A DNA stretch of 64,000 nucleotides, from NCBI RefSeq assembly GCF_007743815.1, contig NZ_CP036265.1, positions 1,266,501 through 1,330,500 of the forward strand, in the 5' to 3' direction. The notes beneath the pieces are model-generated. The model did no database searches, was not told the DNA's origin, and was given only the letters and a program-made list of their open reading frames with translations. Origin of the DNA: Alienimonas californiensis (GTDB lineage Bacteria; Planctomycetota; Planctomycetia; Planctomycetales; Planctomycetaceae). Below are positions 1 through 64,000 of this stretch, one piece after another (the stretch's first letter is position 1; the number at the start of each line of letters is the position of its first letter). The translations under genes and the position numbers were made by a program.

Positions 1-245
1 CGGAACGCACAGAACTTACACCGATAAATACAGACGTTCGTCGGGTTGAGGTGCAGGTTGGTGTTATAGAACGCCACGTCGCCCCAGCGGCGCTCCCGCA
101 CCTCGTTCGCCAGCCGGCCGAGGGTGAGCACGTCGACCGATTCGTCCAGGAACAGGCCGTCCTCGAAGGACAGCCGTTCGCCGGCGTGGACTTTGGCCTC
201 GATCGTCTGGAGGCGGGGATCAGCGGGGTCGGCGAAGGCGGGCAT
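1..245 (-). CDS. mqnE: Aminofutalosine synthase MqnE, N-terminal part (cut by left edge)
   Basis: The reverse strand from the ATG at 245 encodes 81 complete residues and then leaves the window. Just before the edge lies NPTNVCIYRCKFCAF, the CX3CX2C radical-SAM cluster motif (C72, C76, C79) in the context typical of the MqnE/MqnC family. In futalosine menaquinone synthesis MqnE joins SAM to 3-[(1-carboxyvinyl)oxy]benzoate to give aminofutalosine, in the cytoplasm. The upstream neighbour, 56 bp away on the same strand, is a UbiA prenyltransferase, which fits one menaquinone transcription unit. MqnC has a similar cluster motif. The N-terminal context favours MqnE, but the missing C-terminus would settle it. 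Confidence 0.85.
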   Translation of the reverse strand, partial: MPAFADPADPRLQTIEAKVHAGERLSFEDGLFLDESVDVLTLGRLANEVRERRWGDVAFYNTNLHLNPTNVCIYRCKFCAF

Positions 246-301
246 AACAGCGGTTCTACGGTTCACAGGCTGTCAGGCCAACCGCCCCGACCGGACGAGG
301 T

Positions 302-1252
302 TCACCCGACGAACCGCGTCGCCGCCAAATCCGCCCCCAACACCGCCAACAGGCCCAGGGAGATGATCGCGTTCACCGTGAAGAACGCGGCGCCCACCCG
401 GCTCAGGTCGTGCGGTTTGACCAGGGCGTGCTCGTAGATCAGCAGCCCGCAGACGCCGATCACGCCGGCCAGGAAGACCCCGCCCAAGTCGGCGGAGAAC
501 CACAGGCCGAACAGGCACAGGCCGCACAGCAGGTGGCCGGCGGCGGCGATCTTCAGGGCCGTCGGCACGCCGAACCGGGCCGGGACGCTGTTCAAACCGG
601 CTTCGCAATCGAAGTCGGCGTCCTGACAGCTATACAGGATGTCGAACCCGCCGACCCACAGCAGCACGACCGCCGCCAGCCAGAGCGCCGGCGTTCCGGT
701 CTGCCAGAAGGCGTCGCCGGCGATCGCCAGCCAGGCGGCGATCGGGGCGAGGGCCAACGCGGCGCTGAGCCACCAGTGGCACAGCCACGTCCACCGCTTC
801 GCCAAACTGTAGCCCAGCAGCCAGGCCAGCACGGGGAGCGATAAATACAGCGGCCAACGGTTCGGCAGGAACAGCAGCGTCGACGCGACGAACCCCACGG
901 AGCAGATCAGGGTGAACAGCGCCGCGGACGTCGGCGAGACGATCCCCGCGGGCAGATGCCGCGACGCGGTGCGGGGGTTGGCGGCGTCGATCCGGCGGTC
1001 GACCAGCCGGTTGAAGGCCATCGCCGCGGCCCGGGCCGTCGCCATGCAGAGCGTCACGCCCAGCAGGTCCCAGCCGATCTTCGTCGGCCCGGCGTCGGTC
1101 GCCCGCCAGGCCAGCAGCGCCGCCATCAACGCGAACGGCAGGGCGAACACCGTATGACTGAACCGGATCAGCCCCAACCAATCCGCCACCGTCGCCCGAC
1201 GGGCGGGCGGGGCGTCCGGTCGGAGAACGGGCGGGGGCGGGGCGGTCGTCAT
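302..1252 (-). CDS. mqnP: UbiA-family polyprenyltransferase, MqnP-like
   Basis: A 316-residue, multi-helix membrane prenyltransferase. The first Asp-rich motif NRLVDRRID (N81, D85, D89) and the second motif SCQDADFD (D211, D215) bind Mg-prenyl diphosphate. The enzyme attaches a polyprenyl chain to an aromatic acid. In the family this is 4-hydroxybenzoate (UbiA) or, in the futalosine route, 1,4-dihydroxy-6-naphthoate (MqnP). It lies directly upstream of mqnE on the same strand, and no ubiquinone gene is in view, so MqnP is preferred. The start is ATG; about 20 Pro/Ala-rich residues precede the first helix. The family call is firm; the substrate is inferred from context. Confidence 0.88.
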   Translation of the reverse strand: MTTAPPPPVLRPDAPPARRATVADWLGLIRFSHTVFALPFALMAALLAWRATDAGPTKIGWDLLGVTLCMATARAAAMAFNRLVDRRIDAANPRTASRHLPAGIVSPTSAALFTLICSVGFVASTLLFLPNRWPLYLSLPVLAWLLGYSLAKRWTWLCHWWLSAALALAPIAAWLAIAGDAFWQTGTPALWLAAVVLLWVGGFDILYSCQDADFDCEAGLNSVPARFGVPTALKIAAAGHLLCGLCLFGLWFSADLGGVFLAGVIGVCGLLIYEHALVKPHDLSRVGAAFFTVNAIISLGLLAVLGADLAATRFVG

Positions 1253-1300
1253 CTCCCGAACTTACCGCAGTCGCCGGCGTTCTCTTCACCCCGGCTCCCC

Positions 1301-1352
1301 GCTTGCGGTTTCGCGGGGGCCGGAGAGTCGATGACCCCGCGAAACCGCAAGC
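1301..1352. repeat. Inverted repeat, family C copy 1 (terminator-like)
   Basis: A perfect 18-bp inverted repeat: the arm at 1301-1318 (GCTTGCGGTTTCGCGGGG) pairs with 1335-1352 around a 16-nt loop. It lies 4 bp after the HD-GYP stop codon and 48 bp before mqnP, both on the minus strand. A second copy is at 4919-4972. The stem could end the HD-GYP transcript or protect its 3' end. There is no clear U-tract, so intrinsic termination is not assured. Confidence 0.75.
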
Positions 1353-1355
1353 GAT

Positions 1356-2783
1356 TCACGCCGCGGCGGCGAGGGGGGCGCGGGTTCCCTCGGCGCCGGC
1401 CTCGTCGATCAGCGGGGGGGCGTCGGCGGAGACGCCGGTCACGCGGCGCTGCGGGTGAGCGCTCAGGTCCAGCAGTTCGCCCGACGCCCCGCCCCGCCCG
1501 GCGACGCCGCCCGGCGGGTCCAGTTCGATCAGCGGGCGGCTGTAGTCGTCGGTGATCCGCAGCACGCGGCCGCGGCGGCCATCGTCCAGCTTCACCCGGC
1601 TGCCCAGCGGGAACAGCGACACCGTCCGCAACAGCGCCCGCACCGCCTCCAGATCGAACGCCCCGGCGGCGGCCTCTTTCAACACGTGCCGCATCGCGTG
1701 GTGCGGGGCCAGCGCCGGCCGGTAGGGGCGGGGCGAGGTGAGGGCGGCGAAGGCGTCGACGACGGCGGCGATCTTGGCCAGGGCGTGCAGTTGCGGGGCG
1801 GTGCGGCGGCGGGGATAGCCGGAGCCGTCGCAGCGTTCATGCATCTGATAGGCGATGAACGCCGCCCGCGGGGGAATGTCCCGGGCGCTTTTGAGGGCCT
1901 CGAACACCAGCACCGGATGCTTGGTGATCTCCAGAAACGCCGCTTTGCCCAGCGGGCCGGGCGTGTCGTACAGGGCCGGGTCCAGCCGCAGCATGCCGGC
2001 GTCGTGCACCAGCACGCCGATCGTCAGTTCGTTCAGCGTCGGCCGGTCCAGCCCGAGGGTGGCGCCGACGGCGGCGGCGAGCATCGAGGCGTGCACGCCG
2101 TGCCGGGTCGGGTAGCCGGCGCTGTGCGGGCTCAGCCCGATGGCGGCGAACAGATCGCGGTCGGCGGCGAGGTCGTCGAGGGCTCCCTCGGCGATCGAGT
2201 TCAGCCCGGGCAGGTCGACGCCGCGGCCGGAGGCGATGTCCCGTTGAATCACCCCCGCCGCACCGACCGCCTCGCTCAGCCGGGCGACGCAGGCGTCGCG
2301 GCGGGCGGGGTCGTAGGGGGCGCCGGAGCGGTCGATCTGCTCCTCGCCGAACGGAACGCCCTGCCGCGGCAGACCGAGACCGCGGCCGCTCATGGCGATC
2401 TGGTCCAGCGCCTCGGAGGTGGCGTTCGCCGCCGGCGCTACCACCCCGATGCGGGCGCGGGGGGCCTGCGTCGCTTCGCCCTGCGGGATGCCGGCGAGCA
2501 GTTCGGCGACCTCTCCGGCGTGCACCTGGACGGACAGCAGCCCGCGATCGACCAACTTGGCGTGAAAGGTGTCGGAGATCACCTGCCCCGCCGCCAGCAG
2601 CAAGACGCCGCGCTCGTCCAGCACCGGCGTCTTCAGCACCGTGCCCCGCCGCAGATCGCACCGCCGCAGTGGGACGTATTCGTCCTGATTCACGGCCGGC
2701 AGCCCCACCGCGGGGGGGCCGGCGTCGGGGAGCACGGCGTCGCGGGGCTCGGCGGCGGCGTGTTCGAGATCGGGAGACGACAC
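1356..2783 (-). CDS. HD-GYP-type phosphohydrolase (first of two paralogues)
   Basis: A 475-residue soluble protein with GTG start. The C-terminal half carries the HD-GYP signature in order: RHGVHAS, LVHDAGM, a KHP helix, QMHERCDGSGYP and VDAFAALTSPRPYRPAL. The family hydrolyses cyclic di-GMP or related dinucleotides. The usual HDxGK lysine is Met here, so full activity is not certain. A small basic beta-rich module (GSRVKLDDGRRGRVLRI) follows the domain, and the N-terminal ~100 residues form a separate domain shared with the paralogue at 50288-51883. No receiver or membrane domain is seen. It is divergent from coaX, with 278 bp between them. Confidence 0.85.
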   Translation of the reverse strand: MSSPDLEHAAAEPRDAVLPDAGPPAVGLPAVNQDEYVPLRRCDLRRGTVLKTPVLDERGVLLLAAGQVISDTFHAKLVDRGLLSVQVHAGEVAELLAGIPQGEATQAPRARIGVVAPAANATSEALDQIAMSGRGLGLPRQGVPFGEEQIDRSGAPYDPARRDACVARLSEAVGAAGVIQRDIASGRGVDLPGLNSIAEGALDDLAADRDLFAAIGLSPHSAGYPTRHGVHASMLAAAVGATLGLDRPTLNELTIGVLVHDAGMLRLDPALYDTPGPLGKAAFLEITKHPVLVFEALKSARDIPPRAAFIAYQMHERCDGSGYPRRRTAPQLHALAKIAAVVDAFAALTSPRPYRPALAPHHAMRHVLKEAAAGAFDLEAVRALLRTVSLFPLGSRVKLDDGRRGRVLRITDDYSRPLIELDPPGGVAGRGGASGELLDLSAHPQRRVTGVSADAPPLIDEAGAEGTRAPLAAAA

Positions 2784-3061
2784 GCGGGGGGCGGGGTCTG
2801 ACAGGAGATGATGTTGCGAAAAGACGACCGGCCGTCGTCGCTTCGTGGTGATGCGGCAACGCTACGTCCGGTTCCGGAGGCCGGCGGCGGGCGGCGGGGG
2901 GAACGGCTAGAATCCGCCCCCGCCCCCCCTTTTGCGCCCGCGCCTGCCGACGGCGCCGGTTCTGTCGCGCCTCCGGACGGCGCCCGCCGGTCGTTTCCCC
3001 CGTCGTCGCCCCCGTTGTCGCCCCCCCCCCCCGTCGTCGCTCCTCCCCCGCGTCGTTTCGC

Positions 3062-3871
3062 ATGCCGTCGCCCCGCAGGCTCGTCGTTGAGGTCGGCAAC
3101 AGTCGCTGGAAGGCCGGGCTGTTCCCGGAAAAAGCCTCCCGTGGCGGCCCGCCGGAGCCGGTCGCCACGTTGCGCGTCGCGCACGCCGACGACCCCGCCC
3201 CACAGTTGCGGGCCTTTCTGGCAGAGCACGCCCCGCACGGGGCGGCCGCCCCGGCGGTGTGGTCCGGGGTGAACCCGGCCGGCGCCGCCGCCCTGCTGGC
3301 CGCCTGGCCGACCGACTGCGGCCCCCCGCCGATCGAACTGCCCCGGGCGGCGCTGAACCGCCTGATCGCCAACGGCGCCCGCCAGCCGGAGCGGGTGGGC
3401 GCCGACCGCCTGCTGAACGCCCTCGCCGCCGCGGCCCTGGCCCCGGCCGGCTGCGAGTTCGCCGCCGTCGCCGACTGCGGCACCGCCACGACGATCGACA
3501 CCGTCCGCCTCCCCGCCCACCCCCTCTCCGCAGGCGACCGGCCGGAGTTCCTCGGCGGGGCGATCCTGCCCGGCATCGTGCTGTGCGCCCGGGCCCTGCA
3601 CGCTCACACCGCCCAACTGCCGGAGGTGAGCTTCACCGAGGACGCCCCCGCCGACGGCCGCGACACCGAGGCCGCCATCCGGTTCGGCGTGCTCGAAATG
3701 CAGGCCGCGGTCGTCGATCGCCTGCTGGGCGGCTGGGCCGAGGGAACCGCGTTCCAAATCCTGACCGGCGGCGCCGCCGGCCTGACGGTCGACCGCCTGC
3801 GGCGCTGCGAGCCCCACCTCGCCCCGCACCTCACCCTCACCGGCCTGTTCCTCGCGGCCCGGGACCTGTGA
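3062..3871 (+). CDS. coaX: Type III pantothenate kinase
   Basis: A 269-residue cytoplasmic kinase for the first step of coenzyme A synthesis (ATP + pantothenate to 4'-phosphopantothenate). It has the ASKHA fold motifs of CoaX: phosphate loop VEVGNSRWK (9-17, with Glu in place of the usual Asp), GADR (113-116) and DCGTATTID (138-146), followed by GGAILPG. Type III enzymes usually need a monovalent cation and resist CoA feedback. The stop overlaps the start of the downstream mnmE by 4 nt (GTGA), so the two genes are translationally coupled. Confidence 0.92.
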
Positions 3872-4887
3872 GCGCCCGGCCCACCGCCGCCCTGCTCACG
3901 CCGCCGGGTCGCGGTGCGGTGGCGGTGATCCGCGTGGTCGGCCCGCCGACGCTCTGCGACGCCGCCTTCGCCGCCGCGAACGGGCGGCCGGTCTCGGCTC
4001 AGCCGCTGAACCGCGTGGCCTTCGGCCGCTGGGGGCGAGACGAATCGGAACGGCGGCCGGGGGAGGAGCTGATCGTCGTTCGCACCGCCGCGGACGAAAC
4101 GGAGATCCACGGCCACGGCGGGCGGGCGGCGATTGACCGGATCTTCGCCGACCTCGCCGCCGCCGGCGTCGAGCGGGTGGGCTGGGAGGAACAGGAACAC
4201 GCCCGCTCCGGCGAGCTTCCAGCGGAACTCGCCGCGGCGTTGGCCGCGGCCCCGACGGTGCGGTGCGCGGGGGTGATCCTCGATCAGATAAGCGGCACGC
4301 TGGCCCGGGGGCTGGCGGACCCGTCGCAGCACGCGGCGATGCGGGAGCGGATTGAGTTCGGCCGGCATCTGACTGAACCGTGGCTGGTCGTGATCGCCGG
4401 GCCGCCGAACGCCGGGAAGAGTTCGCTGTTGAACGCGATCGCGGGCTACGGCCGGGCGCTGGTCTCGCCGATCGCCGGCACCACGCGGGACGCGGTGGGG
4501 GCGACGATCGCGGTGGACGGCTGGCCGGTGCGGCTGACGGACACCGCCGGCCTGCGGGAGACGCTCGACCCGCTGGAGGCCGCCGGGGTGGCGAAGGCCC
4601 GGGCGACCCTCGCCGACGCCGACGCCGTCATTCAACTCGCGGACGGCAGCGCCGCCGAGGAGATCGCCCCCCTCCCCCCCCACCGCCGCACGCTGCGGGC
4701 CTGGAATAAGTTGGACCGCCCGGACGTACAGCCGACGCCCCCGGGGTGGCTGGGCGTCTCCGCCGAGACCGGCGCCGGCGTCCCGGCCCTGCTGGCGGCG
4801 CTGTCGCAGTTATTAATCCCCGCCCCGCCCCCGCCCGGGGAGCCGGTGCCGCTGACGCCCCGGCAGGCGACGTTGATCCTTCCCTGA
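3868..4887 (+). CDS. mnmE: tRNA modification GTPase MnmE (TrmE), short form
   Basis: 339 residues from a GTG that overlaps the coaX stop by 4 nt. The N-terminal TrmE folate-binding domain (5-105: [25 protein letters not shown]) is followed by a helical linker and a G domain: G1 GPPNAGKSS (178-186), G2 GTTRD (204-208), G3 DTAG (225-228), G4 NKLD (280-283) and SAETG. MnmE works with MnmG to modify wobble uridine 34 of tRNAs. Typical MnmE has ~450 residues and ends in a helical segment with a CxGK motif. This protein stops ~35 residues after the G domain, so the C-terminal helices and Cys are missing. The domain call is firm; whether it performs the full reaction is open. Confidence 0.88.
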
Positions 4888-4918
4888 GCGTCCGACGGCC
4901 ATTTACCTGTCCGCGGAC

Positions 4919-4972
4919 CGCTTGCGGTTTCGCGGCGTCCGAGCGCTCTGGGTGGCCGCGAAACCGCAGGCG
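4919..4972. repeat. Inverted repeat, family C copy 2 (between convergent genes)
   Basis: The arms CGCTTGCGGTTTCGCGG (4919-4935) and 4956-4972 are inverted with one mismatch and a 20-nt spacer. The arm sequence matches the copy at 1301-1352. It lies between the convergent ends of mnmE and the MATE gene, where a bidirectional terminator would be expected. Confidence 0.75.
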
Positions 4973-4984
4973 ACGGTCGATGCG

Positions 4985-5020
4985 TCACCCGGCCTCGGCT
5001 CGCGCCTCGGGCTGCCGATC
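4985..5020 (-). repeat. Dispersed repeat, family D copy 1, inside the MATE 3' end
   Basis: Read on the minus strand this segment begins GATCGGCAGCCCGAGGCGCG and runs to the MATE stop codon. It matches the left arm of the long inverted repeat at 54121-54200 almost base for base. It encodes the last residues of the transporter (GDRQPEARAEAG) and supplies the stop codon. It is a half copy: no second arm is next to it. Confidence 0.75.
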
Positions 5021-6472
5021 GCCCTCCAACACGCTCATCCCCCGCCATTTCCCGCCGACGTAGCGGGCGGTCATGCCGAAGCCGACGGCGACGATATACG
5101 CGGTGCAGCAGGCCCAAGCCCACCAGACGCCGTCGCGGCCGGTCCATTCCCCCCCGCCCAGCGCCGGCAGGCCGAACGTCTCGCCGCCCAGCACGCCCCA
5201 GAACGTGGGCACGACCATCAGCCCCCAGGCGCAGAACATCGTCCAGACGGCCGGGAAGACGGTGTCGCCGGCGCCCCGGACGGCGCCGCCCAGCACGACG
5301 GCGAAGACGTCGAACACGCTGTAGGCCGCCACGAACTTCAATAACGCCGGCGCCGTCGCCCATAGGGCGGCGAGTTCGCCGGCGGTGAAGGAGGAGCCGT
5401 CGCCGACGTATAAGTCGATCAGCGGCCCGGGGGCGAACACGAAGATCGCCCCGCTGACGGCCATCCCCGCGACGCCCACCGCCGTCGCCAGCCAGCCGGT
5501 GCGAATGGCGACGTGCGGGCGGCCCTCGCCGATGCGGTGGCCCACCAGGATCGTCGACGCGTGCCCCAGCCCGATCGCCGGGAGAAAGCAGAGGGAGTTT
5601 AAATTGAACGCCAGCGTGCTCGCCGCCAGTTCGTTCCGGCCGAGGCGGCCGACGAGGAATAGAAAGACCGTCAGCGCCGCGACGTCCGCCGCCATGTTGA
5701 GGCCCGTGGGCAGGCCGGTCCTGAGCAGCCGCCGCATCATCGCCGGGTCGAACCGGGCGTAATGGTAGATCCGAATCGCCCGCCCGGCGCCGCGGGTCAT
5801 GGCGAAGAAATACAACCCGCAGGCGACGACGAAGCTGAGCGCCGTCGCCGCCCCCGCCCCGGCGATGCCGTACGCCGGCACCTCAATGCCCCCCGGCAGG
5901 CGGGCGCCGAAGATCAGCAGCCAGTCCAGCCCCACGTTGGTCAGTGCCGCGGCGAAGTTCACCGCCATCACCACGCTGGTGCGGCCGCGGCCGGCGTAGA
6001 ACCCGGAGAGGGCGAAGCTGGCGGCGGTCGGCAGGGCGCCCCAGCAGAGGGTCTGAAAATAGGAGACCTCCGCCCGCGTCACCTCCGGCCCGTGCCCGGC
6101 GAACTCGAACAGCGGCCCGGCCAGCGGAACCAGTGCCGCGAAGCAGAGCGCCGCGGCGACCGCCGCCCACACCCCCTGCCAGACCGCCGCGGCGGCCCGG
6201 CCCGGGTGCCCGGCGGCGGCGTTCTGGGCCACGAACGTGCCCACCGTCATCCCCACCCCCAAAAAGGGGCTCAGCACGGCCCATTGCAGCATCCCCGCGG
6301 GCATCGACGCCGCCAGCGCCGCCGGGTCGTACCGGGCCAGAAACGCCCGGTCCGCCACCTGCGCCACGCTGACCGACCCCGTGCTGAGGGCCAACGGCAC
6401 CGCCACGGCCAGCAGCTCCCGCAGGGAGCCGGCCGGGTGCGAAGAGGGCGGCAACGAGGCGGGAGCGTCCAT
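4985..6472 (-). CDS. MATE-family multidrug/organic cation efflux transporter
   Basis: A 495-residue inner-membrane protein with about twelve hydrophobic helices in two related halves, typical of MATE cation/drug antiporters, which use Na+ or H+ gradients to export cationic compounds. MATE-like segments include VPLALSTGSVSVAQVADRAF near the N-terminus, GVGMTVGTFVAQ, and a second half with LGHASTILVGHRIGEG. The ATG at 6472 was chosen over an upstream GTG (6508) because the first helix follows closely. The last ~12 residues lie within a dispersed repeat (family D) and are not expected to belong to the conserved fold. The substrate cannot be told. Confidence 0.88.
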   Translation of the reverse strand: MDAPASLPPSSHPAGSLRELLAVAVPLALSTGSVSVAQVADRAFLARYDPAALAASMPAGMLQWAVLSPFLGVGMTVGTFVAQNAAAGHPGRAAAAVWQGVWAAVAAALCFAALVPLAGPLFEFAGHGPEVTRAEVSYFQTLCWGALPTAASFALSGFYAGRGRTSVVMAVNFAAALTNVGLDWLLIFGARLPGGIEVPAYGIAGAGAATALSFVVACGLYFFAMTRGAGRAIRIYHYARFDPAMMRRLLRTGLPTGLNMAADVAALTVFLFLVGRLGRNELAASTLAFNLNSLCFLPAIGLGHASTILVGHRIGEGRPHVAIRTGWLATAVGVAGMAVSGAIFVFAPGPLIDLYVGDGSSFTAGELAALWATAPALLKFVAAYSVFDVFAVVLGGAVRGAGDTVFPAVWTMFCAWGLMVVPTFWGVLGGETFGLPALGGGEWTGRDGVWWAWACCTAYIVAVGFGMTARYVGGKWRGMSVLEGDRQPEARAEAG

Positions 6473-6633
6473 GCGCGGGAAGCGTAGCGTGGGGGCCGGA
6501 CGCGTCACGTTCGGCGGGGGCGGCGGCGTCCGGCGGGCGGCGGGGCGTCCGGGGTCGGTTGAACGGGCGGGGGGGCGGCATTAGCGTCGCCTGATTCGTT
6601 CCCGCCTTCCCGTGTCCCCCGCTCGACACTGAC

Positions 6634-8247
6634 ATGACAAGATTCCTCGCCCCCGGTTCGCTCTGTCCGGCGCTCCTGCTGGCCGGCCTCGCCGCCCCGG
6701 CCGCCGCGGAGGTCACCCCGGCGCCGATCTTCGGCGACCACATGGTCCTGCAATCCGACCGCCCCGTGCCGGTGTTCGGCCTGACGGAGCCCGGCGGCAA
6801 GGTGAACGTCGCCGCGACCGTCGTCACCGACGCCCCGCCGGCCGACGTGATCAACGAGCGCCCCGTCGCCACCGCCACCGCGGACGAGAACGGCCGCTGG
6901 AGCGTGACCGTCGGCCCGTTTAAAGCGGAAACCAAGCTGACGCTGATCGTCACCGACGCCGACGCGGAAGCCGCGAACGCCGAGGGCGACGCCGACACCG
7001 CCGACCGCAAGGTCTACACCGACGTGCTCGCCGGCGACGTCTGGCTGTGCAGCGGGCAGTCCAACATGGCCTGGGGTCTGAACAACACCCTCGACGCCGA
7101 CCGCGAGATTCAATCCGCGAAGAACGACGAGATCCGCCTGTTCACCGTCCCGCGGCAGAGCGTCCGCGAGCCGAAAACCACGCTCGCCTCCGAGGCCCAG
7201 TGGCAGGTCCTCAGCCCGGAGAGCGCCAAGGGCTTCTCCGCGGTCGGCTACTACTTCGGCAAGACGATTCAGGGGGAGACCGGCCGGCCGGTCGGCCTGA
7301 TTAATTCCAGCTGGGGCGGCACGCCGTCCGAGGCCTGGACCCGCGAGGAATCGCTGAAGACCCTCAAAACCGCCCCGCCCCTGCTGGAGCGGTGGGAGAA
7401 GATCGACGAGGGCTTCGCCGCCGCCGAAGCGTCCGGGAAGGAGTGGACCAATCGCCAAACCCCCACGAACCCGCACCACCCCGGGAACCTCAACAACGGC
7501 ATGATCGCCCCGCTGGTCCCCTTCGCCCTCAAAGGGGCGATCTGGTACCAGGGCGAATCCAACGCCGGCCGGGCGGAGCAGTACGACGAAATCTTCCCCG
7601 CTATGATCGAGGACTGGCGGGAGCAGTTCGGCCAGAACCTGCCGTTCTTCTGGGTGCAGCTCGCCAACTTCCGCGCCCCCACGGACGACGCCAACGCCGG
7701 TTCCGACTGGGCCGAACTGCGGGAAGCCCAGGACAAGACGCTGGACGAACTGCCGGACGTCGGTCAGGCGGTGATTCTGGACGTCGGCGAGGCGAAGGAC
7801 ATTCACCCCCGCAATAAAAAGGACGTCGGCGAACGCCTCGCCCTGGCGGCGCTGGAAACCGTCTACGACATGGACGCCGCCGGGCAGCTCAGCCCGCGGG
7901 TGGCCGACGTGAAAATGGACGGCAGAACCGCCACGGTGACCTTCGACGTCGACGGCGATTCGCTCCAGATCCGCCGGGACGAGTCGATCGGCGCCGACGT
8001 CGCCGCCCCCGGCGAAGCCCTGGGCTTCGCGGTCGCCGGGCCGGACAAAAAATTCCACTGGGCCAAGGCCGAACTGACCGGCCCGAACACCGTGAAGGTG
8101 ACGGCGCCGGAGGGCGTCTCGGAGATCGCCGCCGTCCGCTACGGCTGGTCCGACAACCCGAAGGTCACGCTGTTCAACACCCGCGGCCTGCCGGCGGCGC
8201 CCTTCCGCACCGACGACTGGCCCGGCGTCACCGCCGGCAACTACTGA
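6634..8247 (+). CDS. Secreted sialate O-acetylesterase-like SGNH esterase
   Basis: 537 residues with an N-terminal signal peptide (LLLAGLAAPAAAE). The SGNH/SASA-type active site is visible: CSGQSNMAW with nucleophile Ser143, WYQGESNAG near residue 308, and DIHP with Asp389 and His391. The family removes O-acetyl groups from sialic acids or, in planctomycetes, more probably from plant or algal polysaccharides. The protein is exported, probably to the periplasm. It is divergent from the MATE gene. The downstream region holds a family A element rather than an obvious operon partner. The polysaccharide role is inferred from the other carbohydrate enzymes in the window. Confidence 0.9.
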   Translation: MTRFLAPGSLCPALLLAGLAAPAAAEVTPAPIFGDHMVLQSDRPVPVFGLTEPGGKVNVAATVVTDAPPADVINERPVATATADENGRWSVTVGPFKAETKLTLIVTDADAEAANAEGDADTADRKVYTDVLAGDVWLCSGQSNMAWGLNNTLDADREIQSAKNDEIRLFTVPRQSVREPKTTLASEAQWQVLSPESAKGFSAVGYYFGKTIQGETGRPVGLINSSWGGTPSEAWTREESLKTLKTAPPLLERWEKIDEGFAAAEASGKEWTNRQTPTNPHHPGNLNNGMIAPLVPFALKGAIWYQGESNAGRAEQYDEIFPAMIEDWREQFGQNLPFFWVQLANFRAPTDDANAGSDWAELREAQDKTLDELPDVGQAVILDVGEAKDIHPRNKKDVGERLALAALETVYDMDAAGQLSPRVADVKMDGRTATVTFDVDGDSLQIRRDESIGADVAAPGEALGFAVAGPDKKFHWAKAELTGPNTVKVTAPEGVSEIAAVRYGWSDNPKVTLFNTRGLPAAPFRTDDWPGVTAGNY

Positions 8248-8262
8248 GCGACGCGTGCCCTT

Positions 8263-8436
8263 CCCCCCTCGCCCCCTTCTGGGGGAGAGGGGTCGGGGGT
8301 GAGGGGGCGGTGATTCCCGAACGTCGTTCAAGGTCCGCCTCACTCGCCCGTCAGCCCGTTCGTCACTGCAGAGAGCGGGGGCGTATAAACCGTGCGTCCA
8401 CCCTCACCCCCGGCCCCTCTCCCTGAGGGAGAGGGG
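8263..8436 (+). repeat. Family A composite inverted-repeat element, copy 1
   Basis: An element of ~175 bp. The left arm contains GGGGGAGAGGGGTCGGGGG (8281 onward), the right arm contains CCCTCACCCCCGGCCCCTCT (8401 onward), and the arms are mutually complementary. Each arm also has its own small hairpin (CCCCCTTCTGGGGG and CTCTCCCTGAGGGAGAG). The ~90-bp core contains CGTTCAAGGTCCG and GCAGAGAGCGGGGGCG. It lies between the esterase and the phospholipase-like gene, both on the plus strand. Confidence 0.9.
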
Positions 8437-8495
8437 AGACGGAGGCGCCGCATCCCGGGTTGGTGGCCGGCCCGGGGGTGAACTACACCCGTCCG

Positions 8496-10349
8496 ATGGC
8501 CGAGCCCGCCCCCCCCGCCGCTGCGCCCTCCGCCGGGTCGTCCACGGAACGCCCCCGGCTGCCGTTGTTGTTTCGCGTGTTGCACGCGGAGAAGGCCAAG
8601 AGCACGCACCATAAGCTGGCGCTCGACGCGCTGACGCACCTCTCCGGGGAGCGCTCCGTCCACTGGCGGAACCTGTTTCTCCGGCAGGTCGAACCGCTGC
8701 TGACCGGGACCAAGGCGCCGGATAAGGATTTCAAGGATTTCGCCAACCACGTCCTGCACGTCCGCGACGGACTGTGGGGCGGGGCGCCGAAGAAGGTCCG
8801 CGAGTGGTACGGCGTGCTGGTCGAGCAGTTGGCCGCCCGCGACTGGCCGGCCGCCGCCTACGCGGCCGGCGTGCTGAGCCACTATTACACCGACCCGCTG
8901 ATGCCCTTCCACACGGGCCAAAGCGAGGCGGAAAAGCGCATCCACCGGGCCGCCGAGTGGAGCTGCACGAAGTCCTACGACCTGTTCCGCAGCGACCTGG
9001 AAGGCCCGCTGGGCTGGCCGACGGTCGCCGTCCCGTCGGGGGACGACTGGCTGGAACGGATGACGATCGACGGCGCCGCCCGCGCCCACGAGTTCTACGA
9101 CGAACTCTGCACCCGCTACGACTTCGCCGCCGGGGTGAAGAACCCGCAGGCCGGGCTGGACGGCGTCTGTCGACGGGAACTGGCCCTCTGCTGCGGGCAC
9201 GCCGCGGTCGGCTTCGCCCGGATTCTGGACCGGGCCATTGAAGAAGCCGGCCAGGCCCCGCCGCGGGCCGGCGTGAGCCTGATCGGGTTCCTCACGGCCT
9301 TCTCCAAGCCGATCCTCTGGCTGACCCGCAAGCTGCACGACCGGGGCGACCGGGCCGAGGTCATGCGGATCTGGAAGGAATTAAAAAAGACCGGCGACGT
9401 GGTCAAACGGCTGCCGGAGGAGAACCGCGTCGTCCGCGAGGCCTTCGCCGCCTATCAGTCCGAACAGCAACCCGAACGCCAAACAGCCCGCCCCGCTTTG
9501 CCGTCGCCGGCAGGCGGCGCGCGTGCGGGCGGCACGCGTCCGGAGCAAGACGCCCCCCGCCCCCGGCCGCGGATGCTCTCCCCGCTGGCCCCGCGGGAGG
9601 TCGCCGACGAGTTCCAACCGTCGTTCCAGTCGAGCTTCCAACCGGTGCCCCAGCCGGACTTTGAACAGGCGCTCAAACAGGCGTTCCAGCCGCCGCCCGC
9701 CGCCCCCCGGCCCCCGGCCCCCGCGGCTCCGCCCGCCCCGCGGGCGGAGCCGGAGACCGAGGCCGTCGTCGAACGGGCCTTCCAGCCCTTCGCCGCCCCG
9801 CGGTTTGCCCCGCCCCAGGCGGAACGCCCGCAGCCGGCCGAGCGCCCGCGGCCGGCGGTCCCGTTCGCCCCGCCGGCGGAGCCCTCGCTGACGTTCCGTC
9901 TGCACCCGGCGGACCCGGTGGTGGACGCCCCGGGCGTGGGCCCGAAGACGGCCGCCCGGTTCCTGAAGATCGGCGTGGAGACGGTCGGCGACCTGCTCTC
10001 CGGCGATCCGCACGACTTGGCGGACCGGCTGGACACCCGCTGGGTGGTGCCGGAGGTCGTCCGCGACTGGCAGGACGCGGCGAACCTGATGTGCCGCATC
10101 CCCAACCTGCACGGCCACGACGTGCAGATCCTGGTGGCCGTCGGCGTGACGGACCCGGACGACGTGCTCGGCCTGGCCCCGGAGGACCTGCTGGGTCTGA
10201 CCGAACCGCTGCTGGACACCTCCGAGGGCGAACGCATCCTCCGCGGCAGCGCCCCGCCGGACCTGGCCGAGGTGACGAACTGGTGCGCCTGGGCCAAACA
10301 GGCCCGTCCCCTCCCCAGCGCCGACGCCCCCCGCCGCGCCGCGGCGTGA
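8496..10349 (+). CDS. Zinc-dependent phospholipase C-like protein fused to DUF4332
   Basis: 617 residues from the ATG at 8496; a TTG at 8460 would add 12. Residues ~20-260 resemble the zinc-dependent phospholipase C/S1-P1-like all-helical fold, with HKLALDALTH, DFANHVLHVRDGLW, AGVLSHYYTDPLMPFHTGQ and CCGHAAVGF supplying His/Asp ligands. A proline- and FQ-rich linker (~330-470) follows. Residues ~475-600 form a helix-hairpin-helix DUF4332 module (DAPGVGPKTAARFLKIGV). There is no signal peptide, which is odd for a secreted phospholipase and suggests a cytosolic role. Part of the linker (about 332-343) lies in a family E repeat. Catalytic activity is not proven. Confidence 0.75.
   Translation: MAEPAPPAAAPSAGSSTERPRLPLLFRVLHAEKAKSTHHKLALDALTHLSGERSVHWRNLFLRQVEPLLTGTKAPDKDFKDFANHVLHVRDGLWGGAPKKVREWYGVLVEQLAARDWPAAAYAAGVLSHYYTDPLMPFHTGQSEAEKRIHRAAEWSCTKSYDLFRSDLEGPLGWPTVAVPSGDDWLERMTIDGAARAHEFYDELCTRYDFAAGVKNPQAGLDGVCRRELALCCGHAAVGFARILDRAIEEAGQAPPRAGVSLIGFLTAFSKPILWLTRKLHDRGDRAEVMRIWKELKKTGDVVKRLPEENRVVREAFAAYQSEQQPERQTARPALPSPAGGARAGGTRPEQDAPRPRPRMLSPLAPREVADEFQPSFQSSFQPVPQPDFEQALKQAFQPPPAAPRPPAPAAPPAPRAEPETEAVVERAFQPFAAPRFAPPQAERPQPAERPRPAVPFAPPAEPSLTFRLHPADPVVDAPGVGPKTAARFLKIGVETVGDLLSGDPHDLADRLDTRWVVPEVVRDWQDAANLMCRIPNLHGHDVQILVAVGVTDPDDVLGLAPEDLLGLTEPLLDTSEGERILRGSAPPDLAEVTNWCAWAKQARPLPSADAPRRAAA
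9491..9524 (+). repeat. Family E 34-bp repeat, copy 1 (within coding sequence)
   Basis: Near-identical to 24289-24322 and 52198-52231; the shared pattern is CCCCGCTTyGCCGTCGCCG, two variable bases, then AGGCGGCGCGCGT. CGCCG and CGGCG can form a small hairpin. Here it is read in frame as part of the linker of the phospholipase-like protein (RPALPSPAGGARAGG). Confidence 0.8.
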
Positions 10350-10361
10350 CGCCCTCAAACC

Positions 10362-10531
10362 TCCCCTCGCCCCCTTTTGGGGGAGAGGGGTCGGGGGTGA
10401 GGGGGCAGCGACGCCCGGACGCCGTACACCGTCCGTTCGCTCTTACCTAGGCGCCTCACCGCAGAGAGCGGCAGCAGGTGAACCGTTCGCTCACCCTCAC
10501 CCCCGGCCCCTCTCCCTGAGGGAGAGGGGGG
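10362..10531 (+). repeat. Family A composite inverted-repeat element, copy 2
   Basis: The left arm begins CCCCTCGCCCCCTTTTGGGG and the right arm ends in the CTCTCCCTGAGGGAGAG hairpin. The core contains CACCGTCCGTTCGC and CACCGCAGAGAGCGG. It has the same orientation as all other copies. Confidence 0.9.
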
Positions 10532-10572
10532 AAGAGGGCGGCGAACCTCCTCTCGCCGTCCGCCGTCCTCGT

Positions 10573-10744
10573 CCCCCCTCGCCCCCCTTTGGGGGAGAGG
10601 GGTCGGGGGTGAGGGGGCAACGACTCCCGCAAGCCGTTCACTGTCCGCCTGCTCTCAGTCGGAAGACGTACCGCAGAGAGCGGAAGCGGGCGAACGGTTC
10701 GCCCACCCTCACCCCCGGCCCCTCTCCCTCAAGGGAGAGGGGGG
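10573..10744 (+). repeat. Family A composite inverted-repeat element, copy 3
   Basis: This copy is directly downstream of copy 2 in the same orientation. The core contains CGTTCACTGTCCGC and ACCGCAGAGAGCGG. The right-arm hairpin is CTCCCTCAAGGGAG, compared with CCTGAGG in copies 1, 2 and 5. Confidence 0.9.
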
Positions 10745-10756
10745 AACGACGTCCGA

Positions 10757-11485
10757 CTACTTCAGCCGTTTGATCCGCACGTCCTTAAACCGCACGACCA
10801 TCGGCGGGCCGCGGTGCAGTTGGAGGGCGATCACGCCGGATTTCTCGCGGTCCGGGCGTTCGTCGGTCACCTCGGACATTAATTGACCGTTGACGTAGTG
10901 CCGCATCGTCGGGCCGTCGGCGACGATGCGGTACTCGTTCCAGTCGTTCGATTTGATGTGCTTCGCCTGCAATTCGGCGGCGTCGCCGCTGGAACCGACA
11001 GTCTCGTTCTTGCCCTTCTTCCCGTCGGGCACGACCTTCACCTTCTGGCCCCGCACGGCGACGATTCCGCGGGCGCCCTCGCTGTAATGAATGCCGGTGT
11101 ATTGCGGGGAGCTGTCGATATCCGCCTGCGGGCCGCGGACGCGATAGGCCTCTTCGTCGAACGCTTCGGCGCGGTACTGCACGCCGCTGTTGCCGCTTTC
11201 AATCTTGTATTTCAGCCGCAGGTCGAAGTTCTCCGCCGGCTTTTCGAGCACGAGGAACGTATTGGCCTCCAACGGCTTCTCGTCGTTGGTGCGGCCGACG
11301 ATCGCCCCGTCCTCGACGCTCCACAGGCCCTCCCGGCCGTTCCAGCCGTCCAGCGTTTCGCCGTCGAACAGCGGCGTGAACCCCTTTTCGAATTGCCCGG
11401 CAGGGGATTCCGGGCGCATCTGCGGGACGCCGCGTTCGGCCCCGTCTTGAATGCCGAGCGAAACGAGCAACAGGGCGGCGAGCAT
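10757..11485 (-). CDS. DUF1080 (3-keto-disaccharide hydrolase-like) exported protein
   Basis: 242 residues from the ATG at 11485, chosen because a hydrophobic signal peptide (MLAALLLVSLGIQ) starts there; an upstream start would add 24 residues. It has the DUF1080 beta-jelly-roll pattern: FTPLFDGETLDGWNG, LWSVEDGAIVG, FDLRLKYKIESGNSGVQYR, GIHYSEGARGIVA, NDWNEYRIVADG, HYVNGQ and GVIALQLHRG. The family is greatly expanded in planctomycetes. Some members hydrolyse 3-keto-glycosides and others are carbohydrate-binding. It is probably periplasmic. It lies downstream of the kinase gene on the same strand. Confidence 0.88.
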   Translation of the reverse strand: MLAALLLVSLGIQDGAERGVPQMRPESPAGQFEKGFTPLFDGETLDGWNGREGLWSVEDGAIVGRTNDEKPLEANTFLVLEKPAENFDLRLKYKIESGNSGVQYRAEAFDEEAYRVRGPQADIDSSPQYTGIHYSEGARGIVAVRGQKVKVVPDGKKGKNETVGSSGDAAELQAKHIKSNDWNEYRIVADGPTMRHYVNGQLMSEVTDERPDREKSGVIALQLHRGPPMVVRFKDVRIKRLK

Positions 11486-11579
11486 GGGCGGCGGTCCAAT
11501 CGGAGCGACGGGGAACGGGCGAACGCCGCCAGCGTAACGGATGCGGCGAGCGCTCACCGCTTCGCGCTTGGGATGGGCC

Positions 11580-14500
11580 TCAGTCGGCTTCTACCTCATC
11601 GAGATCCTCAGGCGCAGGATCGTTGAAGCCGTCGGGAGTCGCGCCGGGGGCGGGCGGCGCCATATCATCAAAGGTTCCGGTCTCAAGGAACGACGCTCGG
11701 GCGGCCGTCGCCGGTTCGCCCAAGTTCAGCTCCCACAGGCCGAGGGCGTTGTCGTCGGTGGCGAGGGGTTTGTTGCGGAACCAACGGGAGCCGGCGGCGG
11801 TGACGAAGCGTTTGCCGTCCGGCAGAAAGGCCACGTCCCAGAGGAAGCCGCCCTCGTAGCCGCGGTCGAACTGTTTGACGCCGGTCCTCACGTCGAGGAC
11901 TGACAGGGCTCGGTTCTGCGGCGTGCCGCTGCCGCCGCCGATCAGGGCGACGTTCCCGTCCGGGCTGAGCGCGATCGCCTGGATCGCGACGACGCCGCAC
12001 ATGGTGGACCAGACCTCCTCGCCGGTGTCGAGGTCCCACAGCCGCACGATGCCGGCATCGTCACCGACGAGGGCCCGCTTCCCGTCAGCCAGCAGGGCCA
12101 GCCCGCCGTCGCCGTCGCCCTCGTGGTTCGGCAGGCCGACCGGGATCGCCTTGAGGAACTTCCCGTCGTCGAGGTCCCAGACGAGCAACTGACCGCTGCG
12201 GTCCGTCGCGACGACCCGCCGACCGTCCGGCGTGACGGCGGCGCGGGTCGGCCGTTCGCCGTCGTGCTTCAGGACGTGAATTACGTCGCCGGTATTCGCC
12301 TTCCACACATACACTTTCCTGTCTGCGGCAGCGCCGATCACGATCCCTCCGTCGATCGTGTCATCGGGGCCGTAGGCGATATCCAGCAGCGCATCTGAGG
12401 CGCGAAACTCGCGGACCACACGACCGACGCCGCCCGGACCGGAAAGATTCCACACCCGCGCCACGCCGTCCGCGGCCCCGGTCAGCAGCCGATGCCCCTT
12501 CGGGCTGAACGCGACGACATAGACCGAGGCGTCGTGTTCGAAGGTGTGGAGCAATTTCCCAGTTTCGACATCCCACACCCGGGCGGTGCGGTCGCCGATC
12601 GGCCGCCCGCTGCCGCTGGCAGCCAGTTTGCCGTCCGGGGAGACCGCGACCGCCGCGGGGGCGGCATCGTGGCCCTCGAACCGCCGCACCAACGACAGCG
12701 CCGCCTCGTTCTGCCGCGGGCCCTCCGGCCCAAAGGTCGGATACCGCGGCTGCACGAACTGCGGCCCGTCGCCGCTCCGTCGCGGCCCCTGGTCGGTCCG
12801 GGCCGCAGTCCCCGGCGCCGCGGCGGCGGGACGGTCGACGGCCGGGCGGGCGGCGCTCAGCCGCCACAGGCTGACGGCGTTGTCGCCCGTCGGCAGGGCG
12901 GCGCCTTTCATCCAGCGGGCGCCGGACACGGTGACGAACCGATCGCCGTCCGGCAGGAACGCGACGTCCCAGAGGAACCCGCCTTCGTAGCCCAGTTCGA
13001 GCCGTTTCTCGCCGGTCTTCCAGTCGATCAGGGCCAGTGCCCGACTGCCGACCGGCCCGGCGCCGCCGACGGCCAGGGCCGTGGCCCCGTCCGGGGCGAG
13101 GGCGAGCCCCTGCACCGCGGTCACGCCGCTCATCATGGACCAGAGTTGCGTGCCGGAGTCCAGGTCCCACAGCCGGACCAGGCCGGCGTTGTCGGCGGTC
13201 ATCGCCTGGCGACCGTCCGGCGACAGGGCCAGGCCGACGCTGCCCCGGCGGTCCGGCGCCGCGGCCGGCAGGGCCTTGAGGAAGGCCCCGTCGTCGAGGC
13301 TCCAGATCAGCAGTTGACCGCCTTCGTCGGCGGCCACGACCCGTTCGCCGTCCGGGGTGACGGCGACCCGCAGCGGGCGGCGGCGTTCGTGCTTGAGGAC
13401 GTGCGCCACGTCGCCGGTGTCGGCGTCCCACACGTACACCGCTTCGCCGAAGTGGGACGCCGCGAGGACCGACGCCCTGTCGGGGCTAAACGTCACGTCC
13501 ATCAGCACGTTCGTCCCGCGGTAGCGCCGCAGTTCCTCGCCGGAGTCCAGATCGAAGACGCGGGCGAACCCGTCGGCGGCGCCGGTCAGCAGCCGCTCGC
13601 CGTCCGGGGAGAACGTCACGTCCATCACCGCGGCGGGGTGCTCGAAGACGTGCCGTTCGCGGCCGGTGGCGACCTCCCACACGCGGGCCGTCCGGTCGCC
13701 CTTCGGGAACCCGCTGCCGCTGGCGACCCGTTTGCCGTCCGGCGAGACGGCGACGGACTTCGCCGGCGCCGTGTGCCCCTCAAAACGCCGGACCAGCGAG
13801 ACGGCCCCGGCCCCGCCGACCGGCGCCAGCACGCCGAACTGCGGCGGGATGAACTGCGGGGCTTGCTCGGCCCGGGCGGCCGCGGCTTCGGTTCCGCTCA
13901 ACCGCGGCCACATCGCCCGGAATTCGTCGAGCGTGCGGGGCTCCCGATCTCGGCCTGCGGGCGGTCGGTGGTCCGCCAGATCGGCGGGGCGGCCGGCGGC
14001 GTCCTTCGGCTCCCAGTGCACGTTGACGACCTCGCGGCCGCTGCGTTCGACGGTGATCACCTCCTGAAAGACCGGCTCGCCGTCGCGAGTTCCCTTCACC
14101 GTATAGGCACCGGGTTTGAGGCGGATCTCGCCGGCCCCGGCGCCGGTGATGAGCAGGTCCTCCCCCTCAATCGTCACGCCGACTTCCGGGTCGCTGACGG
14201 AGACCACCAGCACGCCCTCGCCCCGCACCAGCCGCACGACGGTGGGCACGATCTCCGTCACCCCGGTCGCCTCCGCGGCGCCCATGCCGACGAGGGACGC
14301 CAACAGCACGGCCGCGGCGGTCGCCCACCGCCGCAGCCCCCGGCCGCGGGCGGGCCGCCGGGTCGGGTTGGAGGCGAGGTGCGGGCTCGGGCTCCGGTCC
14401 GGGGGGAGGACGGCCTCGCTTTCGGGGAGCGTCGGCAGGCCGGGGTTCTCCAGTTCCGTCAGGCGCCGGTTCAGCAGGGCGGCGACCTCGGCGGCGGAGA

Positions 14501-15563
14501 GACCGCGGTCGTCCGGGTTCTTCGCCAGCAGCCGTTCGACGAGCGCCGCCAGCCAGGGCGGGACCTCCGGGTTCTCCTCGCGGAGCGGCCGGGGGGAGAG
14601 GTCGCAGACCCCGCGGAGCACCGTCAGCGTCGAGTCCCCGCGGAACGGCGGGCGGCCGGCGGCCATCGCGTACAGCACCCCGCCGAGGCTGAACAGGTCG
14701 CTGCGGACGTCGATCAACGTCCCTTCCGCCTGCTCTGGGGACATGTACTGCGGGGTGCCGGCGATCTGCCCGGTGCGGGTGAGCGCCACGTCGTCCGCGA
14801 CGCGGGCCAGGCCGAAGTCCGTCAGTTTCACCCGCTCCACGCCGTTTTCCAGCAGCACGTTGCCGGGTTTGACGTCCCGGTGAATCAGCCCCCGCTCGTG
14901 GGCGGCGGCGAGGCCGGCGGCGATCTGGGCGCCGATCCGCAGCGTCTCGCGGAGTTCCAGCGGGCCGTCGGCGTCCAGCTTCTCCTTCAGGGAGCGGCCG
15001 GCGACGTATTCCATCACCAGGAACGGCGTCGGCCCGTCCGGTTCGACGGCGTGAATGGTGACGACGTGCGGGTGCGTCACCGCCGCGGCGGCCCGCGCCT
15101 CCCGCACGAACCGGCGGCGGGCGACGGGGTCGGCGGCCAACTGCGGCGCCAGCGCCTTGATCGCCACGATGCGGTCCAAACGCCGATCGCGGGCCCGCCA
15201 GACCACCCCCATCCCCCCGCGGCCGACCGGCTCCAGCACGCGGTAATCGCCCAGCGTCTCGGGGAGCGGGGGGAACTCGGCGGCGTCCGGGTTCTCAGGG
15301 CTTTTCGTGGGTCCGCCGTCGAGGGTGCGGTCCAGCACGCCACCGGCCGCCCCGTGGGCGGCCAGCAACGCCTCCACCTCGGCCCGCAACGCCGGGTCGC
15401 CCTCGCAGCGGGCGTCCAGCAGGGCCGCCCGGTCGGCCGGGTCCTCCCGATCGACCGCTTCCAGAAACAGGCGATCCGCCGCGGTCTCCCCGGCCGAATC
15501 GGCGGCCCCGGGTCCGGCGGCCTGGGGGTTGGCGGCGGAATCGGCGACGGAGCGGGCGGACAT
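11580..15563 (-). CDS. Membrane Ser/Thr protein kinase with two WD40 arrays
   Basis: 1327 residues from the ATG at 15563; a TTG 36 nt upstream is possible. After an N-terminal ~100-residue segment, the kinase domain (about 107-370) has GRGGMG, VAIKAL, HRDVKPGNVLL, DFGLARV and GTPQYMSPEQA, all key residues present. A single membrane helix (WATAAAVLLASLVGMGAA, near 415) separates it from a PEGA-like segment and two WD40 arrays of ~320 residues (about 583-900 and 955-1283). The arrays are close duplicates of each other. The gene follows the ECF sigma gene by 60 bp on the same strand, a pairing common in planctomycetes, so the kinase may act on or report to that sigma factor. Its signal is unknown. 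Confidence 0.92.
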   Translation of the reverse strand: MSARSVADSAANPQAAGPGAADSAGETAADRLFLEAVDREDPADRAALLDARCEGDPALRAEVEALLAAHGAAGGVLDRTLDGGPTKSPENPDAAEFPPLPETLGDYRVLEPVGRGGMGVVWRARDRRLDRIVAIKALAPQLAADPVARRRFVREARAAAAVTHPHVVTIHAVEPDGPTPFLVMEYVAGRSLKEKLDADGPLELRETLRIGAQIAAGLAAAHERGLIHRDVKPGNVLLENGVERVKLTDFGLARVADDVALTRTGQIAGTPQYMSPEQAEGTLIDVRSDLFSLGGVLYAMAAGRPPFRGDSTLTVLRGVCDLSPRPLREENPEVPPWLAALVERLLAKNPDDRGLSAAEVAALLNRRLTELENPGLPTLPESEAVLPPDRSPSPHLASNPTRRPARGRGLRRWATAAAVLLASLVGMGAAEATGVTEIVPTVVRLVRGEGVLVVSVSDPEVGVTIEGEDLLITGAGAGEIRLKPGAYTVKGTRDGEPVFQEVITVERSGREVVNVHWEPKDAAGRPADLADHRPPAGRDREPRTLDEFRAMWPRLSGTEAAAARAEQAPQFIPPQFGVLAPVGGAGAVSLVRRFEGHTAPAKSVAVSPDGKRVASGSGFPKGDRTARVWEVATGRERHVFEHPAAVMDVTFSPDGERLLTGAADGFARVFDLDSGEELRRYRGTNVLMDVTFSPDRASVLAASHFGEAVYVWDADTGDVAHVLKHERRRPLRVAVTPDGERVVAADEGGQLLIWSLDDGAFLKALPAAAPDRRGSVGLALSPDGRQAMTADNAGLVRLWDLDSGTQLWSMMSGVTAVQGLALAPDGATALAVGGAGPVGSRALALIDWKTGEKRLELGYEGGFLWDVAFLPDGDRFVTVSGARWMKGAALPTGDNAVSLWRLSAARPAVDRPAAAAPGTAARTDQGPRRSGDGPQFVQPRYPTFGPEGPRQNEAALSLVRRFEGHDAAPAAVAVSPDGKLAASGSGRPIGDRTARVWDVETGKLLHTFEHDASVYVVAFSPKGHRLLTGAADGVARVWNLSGPGGVGRVVREFRASDALLDIAYGPDDTIDGGIVIGAAADRKVYVWKANTGDVIHVLKHDGERPTRAAVTPDGRRVVATDRSGQLLVWDLDDGKFLKAIPVGLPNHEGDGDGGLALLADGKRALVGDDAGIVRLWDLDTGEEVWSTMCGVVAIQAIALSPDGNVALIGGGSGTPQNRALSVLDVRTGVKQFDRGYEGGFLWDVAFLPDGKRFVTAAGSRWFRNKPLATDDNALGLWELNLGEPATAARASFLETGTFDDMAPPAPGATPDGFNDPAPEDLDEVEAD

Positions 15564-15623
15564 GCGTCGGGGCGAAATGCGGGAGGGAGCGTGCCTCAAT
15601 GCGACGGCCGCCCGCGGCCGTGC

Positions 15624-16289
15624 TCACGGAAAATCCCCGCGGGCGCCGATTCCGGCGATCTCACGGTGCAGCCAGGCCCGGCCGAGCGTCCAGTCCCGCA
15701 CCGCCGTCGCTCGGGAAATGTTGAGGGCGGCGGCGGTCTCCTCGAAGCTCAGGCCGGCGAAGTACCGCAGTTTGACGACCGCGGCGGCCCGGGGGCGTTC
15801 CGTTTCGAACCGGGTCAGGGCGGCGTCCAGGGCGAGGAGTTCGCCGCCGCCGCCGTCCTCAGCGAAGCCCGGGGGGTCGACGGCCGGCCCCCGGCCCGCC
15901 CGCTGGACGGCCGACAGCGACGCCCGCCGCCGTCCGCCGCCGTGCTTGAGCCGGGCCTTGCGGCGGGCGCGTTCGATCAGAATCCGCCGCATCGCCTCCG
16001 CCGCCGCGGCGAAGAAGTGCCCGCGCGAGTCCCACCCGCGGGCGCCGCCGGGGGGGTCGTCGCCGGGGGGGTCGTCGCCGCTCGCCTGTTCGTCGCCGCT
16101 CGACTGCGTGAGCCGCAGATAGGCCTCGTGCACCAGCCCGGTGGCCTGCAGCGTGAGGTCGGACCCCTCGTGGCGCATCCGGCTCCGGGCGAGACGCCGG
16201 AGTTCGTCGTAGACCAACGGCAATAACGCGTCCGCGGCGGCGGGATCGCCGGATTCGCAACGGTCGAGCAGGTGCGTCACGTCGCTCAC
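15624..16289 (-). CDS. ECF-type RNA polymerase sigma factor (TIGR02999-like)
   Basis: 221 residues, GTG start. The N-terminal sigma region 2 shows the planctomycete-typical LLPLVYDELRRLA and LQATGLVHEAYLRL. Region 4 shows RAAAVVKLRYFAGLSFEETA followed by a helix-turn-helix (LNISRATAVRDWTLGRAWL). The two are joined by a linker with a duplicated Gly/Asp/Pro stretch (GDDPPGDDPPGG). It should direct core polymerase to a small regulon. No anti-sigma factor is adjacent. The downstream WD40 kinase is the likely partner. Confidence 0.93.
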   Translation of the reverse strand: MSDVTHLLDRCESGDPAAADALLPLVYDELRRLARSRMRHEGSDLTLQATGLVHEAYLRLTQSSGDEQASGDDPPGDDPPGGARGWDSRGHFFAAAAEAMRRILIERARRKARLKHGGGRRRASLSAVQRAGRGPAVDPPGFAEDGGGGELLALDAALTRFETERPRAAAVVKLRYFAGLSFEETAAALNISRATAVRDWTLGRAWLHREIAGIGARGDFP

Positions 16290-16552
16290 AGCGGCTTTCC
16301 GGCGATCCCCAATCGCCCGTCACGCTACGCCCCCGGCCCGCCCCACGCCACCGGCGGGTCGCTCCCACGCCGGCGGCGGGCCGTTCCCACGCCGGCGGGG
16401 GGTGCATCGGGGGGCACGGCGGCGGAGGCTTCCGGTTGCGGGGATCTGACGCTCGGGGGATCGCCCCCGTGGCGCCAGGCCGGGTCGGCGGGGAGAATGC
16501 CCGGCCCGCGGCGGAGGTCCGCGGCTTCGTCCCCAACACCCCGGAGTCCGCC

Positions 16553-19500
16553 GTGCGGCGTGCCCTGTCCGTCGCCGTATTGCTGACCCTGTTTGCGGCG
16601 CCCGATCCGGCCGCGGGGCAACTGACCGAGCTGTTCGCCCGCGGGGCGGAGGCAGTGCGGCGGCAGGCGAACCGGGCCGGCGACGCCGCCGACGCCGCCA
16701 CCGTCACGCGGACCGTCAACGTGCGGGACGTGGACCTCGCCACCCTCAAGGCCCGGCTGGCACGCTTCGGGGTGAAGGTGCCGATCGAGGCGGAGGGCAA
16801 GGTCAGCGCCACGGTCACCGTGACCGTCCGGCTGACGCAAATCACGCAGTCCGGGGCGATCACCGCTACCGGGCGGATCACCTCCCCCCGGCTGACCCTC
16901 GCCCCCGCCCCGCCCGCCCCCGGCGCGGCTCCGGCCGATCCCGCCCCGGCCCCGGCCGACCCGAACGCGGCCCCGCCGCCGCCGATCGAGCCGATCGTGC
17001 TGACGGATGTGGTCGCGGACCTGTCGCTGGCCCGCGGGGTTCTCGCGCTGGACGACCTCTCCGTGAACCTGCCGGTGGACGGGGCCTTTGTCGGGGGGGC
17101 GGCGATCGGGGGGCCGGTCGGCACGCTGACGGGTTCCGCCTCGCTGCCGTTGGCGGGGGAGGAAACCGAGGCGACCGCGACCCTCACGGCGACGGACGTG
17201 CCGCTCACGGTGTTGTGGGACCGCTTGGGCGCCGGGCTGCCGGTCGCCGGGGGGACGTTTACCGGCACGGTTACCGCCCGCGTGCCTTGGCCGGAGCGGG
17301 GCGACCCGGCGGCCTATGAGGCGACGGCGCAGGTCTCCGCCACCGGCCTGACCGTCGCGGGCCGGGCGGTGGACGACTTGGACGCCGCCCTCGCCCTGAG
17401 CGACGGCACGGCCGAACTGAGCCGGCTGACGACGCTGGTCGCCGGGCAACCGCTGCGGGGGGCGGCGTCGGTGGAGGTGGTCGTCCCCTACGCGTTCGAA
17501 GCGGCGGCGACCAGCGAGCGGTTCGACCTCTCGATCCTCACCGCCCTGTTCCCCGACGGTCCGCCCGCCTGGCTGCCGGCGGACCTCACCGGCACGCTGG
17601 CCCTGAACGTGCAGGGCGACGGCGTGCTGGAGCCCCCGGCCGGCGCCCTCACCGCCACGCTGCGTGGCGGCTCCGCCCTGCAACCGGACGGCGAGAACCC
17701 AGACGGCGAGAACGCGGAGAACCCCGGGGCCGAACCGCTGCGGGTCAACGGGCTGGCGGTGACGGCCCTCAGCGCCGACCTCGTCGCCAACTACTCCCCC
17801 CGCCGCGGCAACGAGGGCGACGCCGACCTTGGCAATGCCAATCCTGAAGGCGACGGCGACGCCGTCGGCGAGGACGGCCCGGACTCGCTCGAACTGACGA
17901 ACGTCGTGCTCCGCACCGAGGCCGGCAGCGTGGTCGGTTCGGCGACCGCGGACCTGACCGGCGCCGGCGCCTGGACCGCGGATCTGACCGGCACGGACCT
18001 CACCCCCCGCCTGCTCGAAGCCCTGCCGGAGCCGATCCGCCCGCCCGCCGGCGCCCTGTCGGGAGACGGTTCGCTGACGCTCCGCGGCACGCTGGTGGGC
18101 ACGCTGGAGCCGGGGGACCTCACCGCGGCGGAGCTGACCCTCAGCGGGGAGAACCTGCAGGTGTACGACGTGCCGGTGCTGGAGCTGGCGGGGAACCTGG
18201 CCGTGGCGAACGGCGAAGCGACGCTGACGGACGTGCGGGCCGTCACCGACCGCGGCGCCTTCACCGGCAGCGCCGCCGTCGGCCCGAACGGCTGGACCGC
18301 CGAGGGCCGGCTGGGCGAGGTGACCGAGGGGATCTTCGACCTGATCCCGGTCTGCGTGCGTCCGCCGGAGTGGCTGATCGCCCGGCAGGGCCGCTTCGCC
18401 GCCGCCGGCCGGGCCCGCGGGCCGGCGAATCCGTGGGGGCTCGAACAGGTGCGGGCGGACGTGCGGGGCACGGGCCTGCGGCTGTTCTCCCTGCCGGTGG
18501 AAACCCTCTCCGCTGACCTCCGCCTCGCCGAAGACCGCCTGACCGCCGCCGACCTGCGGATCGCCTTCGAGGGCGACGGCGACGGCGAGGCCGCGGCCGA
18601 CGAGGCGGAAAGACCGTCCGGCGGGACCCTGACGGGCATCGCCGCGGTGGACTTCGACCGCCCCGACCTGCCGCTGACGGCGAACCTGACCCTCGCGGAC
18701 CTCGACCTCGCCCGCCTGCCGGCGGACCTGCTGCCGCCCGAGTACGGGCTGAACGGCGTCGCCGCGGCGAACGGCCGGATCGACGTGCGGTTCACCCCGC
18801 CCCCGGACCCGGACGCCACCGACCCGAACGACCCCTGCGTGCCCCGCCGGAGCGTGCGGCTGGCGGCGGCGGACGGCTCCGTCACGCTGCGGAACCCCAC
18901 TCTCGCAATGCCCGGCGGCGGGACGATCGCGCTGACGGAAGCCTCCGCGAAGATCGACGTCGCCGACGGCACGCTCCAGTGGCGCGATTTGTTGCTCACC
19001 GCCGCCCCGCCCGCCCGTGCCGGAAACGGCGGCGGCAACGCAGCCCGCGGCCGATTGACGGGCGAGGGCGCCCTCGGGCTGACGGCGCCGCGGCCGTTCC
19101 GGGCGACGCTGCGGTGGGACGAATGGCCGACCGACACGCTGCTCCCCCCCCTGCTGGGCGCCGCCGGCTTCCCCCCGCCCGCCGAGGTGCCCGGCGCCGA
19201 CGGGGCCGCCGCCCGCTCCGGCCGTCGCGGCTCGACGCTGGGGCAGATCGCCGCGACCGGCACGCTGGAACCGTTCAATCTGGAAACCGCCGAGGGCGTG
19301 CTGCGGGCCAGCGACGTCCGGTTGCCGGCGCTGGCGCCGGGGCTGGAACTGCCCTCGCTGGCCGCGGAGGTCGCCCTCACCCCGGAGCGGCTGACGGTGA
19401 GCTCCCTCAGCGCCCGCTTCCTCGCCCCCCCGGACCCCGGGCCGGACGCCGAACCGCGGATCGGCACGCTGTCCGCCTCGGGCTCCCGGTCCCGTCAGGA

Positions 19501-22456
19501 GCCGCACCCGTTTGCGTTCAAGCTGGACGCCGACGGCGTGCCGCTGGCCGTCCTCGCCCCGGCGCTGACCGCCGTCGGGAACGACAGCTCCGGCGCCAGC
19601 GGGGACGGCGGACCGTTGGGCGATCTGGCGACCGGCCCGGGGGCGTTCGCCGGGACCGTCACGCTGAACGCGGACCTGACGGGCTCCGACGACCCCGCCG
19701 ATCTGCGGGGCGACCTGTCGCTGTCCGGCCACGACGTGACGGCGTTCGGCGTGGGCGTCGACCTGCTGACCCTCGCCGCGGAGGCCGACGAGAACGTCGT
19801 CCGGGTGAATCAGCTGGGCGTGGCGTTGGGCGCGGCGGCGGCGTCCGGGCGGGGCGAGCTGCGGACGGACGGCGCCCGCGCCTGGGCCGCCGCCGTGAAC
19901 GTCACCGGCGCCGACCCCCGCGATCTCGCCCGGCGGCTGGCCCCCGTGCTGCCGCTGGCCGTGCGGGAGTTCGGCCCGGACTCCCCCGACAGCCCCGTCG
20001 CCCTGGGCGGCGCGTTGAACTTCAACCTCACCGCGAACGGCAAGCTGGGCGATCCGGCGGCGCCCGCCGACTCCCCCGAGGCCGCCGCCCCCTGGACGGC
20101 GGACCTCAATCTGATCGCCGAGCGTCTGGATCTGGAAGTGCCCCCGGACGCGGACTTCCCCGGTCTCGGCCCGGTCGTGTTGAACGACGTGAAGACGACG
20201 GCGACCCTCGACCACCCCGCCCGCGGCCGCACCCGGCTGACGGTCGAACGGCTGGCGGCGAGGCTGGCCGACGGCGACCTGCGGGTGACGGCCTCCGTCC
20301 CCCTGCCCCGCGAGGAACCCGCCGGGCCTCCCTTGAACAGTGAGCCCTCGGTTCGGGAGCCCTCGGTTCGGGAGCCCTCGGTTCGGGAGCCCTCGGTCGG
20401 GGGGCCGGCGGCGGCGCCGGTCGAGACGGAGGAGAACGGGTCCGCGACGCTGGCCTGGGTCGGCGGGGACGTGGGCGCCCTGCTGACGGCGGCCTCCCCG
20501 CGGCGGTTCGATCCGGCGGCCGGCGGAACCGAGCCCCCGCTGACCGGCGCCGCCACCGTGCGGGCCGCCGCCGCCTGGCCGGCCGGGCGGCTGTCGCTGA
20601 AGTCCGTGGCCCTGAACGGCCGGGTGACCAGCGACCTGCTGACAGTCGTGCGACGCAGCGGCGCCGGGCGGCCGGTGCGGCTGCGGGACGCGATCCTCAC
20701 CGCGGAACTGGCTGGGGGCGTGGGCAAGGGAGCGGTGGAGGCCCGCGGGTTCGGCGGCGACTTCGGCGCCGCCGCCGCGTTCCGCCCGCTACCCGTTGCC
20801 GCGGCGCCCTCCCCCGCGGCCCTCGCCTTCGCTGAGCCCGGCCCCGTCACGCCAATGGCCGCCACCAACCCGGCCGCCGTGCCCACGGTCGCGACGCCCA
20901 CAGCCGCCGCGAGCGCGGCCGCCGCCGACGCGATCGCCCTGTTTTCAGGCGCCGCGGAGACCGGCGGGGGGGAAACCGGCGACGACGGATTCGGGGCGTG
21001 GCCGTTGCGGGTGGTCGCGTCGGCGGGGGTGCAGAACGCGGACCTGCTGGAGCTGGAATCGGTCCTCCGCGGCCGCAGCGGGGCGGCGCCGTCGGTCCGC
21101 GGACAGGCCAACCTCTGCCTGCGGTTCGATTCCCACCCCGAAGGCCCGCCGGTGGATCTGGCGGCGCTGCTGCCCGGCGTCGCCCCCCCGCCCGGCTGCG
21201 CCGCCCTGCCCACGCGGGCGCCCGCGGAGATCGATTCCCTCCGCCCCGGCCGCCCGGCGCCCCGGCTGACCGGCACGGTGCGGCTGCGGTCGGTCACCTG
21301 GGGCGGCGAGCAACTGGTCAACGACGCCATTCTGGCCCTCGACGCCCGCGATCCGACCGACTGGACCGGCGAGCTGCGCAACGGCCGCTACGCCGGCGGA
21401 ACCTTCCAACTGACCGTCGGCCCCCCGCCCGGCGGCGATTCCACAAACGGCGCGCTGCAGATCGAACTGCTGCTCCGCGACGCCGACGCCGACCGCGCCT
21501 TCGCCCCGGTCCCCTGGCTGGGGGAAAACGTGACCGGCCGGCTGGGCATACGGCTGAACGGCCTGCTCGGCGTGAACGCCGTGATGCTGCGGGGGCAGAT
21601 CGAACTGGACCGCGGGCAGTTCCTCGCCGCGAACGCCCCCGGGCGGCCGGGCAACGACTACCTGTTCGACATCTCCCGTTGGCGCCTGCCCACCGAACTG
21701 GTTTACACGCCCGCCGCCGGCTCCGGCCGGGTGCGCATCGGCGGCGCCAGCGCCTCGGTGGGCGGCGGCACGGTGGAGGGCGGCGTGGACGTGCAGTTCG
21801 GCCGCAGCCCCGGCGTGGGGCTGGACGTCGATTTGAACCTGCGGGGCGTGGACTCCACGGTCCTCACCCAGGGCGCCGGCGGGAACCTGACCGGCGGCCG
21901 CGTCGCCGGCACCGTCACACTGGCCGGCCGGGCCGTGGACGGACTGGAAGACCTGGAGGGCGAGGCCCGGCTGATCCTGGTGAGCCCCTCCCCGCAGGGC
22001 TTGCCGGTGCTCAGCGCGCTCCAGCCCTTCCTGAAGTTCCGCGGCCCCGCCACCGCCCGCACCGGGGAGTTGGCCGTGCGGCTGCGGAACTCCGTCGCCC
22101 GGATCGAGCGGCTGACGCTCTCCGGCCCCGGCATTCGCCTATACGCCACCGGGACCGCCGCCCTGCCCGCCGGCCGGCTGGACCTGGAAGTCGTCGCCGA
22201 CACCGGCCCCCGCGACGTGACCGGCGACGTGCTGCTCCGATTGGTGGAGGAAGCCGCCGGCCCCACGCCCGTCGGCTTCGCCCTGCGGGCCAGCCGGATC
22301 CTGCGGGACCGCGTGGTGTACCTGCACGTCGGCGGCACGGTCCGCAACCCGCGGGTCCAGGTGCAGACGGGCCGTCAGCTTCAGGACGAGGCGCTCCGCT
22401 TCCTGCTGGGCGAACTGTTCATTCCCGGCGGCGGCGCCGGCGCCGCCGGGCCTTGA
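16553..22456 (+). CDS. Giant AsmA/TamB-like envelope protein
   Basis: About 1967 residues from a GTG at 16553, chosen because a signal peptide begins there (RRALSVAVLLTLFAAPDPAAG). The body is a long series of beta-rich repeats with recurring motifs such as LTGTVTLxG, GxLxLxG and LxVxxLxARLxDG. The C-terminus (from ~1790: GGRVAGTVTLAGRAVDGLED, FALRASRILRDRVVYLHVGG, VQVQTGRQLQDEALRFLLG) resembles the end of AsmA/DUF3971/TamB-type proteins, which form periplasm-spanning lipid-transport bridges. Low-complexity Pro/Ala linkers and a 15-bp tandem repeat interrupt it. It stands alone, divergent from the sigma factor. The fold assignment is by pattern and the function is inferred. Confidence 0.65.
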   Translation: MRRALSVAVLLTLFAAPDPAAGQLTELFARGAEAVRRQANRAGDAADAATVTRTVNVRDVDLATLKARLARFGVKVPIEAEGKVSATVTVTVRLTQITQSGAITATGRITSPRLTLAPAPPAPGAAPADPAPAPADPNAAPPPPIEPIVLTDVVADLSLARGVLALDDLSVNLPVDGAFVGGAAIGGPVGTLTGSASLPLAGEETEATATLTATDVPLTVLWDRLGAGLPVAGGTFTGTVTARVPWPERGDPAAYEATAQVSATGLTVAGRAVDDLDAALALSDGTAELSRLTTLVAGQPLRGAASVEVVVPYAFEAAATSERFDLSILTALFPDGPPAWLPADLTGTLALNVQGDGVLEPPAGALTATLRGGSALQPDGENPDGENAENPGAEPLRVNGLAVTALSADLVANYSPRRGNEGDADLGNANPEGDGDAVGEDGPDSLELTNVVLRTEAGSVVGSATADLTGAGAWTADLTGTDLTPRLLEALPEPIRPPAGALSGDGSLTLRGTLVGTLEPGDLTAAELTLSGENLQVYDVPVLELAGNLAVANGEATLTDVRAVTDRGAFTGSAAVGPNGWTAEGRLGEVTEGIFDLIPVCVRPPEWLIARQGRFAAAGRARGPANPWGLEQVRADVRGTGLRLFSLPVETLSADLRLAEDRLTAADLRIAFEGDGDGEAAADEAERPSGGTLTGIAAVDFDRPDLPLTANLTLADLDLARLPADLLPPEYGLNGVAAANGRIDVRFTPPPDPDATDPNDPCVPRRSVRLAAADGSVTLRNPTLAMPGGGTIALTEASAKIDVADGTLQWRDLLLTAAPPARAGNGGGNAARGRLTGEGALGLTAPRPFRATLRWDEWPTDTLLPPLLGAAGFPPPAEVPGADGAAARSGRRGSTLGQIAATGTLEPFNLETAEGVLRASDVRLPALAPGLELPSLAAEVALTPERLTVSSLSARFLAPPDPGPDAEPRIGTLSASGSRSRQEPHPFAFKLDADGVPLAVLAPALTAVGNDSSGASGDGGPLGDLATGPGAFAGTVTLNADLTGSDDPADLRGDLSLSGHDVTAFGVGVDLLTLAAEADENVVRVNQLGVALGAAAASGRGELRTDGARAWAAAVNVTGADPRDLARRLAPVLPLAVREFGPDSPDSPVALGGALNFNLTANGKLGDPAAPADSPEAAAPWTADLNLIAERLDLEVPPDADFPGLGPVVLNDVKTTATLDHPARGRTRLTVERLAARLADGDLRVTASVPLPREEPAGPPLNSEPSVREPSVREPSVREPSVGGPAAAPVETEENGSATLAWVGGDVGALLTAASPRRFDPAAGGTEPPLTGAATVRAAAAWPAGRLSLKSVALNGRVTSDLLTVVRRSGAGRPVRLRDAILTAELAGGVGKGAVEARGFGGDFGAAAAFRPLPVAAAPSPAALAFAEPGPVTPMAATNPAAVPTVATPTAAASAAAADAIALFSGAAETGGGETGDDGFGAWPLRVVASAGVQNADLLELESVLRGRSGAAPSVRGQANLCLRFDSHPEGPPVDLAALLPGVAPPPGCAALPTRAPAEIDSLRPGRPAPRLTGTVRLRSVTWGGEQLVNDAILALDARDPTDWTGELRNGRYAGGTFQLTVGPPPGGDSTNGALQIELLLRDADADRAFAPVPWLGENVTGRLGIRLNGLLGVNAVMLRGQIELDRGQFLAANAPGRPGNDYLFDISRWRLPTELVYTPAAGSGRVRIGGASASVGGGTVEGGVDVQFGRSPGVGLDVDLNLRGVDSTVLTQGAGGNLTGGRVAGTVTLAGRAVDGLEDLEGEARLILVSPSPQGLPVLSALQPFLKFRGPATARTGELAVRLRNSVARIERLTLSGPGIRLYATGTAALPAGRLDLEVVADTGPRDVTGDVLLRLVEEAAGPTPVGFALRASRILRDRVVYLHVGGTVRNPRVQVQTGRQLQDEALRFLLGELFIPGGGAGAAGP
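20342..20400 (+). repeat. 15-bp in-frame tandem repeat in the AsmA-like gene
   Basis: GAGCCCTCGGTTCGG is repeated three times exactly and a fourth time with one base missing. It encodes EPSVR repeats near residue 1264, in a linker between beta-rich segments. The unit length is a multiple of three, so copy-number change would keep the frame. Confidence 0.9.
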
Positions 22457-22469
22457 GGATGAGCCGGCT

Positions 22470-22646
22470 TCCCCCCCCGCCCCCTTTTGGGGGAGAGGGG
22501 TCGGGGGTGAGGGGGCAGTGACGTCCGGATGCCGTTGACGGTCCGCTTCTTCATGGATCGGCCGGGACGTCACCGCAGAGAGCGGGGGCGAATAAACCGT
22601 GCCTCACCCTCACCCCCGGCCCCTCTCCCTCAAGGGAGAGGGGGGA
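22470..22646 (+). repeat. Family A composite inverted-repeat element, copy 4
   Basis: It lies between the AsmA-like gene and the SDR gene, both on the plus strand. The core contains CGTTGACGGTCCGC and CACCGCAGAGAGCGGGGGCG. It is in the standard orientation. Confidence 0.9.
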
Positions 22647-22705
22647 TGAAAGCGTGCAGGGCCGGCGGCGTGTCGGCTCCGGGATCGCTCCGTTACCCTG
22701 CGGGC

Positions 22706-23539
22706 ATGGCCGCACCTGAGAACGATCCGACCGCCCCCAAGGGGGACCGCGCTCCCACCCCCGCCGCGACGCCGCCGGCGGTTTTGTTCGACCTGACCGG
22801 CAAACGGGCCGTGGTGGTCGGCGGAACCGGCGTGCTGGGCGGGGCGATCGCCGAGACCCTCGCCGCCGCCGGTGCCGAACTGATCATCGTCGGCCGCGGG
22901 GAAGCCGCCGGGAACGAAGTCGCCGACCGTATCAAAGCCGCCGGCGGCTCCGCCGCGGTGATCACCGCCGACGCCACCCGCCGGGAGGACCTCGAAAGCC
23001 TCCGCGACCAACTGCTCGCCGACGGCGGCCCCCCGGACGTGCTGGTGAACGCCGCCGGGGTCAACGCCGCCACGCCGTTCCTAGAGATCTCCGACGACGA
23101 GTGGCACAAAATCTTCCGGGTGAACCTCGATTCGGTCCGGCTGGCCTGCCAGATCCTGGGCCCGGCGATGCTGGAGCGGGGCTCCGGCAGCATCATGAAT
23201 TTGGCCAGCATGTCCGCGGAGATCCCGCTCTCCCGGGTCTTCACCTACAGCGCCAGCAAGGCGGCGGTGTTGAACCTCACCCGCAACCTCGCGCGGGAGT
23301 GGGCGCCGCAGGGCGTGCGGGTGAACGCCCTCTCCCCCGGCTTCTTTCCGGCGGAGCAGAACCGCGACATCCTCTCCCCGGACCGGGTCGCGGCGATCAT
23401 GAACCACACCCCGATGAACCGCTTCGGCGAGCCCGGCGAACTGGCCGGCGCCGTGCTGCTGCTCGCCTCCGACGCCGGCCGCTTCATGACCGGCACGAAC
23501 CTCTGCGTCGACGGCGGCTTCAGCGCAATGACGATCTGA
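22706..23539 (+). CDS. SDR-family NAD(P)-dependent oxidoreductase
   Basis: 277 residues from the ATG at 22706. The Rossmann motif GGTGVLGG (39-46), NAAG (115-118) and the catalytic set Ser168/170, Tyr181 and Lys185 (YSASK) mark a classical short-chain dehydrogenase. The ending PMNRFGEPGELAGAV...DGGFSAMTI resembles the UxuB/YjmF-type D-mannonate oxidoreductase and gluconate 5-dehydrogenase group, which would suit sugar-acid catabolism from polysaccharide breakdown. That substrate is inferred from a short tail match. It stands alone upstream of rdgB, separated by a hairpin repeat. Confidence 0.88.
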   Translation: MAAPENDPTAPKGDRAPTPAATPPAVLFDLTGKRAVVVGGTGVLGGAIAETLAAAGAELIIVGRGEAAGNEVADRIKAAGGSAAVITADATRREDLESLRDQLLADGGPPDVLVNAAGVNAATPFLEISDDEWHKIFRVNLDSVRLACQILGPAMLERGSGSIMNLASMSAEIPLSRVFTYSASKAAVLNLTRNLAREWAPQGVRVNALSPGFFPAEQNRDILSPDRVAAIMNHTPMNRFGEPGELAGAVLLLASDAGRFMTGTNLCVDGGFSAMTI

Positions 23540-23542
23540 ATG

Positions 23543-23610
23543 AAGGCGGAGGGGGGAGGGCGGCAGGCGGAAGGGCCGCCGCCGCATCGTTTCCTTCCGC
23601 CCTCCGCCTT
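23543..23610. repeat. Nested inverted repeat between SDR and rdgB (family G)
   Basis: The outer arms are AAGGCGGAGG (23543-23552) and CCTCCGCCTT (23601-23610). The inner arms are GGCGGAAGG (23566-23574) and CCTTCCGCC (23593-23601). The tail continues CGCCCTTCCGCCTT. It is a REP-like palindrome close to both genes and could be a terminator or stability hairpin for the SDR transcript. Confidence 0.65.
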
Positions 23611-23630
23611 CGCCCTTCCGCCTTGATTCC

Positions 23631-24284
23631 ATGCTCATCCTCGCCACCCGCAACCGCAAAAAGCTCGCGGAGGTCGTCGACCTGCTCGCCCGCTACGGGG
23701 TCCGCGGCGAACAGGTGAAAGACGTGTCCGTCTTTGACGAGGGCGAAGAACTGGCCCAGTTCGGCCCGGTTCCGGAGGTGGTCGAGGACGGCGAGACCTT
23801 CGCCGCCAACGCCGCCCTCAAGGCGATGCAGACGGCCGCATTCCTCGCCGGGCAAGGGTTCGACGCGTTCGTGCTGGGCGAGGACAGCGGCTTGTGCGTG
23901 GACGCGTTGAAGGGGGCGCCGGGCGTCTACAGCGCCCGCTACGCCGGCTCCCACGGCGACGACGAGGCGAACAACGACAAATTATTGCGAGAACTGGACG
24001 GCGTCCCGCCGGAGAGACGCGGCGCCGGCTATGTGAGCAGCGTCGCGGTCGCCAATCCGGCCGGCGAACTCGTGCTGACCGCGGAGGACGCCTGCCGCGG
24101 CCGCATCGCGACGGAGCGCCGGGGGACCGGCGGGTTCGGCTACGATCCGCTGTTCGAGATCCGCGAACTGCACTGCACCTTCGGCGAACTCCCCCCCGCC
24201 GTGAAGCGGGCCCTCTCCCACCGCGGCCGGACGTTGCGCTCCCTCGGCCCCCGCCTCGCCGGCCTGCTGCGGTCCTCTTCATAA
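23631..24284 (+). CDS. rdgB: XTP/dITP diphosphatase (non-canonical purine NTP pyrophosphatase)
   Basis: 217 residues, with the Ham1/RdgB motifs in order: TRNRKKLAEV at the N-terminus, GETFAANAALKA, EDSGLCVDAL, PGVYSARYAG, GTGGFGYDPLF and LSHRGR. It hydrolyses XTP, dITP and dHAPTP to monophosphates plus pyrophosphate, keeping damaged purines out of DNA and RNA in the cytoplasm. The length fits the family (190-210), with ~10 extra residues after the first strand (residues 21-45). It is a single-gene unit. Confidence 0.94.
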   Translation: MLILATRNRKKLAEVVDLLARYGVRGEQVKDVSVFDEGEELAQFGPVPEVVEDGETFAANAALKAMQTAAFLAGQGFDAFVLGEDSGLCVDALKGAPGVYSARYAGSHGDDEANNDKLLRELDGVPPERRGAGYVSSVAVANPAGELVLTAEDACRGRIATERRGTGGFGYDPLFEIRELHCTFGELPPAVKRALSHRGRTLRSLGPRLAGLLRSSS

Positions 24285-24288
24285 ATCC

Positions 24289-24322
24289 CCCCGCTTCGCC
24301 GTCGCCGTTAGGCGGCGCGCGT
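24289..24322 (+). repeat. Family E 34-bp repeat, copy 2 (intergenic)
   Basis: Identical to the other two copies except at up to three positions (CCCCGCTTCGCCGTCGCCG, TT, then AGGCGGCGCGCGT). It starts 5 bp after the rdgB stop codon. It is the only copy of the three that lies outside a gene. Confidence 0.8.
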
Positions 24323-24569
24323 TCTTCCCAGCGACTCTGCCCCCCACGGGAACGCGAGCACGCATGAACCGGGAACGCCCCGAGCGGGTCCGATCGACGG
24401 CGACGGTTCCGCATTTCGCAGGCCCCGCCCCGCCCCGAACCGCGGTCCCGGGCGAACCCCCCGTTTCACCCCGCGGCCGCGTGGCGTACACTTCCTTCAG
24501 CGGACGACGGGTCCGACCGGCTTCGGCCGGACTCGCCTCGCCTGCACCCCCCATGGGAGAACCGGAGAC

Positions 24570-25901
24570 GTGAGCGTACCCAGCGACAACCGGCCCCCCA
24601 CCAACCGCCTCGGCTTTCCGGGCGGCGACGGACGATCCGGCGATGAACCCGGCGGCGACGGGCTCCCTCCGCTGGCCGCGGCGGCCCGTAAGCCCGTGCG
24701 CCTCGGCCCGTTGGTCGTCAGCGGGGAGATCGACAACACCCGCCCCTACGCCGTCTGCGGCTGGCTCAAGCTGCGGGGTCAGGAACACCCCATCACGCTG
24801 AACCTCACCGGCGACGCCGGCGAGGGCCTCCGCGGCAAACGAGTGCGCTTCGAATCCGCCCCCGGCGGCGTGCAGATCTTCACCCCGCCGGACCTTTCCG
24901 AAGCCCTTGCCTGGCAGCAGGTCGGCCCGACCGGCCCGATGACCCTCGACCGCCCCGGCCCCCACAACCCCGGCGGGTCCCTGCGGAGCGGCGACCACGG
25001 CCCCGCCGCCGGCCTCACCCCGCCGGCCTCCGGCCCCACGCCCTCCCGCCCGGCCTCCGACCCCGCCCGCCCCGGCCGCGACGTGCTGCGGCTGGAATGG
25101 GACAGCCAGAACGGCCGCGTTCGCCTGCACCTCGCCGGCGCCGTGATTACCGAACTGCCCTCCCACGACGAGGAAGACGAACTCGACGACCCGGACATCG
25201 TCGCCGGCTCCGCCCCCGACGATCACCTCACGGATCTGTCCGACGAAGACACGCAGTTCGGAGAGGAAGAGGACGACGACGACCGCTTCGCCGACGGCGA
25301 CCGACTGTTCGACGACGAGGACGACGACCCGTTCGGCCTGTTCGACCCGGACCTGCAGGACTCACTCGACGACGACGCCGACGCCCTCGACCGCGACGCC
25401 ATGCCCGACCTGTTCGGCAGCGGCTTCGCCGGCTTCGGCGAGGACGGGTACAGCGACGGCAGTTACGGCGACGGCAGTTTCGGCGACGGCGACGGCCCCG
25501 GCGGGCAGTTCGGCGAGGACCTGCGGCGGCTCGAAGCCCTGATCGAGGGCGGCGCCGGCGTGCCGATCGGCCAGGTGTTCGATCCCCCCCTGCGGCTCCG
25601 CCGCCCGGAGCAACTGGACGACGCCAAGGTCGAGGCCGCCCTCAAACTGCTCCTCTCACGCCTCGCCGAGCACGGCATCGCGTTGGACGTCTGCGAGCAC
25701 TTCACCCCGCGGGAAAGCTACGCCTACCTGCTGGAGGAGATCTGCCCCACGGAACTCACGCACCCGGAGCTCGATCCGGTGCGGTGGGTCCAGCACTTCA
25801 GCACCTCCGACGCCTGCCCGGCCTGCGAAGCGGAGTTCGAGCGCGAGTTCGAAGAATACGAACGCGACCGCCGCCGCCGCGGAGACGACGACGAGGAATA
25901 G
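24570..25901 (+). CDS. Acidic protein of unknown function
   Basis: 443 residues, GTG start with a GGGAG upstream. I do not recognise the family. An N-terminal folded part (40-115: VRLGPLVVSGEIDNTRPYAVCGWLKLRG) is followed by a Pro/Gly linker and a strongly Asp/Glu-rich stretch (about 200-290). A Gly/Ser/Asp stretch with the repeat SYGDGSFGDG comes next. The C-terminal ~130 residues look folded (DDAKVEAALKLLLSRLAEHGIALDVCEHFTPRESYAYLL) and contain CPACEAEF, a single CxxC. It is probably cytosolic. The acidic region could mimic nucleic acid or bind basic protein or metal; this is conjecture. Confidence 0.7.
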   Translation: MSVPSDNRPPTNRLGFPGGDGRSGDEPGGDGLPPLAAAARKPVRLGPLVVSGEIDNTRPYAVCGWLKLRGQEHPITLNLTGDAGEGLRGKRVRFESAPGGVQIFTPPDLSEALAWQQVGPTGPMTLDRPGPHNPGGSLRSGDHGPAAGLTPPASGPTPSRPASDPARPGRDVLRLEWDSQNGRVRLHLAGAVITELPSHDEEDELDDPDIVAGSAPDDHLTDLSDEDTQFGEEEDDDDRFADGDRLFDDEDDDPFGLFDPDLQDSLDDDADALDRDAMPDLFGSGFAGFGEDGYSDGSYGDGSFGDGDGPGGQFGEDLRRLEALIEGGAGVPIGQVFDPPLRLRRPEQLDDAKVEAALKLLLSRLAEHGIALDVCEHFTPRESYAYLLEEICPTELTHPELDPVRWVQHFSTSDACPACEAEFEREFEEYERDRRRRGDDDEE

Positions 25902-25913
25902 GGCCGTTCAAGA

Positions 25914-26088
25914 CTCCCCTCGCCCCCTTTTGGGGGAGAGGGGTCGGGGGTGAGGGGGCGGCGATTCCCGAGCCCTGTTTACGGTCCGTTCGCTCGCCCA
26001 TCGGCCGGCACCCCACCGCATGAGCGGAGACGCGTGAACCGTGCGCTCACCCTCACCCCCGGCCCCTCTCCCTGAGGGAGAGGGGGGA
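25914..26088 (+). repeat. Family A composite inverted-repeat element, copy 5
   Basis: It lies between the convergent acidic-protein gene and exbD. The core contains TTTACGGTCCGTTCGC and CACCGCATGAGCGG. It is in the standard orientation. Confidence 0.9.
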
Positions 26089-26126
26089 AGAGCGACCCGA
26101 CCGTCTCTCAAGCTCCCGATCTGCCG

Positions 26127-26158
26127 TCCCCCCTCGCCCCCCTTTTGGGGGAGAGGGG
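26127..26158 (+). repeat. Family A solitary left arm
   Basis: CCCCCTCGCCCCCCTTTTGG followed by GGGAGAGGGG, the tip of the left arm only, 38 bp beyond copy 5 and just before the exbD stop codon. It is the remnant or seed of a second tandem element, as seen complete at 10573-10744 and 63331-63509. Confidence 0.75.
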
Positions 26159-26169
26159 AGAACGTCGCC

Positions 26170-26661
26170 TCACCGCGGGTCGCGGGCTTGGGCGAACTTG
26201 ATGTTGCCGACCAGCGGCACCGTCGTGCCGTCCGGCAGTTTGTCGCCGCTGACGGAGCCCACCGTCTTAATGAACCAGCGATAGTTCAGATCGTAGTCCG
26301 GGTCGATCGTGACGGACAGATCCTCGTTGGGCGTCGCGTCGCTGGGGTCGCCGGCGATCGCGCGGATCTTGCTCGTCAATTCGGCGAACGCCGCGTCGTC
26401 GTTGCCGAGGTTGACCCCGTTGAGCTGCAACGAGCCCAGTTCCCCGGCCGGCGTGGCCAGCACGCGGACGTTGATCTCCGGAAGCAGCGAATCCGTGGGG
26501 TTCCCCCCGGCGCCCAGCGGCATGTTAATGCCGAACTCGCCCTCCGGGGCGACGATCTTCAATGTCAGCATAAAGAAGATCAGGAGCTGGAACACGACGT
26601 CGATCATCGGCGCCATCTGCGGCGCGATCTTTTCGACTTTGGAGCCGCCGCGGAACTTCAT
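26170..26661 (-). CDS. ExbD/TolR-family proton-channel subunit (distal)
   Basis: 163 residues. A short N-terminal tail is followed by one membrane helix carrying the conserved Asp (APMIDVVFQLLIFFMLTL) and a periplasmic domain (KIVAPEGEFGINMPLGA...). The family pairs with ExbB/TolQ to turn proton-motive force into mechanical work across the envelope. It is the last gene of the minus-strand cluster, 49 bp after the other exbD. The C-terminal part has an unusual insert (SVTIDPDYDLNYRWFIKTVG). Confidence 0.88.
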   Translation of the reverse strand: MKFRGGSKVEKIAPQMAPMIDVVFQLLIFFMLTLKIVAPEGEFGINMPLGAGGNPTDSLLPEINVRVLATPAGELGSLQLNGVNLGNDDAAFAELTSKIRAIAGDPSDATPNEDLSVTIDPDYDLNYRWFIKTVGSVSGDKLPDGTTVPLVGNIKFAQARDPR

Positions 26662-26710
26662 GGGTGGGCTTTCATATTCGCTGATCGGAGGAGGGACGCC
26701 GCGGCGTCCG

Positions 26711-27196
26711 TCACTGTTCTTCCTGCTGGGCCTTGACCGCGAACATCGTGAATTGCTGGCCCTGCGCCTTGGTGATCAGGTTCTGGATCTGCCCGCTGGG
26801 CACCTCCGCGTCGGCCCGGATGACCACGGTCACGTCCTCCAGCTTCGTGCCCTCGTCCGTGAAACCGCGGGCCTCCCGGGCGAGGATCGTATCGGACTGC
26901 GGGATCGGCACGCCCGCCCCGCCCTCGGCGGTGTCGAACAGCAGGGCGTCGGGCGAGGCCGGGTCGATCGTCCCGTCGGCGAGGCGGTTAAAGCCGACGT
27001 TCAGCACGATGTCCTTCTCCCGCGGGGCCTCCGTGGGCCGGGCGATGGCGTCGATCGGCAGCTTGACACGCTCGTCGGCGCGGGTGTTTTCGAAGTTCGT
27101 AATCACCATAAAGAAGGCAATTAACTGGAACACGATGTCGATCATCGGGGTCATATCGACCTCCGCGACGTTCGGTTCCCGCTCTTTGACGCGCAT
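26711..27196 (-). CDS. ExbD/TolR-family proton-channel subunit (proximal)
   Basis: 161 residues with the same architecture as its neighbour: DMTPMIDIVFQLIAFFMVIT (membrane helix with the proton-carrying Asp) and then a periplasmic domain with VKLPIDAIARP, KDIVLNVGFN and VTVVIRADAEVPSGQIQNLI. It lies 47 bp downstream of exbB. The two ExbD paralogues differ enough to suggest a hetero-oligomer or two output partners. Confidence 0.9.
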   Translation of the reverse strand: MRVKEREPNVAEVDMTPMIDIVFQLIAFFMVITNFENTRADERVKLPIDAIARPTEAPREKDIVLNVGFNRLADGTIDPASPDALLFDTAEGGAGVPIPQSDTILAREARGFTDEGTKLEDVTVVIRADAEVPSGQIQNLITKAQGQQFTMFAVKAQQEEQ

Positions 27197-27243
27197 CGTC
27201 CGCTCCGGCGGCAGGGATTATAAAAGGGACCGGGGAACCGGGA

Positions 27244-28017
27244 TCAGGCGTCCTTCTTGGCTTTGCCCAGGGCGCTGAACCGCTGCATCAGGCCCTCGCT
27301 GACGATGCCGACTTCCAGAATATACCGGGCCACGCGGTTCCGCAGCAGGCTGTAGGCGACCATCGCGGGGATGGCGATCGCCAGCCCTTCCAGCGTGGTG
27401 AAGAGCGCCTGCGAAATACCCTGGGCCAGCTCGGCGGGCTTGGGGGCGGTGGTGCTCTGGGCGATGGTCTGGAAGGAGGAAATCATCCCGGTGACCGTGC
27501 CCAGCAGGCCGAGCATCGGGGCGATGGCGCCGACCAGCGCCAAGTAGCTCAGGCCGTGCTCGTAGGTCATGTTCTCGTCCTCGCCGACCTCCTGCATCGC
27601 CTCGACGGCCTCCGGGTAGCCGCGGTTCAGACGGCCCAGCCCGGCGGCGAGCACGCGGGCGACGACGGATTCGTCCTCACGGGCCAGTTCGTAGGCGCCC
27701 TGATAGTTCTTCGCGGCCAGTTCGGCCTCGAAGTCCTCGACGAAACCGTCCGGCAGGAAGTTCTGCCGCCGCACCTTGAGGACGTTCAGCGTGATCAACG
27801 CCACCGTCACGAAGGAGAGGGCCAGGAAGATGAGGCCGAACAGCCAGCCGTTCGCCTCCAGCATCCAGACCAGAAAGTTCTGGCTCTCCGGCGCCGCGGC
27901 GGTGGCGCCGGCGGCGGGGGCGTCCGCGGCGGGGGCGGCGTCGTCCTGGGCGAAGCTCGCCGCGGGGGTCAGCAGGAACAGGCCCAACAACAGGGCGGAC
28001 GCGAAGCGGCGGGACAT
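27244..28017 (-). CDS. MotA/TolQ/ExbB-family proton-channel protein
   Basis: 257 residues from the ATG at 28017, where a signal peptide begins (LLLGLFLLTPAASFAQ). After an Ala/Pro/Asp-rich periplasmic stretch comes the first helix (GWLFGLIFLALSFVTVALITL), a cytoplasmic loop, and the two helices of the TolQ/ExbB channel (SYLALVGAIAPMLGLLGTVTGM and TLEGLAIAIPAMVAYSLL). A cleaved signal plus three helices is the common planctomycete form. It sits between TPR genes and two ExbD genes on one strand with short gaps, so the products probably form one complex. Confidence 0.92.
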   Translation of the reverse strand: MSRRFASALLLGLFLLTPAASFAQDDAAPAADAPAAGATAAAPESQNFLVWMLEANGWLFGLIFLALSFVTVALITLNVLKVRRQNFLPDGFVEDFEAELAAKNYQGAYELAREDESVVARVLAAGLGRLNRGYPEAVEAMQEVGEDENMTYEHGLSYLALVGAIAPMLGLLGTVTGMISSFQTIAQSTTAPKPAELAQGISQALFTTLEGLAIAIPAMVAYSLLRNRVARYILEVGIVSEGLMQRFSALGKAKKDA

Positions 28018-28097
28018 GGCGGGACGGCGGGAACCGGTCGGGAGGTGAGCGAAAACGGGAACGGGCGGGACGTGGGAGGCGTCGGCCGGAGGGTCAA

Positions 28098-29171
28098 TCA
28101 GCCGGCGGACAGCTTCGCCGCCCAATCACTGTTCGGGTAGTTGGCGTTCAACTTGGTGGCGGCTTCGCCGGCACGCTCCGGGAAGCCGACGGTCGGCCAC
28201 AGCCGGGACAAATGGTACAGGCTCTCCGCATGGGCGGCGCTGGCCCCCGGGTAGAGCACGTCCACTTTGAGGTATTCGAGGATCGCGGGTTTCGTTTGTC
28301 CGGTCGCCTGCAGGCTTTCGCCGCGGCCGACGTGGGCGGCGGCCCGCAGTTCGGCGTCGCCGGCGGCGGATTCGTCCAGCACGCCGTCCAACACCGTCAG
28401 TGCCTCGTCGTGCCGGTTCAGCCGCGTCAGCGCCGCGGCCCGGCCGATCTTCGCCTCCGCCGCGGCCCGGCCCTCGGCGCTCTGCAGCACGGAGTCGAAC
28501 GCGCTCAGGGCGGCGTCCGCCTCGTTCCGCTTCAGTGCCAACTGCCCTTCGGCGACTGACGCGGCCGTTTTGAACTCCTGCGAGGGGCTCTGTTTGAGCT
28601 GTTCCAGCGTGGCGGCGGCGGCCTCCAGGTCGTTGGCGGCGGTCTGCACCTCGACCAGCATCCGCAGGGCCGCGTCGGTGCGGAAGTGGTCCGGGTTGTC
28701 CTTGACGAACTGTTGCAGCGCCGCGACGGCCTCCGCCCGGCGGGCGGGGTCGTTCAAGGCCAGCTTGCCCAGCGCCCGGGCCACGAGGAACTGCCCGTCG
28801 GCCCGGGCCAGGGGGCCGATCTTGGACATCTCCGGGGCCGCCTCGCGGTAGACGGTCAGCGCCCCCACCAGGTCGCCGCGCCCTTCGCGGCCGCGGGCGG
28901 CGCCCATCGTCGCCGGTTCGCCGTCCCAACTGACCTCCGTGATCTCCGCCGCCGGCACCGTCTCCGCCGGGTCGGTGGCGGGCTTGATCGTCAGCCCGGC
29001 CCGGTCGCCGGCGGTGATCGTTCCGGGGATCGTCGGCTTGCCGCGGGGGGTCACGGAGTCCGCCGACGCCGGCGCGACGACGAGGGCGAACGCGGCCGCG
29101 CCCCAAAACGCGGCGAACCGGGGCGCGGCGAGCCGGGAACGGCGGGCGGCGGGATGCGGGAGAGCGATCAT
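28098..29171 (-). CDS. Exported TPR-repeat protein
   Basis: 357 residues from the ATG at 29171, chosen because a signal peptide starts there (AFWGAAAFALVVAPASADS). The mature protein begins with a small strand-rich region (TPRGKPTIPGTITAGDRAGL...AEITEVSWDG). Helix pairs of TPR type follow (GDLVGALTVYREAAPEM, AEAVAALQQFVKDNPDHFRTD, NEADAALSAFDSVLQSAEG, PAILEYLKVDVLYPG). It probably acts in the periplasm as a scaffold, like YbgF/CpoB in Tol systems. It lies between the giant TPR gene and exbB, with 80-90 bp gaps. Confidence 0.85.
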   Translation of the reverse strand: MIALPHPAARRSRLAAPRFAAFWGAAAFALVVAPASADSVTPRGKPTIPGTITAGDRAGLTIKPATDPAETVPAAEITEVSWDGEPATMGAARGREGRGDLVGALTVYREAAPEMSKIGPLARADGQFLVARALGKLALNDPARRAEAVAALQQFVKDNPDHFRTDAALRMLVEVQTAANDLEAAAATLEQLKQSPSQEFKTAASVAEGQLALKRNEADAALSAFDSVLQSAEGRAAAEAKIGRAAALTRLNRHDEALTVLDGVLDESAAGDAELRAAAHVGRGESLQATGQTKPAILEYLKVDVLYPGASAAHAESLYHLSRLWPTVGFPERAGEAATKLNANYPNSDWAAKLSAG

Positions 29172-29262
29172 CGGGCGAACGGGAGACGGAGCGAACGGGG
29201 CGACGGCCGGGACGCGACGGGGCGCCGCGGGCCGACCGCGACGGGGCGGGCGGCCGCGGGGG

Positions 29263-32200
29263 CTATTCCGAGGGCGGCTTCGGCCGCCGCTTGCGGGGCG
29301 CGCCGGACGAATCGGAGGACGAGGAGCCTGACGAACTGGAACCGGAGGAGCCGGACGAGGTCGAACCGGACGACGACGAGCGGCGCCGCACCGTCTTGCC
29401 GTCCGGCGCCGCGGCGCCGGGGCTGGCCGGCCGCCGCGTCTTCCCACTGGACGACGTGCCGCTGGAGGAACTGGACGAGGAGCGCCGTCGCTTGACGGCT
29501 TCCGGGCCACTCGTGCCGGAGCTGGCGCTGGGAACCCCGGAGCGGGTCCGCGGGGCGGTTCCGGCGGCAGGCTTGGAGGCCTTCTTCTGCGACAGGGCGG
29601 AGAAGTCCGGGAAGTCGGTGCCGACCGGCCCTTCGTCGACGGCCGCTGCCGGGACGGCGGCGGGGATCGGGGCGACGTCCGGCAGCGAGCTGCGGACCAC
29701 CCCGTGCCCCTTCATCTTGGCGTGGGTGGCGCCCTCGTCCCCGGCCTTGCCGGTCGAGCGGCGGGCGGCCCGTTTCCGAGGCTTCGGCTTGAAGGCGATG
29801 ATGCCGCCGATCGTGATCAGCGTCAGCACGACCAGCCCGACGACCAGCAACACCACGTTCGGCCCCTCGTCCTCCTCCGCGGTGTCGGTCGCCGCGGGGC
29901 TGTTGGCGTTTTGCGTGCCGGCGCCGGCGTCGGCCACGCGGGGCTCTTCCCCGTCGGCGGAGGGCGTCGCGGCGGGGGCGCCGCCGGTCGGCAGCGGGGC
30001 CGGGTCGGCCACGCCCCGGCTCTCCTGCAGGCTGCGGTACAGCTCCTCGGCCTGCTTGCGGGTCTCCGGGGCGATCTTGTCCGGGGGCGTCAGCGTGATC
30101 CAGGAGAGCAGTTCCTTCTCCGCCGCCTGATATTCAGAAGTCTGCTCGTCGCCGGACTTCGTCGCCGCCAACGCGGCCCGCACCGTGGGGATCTGCAAGC
30201 GGGCGTTGTTGAAGTCCGCCTGGAAGCGCTCGCCCTCCGGCGTCCGCAACTGCTTGGCCAGCATCAGGGAGATTTTGCCCCAGCCCCAGACCTTCGCCGT
30301 CTCGTCGCCGGCGAGAGCCTTCACCAGGGTGGCGGCGTCGCCCTCGGCGGCGCCCCAGTCGCCCAGCAGGTTGGCGGCGACGGTCTGCGCGTTCAGAGCG
30401 TTCTCGCTGGCGGACAGAACCTGCAGGACCTGATCGTAGCCCTCCTGGAACTTGCCGGCGCCGGCGAGCACCTCGGCCAGCCGCAGCCGCACGGCGTTCG
30501 CCGCGGCCTGTTTGTTCTCCTCGGGCAGATGGTTCTGCACCACGGACCGCAGGGCCTTCGCGGCGGCGTCGTAGTATTGCCGCCCCTGGGCGGCGCCCTC
30601 CGGCAGGGTCTCGGCGAGGCCGGCGTAGGTCTCCGCGACCCACATCAGCGAGCCGAAGGTTTGATCGTCCGAGGCGGCGATCTCCTCCAGGAAGCTGACG
30701 AGGTTCGCCCGGGCCTCGTCCCGGGCCGGGCCGGGCGGGATCTCCTCGAGTTCTTCCTGAATCTGCCGACCCAGTGAGACGAACACCCCCACGTCCCCGC
30801 CGGTGCTGACGGACTGGATATCCTTGATCGTCTGCCGGGCGGCGTCGATGTTCTTCAGGCCGATCTGGGCCCGCAGCAATTGTTGATAGACGATCTTGGC
30901 GAACCCGGCGCTTTTAATCCCCTTATCCGGCCGCTCGGCGCCCTCCGCGACGGCGACGGCGTTCTGCACCTTCGCCTTGCCGCCGGTCAGCTCGTCGACG
31001 GCCTTCTGGAACTCGCCCTCGCCGTTATAAATCTGGGCGAGGGTCGTTTTGCCGATCACCAGCGTGGGCGAGAGCTCCGCGTCGCCGCTCAGCGACGCCT
31101 CGGCCTTGGCGACGCCGCGTTGCAGGTACTGTTGGGCCTCCTGCCGCAGGGTCTCGGCGTTCGGGGCGTCCTCGCCGCCGGGGGGCGGGGTCGCGGGGCC
31201 GTCGGCGGCTTCGGCCCGGGCCAGTTCCAGGCTGCGGCGCCACAGGGCGTCGCCGGCCCGCAACTGGGCGTCGGCGTAGCCGGCGTCGGACTCGGGGATC
31301 GCGGCGAAAGCGTCGGCGGCGCGGGCCAGTTCGCCCTCGTTCAGCAGCACGCGGCCGAGCGTCACGCGGGCGTTGGTGGCGGCGTCGCTGTCGGGGTATT
31401 TCTCCGCGATCCAGCCCGCCAGCCGCTCCAACTGGGACAGTTCGAAGGAGCCGTCGAAGCCCTCCGGCCGGGTCTGGTAGGCCTGCGTCCAGGCCAGCGC
31501 CGCGGTCGTGGCGGCCTGCAGCGGGATGCCGGACTGGTCCGGGGCGTCCGGCTTCTCCGGGTCCGGCGGCGGGGGATTGAAGTTCTGGGCGACGTACTCC
31601 GCCAGCACGGCGGCCTCGTAGTAGCGACCGGCCAGCGTGTTGACGTACGCCAGCAGATAGCGGGCCCGGCTGAGTTCGCCGATGTCCGTGTTCGAGTCCG
31701 CCAATTCGTTGGCGGCGTTCAGCAGCCGGGCGATCTCCGAGAGCAGGGAGTCCAGATCGCCCTGGGCGGCGGCTTTGTCCTCCGGGGTCATGGCGGCGGC
31801 GACGGCGTCCTGCTTCTCCTTGAGCTGGCGGAGCAGCGCCTGGGCGGCGTCGAAGGCGTCGACGAACTTGGTGGGCGTCGCGCGGTCCAGGCCGAGCTTC
31901 TCTCGCACGCGGTCGGCGGCGAGGGTCGCCGGGCCGCGGACCGCCTCGCTGCGGCGGGCGGCGGTCTGGAAGTCGGCCAGGGCGGCCCGCAGGTCGCGGG
32001 TGCGGTCGCGGCCGTCCTCCGCCGGGGCGCCGCGCTCCTGGGCGATGCCGCGCTCGAAGATCACCCCGGCGCCGGTGTCCGAGCCGCCGCGGGCGCGATC
32101 GGCGTCCAGCCAGGCCGTCGCCTGGGTGACGACGGTTTGATGATCGGCCTTGAGCGGGTTGTTCAGCACCGACAACCGCAGCCGCTGGGCCGTGCCGCGA

Positions 32201-33198
32201 AGCCGCTCGACCGCCGCCCGCACCGCGATGCCGGCGCCGGCGGGCGGTTCCTGATTGACCACCTCCTCCAGAATCGCCGCCGCGGTGGTGAGCTGTTTGA
32301 CCGCCTCGGTCCGTGCGTCGCCGGAGAGCTTCGCGACCGCGGCGGGGTCCTCCGGCACGCGGGCCATGCGGATCTGGCCCTGAATGATGCGGCCGGGCAG
32401 CGCCCCGATTTTGCGGCGGAAGTCGTTGCGCAGCTCCTCCAGCGGGGCGTCCGCCTCGTCCAGCAGACGGCTGCGGTCCGGGCTGCCGATCGGGTAGGTC
32501 TGGGCGCGGCGGAACACCACGCGGGCGGCCTCCACCCGGGCGCGGATCAGCCGGCCCTCGGCGGCGGTGCGGCGGGCGACGGCGGCGTCGTCCCGCTGTT
32601 CCAGGCCGATCTCCTGGATGGTCCGCTCCAACCCGCGGCGGGCGTCGCCGTAGACCCGTCCGGCGTCCTCCAGCAGGCGGCGGGCCTGCGTTTTGGTCTC
32701 CTCCGGCAGGGCGACCGGGTCCTCCACGTCCAACAAATCGGCGGCGGCCTGTTGCAGGATCTCCGCCCGCAGGAACTGGGCGTCCCCGGCGAGGGGGTTG
32801 TTCGGGTTTTTGAGGGCGAAGTCCTCCAGCAACGCCGAGGCCTCGTCCAGCCGGGTGCGGGCGTCCGTCCCCGGGCCGGCGCTGCGGGCGAGGGCCAGCA
32901 GGGTGAGGGCCCGCTCGTAGGGCAATGCCGCTTTGAGTTCCGCCGGCGTGTCCTCGTCCGCGGCGAGGCGGTCGATCTCCAACATGGCGTAGTCCGCCAG
33001 CCGCCGTTCCCGCAGCCCTTCCAGGAAGGCCCGCTCCGGCCCGTCCAGGGCGGAGGGCTCCCCGCCGTCCTCCTGGGCGAAGGCGGCGTTGGCGCCGCTC
33101 AGCAGGGCGGCGGCGCACAGGATCGCCCGCAGCGTGCGGCGCGCCCGCCAAACCGTCGCCCACGGCCGGACCGTCCGCGGGGTGGGGGCGTGCGACAT
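29263..33198 (-). CDS. Giant TPR membrane protein with Ser-rich basic tail
   Basis: 1311 residues. A signal peptide (AILCAAALLSGANAAFAQ) is followed by ~1000 residues of helical TPR-like repeats, then one membrane helix (VVLLVVGLVVLTLITIGGIIAF, ~1125) with a Lys/Arg-rich stop-transfer sequence. The cytoplasmic tail has several Ser-only runs separated by basic residues (for example RRRSSSSGSTSSGSSG). It is the first gene of the cluster with a second TPR protein, ExbB and two ExbDs. It therefore probably forms the large periplasmic part of a proton-driven envelope machine. The tail could be phosphorylated by the many kinases or bind nucleic acid; both are conjecture. Confidence 0.85.
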   Translation of the reverse strand: MSHAPTPRTVRPWATVWRARRTLRAILCAAALLSGANAAFAQEDGGEPSALDGPERAFLEGLRERRLADYAMLEIDRLAADEDTPAELKAALPYERALTLLALARSAGPGTDARTRLDEASALLEDFALKNPNNPLAGDAQFLRAEILQQAAADLLDVEDPVALPEETKTQARRLLEDAGRVYGDARRGLERTIQEIGLEQRDDAAVARRTAAEGRLIRARVEAARVVFRRAQTYPIGSPDRSRLLDEADAPLEELRNDFRRKIGALPGRIIQGQIRMARVPEDPAAVAKLSGDARTEAVKQLTTAAAILEEVVNQEPPAGAGIAVRAAVERLRGTAQRLRLSVLNNPLKADHQTVVTQATAWLDADRARGGSDTGAGVIFERGIAQERGAPAEDGRDRTRDLRAALADFQTAARRSEAVRGPATLAADRVREKLGLDRATPTKFVDAFDAAQALLRQLKEKQDAVAAAMTPEDKAAAQGDLDSLLSEIARLLNAANELADSNTDIGELSRARYLLAYVNTLAGRYYEAAVLAEYVAQNFNPPPPDPEKPDAPDQSGIPLQAATTAALAWTQAYQTRPEGFDGSFELSQLERLAGWIAEKYPDSDAATNARVTLGRVLLNEGELARAADAFAAIPESDAGYADAQLRAGDALWRRSLELARAEAADGPATPPPGGEDAPNAETLRQEAQQYLQRGVAKAEASLSGDAELSPTLVIGKTTLAQIYNGEGEFQKAVDELTGGKAKVQNAVAVAEGAERPDKGIKSAGFAKIVYQQLLRAQIGLKNIDAARQTIKDIQSVSTGGDVGVFVSLGRQIQEELEEIPPGPARDEARANLVSFLEEIAASDDQTFGSLMWVAETYAGLAETLPEGAAQGRQYYDAAAKALRSVVQNHLPEENKQAAANAVRLRLAEVLAGAGKFQEGYDQVLQVLSASENALNAQTVAANLLGDWGAAEGDAATLVKALAGDETAKVWGWGKISLMLAKQLRTPEGERFQADFNNARLQIPTVRAALAATKSGDEQTSEYQAAEKELLSWITLTPPDKIAPETRKQAEELYRSLQESRGVADPAPLPTGGAPAATPSADGEEPRVADAGAGTQNANSPAATDTAEEDEGPNVVLLVVGLVVLTLITIGGIIAFKPKPRKRAARRSTGKAGDEGATHAKMKGHGVVRSSLPDVAPIPAAVPAAAVDEGPVGTDFPDFSALSQKKASKPAAGTAPRTRSGVPSASSGTSGPEAVKRRRSSSSSSSGTSSSGKTRRPASPGAAAPDGKTVRRRSSSSGSTSSGSSGSSSSGSSSSDSSGAPRKRRPKPPSE

Positions 33199-33443
33199 AC
33201 CGAATCGGAAGGGGAACGAGTGGCCGGAACAAGTTCCCGAGCGGGAACGCCGTCACGATACGAGCGGCATCGGGGGGCCGCAATCGGTCGCGGACCGGGC
33301 GCAGGGGCCGGCGGTCGCCGACCGGGGGGACCGGAGAGGGCCGTTTGTGAGGGGGAAACCGCGCATGGCCCGCTGGCGCCGGGCCGGAGCGGCCCTGTCG
33401 GGGAATGGCCCGTAGACGACCGCGAACGCGCATCTAGGGTGGA

Positions 33444-34970
33444 ATGCGGGTCCGGTTCGCATCGATCCCATCCAGTCTCGATGATGCGGCGACCGCGGCC
33501 GCCCGCGTTCCCGGCCCCGTCACCCCGGTCCCGTCTCCTCCGTCTGCTGTGCCCGACCCCTCCCGCCCCGCGGTTCCCCCCGCCGGAACTGGCCCGGCCC
33601 CCGCGGCGGGGTCGTCGGTCGGGGCGGGCGATCGCACGGGCGATCGGTTCGACGTCCCCTTTACGGTCCCGCTGACCCACCGCCTGCGGTTCACCCGGGA
33701 CGCCCTCGGCGCCGACGCGAACGTGCTGGCCGCGTTGTTAGAGAGCGGCGAGGGCGAGGACCGCGTCACGCCGAAGGTGCAGGTCTGGGCGGACGGCGCC
33801 CTGGCGAACGGGGTGCCGGGGCTGACGGGGCGCCTGAACGAACTGCTGGCCGACTGGGCCGCCGCGGGGCTCGCGGAGCCGGCGGGGACCTTTCGCATCG
33901 TCGGCGGGGAGGCGTGCAAGAACGACCCGCGGCACGTCGAGCGGGTGCTGACGGCGATCAACGACGCCGACTTGGACCGCCGCAGCTACGTGCTGGTGTT
34001 GGGCGGCGGCGCCGTGCTGGACGCGGTCGGCTACGCCGCGGCGATCGCCCACCGCGGCGTCCGGCTGATCCGTCTGCCCACCACCACGCTGGCGCAGGGC
34101 GACAGCGGCGTGGGGGTCAAGAACGCCGTCAACCTCTTTCAAAAGAAGAACTGGCAGGGCACCTTCGCCGCCCCCTGGGCCGTGGTGAACGACGCCCGCC
34201 TGCTGGAAACCCTGCCGGACCGCGACTTCCGCGGCGGCTTCAGCGAGTGCGTGAAGGTTTCCCTGCTGAAAAGCGCCGAGGACTTCGCCGACCTCTGCGA
34301 ACGGGCCGAGGCGATTAAAAACCGCGAGTTCGACGCCTACTGGCCGGCCCTCAAGACGAGTTGCCTGTGGCACCTCAACCACATCACCGCCGGCGGGGAC
34401 CCGTTCGAGGCCCGCGAGGCCCGGCCGCTGGACTTCGGCCACTGGAGCGCCCACCGGCTGGAACCGCTCAGCGGGTACGCCGTCCGCCACGGGGAGGCGG
34501 TCGGCCTGGGGGTGGCCCTGGACGTGCTCTATTCCGCCGCCGTCCACGGCCTGCCCGCCGCCGACGCCGACCGCGTGCTGGACTGCCTCGCCGCCCTCGG
34601 ATTGCCCCTCTGGCACCCGCTGCTGGGCGAGCCCGACCGACTGATGCGGGGGTTGGAGGAGTTCCGGCAGCACCTCGGCGGCCGGTTGACGATCACGCTG
34701 CTGGGCGGCGTCGGCGCCCCGGTGAACGTCCACGCGATCGACGACGCGGCCATGCGGCAGGCGTTGCGCTCCCTCTCCCGGGCCGCCAGCAAGCGGGGAG
34801 CGACTTGGGAAGAGTTTTTCAGAGATCTGGCCCTGAGGGTCCCCCACCCTTCTCACGCCGAGGCCCCGCGGGGCCTCGGCGTGACGGATGTGGCGGACGA
34901 GAAGCGTCCCGTCCGTTCGCTCCCCACGAACCCCAAGCGGCCCGTGACGCCGGTGAAGGTGAAGTCTTGA
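33444..34970 (+). CDS. Sugar-phosphate cyclase (3-dehydroquinate synthase family, EboD-like)
   Basis: 508 residues from ATG. After ~65 Pro/Ala-rich residues comes the domain: FTVPLTHRLRFTRDAL, VLGGGAVLDAVGYAAA, RLPTTTLAQGDSGVGVKNAVN, GGFSECVKVSLLK, DFGHWSAHRLE and RHGEAVGLG. The metal ligands expected for this NAD- and metal-dependent family (Glu in SEC; His in HWSAH and RHGEA) are present. SECVKVS and FGHWSAH differ from typical AroB and look like the EboD branch, linked to the ebo cluster of cyanobacteria and others. The domain ends near 455, and a tail of ~50 residues contains a perfect 32-bp palindrome. It is coupled to the next gene by a 4-nt overlap. Confidence 0.85.
   Translation: MRVRFASIPSSLDDAATAAARVPGPVTPVPSPPSAVPDPSRPAVPPAGTGPAPAAGSSVGAGDRTGDRFDVPFTVPLTHRLRFTRDALGADANVLAALLESGEGEDRVTPKVQVWADGALANGVPGLTGRLNELLADWAAAGLAEPAGTFRIVGGEACKNDPRHVERVLTAINDADLDRRSYVLVLGGGAVLDAVGYAAAIAHRGVRLIRLPTTTLAQGDSGVGVKNAVNLFQKKNWQGTFAAPWAVVNDARLLETLPDRDFRGGFSECVKVSLLKSAEDFADLCERAEAIKNREFDAYWPALKTSCLWHLNHITAGGDPFEAREARPLDFGHWSAHRLEPLSGYAVRHGEAVGLGVALDVLYSAAVHGLPAADADRVLDCLAALGLPLWHPLLGEPDRLMRGLEEFRQHLGGRLTITLLGGVGAPVNVHAIDDAAMRQALRSLSRAASKRGATWEEFFRDLALRVPHPSHAEAPRGLGVTDVADEKRPVRSLPTNPKRPVTPVKVKS
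34853..34884. repeat. Perfect 32-bp palindrome inside the cyclase gene
   Basis: TCACGCCGAGGCCCCG followed at once by its exact reverse complement. It is read in frame as SHAEAPRGLGVT in the C-terminal tail of the cyclase. It has no spacer, so it would form a cruciform or a very stable mRNA hairpin just before the coupled HD gene. Confidence 0.9.
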
Positions 34971-35833
34971 CCCCCCAACCGGCCGACGGCCCCACGCCCG
35001 CCCAACTCGCCGCCCTGCGGCCGCTGTTGGCGGAGATGAACGATTTAAAACGAGTGCGGGCGGCGTTGAGCGACCCGACCGGCACGTTCGCCGCGGACCG
35101 TTTTCGCGGGGCCTGGGCGATGTTGCTGGAAGGCCACGACCCGGCCGCCGTCGCCTATTCGGAGGCCGCCGCCGCCGTGGCCGCCGCCCGGTTGGGGGGG
35201 ATCGACGCCCGCGTGCTGGCCGACGCCGGGCTGGAGGAGCCGGCGATCGCCGACGTGCTGCGACGCTCGATCGCCCATTGGGCCGACGCCCTGCCGGACC
35301 CGCTGCCGGCCGCCCTCGCCGCCGCTGCCGGCGACCTCCCCCTGGCCGACGAGGCGACCGCCGCCCGGCTGGAAGAGCTGTTCGACGAGGAGACGGCCCC
35401 GCCCTTCGCCGAGGTGTTAGACCGCCTCGCCGACGCCCCCCGCCGCGGCGACGCCGGCCCGGTCTTCGCCTCCGGGGAAAGCCACGCGGACCACTGCTAT
35501 CTCGTCGCGGTGTATAGCGTGCTGTTGGCGCCGCTGTATCAGGCGGACGCGGGCACGGTGTTCCTCGCCGCGCTGAGCCATCACCTTCACAACGCCTTCC
35601 TGCCCGACGCCGGCTCCGCCGGGGAGAAAGTGTTGGGCGAGCATTGGGAACCGATCACGGAGACGTTCACGCAGCGCTGCCTGGACGCCCTGCCCGGCCC
35701 GCTGGCTGATGAAGTGAGCGACGCCCGCCGCCGTCTGGCGAACGCCGACACCCCCGAGGGCCGCTGCTTTCACGCCGCCGACAGGTTAGACGGCGAGTTG
35801 CAGCGGGAATTCTGCGAGCGGCCCGCGTCATAA
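34967..35833 (+). CDS. HD-domain hydrolase-like protein coupled to the cyclase gene
   Basis: 288 residues from a TTG that overlaps the cyclase stop by 4 nt (TTGA); an ATG at 35036 is an alternative. The C-terminal half looks like an HD-superfamily fold: GESHADHCYLVAVYSVLL (His near 172 and 175), then FLAALSHHLHNAFLPDAG with HH in the place of the usual HD, and FHAADRLDGEL with a late Asp. The N-terminal half is helical with no recognised motif. Strict coupling suggests it acts on the same pathway as the cyclase. I do not know a named family for it, and the substrate is unknown. Confidence 0.7.
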   Translation: MTPQPADGPTPAQLAALRPLLAEMNDLKRVRAALSDPTGTFAADRFRGAWAMLLEGHDPAAVAYSEAAAAVAAARLGGIDARVLADAGLEEPAIADVLRRSIAHWADALPDPLPAALAAAAGDLPLADEATAARLEELFDEETAPPFAEVLDRLADAPRRGDAGPVFASGESHADHCYLVAVYSVLLAPLYQADAGTVFLAALSHHLHNAFLPDAGSAGEKVLGEHWEPITETFTQRCLDALPGPLADEVSDARRRLANADTPEGRCFHAADRLDGELQREFCERPAS

Positions 35834-35880
35834 ATCCCTCGGGCTGCGATCTAGCTCGCGACTTGGACGACCGGACGTTC

Positions 35881-37356
35881 TCAGCGTTCCAACACCGGCC
35901 CGGGGGCGTCCGGGTTGGCGGTGGGCATATTGGCCCGCACCTCCTGCCGCCAAGCCGAGAGTTTCGCCCGTAACTCCTCCGCTTTCTCGGCCTGCCTCGC
36001 GGCGAGGTTGCGGGTCTCGGACGGGTCCTGCTTGAGGTTATAAAGCTCCAGCGCGCCGTCCTCGTAGCGTTCAATAAGCTTCCACTGACCGTCGAGCACC
36101 GCCCCGCCGGGGCTGCCGCCCTGGTTGGAGAAGTGCGGGTAGTGCCAGAACAGCGGCCGGGGCTGCATTTCGTGCGTGGTCGGCTCGGCCAGCAGGCTGT
36201 TGAGGGAGGCGCCGTCGCGGGGGTCGATCTGCGACTCGCCGGCGGCGGACAGGAAGGTGGCCCGCAGGTCGTTGGAGATGACCGGCACGTCGCAGGTTTC
36301 GCCCTCCGCGACGCCGGGGCCGGCGACGATCAGCGGTTCCCGAATCCCGCCTTCGTATAAATACCCCTTGCCGGCCCGCAGCGGGGCGTTGGTGGTCGCC
36401 GGGGTGTGCGGCCCCTCGGAGACGCTCAGCCCGCCGTTGTCGCTGAAGAACACGATGAGGGTGTTGTCCGACTCGCCCGCCCGCTCCACGGCGTCCACGA
36501 CCGTGCCGACGAGGTCGTCCAGGCTCTCCACCATCGCCGCGTACCGGGGGTTGTTTTGAATCGGGATGCTGGGGGCGCCCTCCCGCCCGTTGCCGCCGGT
36601 CTGCGTGAAGCGGGGGTCTTCTTTCGCGAGGCGGTCCCGCTTCGCCTCGTATTTCGCCTGCACGTCCGCCTTGGCCTGAATCGGCGTGTGCACCTGATAG
36701 GTGGCGACGCAGAGGAACCACGGGGCTTCTTCCTTGGAAGACTCCGTTACGAAGCCGGCCGCCTTCTTGGCCAGCAGGTCGGTGATGTACTGGCCCTCGA
36801 ACTCCCCCTCGAGCCCCTGCACCCGCTTGCCCCACTGCGGCCAAAAGAAACTGCCGGGGTTGCCGTTCGGCCCGCCGCCGACGTTCACGTCGAACCCCTG
36901 ATCGGTCGGTAAAAAGCCCTCCCCGCCGAGGTGCCACTTGCCCATGAATCCGGTGCGATAGCCGGCGGCCTTCAATTCCTCCGCGACCGTGACCTGTTCG
37001 AGGGGCAGTTGGTCGAGATACTCCGCGTGCAGAATGGGAGAATCCTGCGGCTGGCGCCGGCCCTTCAACCAGTCCGTCAGCGGCAACCGGGCGGGGTAGC
37101 GGCCGGTGTAGACGCTGGCCCGCGTGGGGCTGCACACCGGGCAAGCGGCGTAGGCGTTCGTGAACCGCACGCCGCGGGCGGCGAGCGCGTCGACGTGCGG
37201 CGTTTCATAAAAGGGCGACCCGTAGCAGCCCAGGTCCCGCTGGCCGAGGTCGTCGGCGAACACGAGCACAATATTGGGCCGCTCGTCCCCCGCGGCGTCG
37301 GGGGCGACCGCGGCGGTCAGCAGGAGCGCGACGAACGGCAGGGCGGGAGAACGCAT
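35881..37356 (-). CDS. Secreted class I sulfatase
   Basis: 491 residues from the ATG at 37356, where a signal peptide starts (FVALLLTAAVAPDAAG). The formylglycine motif CSPTRASVYTGR (Cys75-Arg79) marks a type I sulfatase that an FGE enzyme must activate. FADDLG (Asp35/36) supplies calcium ligands. MGKWHLGG and FFSDNGG complete the active site. It cleaves sulfate esters, in planctomycetes usually from algal polysaccharides, in the periplasm. The C-terminal part (LYNLKQDPSETRNLA) is complete. Its gene converges with the HD gene (47 bp gap) and diverges from a Uma2 gene. The substrate is unknown. Confidence 0.93.
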   Translation of the reverse strand: MRSPALPFVALLLTAAVAPDAAGDERPNIVLVFADDLGQRDLGCYGSPFYETPHVDALAARGVRFTNAYAACPVCSPTRASVYTGRYPARLPLTDWLKGRRQPQDSPILHAEYLDQLPLEQVTVAEELKAAGYRTGFMGKWHLGGEGFLPTDQGFDVNVGGGPNGNPGSFFWPQWGKRVQGLEGEFEGQYITDLLAKKAAGFVTESSKEEAPWFLCVATYQVHTPIQAKADVQAKYEAKRDRLAKEDPRFTQTGGNGREGAPSIPIQNNPRYAAMVESLDDLVGTVVDAVERAGESDNTLIVFFSDNGGLSVSEGPHTPATTNAPLRAGKGYLYEGGIREPLIVAGPGVAEGETCDVPVISNDLRATFLSAAGESQIDPRDGASLNSLLAEPTTHEMQPRPLFWHYPHFSNQGGSPGGAVLDGQWKLIERYEDGALELYNLKQDPSETRNLAARQAEKAEELRAKLSAWRQEVRANMPTANPDAPGPVLER

Positions 37357-37499
37357 CGGCGGGGCTCTGTGGGGCGGGCGGCGGCGATCTTCCGGTCCCC
37401 GGCCGGCCGTCGCCACCCAGGGCGTTCGGGTTTGCGGGCGCCCGGGACCGCGGCGGATGCGGTATCCTGCGGGCGAACATCCTCGACCGGCGCCCCCCG

Positions 37500-38138
37500 A
37501 TGCCCGCCACGCTCGATTCGCCGCCCGCCGCCCCGCCGCCCGCCGCCCCCGCGGCGTCGCCCCGCCCCGGCTCCGCCCCGCCCGTCCCCGACGTGCGGCT
37601 GACGGAGGCGGAGTACCTGCACCGCGAACGTACCGAAGCCGATGGGCTCCGCAGCGAACTCTCTCACGGCGAACTGATCCCGATGGCCGGCGAAAGCGAA
37701 CTTCACATCGATCTGGCCAAGGCGATCGAGCGGGCGTTCGACGACCTGATCGCCGGCCGGCCGCTGAAGACCTTCCGTTCCAACATGCGACTGCGGGTCG
37801 CCGACGGACGGTACCGCTACCCCGACGTCATGCTGACGCCGCGGCCGCCGGAGATGCTGGACGGCGAGCAGGACACCGTGACGAATCCGCTGGTTCTCGT
37901 CGAAGTCCTCTCCCCCAGCACCGCGACCGTCGACCGCGGCGCCAAGCTGGACGATTACCGCACGATTCCGTCGCTGACGGATTATCTGATCGTCTCGCAG
38001 GACGAGCCGAGCGTCGATCATTACACCCGGCTGTCGGCGACCGAGTGGAAGCTCGTCACCTATTCCGGCCCCGAAGCCGCCGTGCCCGTGACCGGCGTGG
38101 GCGAATTAACGCTCGGCCCGCTCTACCCGCCGGCCTGA
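37500..38138 (+). CDS. Uma2-family restriction-endonuclease-fold protein
   Basis: 212 residues. After a Pro/Ala-rich N-terminus (1-35) the DUF820/Uma2 domain follows: ADGLRSELSHGELIPMAG, YRYPDVMLTP and LVLVEVLSPSTATVDRGAKL, giving the Asp and Glu of a PD-(D/E)xK nuclease core. The families are abundant in planctomycetes and cyanobacteria; their biological role is unsettled. It is a single gene between the sulfatase and an exonuclease gene. A second Uma2 gene is at 54679-55392. Confidence 0.9.
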   Translation: MPATLDSPPAAPPPAAPAASPRPGSAPPVPDVRLTEAEYLHRERTEADGLRSELSHGELIPMAGESELHIDLAKAIERAFDDLIAGRPLKTFRSNMRLRVADGRYRYPDVMLTPRPPEMLDGEQDTVTNPLVLVEVLSPSTATVDRGAKLDDYRTIPSLTDYLIVSQDEPSVDHYTRLSATEWKLVTYSGPEAAVPVTGVGELTLGPLYPPA

Positions 38139-38198
38139 GCCTCGCCGCCGGCGTTCTCTCCTCACCCCTTCCTCCTCCCCCCTCCCCGCGTCCGCCCC

Positions 38199-39011
38199 GT
38201 GCCTGAGCCCGTTTCCCACCTGGTCTTCGACGTGGAGGCCGTCGGCGACGGGGACCTGATCAGCCGGGTGAAGTATCCCCACGCGGACCTCGCCCCCGCG
38301 GAGGCCGTCGACCGCTACCGCAAGGAATTATTGGACACGAAGGGCAGCGACGTGCTGCCGGTGACCTTCGTGCGACCCTGTGCGATCGCGGTGGCGAAGG
38401 TCGGGCCGGACGGCACGCTGCAGGGGCTCGCCAGCCTGGACGCCCCGCGGTTCGATCCCTCCGCGATGGTCAAGCAGTTCTGGGAGGGTTGGAAATATTA
38501 TCGCCGGCCCACGCTGGTGACCTTCAACGGCCGCGGCTACGACCTGCCGGTGCTGGAACTGGCCGCCTACCGCGACGGCCTGAGCCTGCCGGAATGGTTC
38601 CACGACACCGGCCCCAGCTATCAACAGCCCCGCAACCGCTATAACGGCGAGGCCCACCTGGACCTGATGGAGGTCCTCAGCAATTACGGGGCGGCCCGGC
38701 TGTCCGGGGGCTTGAACCTGCTGGCGAACCTGCTCGGCAAGCCGGGCAAATCGGGCCTCGACGGCTCCAAGGTGCAAAGTTACCACGACGCCGGCGACGA
38801 CGACGAAATCAATCGCTATTGCCGCTGCGACGTGCTGGACACCTATTTCGTCTTTTTGAGAACCCGCGTGCTGACCGGCCGGCTGACCCTCGAACAGGAG
38901 CACGACCGCGTCGCCTCCGCCAAGGCCTGGCTGGAGGAGCACGTCGACGACCCGGCCTGCGCCTACTACCTCGACCACTGGGGCGACTGGCGACCGCCGG
39001 TGGTGGATTGA
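38199..39011 (+). CDS. Predicted 3'-5' exonuclease, PolB-like (DEDD superfamily)
   Basis: 270 residues, GTG start. DEDD-type motifs are seen: [11 protein letters not shown] (Asp/Glu of motif I), [14 protein letters not shown] (motif II), and [15 protein letters not shown] (motif III with Asp). This matches the COG3298 family of predicted 3'-5' exonucleases related to the proofreading domain of family B polymerases. No polymerase domain is present. It lies 60 bp after the Uma2 gene on the same strand and 12 bp before a small hypothetical gene, so the three may share a transcript. Confidence 0.87.
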
Positions 39012-39023
39012 GGAACACGCCGG

Positions 39024-39365
39024 ATGAACGAAACGACGACGAACGCCGACCAGGCCGACCTCGCCGCAGTACTATTACAGCATCTGGCGATCTATCGCGC
39101 CATGTCCCACACCCAGCTCGCCGCTCGCCTCAAGTCGTCTCAAACCTTGGACGTGACGGACGGCGTCCTGCCGGACGGGACGACGTATGTCGTCGAGACG
39201 AACCTCATGTGGGACGACTCCGCTAAACGCCACGTCCGCGTCATAGCGGACCTTTCCACCGGCCAACGCCCGCCCGAACGCCTGCTCGGCCTGATTCCCG
39301 TCTATCGACCTGACGTCCAAGACGGTTTCATCATGGCCCCGGACGGCTCTTTCGTCGACGAATAA
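39024..39365 (+). CDS. Small hypothetical protein
   Basis: 113 residues; no family recognised. It begins 12 bp after the exonuclease stop on the same strand. It is soluble, with an N-terminal helical part (AAVLLQHLAIYRAMS) and a strand-rich rest (GTTYVVETNLMWDDSAKRHVRVIADLS, split by an acidic turn). Codon use is less GC-extreme than in its neighbours. Short spacing and a protein-like composition support a real gene. Confidence 0.65.
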   Translation: MNETTTNADQADLAAVLLQHLAIYRAMSHTQLAARLKSSQTLDVTDGVLPDGTTYVVETNLMWDDSAKRHVRVIADLSTGQRPPERLLGLIPVYRPDVQDGFIMAPDGSFVDE

Positions 39366-39404
39366 CGCCGCCCGGAGCAGGTTTAGGAAAGCGTGGCTTT
39401 TCCC

Positions 39405-39464
39405 GTGAGCCCGAAGCGCAAGCGAGGTGGGGGGCTCCGACCCTCGCTTGCGCTTCGGGCTCAC
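39405..39464. repeat. Family B inverted repeat, copy 1
   Basis: A perfect 23-bp inverted repeat: GTGAGCCCGAAGCGCAAGCG plus AGG (39405-39427) against 39442-39464, with a 14-nt spacer. It lies between the hypothetical gene (+) and the lipoprotein gene (-), which converge. This sequence type is widespread in planctomycete intergenic regions as I recall. A related copy is at 50183-50243. Confidence 0.88.
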
Positions 39465-39538
39465 AGGACCCGCGACGGCTCGCAAAAGAACGCTCTGAAG
39501 AGGGTTCCCGTCGACGGTCGATGCGAACGGTCCGCCCG

Positions 39539-40216
39539 TCAGTCGAAGTGCAACCCGAAGCTCACGCCGGGCTCGACGTGGTGGTGACGGTGGCGGCGCC
39601 GGTAATGGTAGAAGTGCGGGTCGCAGAACGGGTCCGGGTCGCAGTAGCCCCAGCCGGGGCCGTGGTGGATCTCCTGCACGATCACCCGGTCCCGCGGCGT
39701 GGCGATCGGCCCCTGCACCGGCGGCGGGGAGGAGGTTTGCAACGCGGTGACGACGCGGGGGTGCACGCCGTTTTGCTGGAGCGTGATGAGGTCCGCGGCG
39801 CTCAGCGGGCCGCAGCCGCCCCGCTGGCGGACGTGGGTGGCGATCACTTCCGGATCGACGCCGCTGAGCGTGAGTTGGATCGCCTCGTCGATCGTCACGC
39901 GGTTGGCGTGGGCGGCGGCCATGTCCCGTTCGTAGGAGGCGCGGGCGACGGCGTTGCGGTCCGCCCGGTCGTTCGCCTCGCCGATCGCCCCGCCCACCAG
40001 CGCCCCGCCGAGACCGCCGATCACGGCGCCGGCCAGCGGGTTGTCGTTCGCCTCGCCCACCGCCGCCCCCAGTGCCCCGCCGACCAGCGTGCCGGCCAGC
40101 GCCCCGTTCTCCGCCCGGCTCGCGGCGCAGCCGGTCATGGAGGCCAACAACCCCACGCCGCACAGCAGCGGAGCGAAGCGACGGAGGGCGGAACGAATGA
40201 GCTGGGGGCGAATCAC
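39539..40216 (-). CDS. Glycine-zipper lipoprotein
   Basis: 225 residues from a GTG at 40216. A lipoprotein signal ends in LLASMTGC with the modified Cys. Two glycine-zipper segments follow (GALAGTLVGGALGAAVG and PLAGAVIGGLGGALVGGAIG), which can insert in membranes. A middle helical region (TIDEAIQLTLSGVDPEVIATHV) and a C-terminal His/Tyr-rich tail (FYHYRRRHRHHHVEPG) come next. The His run could bind metal. The envelope function is unknown. It is divergent from the PL10 gene. Confidence 0.8.
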   Translation of the reverse strand: MIRPQLIRSALRRFAPLLCGVGLLASMTGCAASRAENGALAGTLVGGALGAAVGEANDNPLAGAVIGGLGGALVGGAIGEANDRADRNAVARASYERDMAAAHANRVTIDEAIQLTLSGVDPEVIATHVRQRGGCGPLSAADLITLQQNGVHPRVVTALQTSSPPPVQGPIATPRDRVIVQEIHHGPGWGYCDPDPFCDPHFYHYRRRHRHHHVEPGVSFGLHFD

Positions 40217-40420
40217 GGCGCAGAACCCGGGCGGGGGCGATCCGGGGACCATCGGTCGAACCGCTCGCCGGAGTCCAGACCGGTTCCCCCGGACCCGCCG
40301 GCGTCCGATGCGGCGGCGATTGACAGTGTCTCCGGGCGCTCATGCAATGGCCGCAGGGCCGCGATCCGCCCGGCGAACGCCCCGCCGGCCTTCTCTCCGC
40401 GTTTCGATCGAGACGGGCCC

Positions 40421-41491
40421 ATGCCCCGCCGCCCCCTGTTCGCCGTCGCTCCGTTTGCCGTCGGCCTGCTGCTCTCGGCGGCCGCTCCCGCCGACGCCGG
40501 GCCGAAGGATTATCTCAAGGAGCCGGGACAGTGGTTCGCTTCCGAGGAGGCCGCCCGCATCGGGGCGAACGTGCTCTCTCATCAAAGCGACGGCGGCGGG
40601 TGGCCGAAGAACGTGGACACCGCCGCCGAACCCCACCGCGGCGACCGCGGCCAACTGCAGGGGACCTACGACAACGGGGCGACCACGGACGAACTGCGCC
40701 TGCTCGCCAAGCTGTACAACGCGACGCGGGACGACCGCTACCGCGAGGCGTTCGACCGCGGCTTCACGTACGTCCTCGAAGGGCAATACGCCAACGGCGG
40801 CTGGCCGCAGTTCCACCCCCCGGGGGAGAAATACCACCGCCATATCACGTTCAACGACGACGCGATGGTCCGCCTGATGCGGTTCGCCCGCGAGGTCGCG
40901 GAGTCCAAGACGTATCAATTCGTCGACCCCGCCCGCCGCCAGGCCGCCGGGAACGCCTTCGACCGCGGCGTGGAGTGCATTTTGAGATGCCAGATCCGCG
41001 TAAACGGCCAGTTGACGGCCTGGTGCGCCCAGCACGACGAGGTCGACTTCCGCCCCCGGCCGGCCCGCACGTTCGAACTCGCGACCCTCAGCGGGGCGGA
41101 GTCCGTCAGCCTCACGCAACTCCTCATGAGCCTCGAAGACCCCTCGCCGGAGGTGATCCGGGCCGTCGACGCGGCGGTCGTCTGGTTCGAGTCCGCGAAG
41201 CTGACGGGCATCCGCGAGGACAGGGTGCAGGACGCCGGCTCCGAGAGGGGCTTCAATAAGGTCGTCGTCAACGACCCCGACGCCCCGCCGTTGTGGGCGC
41301 GGTTCTACGACATTGAGACCAACGCCCCGGTGTTCGTGGACCGCGACGGCGTGCCCAGGCCGAACCTCGCCGACATCGGCGACGAACGCCGCAACGGCTA
41401 CGCCTGGTACGGCACATGGCCGGAAAAGGTGTTGGGGGACGAATATCAGGAGTGGAAACAGCGAATCGCCGCGGACGCCGCCCGGGAGTAG
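40421..41491 (+). CDS. Pectate lyase, PL10 family
   Basis: 356 residues from the ATG at 40421 with a signal peptide (AVAPFAVGLLLSAAAPADAG). The PL10 pattern is clear: HQSDGGGWPKNVD, YDNGATTDELRLLAK, GQYANGGWPQFHP, HITFNDDAMVRLMRF, AWCAQHDE, RPARTFELATLSGAESV and RFYDIETNAPVFVDRDG. It cleaves polygalacturonate by beta-elimination with calcium, probably in the periplasm. It is a complete single-domain enzyme, upstream of a small exported protein gene on the same strand. Confidence 0.93.
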   Translation: MPRRPLFAVAPFAVGLLLSAAAPADAGPKDYLKEPGQWFASEEAARIGANVLSHQSDGGGWPKNVDTAAEPHRGDRGQLQGTYDNGATTDELRLLAKLYNATRDDRYREAFDRGFTYVLEGQYANGGWPQFHPPGEKYHRHITFNDDAMVRLMRFAREVAESKTYQFVDPARRQAAGNAFDRGVECILRCQIRVNGQLTAWCAQHDEVDFRPRPARTFELATLSGAESVSLTQLLMSLEDPSPEVIRAVDAAVVWFESAKLTGIREDRVQDAGSERGFNKVVVNDPDAPPLWARFYDIETNAPVFVDRDGVPRPNLADIGDERRNGYAWYGTWPEKVLGDEYQEWKQRIAADAARE

Positions 41492-41574
41492 CAGCGACGC
41501 GGCGGAACTTTTCGCGGGACGCCGGCGTCGGGGGGTTAGTCTGTCCCGCCGCTCCCCCGCCCCCCGGACCGCTC

Positions 41575-42423
41575 ATGGACGCGCTGCTCCTCACGGCCTC
41601 GCTGCTGCTCGCCGCGGACCCGCCGGCCGACGGGTTCTATCGACAATCGACCAATGACGGCGCCCCCGTCGTGCAGTCCGCCGACGGGCGGACGTTCAAG
41701 CTCGGCGAGCGCCGGGAGTTTCAAATTCTGGGGAGTCCGCTTCGTTCCGAGAACAACGAGAACAGCCGTTTCTGGCTCACCCTGCGCGTGCCCTACGACG
41801 AGACGATCGGAACGATGCACTCTGTGCTGGTCGTCGACGGACAGGCGTGTCCGCAGTCCGGGTCGGGGTCGAGCGGGAAGGAAATCTCCTCACTGCACTT
41901 CCCGATTGCAGGCGCCGAGAACGCCGAACGGGCGGCGGTGCTGCTCAACACGCCCCTGCTCCGCCGCCGGCACCCAGGCCATCATTTGCTCGTCACCTTC
42001 ACCCCGAACAAGAAGGCGTATCAGGTCGGCGAGTCGGTGAAGGCGACGCTCCGCATTAAGAACGTCGGCGACACGCCGTTTACGTTTCAGAAGGGCGGAC
42101 ATTACCGGGGGGCCGCCCGGGACAATCAATATACGTTCGCGGCGTATCTCAACGGCGCGCAGGTCGAGGACGTGGGACGGAACGGCAACACGGGCGGCAT
42201 CTCGGTCTCCCCCACGATCCAGCCGGGCGAGACGTTCGAGGATACGGTCGCCCTCAACAAGTGGTTCGCCTTCGACGAACCCGGCGGCTACGCAATCCAC
42301 GGGGCGTATTTGATGTCGTTCTACGACCCTGATGAAGCGTCGCACCGCACAGTCTGGGAGGACTACGCCTCCGCCGCCTTCACCGTGCGGGTTGAAGACG
42401 CGCAGGACGCCCCGGCAAAGTAG
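41575..42423 (+). CDS. Exported protein of unknown function with Ig-like segment
   Basis: 282 residues from the ATG at 41575, which starts a short signal peptide (LLLTASLLLAADP). The C-terminal half (FTPNKKAYQVGESVKATLRIKNVGDTP, split by a turn, then FQKGG and QPGETFEDTV) looks like the beta-sandwich found in BsuPI-type and other bacterial Ig-like domains. No catalytic motif is seen. It begins 83 bp after the PL10 gene and may be co-transcribed. The function is unknown. Confidence 0.7.
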   Translation: MDALLLTASLLLAADPPADGFYRQSTNDGAPVVQSADGRTFKLGERREFQILGSPLRSENNENSRFWLTLRVPYDETIGTMHSVLVVDGQACPQSGSGSSGKEISSLHFPIAGAENAERAAVLLNTPLLRRRHPGHHLLVTFTPNKKAYQVGESVKATLRIKNVGDTPFTFQKGGHYRGAARDNQYTFAAYLNGAQVEDVGRNGNTGGISVSPTIQPGETFEDTVALNKWFAFDEPGGYAIHGAYLMSFYDPDEASHRTVWEDYASAAFTVRVEDAQDAPAK

Positions 42424-42464
42424 GCCGGGACGCGGCGGCTCGCTAGGACGCTCCGCCCCCGGGG

Positions 42465-43916
42465 TCACCCGCCGTAGCTGGCGACGGCACCGGTGCGGGC
42501 ACGGTTCAGGCGGTTGTGCACGTGCAGACCCTCCAGAATGAACTCCGCCACGCAGGCCATTAACTGTTCGTGGTAGTCGCCGCCGGCGAGGTCCGGCTCC
42601 AGTTCGCCGGCGAGCAGCTCCACGTCCTCTTTAAAGTTCGGCACGCTGTTCAACAGGTCGAGATATTCCTTCGTCGTCACGCCCTCGCCGACGCGGATCG
42701 TCTTGCCGCTCTCGACGTACTCCACCACGCTGCGGAACTTTTTCGGCTTCAGATACTGGTCGAAGACGTTCTTAACCGCCTCGTCCGTCATCCGGTCCAG
42801 CAGCACGTCCTCCTCGCCGGGCTCCTCAGTCATGCTCATTTCCACCTTCCCCCGCCCGCCGGCGGCGGCGTGAGCGAGGTCGGAGGGCCGGGCGACGACG
42901 TGGTTCTGCCCCTGCGTGACGCCGCGGCGCTCCGCATTGCTGAGCAGGTTTTCATAGTTGGAGACGCTCATCCGCACGCTCACGCCGGACGACTGATTGA
43001 CGTGCGGGCTGGTGCGGGCCAGCCGGCTGGTCTCCTCAACGACTTCCTTCATAAACCGCGGCACCGCCACGGAGACGGCCCCGTCCTCGTGTTCGTGATC
43101 GCGATCCGTCCAAGCGTTTTCCTCGGTGATCCGCATGCCCAACTCGCGGGTGGTCGGGTAGTGGGTCCGCACGACGCTGCCGATGCGGTCCTTCAGCGGG
43201 GTCACAATCCGACCGCGGTTGGTGTAGTCCTCCGGGTTGGCGCTGAACACGCACATCAGGTCCAGATTCAACCGCACGTTAAACCCGCGGATCTGCACGT
43301 CCCGCTCCTCCAGGACGTTGAACAACCCGACCTGAATCTTCGGCGCCAGGTCCGGCAATTCGTTCATGCAGAAGATGCCGCGATGGCTGCGGGGGATCAG
43401 CCCGAAGTGCATCGCGTCCTCGCTGCTCAGCAGGGCCCCGCCGGCGTGTTTGATAAGGTCCACCTCGCCGATGAGGTCCGCGATCGTCACGTCCGGGGTG
43501 GCGAGTTTTTCGTTGTAGCGCTGGTCCCGGCCGATCCAGACGAGCGGCGTGTCGTCGCCCTTTTCGGCGATCAGATCGCGGGAATATTTGGACAGCGGGG
43601 CCAGCGGATCGTCGTGAATCTCGCTGCCGGCTACGGCGGGGATATATTCGTCCAGCAGGCTGGTGAGCATCCGCAGCATCCGCGTCTTGCCCTGCCCGCG
43701 GAGGCCCAGCAGCAGGACGTCGTGCTTCGAGAGCACGGCGTTATACAGCTGCGGGAAGACGGTGTCCTCATAGCCGAGGATGCCCGGGAAGACCGGCTCG
43801 CCGGATTTTAACTTGCGGAGCAGGTTCCGCCGCAGTTCGGTTTTGACGGGGACGGACTGATAGCCGGAGGCCTTGAGGTCGCCGAGGGTGGCGGGGCGGT
43901 CGGCGGAAACGGTCAT
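42465..43916 (-). CDS. ChlI/MoxR-like AAA+ ATPase
   Basis: 483 residues. The Walker A-type loop is GLRGQGKT (near 73), with GEVDLIKHAGG, the pre-Walker-B segment GIFCMNELPDL, LFNVLEERDVQIRG, a sensor-like FSANPEDYTNRG and RIGSVVRTHYP. This is the magnesium-chelatase I/MoxR layout. Such ATPases normally partner a VWA-domain protein for metal insertion or complex remodelling, but none is next to it here. The C-terminal ~150 residues are helical and include DRMTDEAVKNVFDQYL. It is a stand-alone minus-strand gene. Confidence 0.85.
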   Translation of the reverse strand: MTVSADRPATLGDLKASGYQSVPVKTELRRNLLRKLKSGEPVFPGILGYEDTVFPQLYNAVLSKHDVLLLGLRGQGKTRMLRMLTSLLDEYIPAVAGSEIHDDPLAPLSKYSRDLIAEKGDDTPLVWIGRDQRYNEKLATPDVTIADLIGEVDLIKHAGGALLSSEDAMHFGLIPRSHRGIFCMNELPDLAPKIQVGLFNVLEERDVQIRGFNVRLNLDLMCVFSANPEDYTNRGRIVTPLKDRIGSVVRTHYPTTRELGMRITEENAWTDRDHEHEDGAVSVAVPRFMKEVVEETSRLARTSPHVNQSSGVSVRMSVSNYENLLSNAERRGVTQGQNHVVARPSDLAHAAAGGRGKVEMSMTEEPGEEDVLLDRMTDEAVKNVFDQYLKPKKFRSVVEYVESGKTIRVGEGVTTKEYLDLLNSVPNFKEDVELLAGELEPDLAGGDYHEQLMACVAEFILEGLHVHNRLNRARTGAVASYGG

Positions 43917-44049
43917 GCGGTTCGAGGCGAACGTGCGGGGTCGGGTGCGAGCGGGATTCTAGGGCCGGGGCCCGCGGCGGACAGGGCGTGCGGCGCTGCG
44001 ACCGGCCGCCGCGTCTCGTACGCTCTCGCCGCCGACGCTCCCTCCGCCG

Positions 44050-44760
44050 ATGCCCGATCTGCCGCCGAACCTCGCCTATCTCGCCCGGCCGCTGGCGGCG
44101 TTCGAGGCGGCGTTGCGCGGCGGCGCCGAGGCGGAGGATCTGGACTCCCTCCCGCTCGAACAGGCGTTGAAGGGGCGATTGGGGCTCGAAGCGGACCCGG
44201 CCGCGGCCGTCGCGGCCGATTTGGCGGCGCTGGAGGCGTGGCTGGGGTCGTTCCCGTCCGACGAGCAGGCCGGTTGGTGCGTCGTCGGCGTGTTCCACGG
44301 CCTGCTGAGCTTCGGGTTCGACGTCGCGTCCCTCGGCGAAGCGCCCGATCCCGGTCCGCAGCCGACGATCGTGATCGAACTGCCGCCGGGATGGACGGCG
44401 GAGGACGCGCCGTGCATGCGAACGCTCACGAAGGGCCGGCGGGGGGCCGTGCACGCGACGTTCATCGCTTCGCAGCCCGGATTCGGCGGCCTGCTGCGGG
44501 CGCAGTGGCGCGCGGGCGGGTTCGCCGCAGCGCCGGTCGCGTTCGGGCGGGTCTGCGGGGAGAAGCTCGTCAGCGAGCGCCCCGGGCCGGTTCCGCACAA
44601 ACGTGTTCAATACGAACTCGACGCCCCGGGCGGCTCGGTCATGGCGACCGTGTTTCGCACGACCGGCCGTTCCTTCGACGAGGCCGAACTCGAAGCAGTC
44701 CTGCACACGCTGCGCGTCCGACCGCCCATGGGCAGGAATGCGGCCGCCGCGGTATCGTGA
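44050..44760 (+). CDS. Hypothetical protein
   Basis: 236 residues, not recognised. No signal peptide or membrane helix is evident. An Ala/Leu-rich helical N-terminus (ALRGGAEAEDLDSLPLEQAL) is followed by a mixed domain (QPTIVIELPPGWTAEDAP, HATFIASQPGFGGLLRAQW, KRVQYELDAPGGSVMATVF). It ends 79 bp before a kinase gene on the same strand. The ATG is the first in frame after the divergent ATPase gene. Confidence 0.6.
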   Translation: MPDLPPNLAYLARPLAAFEAALRGGAEAEDLDSLPLEQALKGRLGLEADPAAAVAADLAALEAWLGSFPSDEQAGWCVVGVFHGLLSFGFDVASLGEAPDPGPQPTIVIELPPGWTAEDAPCMRTLTKGRRGAVHATFIASQPGFGGLLRAQWRAGGFAAAPVAFGRVCGEKLVSERPGPVPHKRVQYELDAPGGSVMATVFRTTGRSFDEAELEAVLHTLRVRPPMGRNAAAAVS

Positions 44761-44761
44761 G

Positions 44762-44826
44762 GCCCCGCTGCCCGCTTTGCGGGGCGCGCCCGCTTCGCAC
44801 GGGGGGCTGACGCCCCGCCGCTCGCC
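44762..44826. repeat. Two small hairpin repeats before the kinase gene (family H)
   Basis: The hairpin GCCCCGC...GCGGGGC (44762-44785) is followed by GGGGGGCTGACGCCCCGCCG with a GGGGC/GCCCC stem and a TGAC loop (44801 onward). They lie in the 79-bp gap between two co-directional genes and may attenuate or end transcription of the upstream gene. Confidence 0.5.
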
Positions 44827-44839
44827 TTTGGTGGAATCG

Positions 44840-46516
44840 ATGGCCGACCCTGAACTCCCGCCGCCCGCCGGTTTGCCCGCCCATCCCGGGTCGGACCCGT
44901 CGCAGACGGTCTTTCGGCCCAGCGACAGCGGGAAGACGCCGCCGCGGGAGAAGCCCGTCGATCGGCCGCCGCCGGAGCACGTGGGGGAGTTTCACATCCT
45001 CCGCAAGCTCGGCCGCGGGGGGATGGCGGAGGTTTACCTCGCCCAGCAGCACGGCCTGAACCGGCAGGTGGCCCTCAAGGTGCTGCGGCCGGACAAGCTG
45101 GACGAGGACGACGCGACGATGATCCGCCGCTTCGAGCAGGAGGCCCTCGCCGCCGCGGCGCTGAACCACCCGAACATCGTTCAGGTGCACAGCGTCGGCC
45201 GGGTGGACGGGGCGGGGCCGAACGGCGGTCCGCTGCACTACATCGCCCAGGAGTTCGTGCCCGGGCCGACCCTGCGGGAGTACCTCAAACGGAAGGGCCC
45301 GCCGGGGGCGAAGATCGCGATCCGGCTGCTCAAGGAAATCGCCGGCGCCCTCGCCGCCGCGGCGGACGCCGGCATCGTGCACCGGGACATCAAGCCGGAG
45401 AACATTTTATTGACGAAGGGCGGGCACGCGAAGGTGGCGGACTTCGGCTTGGCCCGGCTGGCCGATCGGGGCGAGGGCAGCGTGACCCTCACCCAGGAGG
45501 GCATGACGCTGGGCACGCCGCTGTATATGTCGCCGGAGCAGGTCCGCGGGGACAAGCTGGACGCCCGCAGCGACCTCTACAGTCTGGGCGTGACGGCGTA
45601 TCACCTGCTGGCCGGCGGGCCGCCGTTCCGGGGCGAAAACCCGATGGCGATCGCCATGAAGCACCTCTCCGCGACGCCCCGCCCGCTGGCCGAGTTGCGG
45701 CCGGACCTGCCGCCGGCGCTGTGCGAGCTGGTGCACAAATTAATGTCCCGCTCCCCGGACGGGCGGTACGAAAGCGCCCAGGCGCTGGGGGAGGATCTGG
45801 ACGCCCTCGCCGCGGCGGTGGAGACGAACCCGGCGGCGGCGCAGAAGCTGAAGCTCGCCAAGCTGTCCGCCGCCCCGACGCCCTCCGCCAAGCCGTTCGG
45901 CGTGGACCTGTTCTTCCAGTGGCCGCTGCGGCGGCACCTGTCGTTTCTGATCCCGCTCTGCCTGCTCGTCGGGCTGATCGGGGCGGGGATCGGCTGGACG
46001 CAGCGGCCGGCGGACCCGTTCCTCACCCCCCCGCCGGCCCCGGTGGGCGTCAAGCTGCCGGACGCCGACCAGCAATACGCCGCCGCCCTGCTGGAGGACT
46101 CCGAACGCGGCTGGCTGGCCCTGCTGGAGTACTACGGCGACGTCCCCGCGGTCGCCGTGCGGGCCCGGGACGGGCTGGCGAAGTGGTATCTGGACCACGA
46201 GCGCCCCGGCGAGGCCCGCCGTCAGGCGGACAAGCTGACCGCCGCCGCCAGCGTGAGCCTCTCCGGCGGGCAGCAACTGCGATACAAGGCGAACGCGGAG
46301 GCCGTCCGGGCGCTGGCCGATCTGCGGGAGGGAGACGAGGCGGAGTTCCGCCGCCGCATCGCCGCCTTCACCGCCGGCCCGCAGCGGGACGCCGTCGACC
46401 CCGGGTTGAGCGCGCGGCTGCGGGACACGATTCAGGCGTACGGCGGGCTGTTCAACGCCGACGTCCGCGACCGCTGGGAGACCGCCGAGCCCCCCGGCGA
46501 GGCCCCGGCCGAATAG
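44840..46516 (+). CDS. Membrane Ser/Thr protein kinase
   Basis: 558 residues from the ATG at 44840. The N-terminal Pro-rich tail (1-48) is followed by a complete kinase domain (~50-320): GRGGMAEVYLA, VALKVL, HRDIKPENILL, DFGLARL, GTPLYMSPEQV and SDLYSLGVT. A juxtamembrane stretch leads to one helix (LIPLCLLVGLIGAGIGW). The outer domain of ~180 residues is helical (LEDSERGWLALLEYYGDVPAV...), perhaps a TPR-like sensor. The kinase is cytoplasmic with an external sensing part. It is followed at 226 bp by another kinase gene on the same strand. Confidence 0.93.
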   Translation: MADPELPPPAGLPAHPGSDPSQTVFRPSDSGKTPPREKPVDRPPPEHVGEFHILRKLGRGGMAEVYLAQQHGLNRQVALKVLRPDKLDEDDATMIRRFEQEALAAAALNHPNIVQVHSVGRVDGAGPNGGPLHYIAQEFVPGPTLREYLKRKGPPGAKIAIRLLKEIAGALAAAADAGIVHRDIKPENILLTKGGHAKVADFGLARLADRGEGSVTLTQEGMTLGTPLYMSPEQVRGDKLDARSDLYSLGVTAYHLLAGGPPFRGENPMAIAMKHLSATPRPLAELRPDLPPALCELVHKLMSRSPDGRYESAQALGEDLDALAAAVETNPAAAQKLKLAKLSAAPTPSAKPFGVDLFFQWPLRRHLSFLIPLCLLVGLIGAGIGWTQRPADPFLTPPPAPVGVKLPDADQQYAAALLEDSERGWLALLEYYGDVPAVAVRARDGLAKWYLDHERPGEARRQADKLTAAASVSLSGGQQLRYKANAEAVRALADLREGDEAEFRRRIAAFTAGPQRDAVDPGLSARLRDTIQAYGGLFNADVRDRWETAEPPGEAPAE

Positions 46517-46546
46517 CGTATTCTTCCCGCGCCCGTCGCAGCCGAG

Positions 46547-46570
46547 GTGAGCCCGGAGCGCAAGCTCCGG
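46547..46570. repeat. Family B fragment
   Basis: GTGAGCCCGGAGCGCAAGCT matches one arm of the family B repeats at 39405 and 50183. It lies 30 bp after the kinase stop codon. The opposite arm is missing; the sequence continues CCGG, giving only a short local hairpin. Confidence 0.6.
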
Positions 46571-46742
46571 CCGTCGGCGCCGTCAGCGTTCGGACGCACG
46601 GCCGGAGAAGGTCCGGTGAAATCGCCGCCGTCGGTCGCCCGGGCGGCGGTCCGCCGCGAGGATCGCGGCGACGCCCGCCGATGGGAAGGACGGCGGCGCT
46701 CTACACTGCGCCCGCACCCCGTCCCCCAACCGCCGACCGCCC

Positions 46743-48827
46743 GTGACCGCGGCCGCCCCGTTCCCCCGCAGGTCGACTCCGCCGACCGCCCCGACGGGCG
46801 TCTCGGCAGACGCCCCGGCGTTCGTCGCGGGCACGGTGCCGTACCTGTGCGTGTGCGGGTCGCGGGCGGTGGTGCGGCCGGCGGTCGGGACCGACGCCGG
46901 CGGCGGAGACTGCCCGGCGTGCGGCCGCCACTACGCCGCCTCGGTGCTGGAGGAGGCCGGCGCCGAAACGCTGTTCCTGCCCCTGATTCAAGACCCGACC
47001 CCCGCCGCAGCGGCGCCAGGACAGGGCGCCGACGACGACCGCAACGAAACCGCCCCGCTGCCGGACGTCGACGCCCTGTTCGACGGCCTCGCCCGTGACC
47101 GGCGCTCCGACCAGCGCGGCGACCGGCGCGCCGCCCGGCGTGCCGGCGGCGGAGCGTTCGACGGGCTGCTGCCGGACCCCGAGGTCGCCCCCGCCCGGGC
47201 CGCCGCCCCGGAGGACGTCGCCGCCGCGGACGCCGACCTCGCGGAGACCCTGCCGCTCTCCGGCCCGCCCGGCGGCCGGGCGGGCGCGACGTTCGATCCG
47301 GGGGAGCTGCGACCCGGCACCCGGCTGGGGCACTTCCAGATCGAAGCCCCGCTGGGCCGCGGCGGGATGGGCGCCGTCTACCGGGCGCTGGACCTGTCGC
47401 TGGAGCGGTTCGTCGCGGTGAAGGTGATTCGCCCCGATCGCGCCGGCAGCAGCCGGGCGCTGCGAGCGGCCACCCCTCGCACAGGTCCCCCCCGGGCGGG
47501 TTCGCCGCAGACGGGTTCGTCGCGGGCCGGTTCGCCGCAGACGGGCGAGACCGACGTCCGGACGGAGAGCGGCGTGCCGTCGACCGGCAGCGGGTCGCAG
47601 GCGCTGGATCGCCTGTTGCAGGAGGCCCGCGCCCAGGCCCGGGTGAATCATCCGAACGTCGCTCACGTCTACTTCGTCAGCCCGGATCCCGACAAACCGT
47701 TCCTGGCGATGGAGCTGGTGGAGGGCTCCACGCTGGCGGACGTGCTGAAAAAGCAGGGCGCCTTGCCCTACGGGGCGGTGACGCGGCTGGGCGCCGAGAT
47801 CGCCGGGGCGCTGGAGTGCGCGGCGAAGTACGACATCGTCCACGGCGACGTGAAACCGTCGAACGTGTTGCTGGCCCACTCCCGCCACGACGGCCCGGAC
47901 CGGGTGGGGACGGTCAAGCTGAGCGACTTCGGCCTCGCCCGCCGCACCAGCCGCCAACGCGTCGGCGGGCTGGAGGGCACGCCGAACTACCTCGCCCCGG
48001 AGGTGGTCCGCGGCGGCTCGCCCACGGTCCAGAGCGACCTCTATGCCCTGGGCGTCACGCTGTTCGAGATGACCTTCGGCCGACTCCCCTACACGACCCG
48101 CAAGCAGGGGTTGTCGCACCGGCTGGGAGCGCACCTGACGAACGCCCCGGAGTTCCCCGATCCCTGGCCGGCCAACCTCCCGCCCGGCTGGCAGGACGTG
48201 CTGGCCCGCCTGCTGGAGAAGGACCCGGCCGACCGGCCGGCGACCGCCGCCGAGGCGGCCGGGGAGATCCTCCGGCTCGCCCCGCAGTCGAACACGCTGG
48301 CCGGGCCGCTGATCCGGTCGCTGGGGGCGCTGACGGACCTCGGCCTGGTGGTGCTGATCAGCGTGGGGATGTTCGCCACGCTGGCCCGGCCGACGCTCAA
48401 CGCGATCGATCAGGTCATCGGTCTGCCCGGCTGGCTGACGTCGGTGATCCCGCTGGTTCTGCTGTCCAAGTTGCTGGCCTGCGTCCCGTCGCTGCTGTTC
48501 GCTTGGTGGCAGGCCCGGACCGGCCGCACGCCGGGCAAAACGCTGTTCCAGATGCGGATCGTCGACCGTTACGGCCTCCCGCCCTCCAAGCGCACGCTGC
48601 TGGTCCGAGGCCTCGCCCAGACCTTTCCCATCTGGGGGTTGGCAGTGAGCGTGCTGGTAGAAGAACTGACCGGCCAGCTCTGGCTGGAACAGTCGCTGGC
48701 ACTGTTCGTGCTGACGGTCTGGGCGCTGGACAACGTGGCCGGGCTCTTCTCGGCGAAGTCCCGCACGCTGCACGACCGCCTGCTGGGCACCCGCGTGGCC
48801 CTGGACACCGCCGCCCGCTCGGAGTGA
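46743..48827 (+). CDS. Ser/Thr kinase-like protein with zinc ribbon and RDD membrane domain
   Basis: 694 residues, GTG start. The N-terminal CVC...CPAC cluster (Cys36, Cys38, Cys57, Cys60) may bind zinc. The kinase domain (~196-490) has GRGGMG (205-210) and VAVKVI, then a 50-residue Thr/Pro/Gly-rich insert (about 233-285) before helix C. The catalytic loop reads HGDVKPSN (367-374) with Gly in place of the common Arg, DFGLARR follows, and GTPNYLAPEVV. The C-terminus is an RDD domain with three to four helices (RTGRTPGKTLFQMRIVD). It is an RD-deficient but otherwise intact kinase at the membrane. The 48872 gene follows. Confidence 0.9.
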   Translation: MTAAAPFPRRSTPPTAPTGVSADAPAFVAGTVPYLCVCGSRAVVRPAVGTDAGGGDCPACGRHYAASVLEEAGAETLFLPLIQDPTPAAAAPGQGADDDRNETAPLPDVDALFDGLARDRRSDQRGDRRAARRAGGGAFDGLLPDPEVAPARAAAPEDVAAADADLAETLPLSGPPGGRAGATFDPGELRPGTRLGHFQIEAPLGRGGMGAVYRALDLSLERFVAVKVIRPDRAGSSRALRAATPRTGPPRAGSPQTGSSRAGSPQTGETDVRTESGVPSTGSGSQALDRLLQEARAQARVNHPNVAHVYFVSPDPDKPFLAMELVEGSTLADVLKKQGALPYGAVTRLGAEIAGALECAAKYDIVHGDVKPSNVLLAHSRHDGPDRVGTVKLSDFGLARRTSRQRVGGLEGTPNYLAPEVVRGGSPTVQSDLYALGVTLFEMTFGRLPYTTRKQGLSHRLGAHLTNAPEFPDPWPANLPPGWQDVLARLLEKDPADRPATAAEAAGEILRLAPQSNTLAGPLIRSLGALTDLGLVVLISVGMFATLARPTLNAIDQVIGLPGWLTSVIPLVLLSKLLACVPSLLFAWWQARTGRTPGKTLFQMRIVDRYGLPPSKRTLLVRGLAQTFPIWGLAVSVLVEELTGQLWLEQSLALFVLTVWALDNVAGLFSAKSRTLHDRLLGTRVALDTAARSE

Positions 48828-48871
48828 CGGTCGGGGAGCAGCGAACCGGCTCCCGCAACGGTCCCGCCGAC

Positions 48872-49342
48872 ATGACGTTCGACGACCTCGCCGCCCTGTT
48901 CGATAAGGCCACGACCGCATGCGTCACATTCGCGCAGACGTTGGTTTGGGACGAACTGCCCAAGGCGAAGACCTACCGCCTCTTCCCGAACCAATCATAC
49001 GACGCCCGGCTTAAGCCGGATGAGGTCGTTTATCTGGAGGACACGCTGAGCGAAGATGTTTATCTCGCTATGTCCCGCGACGCGACGCTCCGCTTTCTAT
49101 ACCGCGACGGCCACGTGCCGGAATGGGTCGACGTCAGCGTCAGTGCCGCCGACCGCGAGTTCACCTACGTCGATCTCCTCTGTTGCGGGCGGTTCGCCGC
49201 CAACGACGAGAGGTTGTATTACCGAAGCCGCGGACAGGGTCCCTTCGGGATCAAATCGCCCGCTTTCCCGCCGAAGTTCGAAGCCGATCGCACGGGCCTG
49301 TTTTGGCTGCGTGACAGCCCGCAACACCGTGGATTGGCGTGA
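48872..49342 (+). CDS. Hypothetical protein
   Basis: 156 residues, not recognised. It starts at an ATG 44 bp after the RDD kinase gene. It is soluble and mixed alpha/beta, with FDDLAALFDKATTACVTFAQ at the N-terminus and DEVVYLEDTLSEDVYLAMSR. A Tyr/Cys stretch (TYVDLLCCGRF) and YYRSRGQGPFGIKSP follow. Codon third positions are less GC-rich than in the flanking kinase. Its position suggests co-transcription with the kinase. The function is unknown. Confidence 0.65.
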   Translation: MTFDDLAALFDKATTACVTFAQTLVWDELPKAKTYRLFPNQSYDARLKPDEVVYLEDTLSEDVYLAMSRDATLRFLYRDGHVPEWVDVSVSAADREFTYVDLLCCGRFAANDERLYYRSRGQGPFGIKSPAFPPKFEADRTGLFWLRDSPQHRGLA

Positions 49343-49531
49343 CGCCGAGGCGCCCGGCAGGTCGCGGACCTGAGGTACGGACCGGCCCCCGCCAATGACC
49401 TGACCTCGCTCGCTCGGAGGCGACCGAATCGCCCCGTCACCGCACTTCCGCTGACAGCCACCCGGGCGGCCACGCTTTGGGAGAGGTGGAAGGAACTCTC
49501 AGCCCGTCGGTTCTGGACGTCAGGACCGAAC

Positions 49532-49852
49532 CTACTCGAGCATCGCGTTCGCGGAGACGCCGGTACGGGTCCGGGCGCAGTCGTCGCTCCCGGAGGGGAC
49601 GAGGCGGAGATCGGGGGCGATCTCCTGTCGGCGGCTGCGGGACCGCATCCGCTCCGCCAAACCGCTGCGGGAAGAACGCTCCGGTTCCTCGGCGACGTCC
49701 GCCGGCTTGGTGGCGGCGTCCGGGCGGGTGATGGAGACGTCCCGCGGGGCGTCGATCCCGAGGCGGACACGGCCGCCCACTTCTAAAACGCGGACGGTGA
49801 TGCCGTCACCGATGACGATGGACTCGCCAACCTTCCTGGTCAAAACCAACAT
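49532..49852 (-). CDS. csrA: CsrA-family RNA-binding regulator with C-terminal extension
   Basis: 106 residues. The first ~43 match Csr[21 protein letters not shown] and then [16 protein letters not shown], with Arg6 and Arg43 in the RNA-contact positions. Canonical CsrA is ~60 residues and has Glu after the second Arg, whereas this one has Pro and a further ~60-residue Arg/Ser/Asp-rich tail. It binds GGA-containing hairpins in mRNA leaders and represses translation. A GGAG lies 7 nt upstream of the ATG, a rare clear ribosome-binding site in this window. It is a lone gene with a 435-bp upstream region. Confidence 0.88.
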
Positions 49853-50287
49853 TGTCGGACTCCGTTCCGGGGGGTGTGTCGTGGTTGTCGCCGGGCTGCG
49901 TCTGCATCCCGACGCGAGGAGTTATCGCAGACCGCCCGCAAGCACACCATCGGGAGAACTGCAACCCCTACACCCGGGAGTTTCCCGACCCCCTCCCGCC
50001 CCTTGGCGAGACCCGAACGACTGACGTAACCCCTTACCCCATCGATGGCTAAGGCATTCTGACAAAGCGATTCGCCGCTGTCCAGTACGCACGGATCGCT
50101 CAGAATCGATCGGATTGGGGATTTTCCCCTCCCCCTGAGGGTTCCGGCCAAGCCCGCTCCTCCGGGAGGTTGCGCGGGTCCTGTGAGCCCAGAGCGCGTG
50201 CGAGGGTCGGAGTCGTCCCGCCTCGCTTGCGCTTCGGGCTCACGGAGAACGCGCTGTGCCGGAGACTCGATCGAACGGTCGGCGGGC
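49853..50287. other. 435-bp non-coding region upstream of csrA
   Basis: No convincing gene is present. The stretch ~50010-50120 is clearly less GC-rich than the rest of the window (for example CGATGGCTAAGGCATTCTGA) and probably holds the csrA promoter or leader. A family B inverted repeat occupies 50183-50243, next to the 3' end of the HD-GYP gene. Confidence 0.7.
50183..50243. repeat. Family B inverted repeat, copy 2
   Basis: The right arm (50221-50243: CCTCGCTTGCGCTTCGGGCT plus CAC) is identical to that of copy 1. The left arm (50183-50205) has about three changes. The spacer is 15 nt. It sits 44 bp beyond the stop codon of the HD-GYP gene. Confidence 0.82.
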
Positions 50288-51883
50288 TCAGGCGCGCGGG
50301 GCGCGGCGGCTCAGCGGCTTGCCGGCGGAGACGACGCGGGCCCGGTCGCTCCAGCCGAGCACGCACGCCACATCGGCGGTGCGGGCGGCGAGGTCCAGAA
50401 TCTCCCCGGTGAAGCGGTTCTCGAAGGGATCCCACAGCTCCACCCGGGGGCCGGCGGGGCGGTTGCGGTCGGCGGCGATCACGCGACCGCAGCGGCCGTC
50501 CGACAGCGCCACCTCCGTGCCGGGGGGGAACACGCCGACCGCCTCCAGAAAGGCCCGCACCGCCGCCGGGTCGAAGCGGCCGCGGACCGCGTCGGCGGCC
50601 AGCACGCGGACGGCGTCGTGGGAGGAGAGCGCCGGGCGATACGGCCGATCGGCCGTCATACCGCAGTACGCGTCCGCGACCGCCGCCAGCCGGGCCAGCC
50701 GATGCACCCGGCCGTCCCGCAGCCGGAAGGGATAGCCGCTGCCGTCGGCGCGCTCGTGGATCTGCACCGCCACCGCCCGGGCTCCGGCGGGCACGCCGAC
50801 GGCGCCGCGCAGCAGCTCCAGCGTGTGCCGGGGGTGTTCGGCGACGGCGGCGAACGCGGCGCGATCCAGCCGGTGCGGCCCGTTCCACAGGGTCGGGTCG
50901 ACCCGCAGCATGCCCGCGTCGTGCACCAGGCAGCCCATGGCGAGTTGCTCCAGTTCCCAGCGTCGCAGCCCCGCCACCGCCCCGATCGTCAGGGCGAGGT
51001 GAGCCGTCCGCACCGCGTGCTCCCGCACCCGGGCGAACGTCCGCGGACGGAGCGACGGGGCCTCGTTCGGTTCTCCCCGTTCGCCGGCTCCGGCGTGCTT
51101 CTCTCGGGCGGCCTGCTCTCCGGCGTCCTCTTCCCCGGCGGCGGCGTGCGGGACGGGGCGGGCGAGGCCGACGATCGTGAACAGGTCGAAGTCCGCACAC
51201 AGATCGGCGACGGACTGCACGGACAGCGTCCGCAATCCCTGCCCGTCGATCCGCCGGCTGAGCGTCCGCCCGCCGCGGCCGCGGGCGACGGCGGCGCCCG
51301 CGGCGGCGTCCCCCGCGACCAGGGCGTCGACCCCGGCGAACAGGTTGCTGAGGCCGGCGTCCAGGGCGTCGCGACGGGCCCGGGCGGCCCGCTCGCGCTC
51401 GGGGGTGAAGGGGCCGGCCGGCCGGGTGATCTCGTGGATCAGCGCGTCCGGCGGCAGCCGGCGGCGGGCGGCGACCGGCACCGGCTCCCGGGGCCCCGCG
51501 TCGTCGCGGACGGGAACCGCATCCGGTTTGGAGATCGCCGCGAGGAAGTCCTCGTCGACGATCAGGTCGCGCACGCCCCGGTCGTGCAACCGCGTCAGCA
51601 GCGTCGGGTTCAGCTCCGCCCCCTTCGCCAGCAGCAGCACGGAGCGCTCCGCCCCGCCCCGCCCGGAGCCGGCGGGGGCGTAGATGGCGGTCGGCAGCGG
51701 GCCGTCGCAGACCAGCCGATTCAGCGGGAGGGGAACGAGTCGAGCCAGGGGGGACGCATCGGTGCGAGGACGAGCCGCGGGGGGCGGAACCGACGACCCT
51801 AGGTCACGCCGCCGCCGCGTTCGGCCGGACCCTAGGGCGCCCGAACGATCCCCGAATCGCCCCGATGCCGTCTCCTCTTTCAC
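50288..51883 (-). CDS. HD-GYP-type phosphohydrolase (second paralogue)
   Basis: 531 residues from a GTG at 51883. Longer in-frame starts would run into the divergent gene at 51944, and no better start precedes the conserved N-terminal part (LNRLVCDGP...VLLLAKGAELN). The HD-GYP motifs are HAVRTAHLALTIG, LVHDAGMLRVD, QIHERADGSGYP and ADAYCGMTADRPYRPAL, followed by the same small beta module as the other paralogue (GTEVALSDGRCGRVI). HDxGM replaces HDxGK, as in the first copy. It is probably a cyclic di-GMP-related phosphodiesterase. Start confidence is moderate. Confidence 0.82.
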   Translation of the reverse strand: MKEETASGRFGDRSGALGSGRTRRRRDLGSSVPPPAARPRTDASPLARLVPLPLNRLVCDGPLPTAIYAPAGSGRGGAERSVLLLAKGAELNPTLLTRLHDRGVRDLIVDEDFLAAISKPDAVPVRDDAGPREPVPVAARRRLPPDALIHEITRPAGPFTPERERAARARRDALDAGLSNLFAGVDALVAGDAAAGAAVARGRGGRTLSRRIDGQGLRTLSVQSVADLCADFDLFTIVGLARPVPHAAAGEEDAGEQAAREKHAGAGERGEPNEAPSLRPRTFARVREHAVRTAHLALTIGAVAGLRRWELEQLAMGCLVHDAGMLRVDPTLWNGPHRLDRAAFAAVAEHPRHTLELLRGAVGVPAGARAVAVQIHERADGSGYPFRLRDGRVHRLARLAAVADAYCGMTADRPYRPALSSHDAVRVLAADAVRGRFDPAAVRAFLEAVGVFPPGTEVALSDGRCGRVIAADRNRPAGPRVELWDPFENRFTGEILDLAARTADVACVLGWSDRARVVSAGKPLSRRAPRA

Positions 51884-51943
51884 CCCTACAACCGATCTCG
51901 CACTGGTGTACAATAGAACACACACCCTGCCGGAGCCGACGCC

Positions 51944-52243
51944 ATGCGCCTGAGCCACAACGCCCTCTGCCAACTGACCCCGCTGGTGCCGACCGGCGAC
52001 CTCTGCTTCGACTACCACGGCGTCCCCCGCCGCGGCCGACTGGAGACGCTGGGCGAGGGCCCCGGCGGGGCCTTCCTGCTGATCCGCCACCCGGACGGCT
52101 CCTACAAGAGCTACTCCCTCGCCAAGATGACCGGCCTGCGAGCCGCCGACGGGACCGAGGAGCCGACAGGCGACGCTCCGCCGACCTCATCGGCGCCCCC
52201 CGCTTCGCCGTCGCCGCCAGGCGGCGCGCGTCGGGCGGCGTAA
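51944..52243 (+). CDS. Small hypothetical protein with repeat-derived C-terminus
   Basis: 99 residues, not recognised. The compact part (LTPLVPTGDLCFDYHGVPRR, then FLLIRHPDGSYKSYSLAKMTGL) is strand-rich and could be an SH3-like fold. From about residue 86 the sequence is encoded by a family E repeat (PASPSPPGGARRAA) that also brings the frame to its stop. A TACAAT hexamer at 51909-51914 is a possible -10 element in the 60-bp space to the divergent HD-GYP gene. Confidence 0.6.
   Translation: MRLSHNALCQLTPLVPTGDLCFDYHGVPRRGRLETLGEGPGGAFLLIRHPDGSYKSYSLAKMTGLRAADGTEEPTGDAPPTSSAPPASPSPPGGARRAA
52198..52231 (+). repeat. Family E 34-bp repeat, copy 3 (within coding sequence)
   Basis: CCCCGCTTCGCCGTCGCCG, CC, then AGGCGGCGCGCGT. 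It is read in frame at the C-terminus of the small hypothetical protein, 9 nt before the stop codon. It is in the same strand orientation as the copies at 9491 and 24289. Confidence 0.8.
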
Positions 52244-52355
52244 GGGCGGGCGAATCCTGCGATTGTCACCGGGGCGGACGCGTGGGACGTACTCCTCGGA
52301 CGGGCGGCTCGAACCGTCCACCCTCGGTCGTTTCGCTTACCGATCGAGTCCCCCG

Positions 52356-52814
52356 ATGATTCCCGACAGCAGCGTCCGCGTCCCTCAGCACACCGCGGAG
52401 CACGTCAACGCCCGCATCGCCGGGGAAGCCGGGGAACGGGTCGCCCGGCTGGCGATGGCCAGCCCGGCGGTGATCGACCGGCGGCTGGACGAACTGGACG
52501 CCGAGTGGGACGTGGAGCGGGTCCTCGAAGCGAACGCCTCCACGCTGGCCCTCGCCGGGGTCGTGCTGGGGGCGACGGTCGACAAACGCTGGCTGTTCCT
52601 GCCGGGCGCCGTGACGGTCTTCCTGCTGCAACACGCCGTGCAGGGCTGGCGCCCGCCGGTGACGGTCCTACGTCGGCTGGGCGTGCGGACCGTCGCGGAG
52701 ATCGACCGGGAACGCTACGCCCTGAAGGCCCTCCGCGGCCACTTCCGCGGCCTGCCGCAGGCCCCCACCTCCCCCGCCGCCCGCCAAGCCTTCGCGGCGG
52801 CCGCTCAGGGATAG
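52356..52814 (+). CDS. DUF2892-like small membrane protein
   Basis: 152 residues from the ATG at 52356. The N-terminal soluble part (HVNARIAGEAGERVARLA, DELDAEWDVERVLEANAS) is followed by one or two hydrophobic segments (TLALAGVVLGATVD and WLFLPGAVTVFLLQHAVQGW) and a conserved-looking tail (RRLGVRTVAEIDRERYALKALRG). This is the layout of YgaP-type transmembrane/DUF2892 proteins, often found near rhodaneses. It is the first of three co-directional genes with a haem protein and a rhodanese. Confidence 0.75.
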   Translation: MIPDSSVRVPQHTAEHVNARIAGEAGERVARLAMASPAVIDRRLDELDAEWDVERVLEANASTLALAGVVLGATVDKRWLFLPGAVTVFLLQHAVQGWRPPVTVLRRLGVRTVAEIDRERYALKALRGHFRGLPQAPTSPAARQAFAAAAQG

Positions 52815-52931
52815 AAGCGCCGCAACGCCCGGGTTCGTCCCCAATCGCGGCCGACCCGGCCTTTACAAACTGGGGACGCGGTCCCTGACCGTCCCTCCCC
52901 CTCGCAACGCCCCCGGACCAGGAGACTCCTG

Positions 52932-53459
52932 ATGCCACGCTCGCTCCACCGCAGTCGGCTGCGCGCCGCCGCGACCGTCGGTGCTCTCGGCGCCGTCGCG
53001 GCGGTCGCCCTCGCGGCCCGCACCCCCGCCCCGGCTGCAGCGCCGGCGCCGGCGCCGGCGCGGGACGAGGTTCCCAAGACCGCCCCGCAAACGCTGCCCG
53101 CCCCGGTGGTGGACATGCACGAATTAATGGAGCTGTTCAACGAGCCGCTGTACAAATCGCTGAAGAAGAAGGTCGCCGAGGAGCCGGCCGACGCCCGCGC
53201 CTGGTCCGGCATCAAACACGACGCGCTGGCGGGGGCGGAGATCATCAACCTGGCCGCGATCCGGGAGATCGGCGACGAGCACAAGGCCGCCTGGCCGGAA
53301 CTGACCCGCACCGCCCAGCAGGCGGCGCTGGACCTGGCCCACGCCGCCGACGCCAAGGACTGGCAGCGCACGCAGGCCGCGTGGAAATCGCTGGTCGCCA
53401 ACTGCAACGACTGTCACCAGAAGGTCGCCCCGGACGGCGCCCCGATGCTGAAGCCGTAA
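52932..53459 (+). CDS. Exported class II-like cytochrome c
   Basis: 175 residues. A Sec signal or N-terminal anchor (AATVGALGAVAAVALAA) and an Ala/Pro linker precede an all-helical domain (MHELMELFNEPLYKSLKK, AWSGIKHDALAGAEIINLAA, AALDLAHAADAKDWQRTQAAW). It ends in CNDCH (158-162), one haem c site near the C-terminus, as in cytochrome c'/c-556 four-helix bundles. It is a periplasmic electron carrier or gas/redox sensor. It lies between a DUF2892 and a rhodanese gene. Confidence 0.82.
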   Translation: MPRSLHRSRLRAAATVGALGAVAAVALAARTPAPAAAPAPAPARDEVPKTAPQTLPAPVVDMHELMELFNEPLYKSLKKKVAEEPADARAWSGIKHDALAGAEIINLAAIREIGDEHKAAWPELTRTAQQAALDLAHAADAKDWQRTQAAWKSLVANCNDCHQKVAPDGAPMLKP

Positions 53460-53541
53460 GCTGCCCCGTCGCCCCGATCTCCGGCGGACCATCGGTTCGC
53501 CGGAGCCATCGGAGTCCGCCCCGCCCCTCGCTCTCTCGCCG

Positions 53542-54099
53542 ATGTCCGTCGCCGCCGCGTCCCCCGCCGCCGAAGGGAACCGCTCCCTCGGGCGTGGTTC
53601 GATCTCTCCCCATGACGCCGCCGAGCGGTTGAAACAGGGCGGCGTGCTGATCGACGTCCGCACCGGGCCGGAGTACCGGGGGGTGCACGCCGAGGGCGCC
53701 CGCAACGTCCCGCTGGACCGGCTCGACCCGGCCTTGCTGAAGCAGGAGTTGCGGGGCGACGGACCGATCCTGGCGATCTGCCAGAGCGGCGCCCGCAGCG
53801 TCCGGGCCGTCGAGACGCTGCGGGCCGCGGGGCTGGAGGCGATCAGCGTCGACGGCGGCACCCCCGCCTGGGAATCCGCCGGCCTGCCGGTGGCGCGGGG
53901 GAAGAAGTCGATCTCGCTGGAACGGCAGGTGCGGATCGCCGCCGGTTCGCTAGTGCTCATTGGTTCAATCCTCGCCCTGACGGCGCACCCTTACTGGGCC
54001 GGCCTGCCGGCGTTCGTCGGCGCCGGCCTGACCTTCGCCGGCCTGACGGACACCTGCGGGATGGGCCTGCTCCTGGCGAAAATGCCCTGGAACCGCTGA
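53542..54099 (+). CDS. Rhodanese fused to DUF2892 membrane segment (YgaP-like)
   Basis: 185 residues. The rhodanese domain (~18-120) has LIDVRTGPEYRGVHAEGARN and the active-site loop CQSGARS with Cys80, which carries persulfide. Two C-terminal hydrophobic segments (IAAGSLVLIGSILALTA and GLPAFVGAGLTFAGLTD) contain the GMGLLLAKMPWNR ending common to YgaP-like proteins. The domain handles sulfane sulfur at the inner face of the membrane. Its neighbours are a DUF2892 protein and a cytochrome c-like protein. Confidence 0.9.
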   Translation: MSVAAASPAAEGNRSLGRGSISPHDAAERLKQGGVLIDVRTGPEYRGVHAEGARNVPLDRLDPALLKQELRGDGPILAICQSGARSVRAVETLRAAGLEAISVDGGTPAWESAGLPVARGKKSISLERQVRIAAGSLVLIGSILALTAHPYWAGLPAFVGAGLTFAGLTDTCGMGLLLAKMPWNR

Positions 54100-54120
54100 G
54101 GCGGGTCGCCCTCTCCGACC

Positions 54121-54200
54121 GATCGGCAGCCCGAGGCGCGAGCCGAGGCGGAGCGACGTTCCTCGGCTCACCCGGTCTCGGCTTGCGCCTCGGGCTGCCG
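54121..54200. repeat. Family D long inverted repeat
   Basis: The left arm (54121-54148, starting GATCGGCAGCCCGAGGCGCG) and right arm (54171-54200, ending GCCTCGGGCTGCCG) are inverted with a few mismatches and a 22-nt spacer. It fills the gap between the convergent rhodanese and membrane-protein genes, and its right end abuts the stop codon at 54201. A half copy forms the end of the MATE gene at 4985-5020. Confidence 0.85.
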
Positions 54201-54635
54201 CTATAGGGAGCGGAACCCCCACAGCAGGGCCGCGTATCCCAGTGCCAGCCCGGCGAGCCACACCGCCGCTGCCCCCGCGGCGACGACCGCCGCCCTTAGC
54301 GGCTCCGCGTCCCGCCGCAGGGCGTTCCACAAGACCCCCGCCACCGCCGCGTGCACGGTCCCGGCCGCCGCCAGCAGGGCGATCCCGATCGAGACCGGCG
54401 AGTTCATCCCTTGCTCCTCTAGCGTCATTAACAGGAGGACGCCGGGGATGCCCGCGCCGATCGCCGCAAAGCCCATCAGATACCCCCACAAGAACGCCCG
54501 CCCCCGGGGGATCTGCTCCAACGGCTCCCGCCGCATGAAGAGGCGGTCCGCGACCTGTAGCAGGACCGCCCCCCACGCCACCGGGACGAATACGAACGCC
54601 GCGCCGATCAGGAAAAGTAGGATCAGAATCAGCAC
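54201..54635 (-). CDS. Small hypothetical membrane protein
   Basis: 144 residues with four hydrophobic segments (LILILLFLIGAAFVFVPVAW, FLWGYLMGFAAIGAGIPGVL, VSIGIALLAAAGTVHAAVAG, VVAAGAAAVWLAGLALGYAA). No family is recognised. It converges with the rhodanese gene, and its stop codon touches the family D repeat. It lies 43 bp downstream of the Uma2 gene on the same strand. Confidence 0.7.
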   Translation of the reverse strand: MLILILLFLIGAAFVFVPVAWGAVLLQVADRLFMRREPLEQIPRGRAFLWGYLMGFAAIGAGIPGVLLLMTLEEQGMNSPVSIGIALLAAAGTVHAAVAGVLWNALRRDAEPLRAAVVAAGAAAVWLAGLALGYAALLWGFRSL

Positions 54636-54678
54636 GCCGGCCGTCGGCTAAGGCCCCGCCGACGTCGCGGCCGGCCGC

Positions 54679-55392
54679 TCACCCTGCCGCCTCGGCGAAC
54701 AGGTCGCTCAGCGGCAGCGAAAACTCCGGCAGCGTGGGGGCGCCGGTCAGCGTGTCGCCCTCGCGCAGCACGGTGTCCGCGTCCGGGCCGGTCCAGACGG
54801 TGATCGTGCGGGCCAGCGGGTCGACCTCCCAGATCGTCTGCACCCCCGCGGCGAAATAAACCGACCGCTTCAGTTCCATCTCCCGCCGCGTGTTGCCGGG
54901 CGAGATGACCTCCGCCACCAGCGCCGGGGGGACGTCGGAGTAGCCGCGTTCCTGCAAGCCCTCCGGCCGGGCAGCCCGCGGCGTGAAGGAGGCGTCCGGC
55001 GCCCGCAGCCCGTCCGGCAGTTCGAAGAATCCGTCCGCCGGGTGCACCCAGCCCCGCTTCCCCTCGACGACGTGATTCGCGAGCAGGCGGAACAGTTCGC
55101 CGCCGAGCCAGCTGGACAGGTCGCTCACGGGTTTCTCGATCAGGGTTCCGTCAATCAACTCGAAGATTCCGCGACCGGCGGCGTTGAGCCGTTCGTGATC
55201 GGCCGGCGTGGCGGTCCCCGGGGCCGGGTCGCTGACGACCCGGCCGGCGGGAATCGGGCCGAACTTGGCGAGCAGATCCGCCACCGTCAGCCCCGGCGCC
55301 GCCGACCGGCGGGCCGCGGCGGGGCGGGAGGCGGGCCTCTCCTCCCCGGCGACGGGGGCGGCGACGGGCGGGGCTTCGGCGACGGCGGACAT
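54679..55392 (-). CDS. Uma2-family restriction-endonuclease-fold protein (second copy)
   Basis: 237 residues. A Pro/Ala/Arg-rich N-terminus (1-30) precedes the domain: GRGIFELIDGTLIEKPVSD, GWVHPADGFFELPDGLRAPDA, ALVAEVISPGNTRREMELK and GVQTIWEVDPLARTITVW, with the PD-(D/E)xK Asp, Glu and Lys in place. It belongs to a different subgroup from the copy at 37500. Only 9 bp separate it from the end of the upstream glycosidase gene, so it is probably on that transcript; a functional link is not implied. Confidence 0.9.
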   Translation of the reverse strand: MSAVAEAPPVAAPVAGEERPASRPAAARRSAAPGLTVADLLAKFGPIPAGRVVSDPAPGTATPADHERLNAAGRGIFELIDGTLIEKPVSDLSSWLGGELFRLLANHVVEGKRGWVHPADGFFELPDGLRAPDASFTPRAARPEGLQERGYSDVPPALVAEVISPGNTRREMELKRSVYFAAGVQTIWEVDPLARTITVWTGPDADTVLREGDTLTGAPTLPEFSLPLSDLFAEAAG

Positions 55393-55401
55393 GCCCGCAG
55401 T

Positions 55402-57723
55402 CTACCGGCCCGGCCGCAGCACGGCGTAGACCGCGTCGGCGGGCATCTCGAACCGGCCTCCAACAATCGGCAGCGTGCGGACCGGATAGCCGTTCACGTC
55501 GAGGATCACCGCCTCCGTCAGCTTCGGATTCGCCATCGTCACCGCCACCTGCGCGTTCGCCAGCCGCAGCGGGGCTTTGCCGATGTTCGTGATCCGCTCG
55601 CCGGCCACCTCATAGGCGTTGTCGCCGGAGCCCACGGCGAAGGTCGCCGGCTCGGTGCGATAGCCGGTGAGGCGGTTCGCGGTCACGACCTGCACCAACA
55701 CGGATTCGCTGTCCTTCAGCGGAGCGTCGTCGAGGCTCACGACCTGCACGGTGGCGTAGTCGTTCCGGCTCTCGATCGTCACGTCCTCCAGCACGAACAG
55801 CCCGGAGGCGTCCTTCAGGAAGCCGGTCACACCCTGGGCGCGGGGGCCCTCCATCACGCAGATTTGTTGTTTGTAGTCCCACATCAATTCGCCGGTCGCG
55901 GCGTGAATCTTGCCGGCCGCCCGGTCGATCTGCTTGTCGAGATAGGGCGAGACGACGTCCTCGCCGGAGGCGCCCGCGGGCACGACCTCCTCCACCACCG
56001 GGCCGACGAGGAACGCCGCCCGCGGCAGTTCCGCACCGCCGGCCCGCTTGCCGGGCGTCCAGTCGGGCCGCAGTTCCGGCTGGTCGCGGGCGTCGCCGTA
56101 GGTTTCGTCGTCCGTCAGCCGCGGCGGTTGGCGGTCGAACACTTCCCCCTCGGTCCGGCGTTCCAGGATCACCGGGTCGGCCTGCTGTAAATCGCCCCGC
56201 CGATACAGCAGCGCCGCGGCCGGGAAACCGAGCGTCTGGGCCGGGTAACCGTGGCTCCATTTATGCACCGACATCTGATCGCCGATCTGCCAGAACGGCT
56301 TGTTGGGATCGGTTTCAAAGCCGGGGGTCTGCATGGCGAACCAGACGATCCCGTCGATGCCCGTCAGGCTTTGATAGGCGGCGACGAGGAACGGCCCCTC
56401 GCTCTGATAGCGATTCGGGTTCTTCCAAGCGGTTTCGGTGACGATAAACGGTGCCCCCTTCCGCTGCCGGAAGTTCGTGCACATCTCCAACGGTTTGCCG
56501 AGCACCGATTCGTTCACCAGATAATGGCCGGGGTCGATGCGGTAACTGTCGTTCTCGCCGCGGTGTTGATAGTCACTGCCGACGTATTCGTTCTCCGCGT
56601 CCCAATCGAGGGCGGCGAGGCTGTAGCGTTCCAGCCCCTTCAATTTGGCGTCGTTCGCCGTCCGCCAGTTGGTCGCGTTCAACACCTGCTTGCAGCCGAG
56701 GTCCTCCCGCAGATAGCGGCCCATCTCAGCGTAGAAGTCGCGTTGATAACGGGCGAGGAACTCCGCGGTGTCCTTGAGGCGGTTCCGCAACGCCCGTTCC
56801 GCGGGTTTGGCGGCGTCGAGGGTGAGGTCGTACGGCCGCAGCGGGCCGAGGCGGCCGTTTTCGAGGTCGTCCAGATCGTCCTTGCCCTTATAGCCGTCCC
56901 CCCAGGCAGCCCAGGCGGCGGCGACGGAGCCGTATTTCTCCGTCAGCCATTTTGAATAGGCGTCCGCGAGGATCTCCCGGTACGGCTCCGGCAGCCGTTG
57001 GGCGGTCCAGAACAGCAGGCTGTCCTCGTTGAGGATCTGCAGCATCGCGACTGTCGGATCCTCGGCGATCGACAGCCCGGTGTGCGGGTTGACGCGGGCG
57101 TAAAACTCCCTTGTCCAAACCTTATAGGCGGCCTGCACCTTCGGATCGACGTATACGAGCCCCTCCATCCGCGGCGTCCCGCCGGGCAGGTTCCAGGACT
57201 TCGGGGCCACGAAGTGGGCGTAATAGGGAGAGATCAGCACGTAGATCCCGGCGTCCTTGCAGCTTTTGATAAAGCGATGACAGCCGGCGATCAGTTCGTC
57301 GTTCACGTCGGCGAGGGCGTCGCCTTCCTCGTGGGCGGCGACGGTCACGTGCAGCCGGCAGAGGTTCACGCCCCGCTTGGCCAGCCAGCGGGCGTGGCGG
57401 TCCATCTGGTCCGGGTCGAAACGGTTGGCGTCGGTCCCGACGGCCCAGAACCGCACCGGCTCCCCGTTCCCCAGGGTGAAGGACATCCCGTTCTCCGACA
57501 GCCGCACGAACCCGCTCTGCCCGCTTTGGGCTTCGTTGAGCGCACGCAGATCAAGCAGCGCCGCGTCGGTGTAGGGATCGTCCGGGGCGTCGAACGCCCA
57601 AGAGTTCGCCGTCGTCAGCGGCGTCTCCGGGACGACGGCGTCCGCGGCGGGAACCCCCGCCGGTCCGGCGAGAACCCAAACGACGGACGCAGCGGCCAGG
57701 AGCGAAGGGTTGAGGGCGAGCAT
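55402..57723 (-). CDS. Exported clan GH-A-like glycoside hydrolase
   Basis: 773 residues from the ATG at 57723, which starts a signal peptide (LLAAASVVWVLAGPAGVPAAD). Residues ~70-480 look like a GH5/GH42-type TIM barrel: FWAVGTDANRFDPDQMDRHA, RGVNLCRLHVT, a probable acid/base Glu in VAMLQILNEDS, and a probable nucleophile Glu in FIVTETAWKNP. A C-terminal region of beta character follows (SVLVQVVTANRLTGYRT). It should be a periplasmic polysaccharide hydrolase, but the family and substrate are unassigned. It is divergent from the Mn-catalase gene. Confidence 0.8.
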   Translation of the reverse strand: MLALNPSLLAAASVVWVLAGPAGVPAADAVVPETPLTTANSWAFDAPDDPYTDAALLDLRALNEAQSGQSGFVRLSENGMSFTLGNGEPVRFWAVGTDANRFDPDQMDRHARWLAKRGVNLCRLHVTVAAHEEGDALADVNDELIAGCHRFIKSCKDAGIYVLISPYYAHFVAPKSWNLPGGTPRMEGLVYVDPKVQAAYKVWTREFYARVNPHTGLSIAEDPTVAMLQILNEDSLLFWTAQRLPEPYREILADAYSKWLTEKYGSVAAAWAAWGDGYKGKDDLDDLENGRLGPLRPYDLTLDAAKPAERALRNRLKDTAEFLARYQRDFYAEMGRYLREDLGCKQVLNATNWRTANDAKLKGLERYSLAALDWDAENEYVGSDYQHRGENDSYRIDPGHYLVNESVLGKPLEMCTNFRQRKGAPFIVTETAWKNPNRYQSEGPFLVAAYQSLTGIDGIVWFAMQTPGFETDPNKPFWQIGDQMSVHKWSHGYPAQTLGFPAAALLYRRGDLQQADPVILERRTEGEVFDRQPPRLTDDETYGDARDQPELRPDWTPGKRAGGAELPRAAFLVGPVVEEVVPAGASGEDVVSPYLDKQIDRAAGKIHAATGELMWDYKQQICVMEGPRAQGVTGFLKDASGLFVLEDVTIESRNDYATVQVVSLDDAPLKDSESVLVQVVTANRLTGYRTEPATFAVGSGDNAYEVAGERITNIGKAPLRLANAQVAVTMANPKLTEAVILDVNGYPVRTLPIVGGRFEMPADAVYAVLRPGR

Positions 57724-58001
57724 GCCCGCGAGCGTATCCCTCGGCGTTCGCCCACGCACTTCTCCGCACGTCGTCCCGGGCCGGTCCGGACTGGCCCGGG
57801 TCTTGCCGAGCGCTGCACGGGGCGAACCCCGGACGCGCCGGCCGGAGACGCCCCGCGGGTCGTTTCCTGTCGGGATCGCCCCGCCGTGACACGCCCCAGG
57901 CGTCGACGCCGAGCGGCCCCCGCCGCCGGTTCGGGGCGAGCTATTAACGTGCCGGCGGCCGGCTCGTTTCCCTCCCCGCTTCTCCCCGTCGACCCAGAGC
58001 G

Positions 58002-58829
58002 ATGTTCTACCACGACAGCAAACTGCAATATCCCGTCAAGGTCGAGACGCCGAACCCGCTGTTCGCCAAACTCCTGCAACAGGCGATCGGCGGGGTCGAG
58101 GGGGAGATGCGGGTTGCGCTGCAGTATCTCTTCCAGGCCTGGGGCGCCCGCGGTCCGGCGAAGTACCGGTCGATGCTGCTGGAGACCGCCTGCGAGGAGA
58201 TCGGGCATATCGAGATGCTCGCCACCGCGGTCGCCTTGAACTTGGAGGGGGCTCCGAACGAAACGGTCGAGGAAGCGGCGAAGGACCCCGCCGTCGCCGC
58301 CGTGCTGGGCGGGATGAATCCCCGGCACATTCTGTCCACCACGCTGGCCGCGATGCCGATGGACAGCCAGGGCGTGCCCTTCGACGCCAGCCACGTGTAC
58401 GCCAGCGGCAACATCGCCGCGGACATGCTGGCGAACGTCACCGCCGAATCGACCGGCCGCATGCTGGCCGTCAAGCTGCACAATTACACGGACGACCCCG
58501 GCATGAAGGACATGCTGAAATATATGATCGCTCGGGACACGATGCACCAGAACCAGTGGCTGGCGGTCTGGGAGGAAGTCGGCGGCAAACAGGCCCACCC
58601 GATCCCCAACTCCTTCCCGCAGGCCGAGGAGAACCAGAGCGTGAATTACACGTTCTACGGCACCAAACGCGACAAGGGTCAGCCGACGCAGGGCGCCTGG
58701 AGCCAGGGCGCCAGCCCGGACGGCAAGGGCACCTTCAAGAGCGAATGGCTCGATCCGATGGGGCAGGAGCTCGGCCTGCCCCCCGCCCAGGCCTGGCAGG
58801 GCGTGCAGCAGGATCAGGTCGGCAAATAA
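58002..58829 (+). CDS. Manganese (non-haem) catalase
   Basis: 275 residues. The di-manganese four-helix ligands are all present at positions matching characterised enzymes: Glu35 (GEMRVALQYL), Glu66 and His69 (CEEIGHIEM), Glu149 (NVTAESTGRM) and His182 (DTMHQNQW). It breaks down hydrogen peroxide in the cytoplasm. The C-terminal part (SVNYTFYGTKRDKGQPTQG) is also typical. It is a single gene with 278 bp upstream, divergent from the glycosidase. Confidence 0.93.
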   Translation: MFYHDSKLQYPVKVETPNPLFAKLLQQAIGGVEGEMRVALQYLFQAWGARGPAKYRSMLLETACEEIGHIEMLATAVALNLEGAPNETVEEAAKDPAVAAVLGGMNPRHILSTTLAAMPMDSQGVPFDASHVYASGNIAADMLANVTAESTGRMLAVKLHNYTDDPGMKDMLKYMIARDTMHQNQWLAVWEEVGGKQAHPIPNSFPQAEENQSVNYTFYGTKRDKGQPTQGAWSQGASPDGKGTFKSEWLDPMGQELGLPPAQAWQGVQQDQVGK

Positions 58830-58886
58830 TCCGCCGAGCGTCCGCAGGAAACGCCGCCCCGGACGCCCCCGACGTCCGGGGCGTGT

Positions 58887-60065
58887 TCAATGGGAATCTC
58901 CCGCCGCGGGACCGGGGCGTTCGTACCAGATCACGCCGAGGTTCTCGCGCTCCTCGCAAGCGAGCAGGTCGAGGTCGCCGTCGGCGTCCAGGTCGAGCAG
59001 TTCGAGCCGATCGAACTTCGTGCCGGTCACGCCGGCCGGGCAATCGACCGTCGGGGCCGCGGTCCAGACGTCCGACCCCGGATCAAAATGAAATCGCAGA
59101 ATAGAACACTTCCCGCCGGAGTGTTCGCAGGAGACGAACACTTCCAGTCCGCCGGCGGTCCGGGCCGCGGCGACGCCCTTCCCGCCGCCGGCCGTGTCCG
59201 GCAGGGCGAGCGTGCGAGAGCGCCAGCGGTCGCCGGTCGCGTTTAAACGTCCGAAGAGGACCAGTCCGGCGTCTTTGGCGGCGACGGCCACGTCCCGGTC
59301 GCCGTCGCCGTCCAGATCGGCGACCGTCAGAAACATCGGTTCAAGATCCGCAGCGCCGATCGGGTGTTCCTCCCACCCTGCCGAGGCCGGGTCGAACTCC
59401 AGCCAGACGGCCCCCCGGCGGTTGCCGCGGCGGTCGGTGAGCAGCAGGTCTGGGTCGCCGTCGCCGTCCATATCCTCGGCCCGCAGGGACATCGCCCAGC
59501 CCAGCGGCCGCAGCGGCGTCGCCCGCCAGGCGGCCCAGTCGGCCGGGTCGGCGCCCGGCCGCCACCATTCAATTGCGGCGCCCGGCCCCTTGCCCGCGAC
59601 GATCACCCCGCCGCCCTGCTCCTCCGGCCATGGGAGGGCGAACATATACTGTTGCCGGCCGTCCGAATCGCCCAGCGGGGTCGTCGTCCAACTGTCCGCG
59701 TCCCGCGGATCGCCGGCGGCATGGTGGACCGACAGCCGCCGCGTGCGGCCTTCGGAACAGGAGAGAACCTCCAGCCGGCCGTCGCCGTCCAGATCGACCG
59801 CGACGGCGTCCTCCGGCGAGCCGACGCGGCCGACGGCCACGCTCGGCCACGGCTGGCGGACCTGCTCAAGCGGCGGCCCGAAGGCGACCCGCACGGTTCC
59901 GCCTTCCTCCCAGCCGGTGACGACGTCAAGCCGGCCGTCGCCGTCGACGTCCGCCAGCCGCACCCCGTCCGCCCCGCGGGAAGAGGCGTCGATCGTATGC
60001 CGCGGCCAAGCGTCGGCGTCCGCGGGCGGGGCGGCGAAGAGTGCAGCGAGTAGGAGGAGCGACAT
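58887..60065 (-). CDS. FG-GAP/VCBS repeat exported protein
   Basis: 392 residues with a short signal peptide (LLLLAALFAAPPADA). Four to five Asp-rich calcium-binding FG-GAP motifs are seen: ADVDGDGRLDVV, VDLDGDGRLEVL, EDMDGDGDPDLLL, ADLDGDGDRDVAV and LDLDADGDLDLLA, giving a beta-propeller. These domains bind ligands or glycans outside the cell in planctomycetes. It is convergent with the catalase (57 bp gap) and divergent from the hypothetical gene at 60125. Confidence 0.9.
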   Translation of the reverse strand: MSLLLLAALFAAPPADADAWPRHTIDASSRGADGVRLADVDGDGRLDVVTGWEEGGTVRVAFGPPLEQVRQPWPSVAVGRVGSPEDAVAVDLDGDGRLEVLSCSEGRTRRLSVHHAAGDPRDADSWTTTPLGDSDGRQQYMFALPWPEEQGGGVIVAGKGPGAAIEWWRPGADPADWAAWRATPLRPLGWAMSLRAEDMDGDGDPDLLLTDRRGNRRGAVWLEFDPASAGWEEHPIGAADLEPMFLTVADLDGDGDRDVAVAAKDAGLVLFGRLNATGDRWRSRTLALPDTAGGGKGVAAARTAGGLEVFVSCEHSGGKCSILRFHFDPGSDVWTAAPTVDCPAGVTGTKFDRLELLDLDADGDLDLLACEERENLGVIWYERPGPAAGDSH

Positions 60066-60124
60066 CCCGTGAGCGTAGCGACTCGACGCCGGCCCCGTGG
60101 ATCGTCGTCAGTTGAGAACGCACA

Positions 60125-60652
60125 ATGCCGCCCGCAATGAACGCTCCGTCTCCGGTCGACGCGACCCTTACTGCGCTCCGTTCAAGCCCGGCCGACCCGG
60201 AGGACGGCCGGTGCGTCCGCGTGCCGGCGGAACTCGGCACGTTCTTCGGCCGGCCGCTCAAACTCAGACTCGATACACGTCCTCCGGAGCCGGGACGGGG
60301 CTGCCTATCCACGTTGGCGCTGTGGGTGGTCGGCCGTCTCCCGACGCCGGAGCCGCCGCCGCCGTCCGCGGCCGATCTCGACCTCGCCCGGTTCGTGCTG
60401 ACACGCCTATCAGACCTACTGCCACAGGCGGAACGGGCGTTGTTCGAACGGTTGGCCGGCGAAGACGCCGACGGCCACGCCCCGCCGGCCGAGTGGGTCG
60501 AGCCGGAGATTTGGATCTGTCGCTCGCTCCAGACGGTCACCGGACGTCCGCAACTTTGGAGCCTGCTGACCGGGGAATCCGGCGAGTACGAACTGAGTTA
60601 CGACATTAACTTTGACGGCGCCGAACTGCGGGATGTCGGGGCGACCGGTTAG
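60125..60652 (+). CDS. Hypothetical protein
   Basis: 175 residues; an ATG 12 nt further on is an alternative start. No family recognised. It is soluble, with a Pro-rich middle and the segments LDLARFVLTRLSDLLPQAER (helix) and EPEIWICRSLQTVTG, and a C-terminal strand-rich part (GEYELSYDINFDGAEL). Codon use is a little less GC-biased. It is convergent with the protease-TlpA gene at a 33-bp gap. Confidence 0.6.
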   Translation: MPPAMNAPSPVDATLTALRSSPADPEDGRCVRVPAELGTFFGRPLKLRLDTRPPEPGRGCLSTLALWVVGRLPTPEPPPPSAADLDLARFVLTRLSDLLPQAERALFERLAGEDADGHAPPAEWVEPEIWICRSLQTVTGRPQLWSLLTGESGEYELSYDINFDGAELRDVGATG

Positions 60653-60685
60653 CGAGTTCTTCTGTGGAGTCCAGCTTCCCCGCCC

Positions 60686-62986
60686 TCAGTCGCCGTTCGC
60701 CTCGGCTTCTTTGACGAGTTCTTCAATGCGGGCGACCAGTTCCTCGTGGTCCGGGGCACCCTCGTATTTCTCGGCGATGCGGCCGTCGGCGTCGATCAAA
60801 AACAGCGTCGGCAGGCTGGAGACGCGGTAGCGCTCGGAGATCGCCCCGCCGGGGCCGTCGGCCCAGGTGCGCCAGGTCACGCTGCCGTCCTCGCGGATCT
60901 CCCGCAGGCGGTCCGGGTCGTCGCCGTTCACGCCGAGGATCACGAAGGGGCGGTCTTCGTATTTTTTGGCCAGCACGCGCTCCTGCGGATACATCGCCGT
61001 GCAATACGGGCACCAGTCGGCGAAGAAGTCCAGCAGCACGACCCGGCCACGGAAATCCTCTAAAGCCATCGGCTCGCCCTCGGAGTCCTTGCCGGTAATC
61101 GCCGGCGGCTGGCGGCCGGGGACGAGGTTCTCCACGACGTACTTCAACGGGGCGGCGGCGGCGTCCAGGGGCGTGCCCTCGAGGGTGATGTCGCCGTAAT
61201 CCTTGATCGTCTCCTCCAGCAGCGCGACCGCCTCGTCGGCCTGCTCGGGGGTCGATTCTTCGGACCGAACCAGCGCCGAGGCCAGGGCGAAGACGCTCAT
61301 CCCCTGAATGTCGCGGAAGGGGCTCGCCGTGCGGAGTTCGCGGAGCAGGTCGTGCGCCTCCGGCCGGCCGGACCCGCCGAGCATCAGGGGGACGACCCGC
61401 AGTTCGGGGTCCTTGCCGTGGTCCCGCAGCAGGGCCTCGCCGGCGGCGGCGATCACGCGGCCCTCCTCCTCGTCCGAGACGATCGACCGCCCCACCATCA
61501 GCGCCGCCAGCAGGGCGGAGCGGGCCTCCGCGGAGGTCGGTTCCTCCTCGGCCAGCGTCAGCAGGTCGTCGGCGGTCTGGCGGGCGGGGTGTTGGTCCCG
61601 CAGGGCCAGCAGGTCGGCGGGGGATTCGACCGTGGAGAACGAAACGGCGAACTCCTCCATCCGCCGCTGGTGCGTGGTCAGCGTCGCCTCCACCTCGCCG
61701 GAGAGCCCCGCCATGAACTGCTCCAGCGGCCCGCCGCCGCCCAGGCCGCCGGGGTCGGACGGCAGGTCGGCCAAGGCCGTCGGCTCGGGGTCGGCCCGGC
61801 GAATTAACTCCCCCAAGTCCCAGGCGGCCGCGGCGAAGCCCAGGCCGCGTTCGCCCACCACCCAAGTATTGATGCCGATTACCTCGCCCCGCAGATTCAG
61901 CAGCGGGCCGCCGCTGTTCCCGCCGGAGATCGTGGCGTTCGTCTGCACCCACATCTGATCCGCGGGGGCGCTGAGGAACTGGCGGGCGCCGTCCGGCAAT
62001 TGGTCGGTCCGCTGCAGGGCGCTGACGATGCCGGCGGTCGTGGTGAATTGAAACCCGCCCGGGTGGCCGACCGCGACCGTCTGGGAACCGGCGAGCGGAA
62101 GCGTCTCGGCCAGCGGCAGCGGGACGGCGCCGGCGGGCAGCGATTCCAGTTCCAACACGGCGAGATCGCGCTGGGCGTCCCAGCCGCGGACGCCCACGAC
62201 CTCCCGCTCCTGGCCGTCGCGGAAGTGGGCGACGGCCCGGTCGCCCTCGGAGATCACGTGATAATTCGTCGCCACCAGCCCGGACCCGTCGGCGGCTGAC
62301 CCGTCGGCACCGGGGCCGCCCACCACAAACCCGCTGCCCAGCCCGACTTCGTCCCCGTCCTCGTCATACATCGTAATTCGCACCACCCCGGGGGAGACGC
62401 GTGCGATCACCTCCGGAATGGACAATTCCTCGCCGGGCGGCAGCCCGCTGCCGGCCCCGTTCATGCCGGCGAGGGCGAAGCCGTCGGCGAGATCTTCTTC
62501 CACGTCGTCGACGGGCAGGCGGGCGCTCATGCCGCCGCCGTCGTTCAGGCGGGCGAGGGCGGGGTTCGTCTCCGGTTCCTCGTCCCCCGCACCAAAGTAG
62601 AACGCGGCCCCGACGCCCGCGGCGATCAGCGTCAGCGCAGCGCCGGCCCCGCCTAATTTCCAGGCCATCCCCACCGGCGGCTTGCCGCCCCGCGACCGCG
62701 ACCGACGCGTCCGGGCGACCGGCCGCACGGCGCTCGGGCCGGTCGGCAGTCCGGGGATCAATTCCGGGACCTCCCCGGTGAAGGCGTCGTCTGCCGCGGG
62801 GCCGCCGGCGGTCGGGTCGTCCGGGGCGACGACGATCGACGAGGCGTCCCGAAGCGCCGAGGGCGCCTCCCCGCCGCCCACAATAATTGGTTCGCCGCAT
62901 TTCGGGCAGCGGGCCCGCCGGCCGAGCTTGTCTTCCCGGGCGACGATCGACGCCGCACAGGCCGGGCAGGAAAACTTCACGCTCAT
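60686..62986 (-). CDS. Membrane-anchored trypsin-like protease fused to TlpA-type thioredoxin
   Basis: 766 residues. The cytoplasmic N-terminus has a zinc ribbon (Cys7, Cys10, Cys27, Cys30). One membrane helix (WKLGGAGAALTLIAAGVGAAF, 109-131) follows a basic stretch. The outer part contains a HtrA-like serine protease with His243 (NYHV), Asp274 (RDLAVL) and Ser358 (GGNSGGPLL). A ~270-residue helical spacer, probably TPR-like, comes next. Last is a TlpA/thioredoxin domain with WCPYC (Cys659, Cys662) and cis-Pro (LPTLF). No PDZ domain is seen. It may couple proteolysis with disulfide control in the periplasm; this is inferred from the fusion. Confidence 0.88.
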   Translation of the reverse strand: MSVKFSCPACAASIVAREDKLGRRARCPKCGEPIIVGGGEAPSALRDASSIVVAPDDPTAGGPAADDAFTGEVPELIPGLPTGPSAVRPVARTRRSRSRGGKPPVGMAWKLGGAGAALTLIAAGVGAAFYFGAGDEEPETNPALARLNDGGGMSARLPVDDVEEDLADGFALAGMNGAGSGLPPGEELSIPEVIARVSPGVVRITMYDEDGDEVGLGSGFVVGGPGADGSAADGSGLVATNYHVISEGDRAVAHFRDGQEREVVGVRGWDAQRDLAVLELESLPAGAVPLPLAETLPLAGSQTVAVGHPGGFQFTTTAGIVSALQRTDQLPDGARQFLSAPADQMWVQTNATISGGNSGGPLLNLRGEVIGINTWVVGERGLGFAAAAWDLGELIRRADPEPTALADLPSDPGGLGGGGPLEQFMAGLSGEVEATLTTHQRRMEEFAVSFSTVESPADLLALRDQHPARQTADDLLTLAEEEPTSAEARSALLAALMVGRSIVSDEEEGRVIAAAGEALLRDHGKDPELRVVPLMLGGSGRPEAHDLLRELRTASPFRDIQGMSVFALASALVRSEESTPEQADEAVALLEETIKDYGDITLEGTPLDAAAAPLKYVVENLVPGRQPPAITGKDSEGEPMALEDFRGRVVLLDFFADWCPYCTAMYPQERVLAKKYEDRPFVILGVNGDDPDRLREIREDGSVTWRTWADGPGGAISERYRVSSLPTLFLIDADGRIAEKYEGAPDHEELVARIEELVKEAEANGD

Positions 62987-63117
62987 ACCAACTCGCCTGC
63001 CTCGGGGGATGCGGGAGGGCCCCGCAACCGCCCGCCGTCGCGGGAGCCGAAGCCGATCCTACCGCCGCCGCGCCGACCGGGCGAGAGGCGGGATGAGCGT
63101 GCAACAGGGACGCCGTT

Positions 63118-63292
63118 CTCCCCTCGCCCCCTTTTGGGGGAGAGGGGTCGGGGGTGAGGGGGCAGTGATTCCCGCACGTTGTTCAAGGTCCGCCTTGCTC
63201 GCCCGAAGGCCGGTTCGTCACCCCAGAAAGCGGGGACGTAGAAACCGTGCGTCACCCTCACCCCCGGCCCCTCTCCCTCGAGGGAGAGGGGG
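63118..63292 (+). repeat. Family A composite inverted-repeat element, copy 6
   Basis: The core contains TGTTCAAGGTCCGC, close to copy 1, and CACCCCAGAAAGCGGGGACG. The right hairpin is CTCTCCCTCGAGGGAGAG. It is in the same orientation as all other copies, although both flanking genes are on the minus strand. Confidence 0.9.
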
Positions 63293-63330
63293 GAGGAGCG
63301 GGGCGAACCTTCTGGGGTTTCGTTAACTCG

Positions 63331-63509
63331 TCCCCCCTCGCCCCCCTTTTGGGGGAGAGGGGTCGGGGGTGAGGGGGCGGTGATTCCCGCACGCCGTTCA
63401 CGGCCCGACTCGCTCTCCCGTCGCCCAGTTCGTTACTGCATGAGCGGGGACGGGCGAATCGTTCGCCCACCCTCACCCCCGGCCCCTCTCCCTCGAGGGA
63501 GAGGGGGGA
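63331..63509 (+). repeat. Family A composite inverted-repeat element, copy 7
   Basis: It follows copy 6 by 38 bp, tandem and in the same orientation. The core contains CGTTCACGGCCCGA and ACTGCATGAGCGGGGACG. The right hairpin CTCTCCCTCGAGGGAGAG is the same as in copy 6, suggesting local duplication or homogenisation of the arms. Confidence 0.9.
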
Positions 63510-63526
63510 CGAAAATGGCCGGCCGC

Positions 63527-64000
63527 TTATCGGTCGCCCAGGCGGGCGGCTTGTTCGGCGAGGCCGACGAACTCTTCGCGGTAGCCGCCGGCGTCTTCGC
63601 CCACGGCGGCCTCGGCCCAGGCGGCGGCGTCGCCGAGTTTGGCGGTCCCGCTGTGCTCGCTGTTTCGCAGCAGCATGCCGAAGGCGGCCACGGCGGCGGC
63701 GAAGCGGTAGTCGGCGCTCGCTTCCTCGAAGGCCTTCATCGAGTCCGGGACGGGCACGTTGAACTCGGTCGCCGGGTCCTCCTTGGTGGCGTTCGGAGCT
63801 TTATAACGCAGGTTGACCGTCAGCAGTTCGCCGCTGTTCATCGCGGCGTCGGTCGGCTCGCCGGGGGTTTGATACTTGGACTGCGGCGTCTCGGGTGCCT
63901 CTTCGTCGGCGCCGGCGGGGACGACTTCATAGAGGGCCGTGACGGAGTGCCCGGCGCCGATCTCGCCGGCGTCCTTGGCGTCGTCGCGGAAGTCCTCGGC
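63527..64000 (-). CDS. VWA protein, YfbK/DUF3520 C-terminal part (cut by right edge)
   Basis: The open frame runs in from the right edge for 157 residues; an internal ATG at 63841 is not the start. The visible part (AEDFRDDAKDAGEIGAGHSV, VTALYEVVPAGADEE, LLTVNLRYKAPNA, RFAAAVAAFGMLLRNSEHSG) matches the C-terminal domain of YfbK-type von Willebrand factor A proteins, DUF3520. The full protein should be an exported or membrane VWA protein. The VWA domain itself lies beyond the window. A distant partner for the ChlI/MoxR-like ATPase is possible but not shown. Confidence 0.88.
   Translation of the reverse strand, partial: AEDFRDDAKDAGEIGAGHSVTALYEVVPAGADEEAPETPQSKYQTPGEPTDAAMNSGELLTVNLRYKAPNATKEDPATEFNVPVPDSMKAFEEASADYRFAAAVAAFGMLLRNSEHSGTAKLGDAAAWAEAAVGEDAGGYREEFVGLAEQAARLGDR

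Follow-up and report, generated by a model that had tools for sequence, protein, structure and literature searches.

Among PVC bacteria, TPR-tolQ-tolR-tolR-vWA gene neighbourhoods have been described, with the proton gradient as their proposed source of drive (PMC12204202), and PVC bacteria have also been reported to carry PilM-secretin pilus clusters of the Amuc_1098/Amuc_1101 type (PMC4960237, PMC10688800). In Fibrobacter succinogenes, the genes FSU_2396-2403 include those for OmpA, two exported TPR proteins, ExbB and two ExbDs, and are upregulated on cellulose (PMC6851124). The Myxococcus gliding motor AglRQS has one TolQ-like and two TolR-like subunits along with several exported TPR (Glt) proteins (PMC3169522), while the Vibrio TonB2 system needs the TPR protein TtpD2 for its ExbB/ExbD-powered function (PMC6957404).

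Here we analysed a 64,000-nucleotide stretch of the Alienimonas californiensis genome (the window), in which a sequence-only reading had described a single-strand cluster in the order TPR-TPR-ExbB-ExbD-ExbD. ORF calls across 26170-33198 bear this out, placing five genes, A to E, consecutively on the minus strand at the coordinates first given for them (Table 1), with intergenic gaps of 91 (A-B), 77 (B-C), 47 (C-D) and 49 bp (D-E). The starts of B and C were shifted by eye to the Met preceding a signal-like segment, and third-codon-position GC, measured for B and C on the longer ORFs, is 0.83-0.93 for the five genes. The 3-dehydroquinate synthase-like gene on the upstream side does not recur near the clusters of relatives.

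Table 1. Genes of the cluster, predicted protein features and flanking genes (gene positions in the window; protein features in residues).
Feature	Position	Strand	Length and basis
A: giant TPR-type (predicted) periplasmic solenoid protein	33198-29263	-	1311 aa; ORF, without Pfam family
A signal peptide	residues about 1-41		by eye
A helical solenoid	residues about 50-1060		predicted model; disordered linker then follows
A single helix, membrane anchor	residues about 1115-1135		predicted model; helix at model positions 1074-1094, disorder on both sides
A C-terminal tail			basic, Ser-rich; presumably cytosolic
B: small periplasmic TPR protein	29171-28098	-	357 aa; Pfam TPR
B signal peptide			by eye
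B small beta domain	residues 38-81		predicted model
B TPR solenoid	residues 87-356		predicted model
C: ExbB/TolQ-like channel subunit	28020-27244	-	258 aa; PF01618
D: ExbD/TolR-like subunit, first paralogue	27196-26711	-	161 aa; PF02472
E: ExbD/TolR-like subunit, second paralogue	26661-26170	-	163 aa; PF02472
3-dehydroquinate synthase-like, upstream, divergent	33444..34970	+	NF004852, 450 bits; outside unit
Downstream convergent neighbour	24570..25901	+	without Pfam/NCBIfam family; outside unit

Protein C scores 103.8 bits against PF01618 (MotA_ExbB, cut-off 22.9), matches ExbB/TolQ in a profile search of the PDB and, as judged by eye, begins with a signal-like segment. D and E score 49.1 and 50.6 bits against PF02472 (ExbD, cut-off 25.4) and both have the membrane aspartate. 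The channel threonines (equivalents of T148 and T181) are kept in 86 of 86 ExbB rows, paralogues included, and the ExbD membrane aspartate is present in 178 of 183 rows (173 of them distinct), 171 by pattern and 7 more among the 12 remaining rows read by eye. At the position of the E. coli ExbB glutamate E176, C has a glutamine, and just 14 of 86 rows keep the glutamate. The D-type and E-type sequences remain separate in 11 of 11 aligned loci, and in two relatives whose motor genes have parted from A-B, the aspartate is gone from each of the two ExbDs. Family scores and conserved residues suggest that C-D-E belong to the MotA/TolQ/ExbB-ExbD/TolR family of 5:2 motors, and they would then be expected to assemble as a pentamer with a dimer and to move by proton flow.

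The model of A, covering residues 42-1200, has a mean pLDDT of 84.3 and a pTM of 0.55. A matches no Pfam family; we call it a TPR-type protein because of its predicted solenoid and its Foldseek matches, which are significant (E down to 3e-9) at query TM-scores below 0.2 and are led by TPR-containing proteins. Pfam TPR families match B above their cut-offs, and its model (pLDDT 93.1) finds TPR proteins as structural matches. An assignment of B to CpoB/YbgF was considered and rejected, with TIGR02795 giving 44.1 bits against a cut-off of 90.1.

The sequence-only reading had further suggested that A could replace the usual force transducer. In the form considered here, A would take the place of TonB or TolA and dock on ExbB through its membrane helix. 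In favour of this, the motor usually has A as its partner, TonB_C (PF03544) has no match genome-wide at E 0.01 (E. coli control positive), and a C-terminal membrane helix is found in A of 50 of 51 rows from A. californiensis's family and close named kin. However, of the 12 rows that represent other families in the class, a single one has such a helix, a borderline one that lies inside the solenoid, and none of the 21 deeper-lineage rows has one; the helix is thus missing in 11 of 12 class-level and 21 of 21 deep rows, most with the same operon. Its restriction to A. californiensis's family and close kin weakens the idea of A as transducer, as does its place near the C-terminus on a disordered linker, which is the opposite of the layout of TonB and TolA. 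The SHLS motif is also absent from all five proteins, and in the scanned flanking stretches it occurs in just four short ORFs (65-132 aa), none convincing. Taken together, these observations do not uphold the proposal, and we regard a docked transducer as decidedly improbable. In the cluster's neighbours and the relatives' flanking proteins put through Pfam, no vWA domain was matched. A protein upstream of ExbB at one related locus was looked at as a TonB-like candidate and set aside; it has no Pfam family.

We searched 195 Planctomycetota genomes with the N-terminus of A alone as the query, which matched 56 places in 49 genomes and left 146 genomes without a match above the cut-off. Gene-order conservation had been named by the sequence-only reading as a check, and at 46 of the 56 places the motor genes lie downstream in the same order, all as A-B-Q-R-R save for one A-Q-R-R and one broken off after the first R. 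In the deep lineages, the order, with the same two exceptions allowed, is found at 21 of 22 testable places. Because the same order recurs over the phylum, the five-gene cluster exceeds what chance would give. A tree of ExbB has a branch (SH-aLRT 86) that separates the 21 deep rows from the others, and it places the class rows together with the split and second-type QRR sets (98); this tree, made by a quick method that gave long-branch warnings and without Myxococcus sequences, is in line with vertical descent. The cluster is present at two loci in Gimesia. At another locus, a long protein following B-Q-R-R was tried as a relative of A and was not counted, its best A-profile stretch scoring 14.7 bits. 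No relative of the giant protein A was found in viral contigs.

A-B and C-D-E might nevertheless serve separate functions, their common operon being a historical accident. At twelve loci A-B has no motor next to it, and when E orthologues were sought in 18 genomes, six had no E match above 53 bits and carried another Q-R-R set. Six second A-like copies also occur by themselves. Against this stands the linkage at 46 of 56 places, held over the phylum even though the identity of A falls to about 20 percent already within the class. Further, A accompanies the motor without B at three loci; at two of these, the giant TPR protein (an A-profile match) directly precedes Q-R-R. Separate functions seem very unlikely to us.

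In 14 of 21 deep clusters, spread over 12 family codes, the gene immediately upstream of A encodes a secretin, with a gap of at most about 0.6 kb. If the count is limited to deep clusters whose upstream sequence exceeds 0.6 kb, the A-adjacent secretin is present in 14 of 19; in five with at least 3.7 kb of upstream sequence it is absent. A second secretin follows E in 10 of 21 deep clusters, 2.0-2.4 kb away in three of them, and a PilM-like gene leads the cluster in 7 of 21. The fullest order reads PilM-like, PilO-like, fibronectin-type bitopic protein, TPR-secretin, A, B, ExbB, ExbD, ExbD and second secretin. The deep-lineage secretins, some with N-terminal TPR, match the Amuc_1098, MshL and PilQ models, all below the cut-offs, and the PilM-like protein of one deep locus (L154) matches Amuc_1101, again below the model cut-off. 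No assembly ATPase, platform protein or pilin was found among ten flanking ORFs put through Pfam, which were some of the ORFs in stretches of up to 19.5 kb. No secretin adjoins the A. californiensis cluster or was found in the class-level loci examined. We infer that the secretin-linked order may be the older state.

These neighbours also bear on whether the cluster is a planctomycete stand-in for Tol-Pal, maintaining the outer membrane and acting in division with B in the CpoB/YbgF role. The genome has no match to TolB_N (PF04052) at E 0.01 (E. coli control positive), both B and A match the YbgF model weakly, and of three OmpA-domain places in the genome, none of them by the five-gene cluster, one adjoins an ExbB-family gene at 4694655 and the other two could be Pal-like. 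However, the YbgF scores are 44 bits for B and 30 for A against a cut-off of 90, and the recurrent deep-lineage flanking families among proteins put through Pfam are secretins, PilM, sulfatase and HAD, with neither Pal nor TolB. We consider a Tol-Pal role improbable. Nor were TonB-dependent receptors detected, with no genome match to Plug (PF07715) at E 0.01 (E. coli control positive). The earlier statement that TonB, TolA, TolB and Pal do not lie alongside the cluster is right for the neighbours put through Pfam, and the suggestion of a planctomycete-type, proton-driven envelope machine gains from the conserved neighbourhood and from TonB, TolB and the TonB receptor going undetected by the profiles used.

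Given that A-E stay together in many members of the phylum, often beside genes for outer-membrane channels, the five proteins probably form one machine, an unstudied one that probably moves material or force across the cell envelope. In such a trans-envelope machine, C would build an ExbB-type channel with D and E as an unequal ExbD pair inside the pore, and proton flow, to judge by family membership and residue conservation, would rotate or rock the D/E pair. The periplasmic domains of D and E may then act on, or be placed by, A-B, which could extend toward the outer membrane. In deep lineages the module would be part of a secretin machine in which the motor might gate or energise passage through the outer-membrane pore, or tug at material bound there; in A. 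californiensis's family it would work without an adjacent secretin, and with A tethered to the membrane at its C-terminus. We lean slightly toward this account as a whole, in which a proton-driven 5:2 motor either acts on a periplasmic TPR solenoid or is held by it, with a tie to secretins in deep lineages. In its favour are the recurrent gene order, the conserved channel threonines and ExbD aspartate, the loss of that aspartate in the two relatives whose motor genes have parted from A-B, and the secretins of the deep clusters. Counting against it are the loci with A-B or a second A-like copy but no adjoining motor, the lack of secretins in the class-level loci examined and in five deep clusters, the small share of ExbB rows that keep E176, and the 146 genomes in which A found no match.

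A could receive force in the periplasm or serve as a static scaffold. In the second case, A and B would place or anchor the motor units in the manner of PflA/PflB, the TPR proteins that position the stators in the flagellar motor of Campylobacter, and force would exit through D/E to an unlinked protein. Here too, two periplasmic TPR proteins stand alongside a 5:2-type motor, the beta domain of B precedes its TPR as the beta-sandwich of PflA does in the available part of PMC12222027, and the C. jejuni scaffold chain 9hmf_K ranks third for B (TMq 0.55) and 24th for A (TMq 0.14) in Foldseek. However, this likeness is to TPR in general, as designed CTPR proteins outrank 9hmf_K and a second Foldseek look was led by NprR, TTC7B, LGN and Rap, with 9hmf_K not among the 50 matches listed; A-B is also found apart from the motor. 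The scaffold is a possibility that we hold to be real but rather unlikely, and it overlaps the favoured account, which allows A-B as either force receiver or motor holder, so that the likelihoods we attach to the readings do not sum to one. Homology to PflA/PflB was also considered from structure and set aside as inseparable from general TPR likeness.

More tentatively, and as an unlikely extension of the favoured account, the cluster could belong to an ancient planctomycete secretin machine in which ExbB and the unequal ExbD pair, by way of the giant TPR solenoid, open or drive a PilQ-like pore on a PilM-type inner-membrane platform. This machine would handle large molecules in the role that TonB and its receptors have elsewhere, and would have been re-tethered to the inner membrane by the new helix of A in A. 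californiensis's family. A comparative study of polysaccharide use in planctomycetes states that some of them are believed to take up marine polysaccharides, by a mechanism that it gives as unknown (PMC11131199). As the deep-lineage gene order suggests, ion-driven motors may serve secretins; among the matches listed from the open-licence literature, no such coupling was found, and no title or abstract had the TPR-TPR-ExbB-ExbD-ExbD block with secretins. Nor did we find a published description of the A-B pair or of the secretin link in that literature. With a proton motor that occurs across the phylum together with its own TPR proteins, next to secretins in many deep lineages, and with no TonB or TonB receptor detected in the A. 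californiensis genome, five to ten genes can be named for deletion studies in cultured species such as Gimesia.

The TPR-tolQ-tolR-tolR neighbourhood itself is already published (PMC12204202). The system described there shares with A-E a TPR gene, one tolQ-like and two unlike tolR-like genes, and occurrence in planctomycetes and their relatives. However, the available part of that paper defines it by a downstream vWA transducer with an SHLS-bearing membrane helix, whereas A-E lack SHLS; it mentions no second TPR gene, and the word 'secretin' is absent from its text. The likeness to the Amuc-type clusters lies in the deep-lineage secretins and the PilM-like protein of L154, which score below the cut-offs and do not adjoin the A. 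californiensis cluster, and motor genes are not mentioned for Amuc_1098-1102 in the accessible parts of PMC4960237 and PMC10688800. Vibrio TonB2 includes TonB, whereas neither TonB_C nor Plug was detected in the A. californiensis genome. The Fibrobacter set shares two TPR, one ExbB and two ExbD genes in nearly consecutive locus tags, a likeness of gene content; according to the accessible text (PMC6851124), it ends in a TonB-family gene, FSU_2403, and the operon there comprises 2400-2403 alone. The likeness to AglRQS is likewise one of gene content, with the Q-R-R trio common to C-D-E and the Myxococcus TPR genes lying in other clusters in what is available of PMC3169522. Finally, although the PflA/PflB system of C. 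jejuni is flagellar, unlike A-E, and has no demonstrated sequence relation to A or B, its two periplasmic TPR-type proteins organise 5:2-type motors (PMC12222027, available part), as A-B might.

The TPR-TPR-ExbB-ExbD-ExbD row described in the sequence-only reading on one strand of the window (1266501-1330500 on a single contig of 5,475,215 bases) was borne out by the ORFs and by the Pfam matches of B, C, D and E (see table). Here A is a giant TPR-type protein, which matched no family in our Pfam search, B a small TPR protein, C an ExbB, and D and E two unlike ExbDs; C-D-E, or their counterparts in relatives, are called the motor. The gaps are 47-91 bp (91, 77, 47 and 49 bp from A to E), with the starts of B and C shortened relative to the longest ORFs and set at methionines preceding signal-like segments. 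The unit stands alone: the 3-dehydroquinate-synthase-like gene on its upstream side is divergent, and the downstream neighbour, which matched no family, is convergent. We also observed elsewhere in the window an ORF of 2006 aa that is coding-like in its GC and unmatched in Pfam at 1e-4; we take its sequence to be reminiscent of AsmA/TamB-type bridge proteins.

Genes of the A-E unit and other features located in this analysis
Feature	Place	Strand	Length	Content
A		minus	1311 aa	first of five consecutive genes
B		minus	357 aa	TPR above Pfam cut-off
C		minus	258 aa	MotA/TolQ/ExbB above Pfam cut-off
D		minus	161 aa	ExbD above Pfam cut-off
E		minus	163 aa	ExbD above Pfam cut-off
Long ORF	window 16436-22456	plus	2006 aa
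Separated motor	L124:7430-9740			ExbB with aspartate-less ExbD pair
Separated motor	L125:5872-8152			ExbB with aspartate-less ExbD pair
Set near 3886 kb	L036:4960-14339			ExbB-ExbD-ExbD
Set near 2847 kb	L037:8892-13818			ExbB-ExbD-ExbD
Second giant TPR protein	L039:3110-7529 (479-483.5 kb)		1145 aa	directly before ExbB-like gene

A-E form a genuine, ancient and conserved unit, a variant within the ion-driven motor family. Those relatives of A that carry names are planctomycetes, including Gimesia, Schlesneria and Planctomicrobium, apart from two records labelled just 'bacterium' and one labelled Flavobacterium (L088), which is probably misbinned. Among the first 18 relatives' loci, the genes common to at least 11 were A, B, C, D and E, and any other flanking group occurred in at most 4, in a count that sets aside reverse-strand and frame shadows of A-E. 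The complete row was found in 14 of the 26 named loci found with A, including contig-cut A (L080, L083, L088) and a cut E (L067); four carry A-B only, with at least 3 kb of sequence beyond (L071, L076, L077, L078), one has A-B-C (L082) and the remaining seven run off their contigs, some of the 26 duplicating genomes also counted among other relatives. The cleanest linkage test used only the N-terminal part of A (~350 residues) against 195 phylum genomes and gave matches at 56 places in 49 genomes, leaving 146 without a match (126 of these outside the genomes listed). DNA was read around all 56 places (52 plus the window, L046, L052 and L057), and gene order proved conserved across planctomycetes: at 46 places A is followed by the ExbB and ExbD genes in that order, a total made up of 19 of the 21 main copies from the window's family, all 6 places from other families of the class and 21 of 23 in deeper lineages. 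These 46 include L153, where A directly precedes ExbB with B missing between, and L179, where one ExbD is followed by the contig end. The other ten places are two with A-B only (L187, L189), six second A-like copies, solitary and all from the window's family (L158, L160, L168, L171, L173, L186), one with nothing nearby (L169) and one cut by a contig end (L176). An extra ExbD (third, or fourth) was seen after E in L070, L075, L083, L170 and L193.

Both E. coli ExbB channel threonines are present in 86 of 86 rows; the window has glutamine in place of E. coli ExbB glutamate 176, which is kept in 14 of the 86. A pattern search found the ExbD membrane aspartate in 171 of 183 rows (173 distinct), and by eye the 12 leftover rows comprised seven with aspartate in a variant motif, four without it (L124, L125) and one fragment. 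D-type and E-type were distinct in all 11 aligned loci. A quick ExbB tree, made by a method that carries long-branch warnings, separated the 21 deep rows from the others at one branch (support 86) and, in another group (support 98), joined the class rows to the split and second-type sets.

The proposal that A is a TonB-like, membrane-docked replacement transducer was weakened. Among 51 rows from the window's family and its close named kin (47 distinct tails), 50 have a hydrophobic segment with mean hydropathy of at least 1.8 within their final 400 residues, the exception (L204) having a similar glycine-rich segment of hydropathy 1.52, 152 residues before the end. The segment was found in 0 of 6 second A-like copies, 0 of 21 deep rows and 1 of 12 rows from the class's other families, that single case (L126) scoring 1.8 exactly and lying inside the solenoid, 261 residues before the end. 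Judged from sequence, the membrane helix is a feature of one branch, absent outside it though the operon persists, which argues against a TonB-like role of A in which its helix docks on ExbB. The model of A (residues 42-1200; mean pLDDT 84.3, pTM 0.55) predicts a long helical solenoid that gives way to a disordered stretch, beyond which come one helix (~1115-1135) and a basic tail, also disordered, while that of B (mean pLDDT 93.1) predicts a small beta domain (38-81) and a TPR solenoid (87-356). Structure searches with both models hit TPR proteins and comparable superhelices whose functions vary widely, at query TM-scores below 0.2 for A, and these predicted likenesses carry no specific functional information.

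The link between A-B and the motor is loose but real. Class genomes with solitary A-B have E orthologues (203-221 bits) on other contigs in G021, G022 and G026 and diverged ones (94-131 bits) in G017, G020, G024 and G025; six others (G003, G008, G013, G015, G018, G023) gave no E match above 53 bits and have a different ExbB-ExbD-ExbD set. G020 and G017 each have a giant TPR protein, matching the A profile at 283 and 275 bits, directly before ExbB-ExbD-ExbD and with no B, and a second set in G016 has a B-like protein, ExbB-ExbD-ExbD and then a long exported protein with, at best, a weak likeness to A. In G024 and G025 the separated motor has lost the membrane aspartate from both of its ExbDs, as though a motor that has left A-B were decaying; this was possibly one event, since the two are close kin in the ExbB tree. 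A second type of ExbB-ExbD-ExbD set also occurs within the class (L129-L136); the gene after it in L130, L131, L132 and L134 encodes a protein of 316-382 aa that matches no Pfam family.

The family most widely shared among the flanks of deep-lineage clusters is a secretin (15 loci by linkage, 14 by profile). Pfam confirmed five members (L154, L157, L162), and a profile built from these identified the rest. Fourteen of 21 deep clusters, representing 12 family codes, carry it immediately upstream of A, at most ~0.6 kb away; of the other seven, two show less than 0.6 kb upstream and five lack one over 3.7 kb or more. A second secretin follows E in 10 deep clusters, 2.0-2.4 kb away in three. Tested secretins score with the Amuc_1098, MshL, PilQ and GspD models, below every cut-off; the available text of PMC4960237 describes Akkermansia Amuc_1098 as an outer-membrane secretin with N-terminal TPR. 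Seven deep clusters have a PilM-like gene (six of the seven rows being profile seeds), Pfam-confirmed in L154, L156, L157 and L163; the L154 protein is above the PilM cut-off, and its Amuc_1101 likeness falls below that model's. A bitopic protein named PilO-like from layout occurs in six (three seeds), its members in L154, L157, L159 and L162 having no Pfam family above cut-off, and another taken as fibronectin-type in four (all seeds), with the domain found by Pfam in L162 and not in L154 or L163. None of these four gene types was found in the window or in the class-level loci examined. Deep clusters L161, L164, L166 and L175, without a secretin, have a recurrent gene directly upstream of A in its place, that of L161 encoding 629 aa with weak TED/squalene-cyclase-like matches.

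Genome-wide searches of the window's genome at E 0.01 returned no TonB_C, Plug or TolB_N matches, with E. coli controls positive in each case. OmpA domains occur at three places in the genome, one adjoining an ExbB-family gene at 4694655. A Tol-Pal-like role for the A-E unit is possible, but the cluster has neither TolB nor Pal among its neighbours. Two further ExbB-ExbD-ExbD sets, near 2847 and 3886 kb, could share work with the A-E unit. One ExbD of the 3886-kb set has, by eye, an N-terminal zinc-ribbon-like segment, and downstream of this set are an FHA/PQQ-propeller protein and one that carries a solute-binding domain; the 2847-kb set lies beside an NADH dehydrogenase subunit gene and a LolA-like protein (by eye; no Pfam family). 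In L039, the ExbB-like gene after the second giant TPR protein has a signal-like segment, the next gene is thiazole-synthase-like by eye, and no ExbD lies near the pair among the ExbD places listed.

Alongside the directly supported gene order, residues, predicted folds and absence by profile of TonB and its receptors, we propose that the D/E pair would move within the ExbB ring, that A-B would receive or organise this motion and that, in the deep lineages, the secretin may be its target. The leading alternative is that A-B form a static scaffold comparable to PflA/PflB, as described in the available part of PMC12222027. The layout itself has precedent in the neighbourhoods reported in the accessible portions of PMC12204202 (TPR-tolQ-tolR-tolR-vWA in PVC bacteria) and PMC6851124. 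New here are the A-B pair across much of the phylum, the branch-specific membrane helix of A and the secretin association. According to the accessible text of PMC6851124, Fibrobacter has a locus-tag run of OmpA, TPR, TPR, ExbB, ExbD, ExbD and TonB that is up on cellulose.
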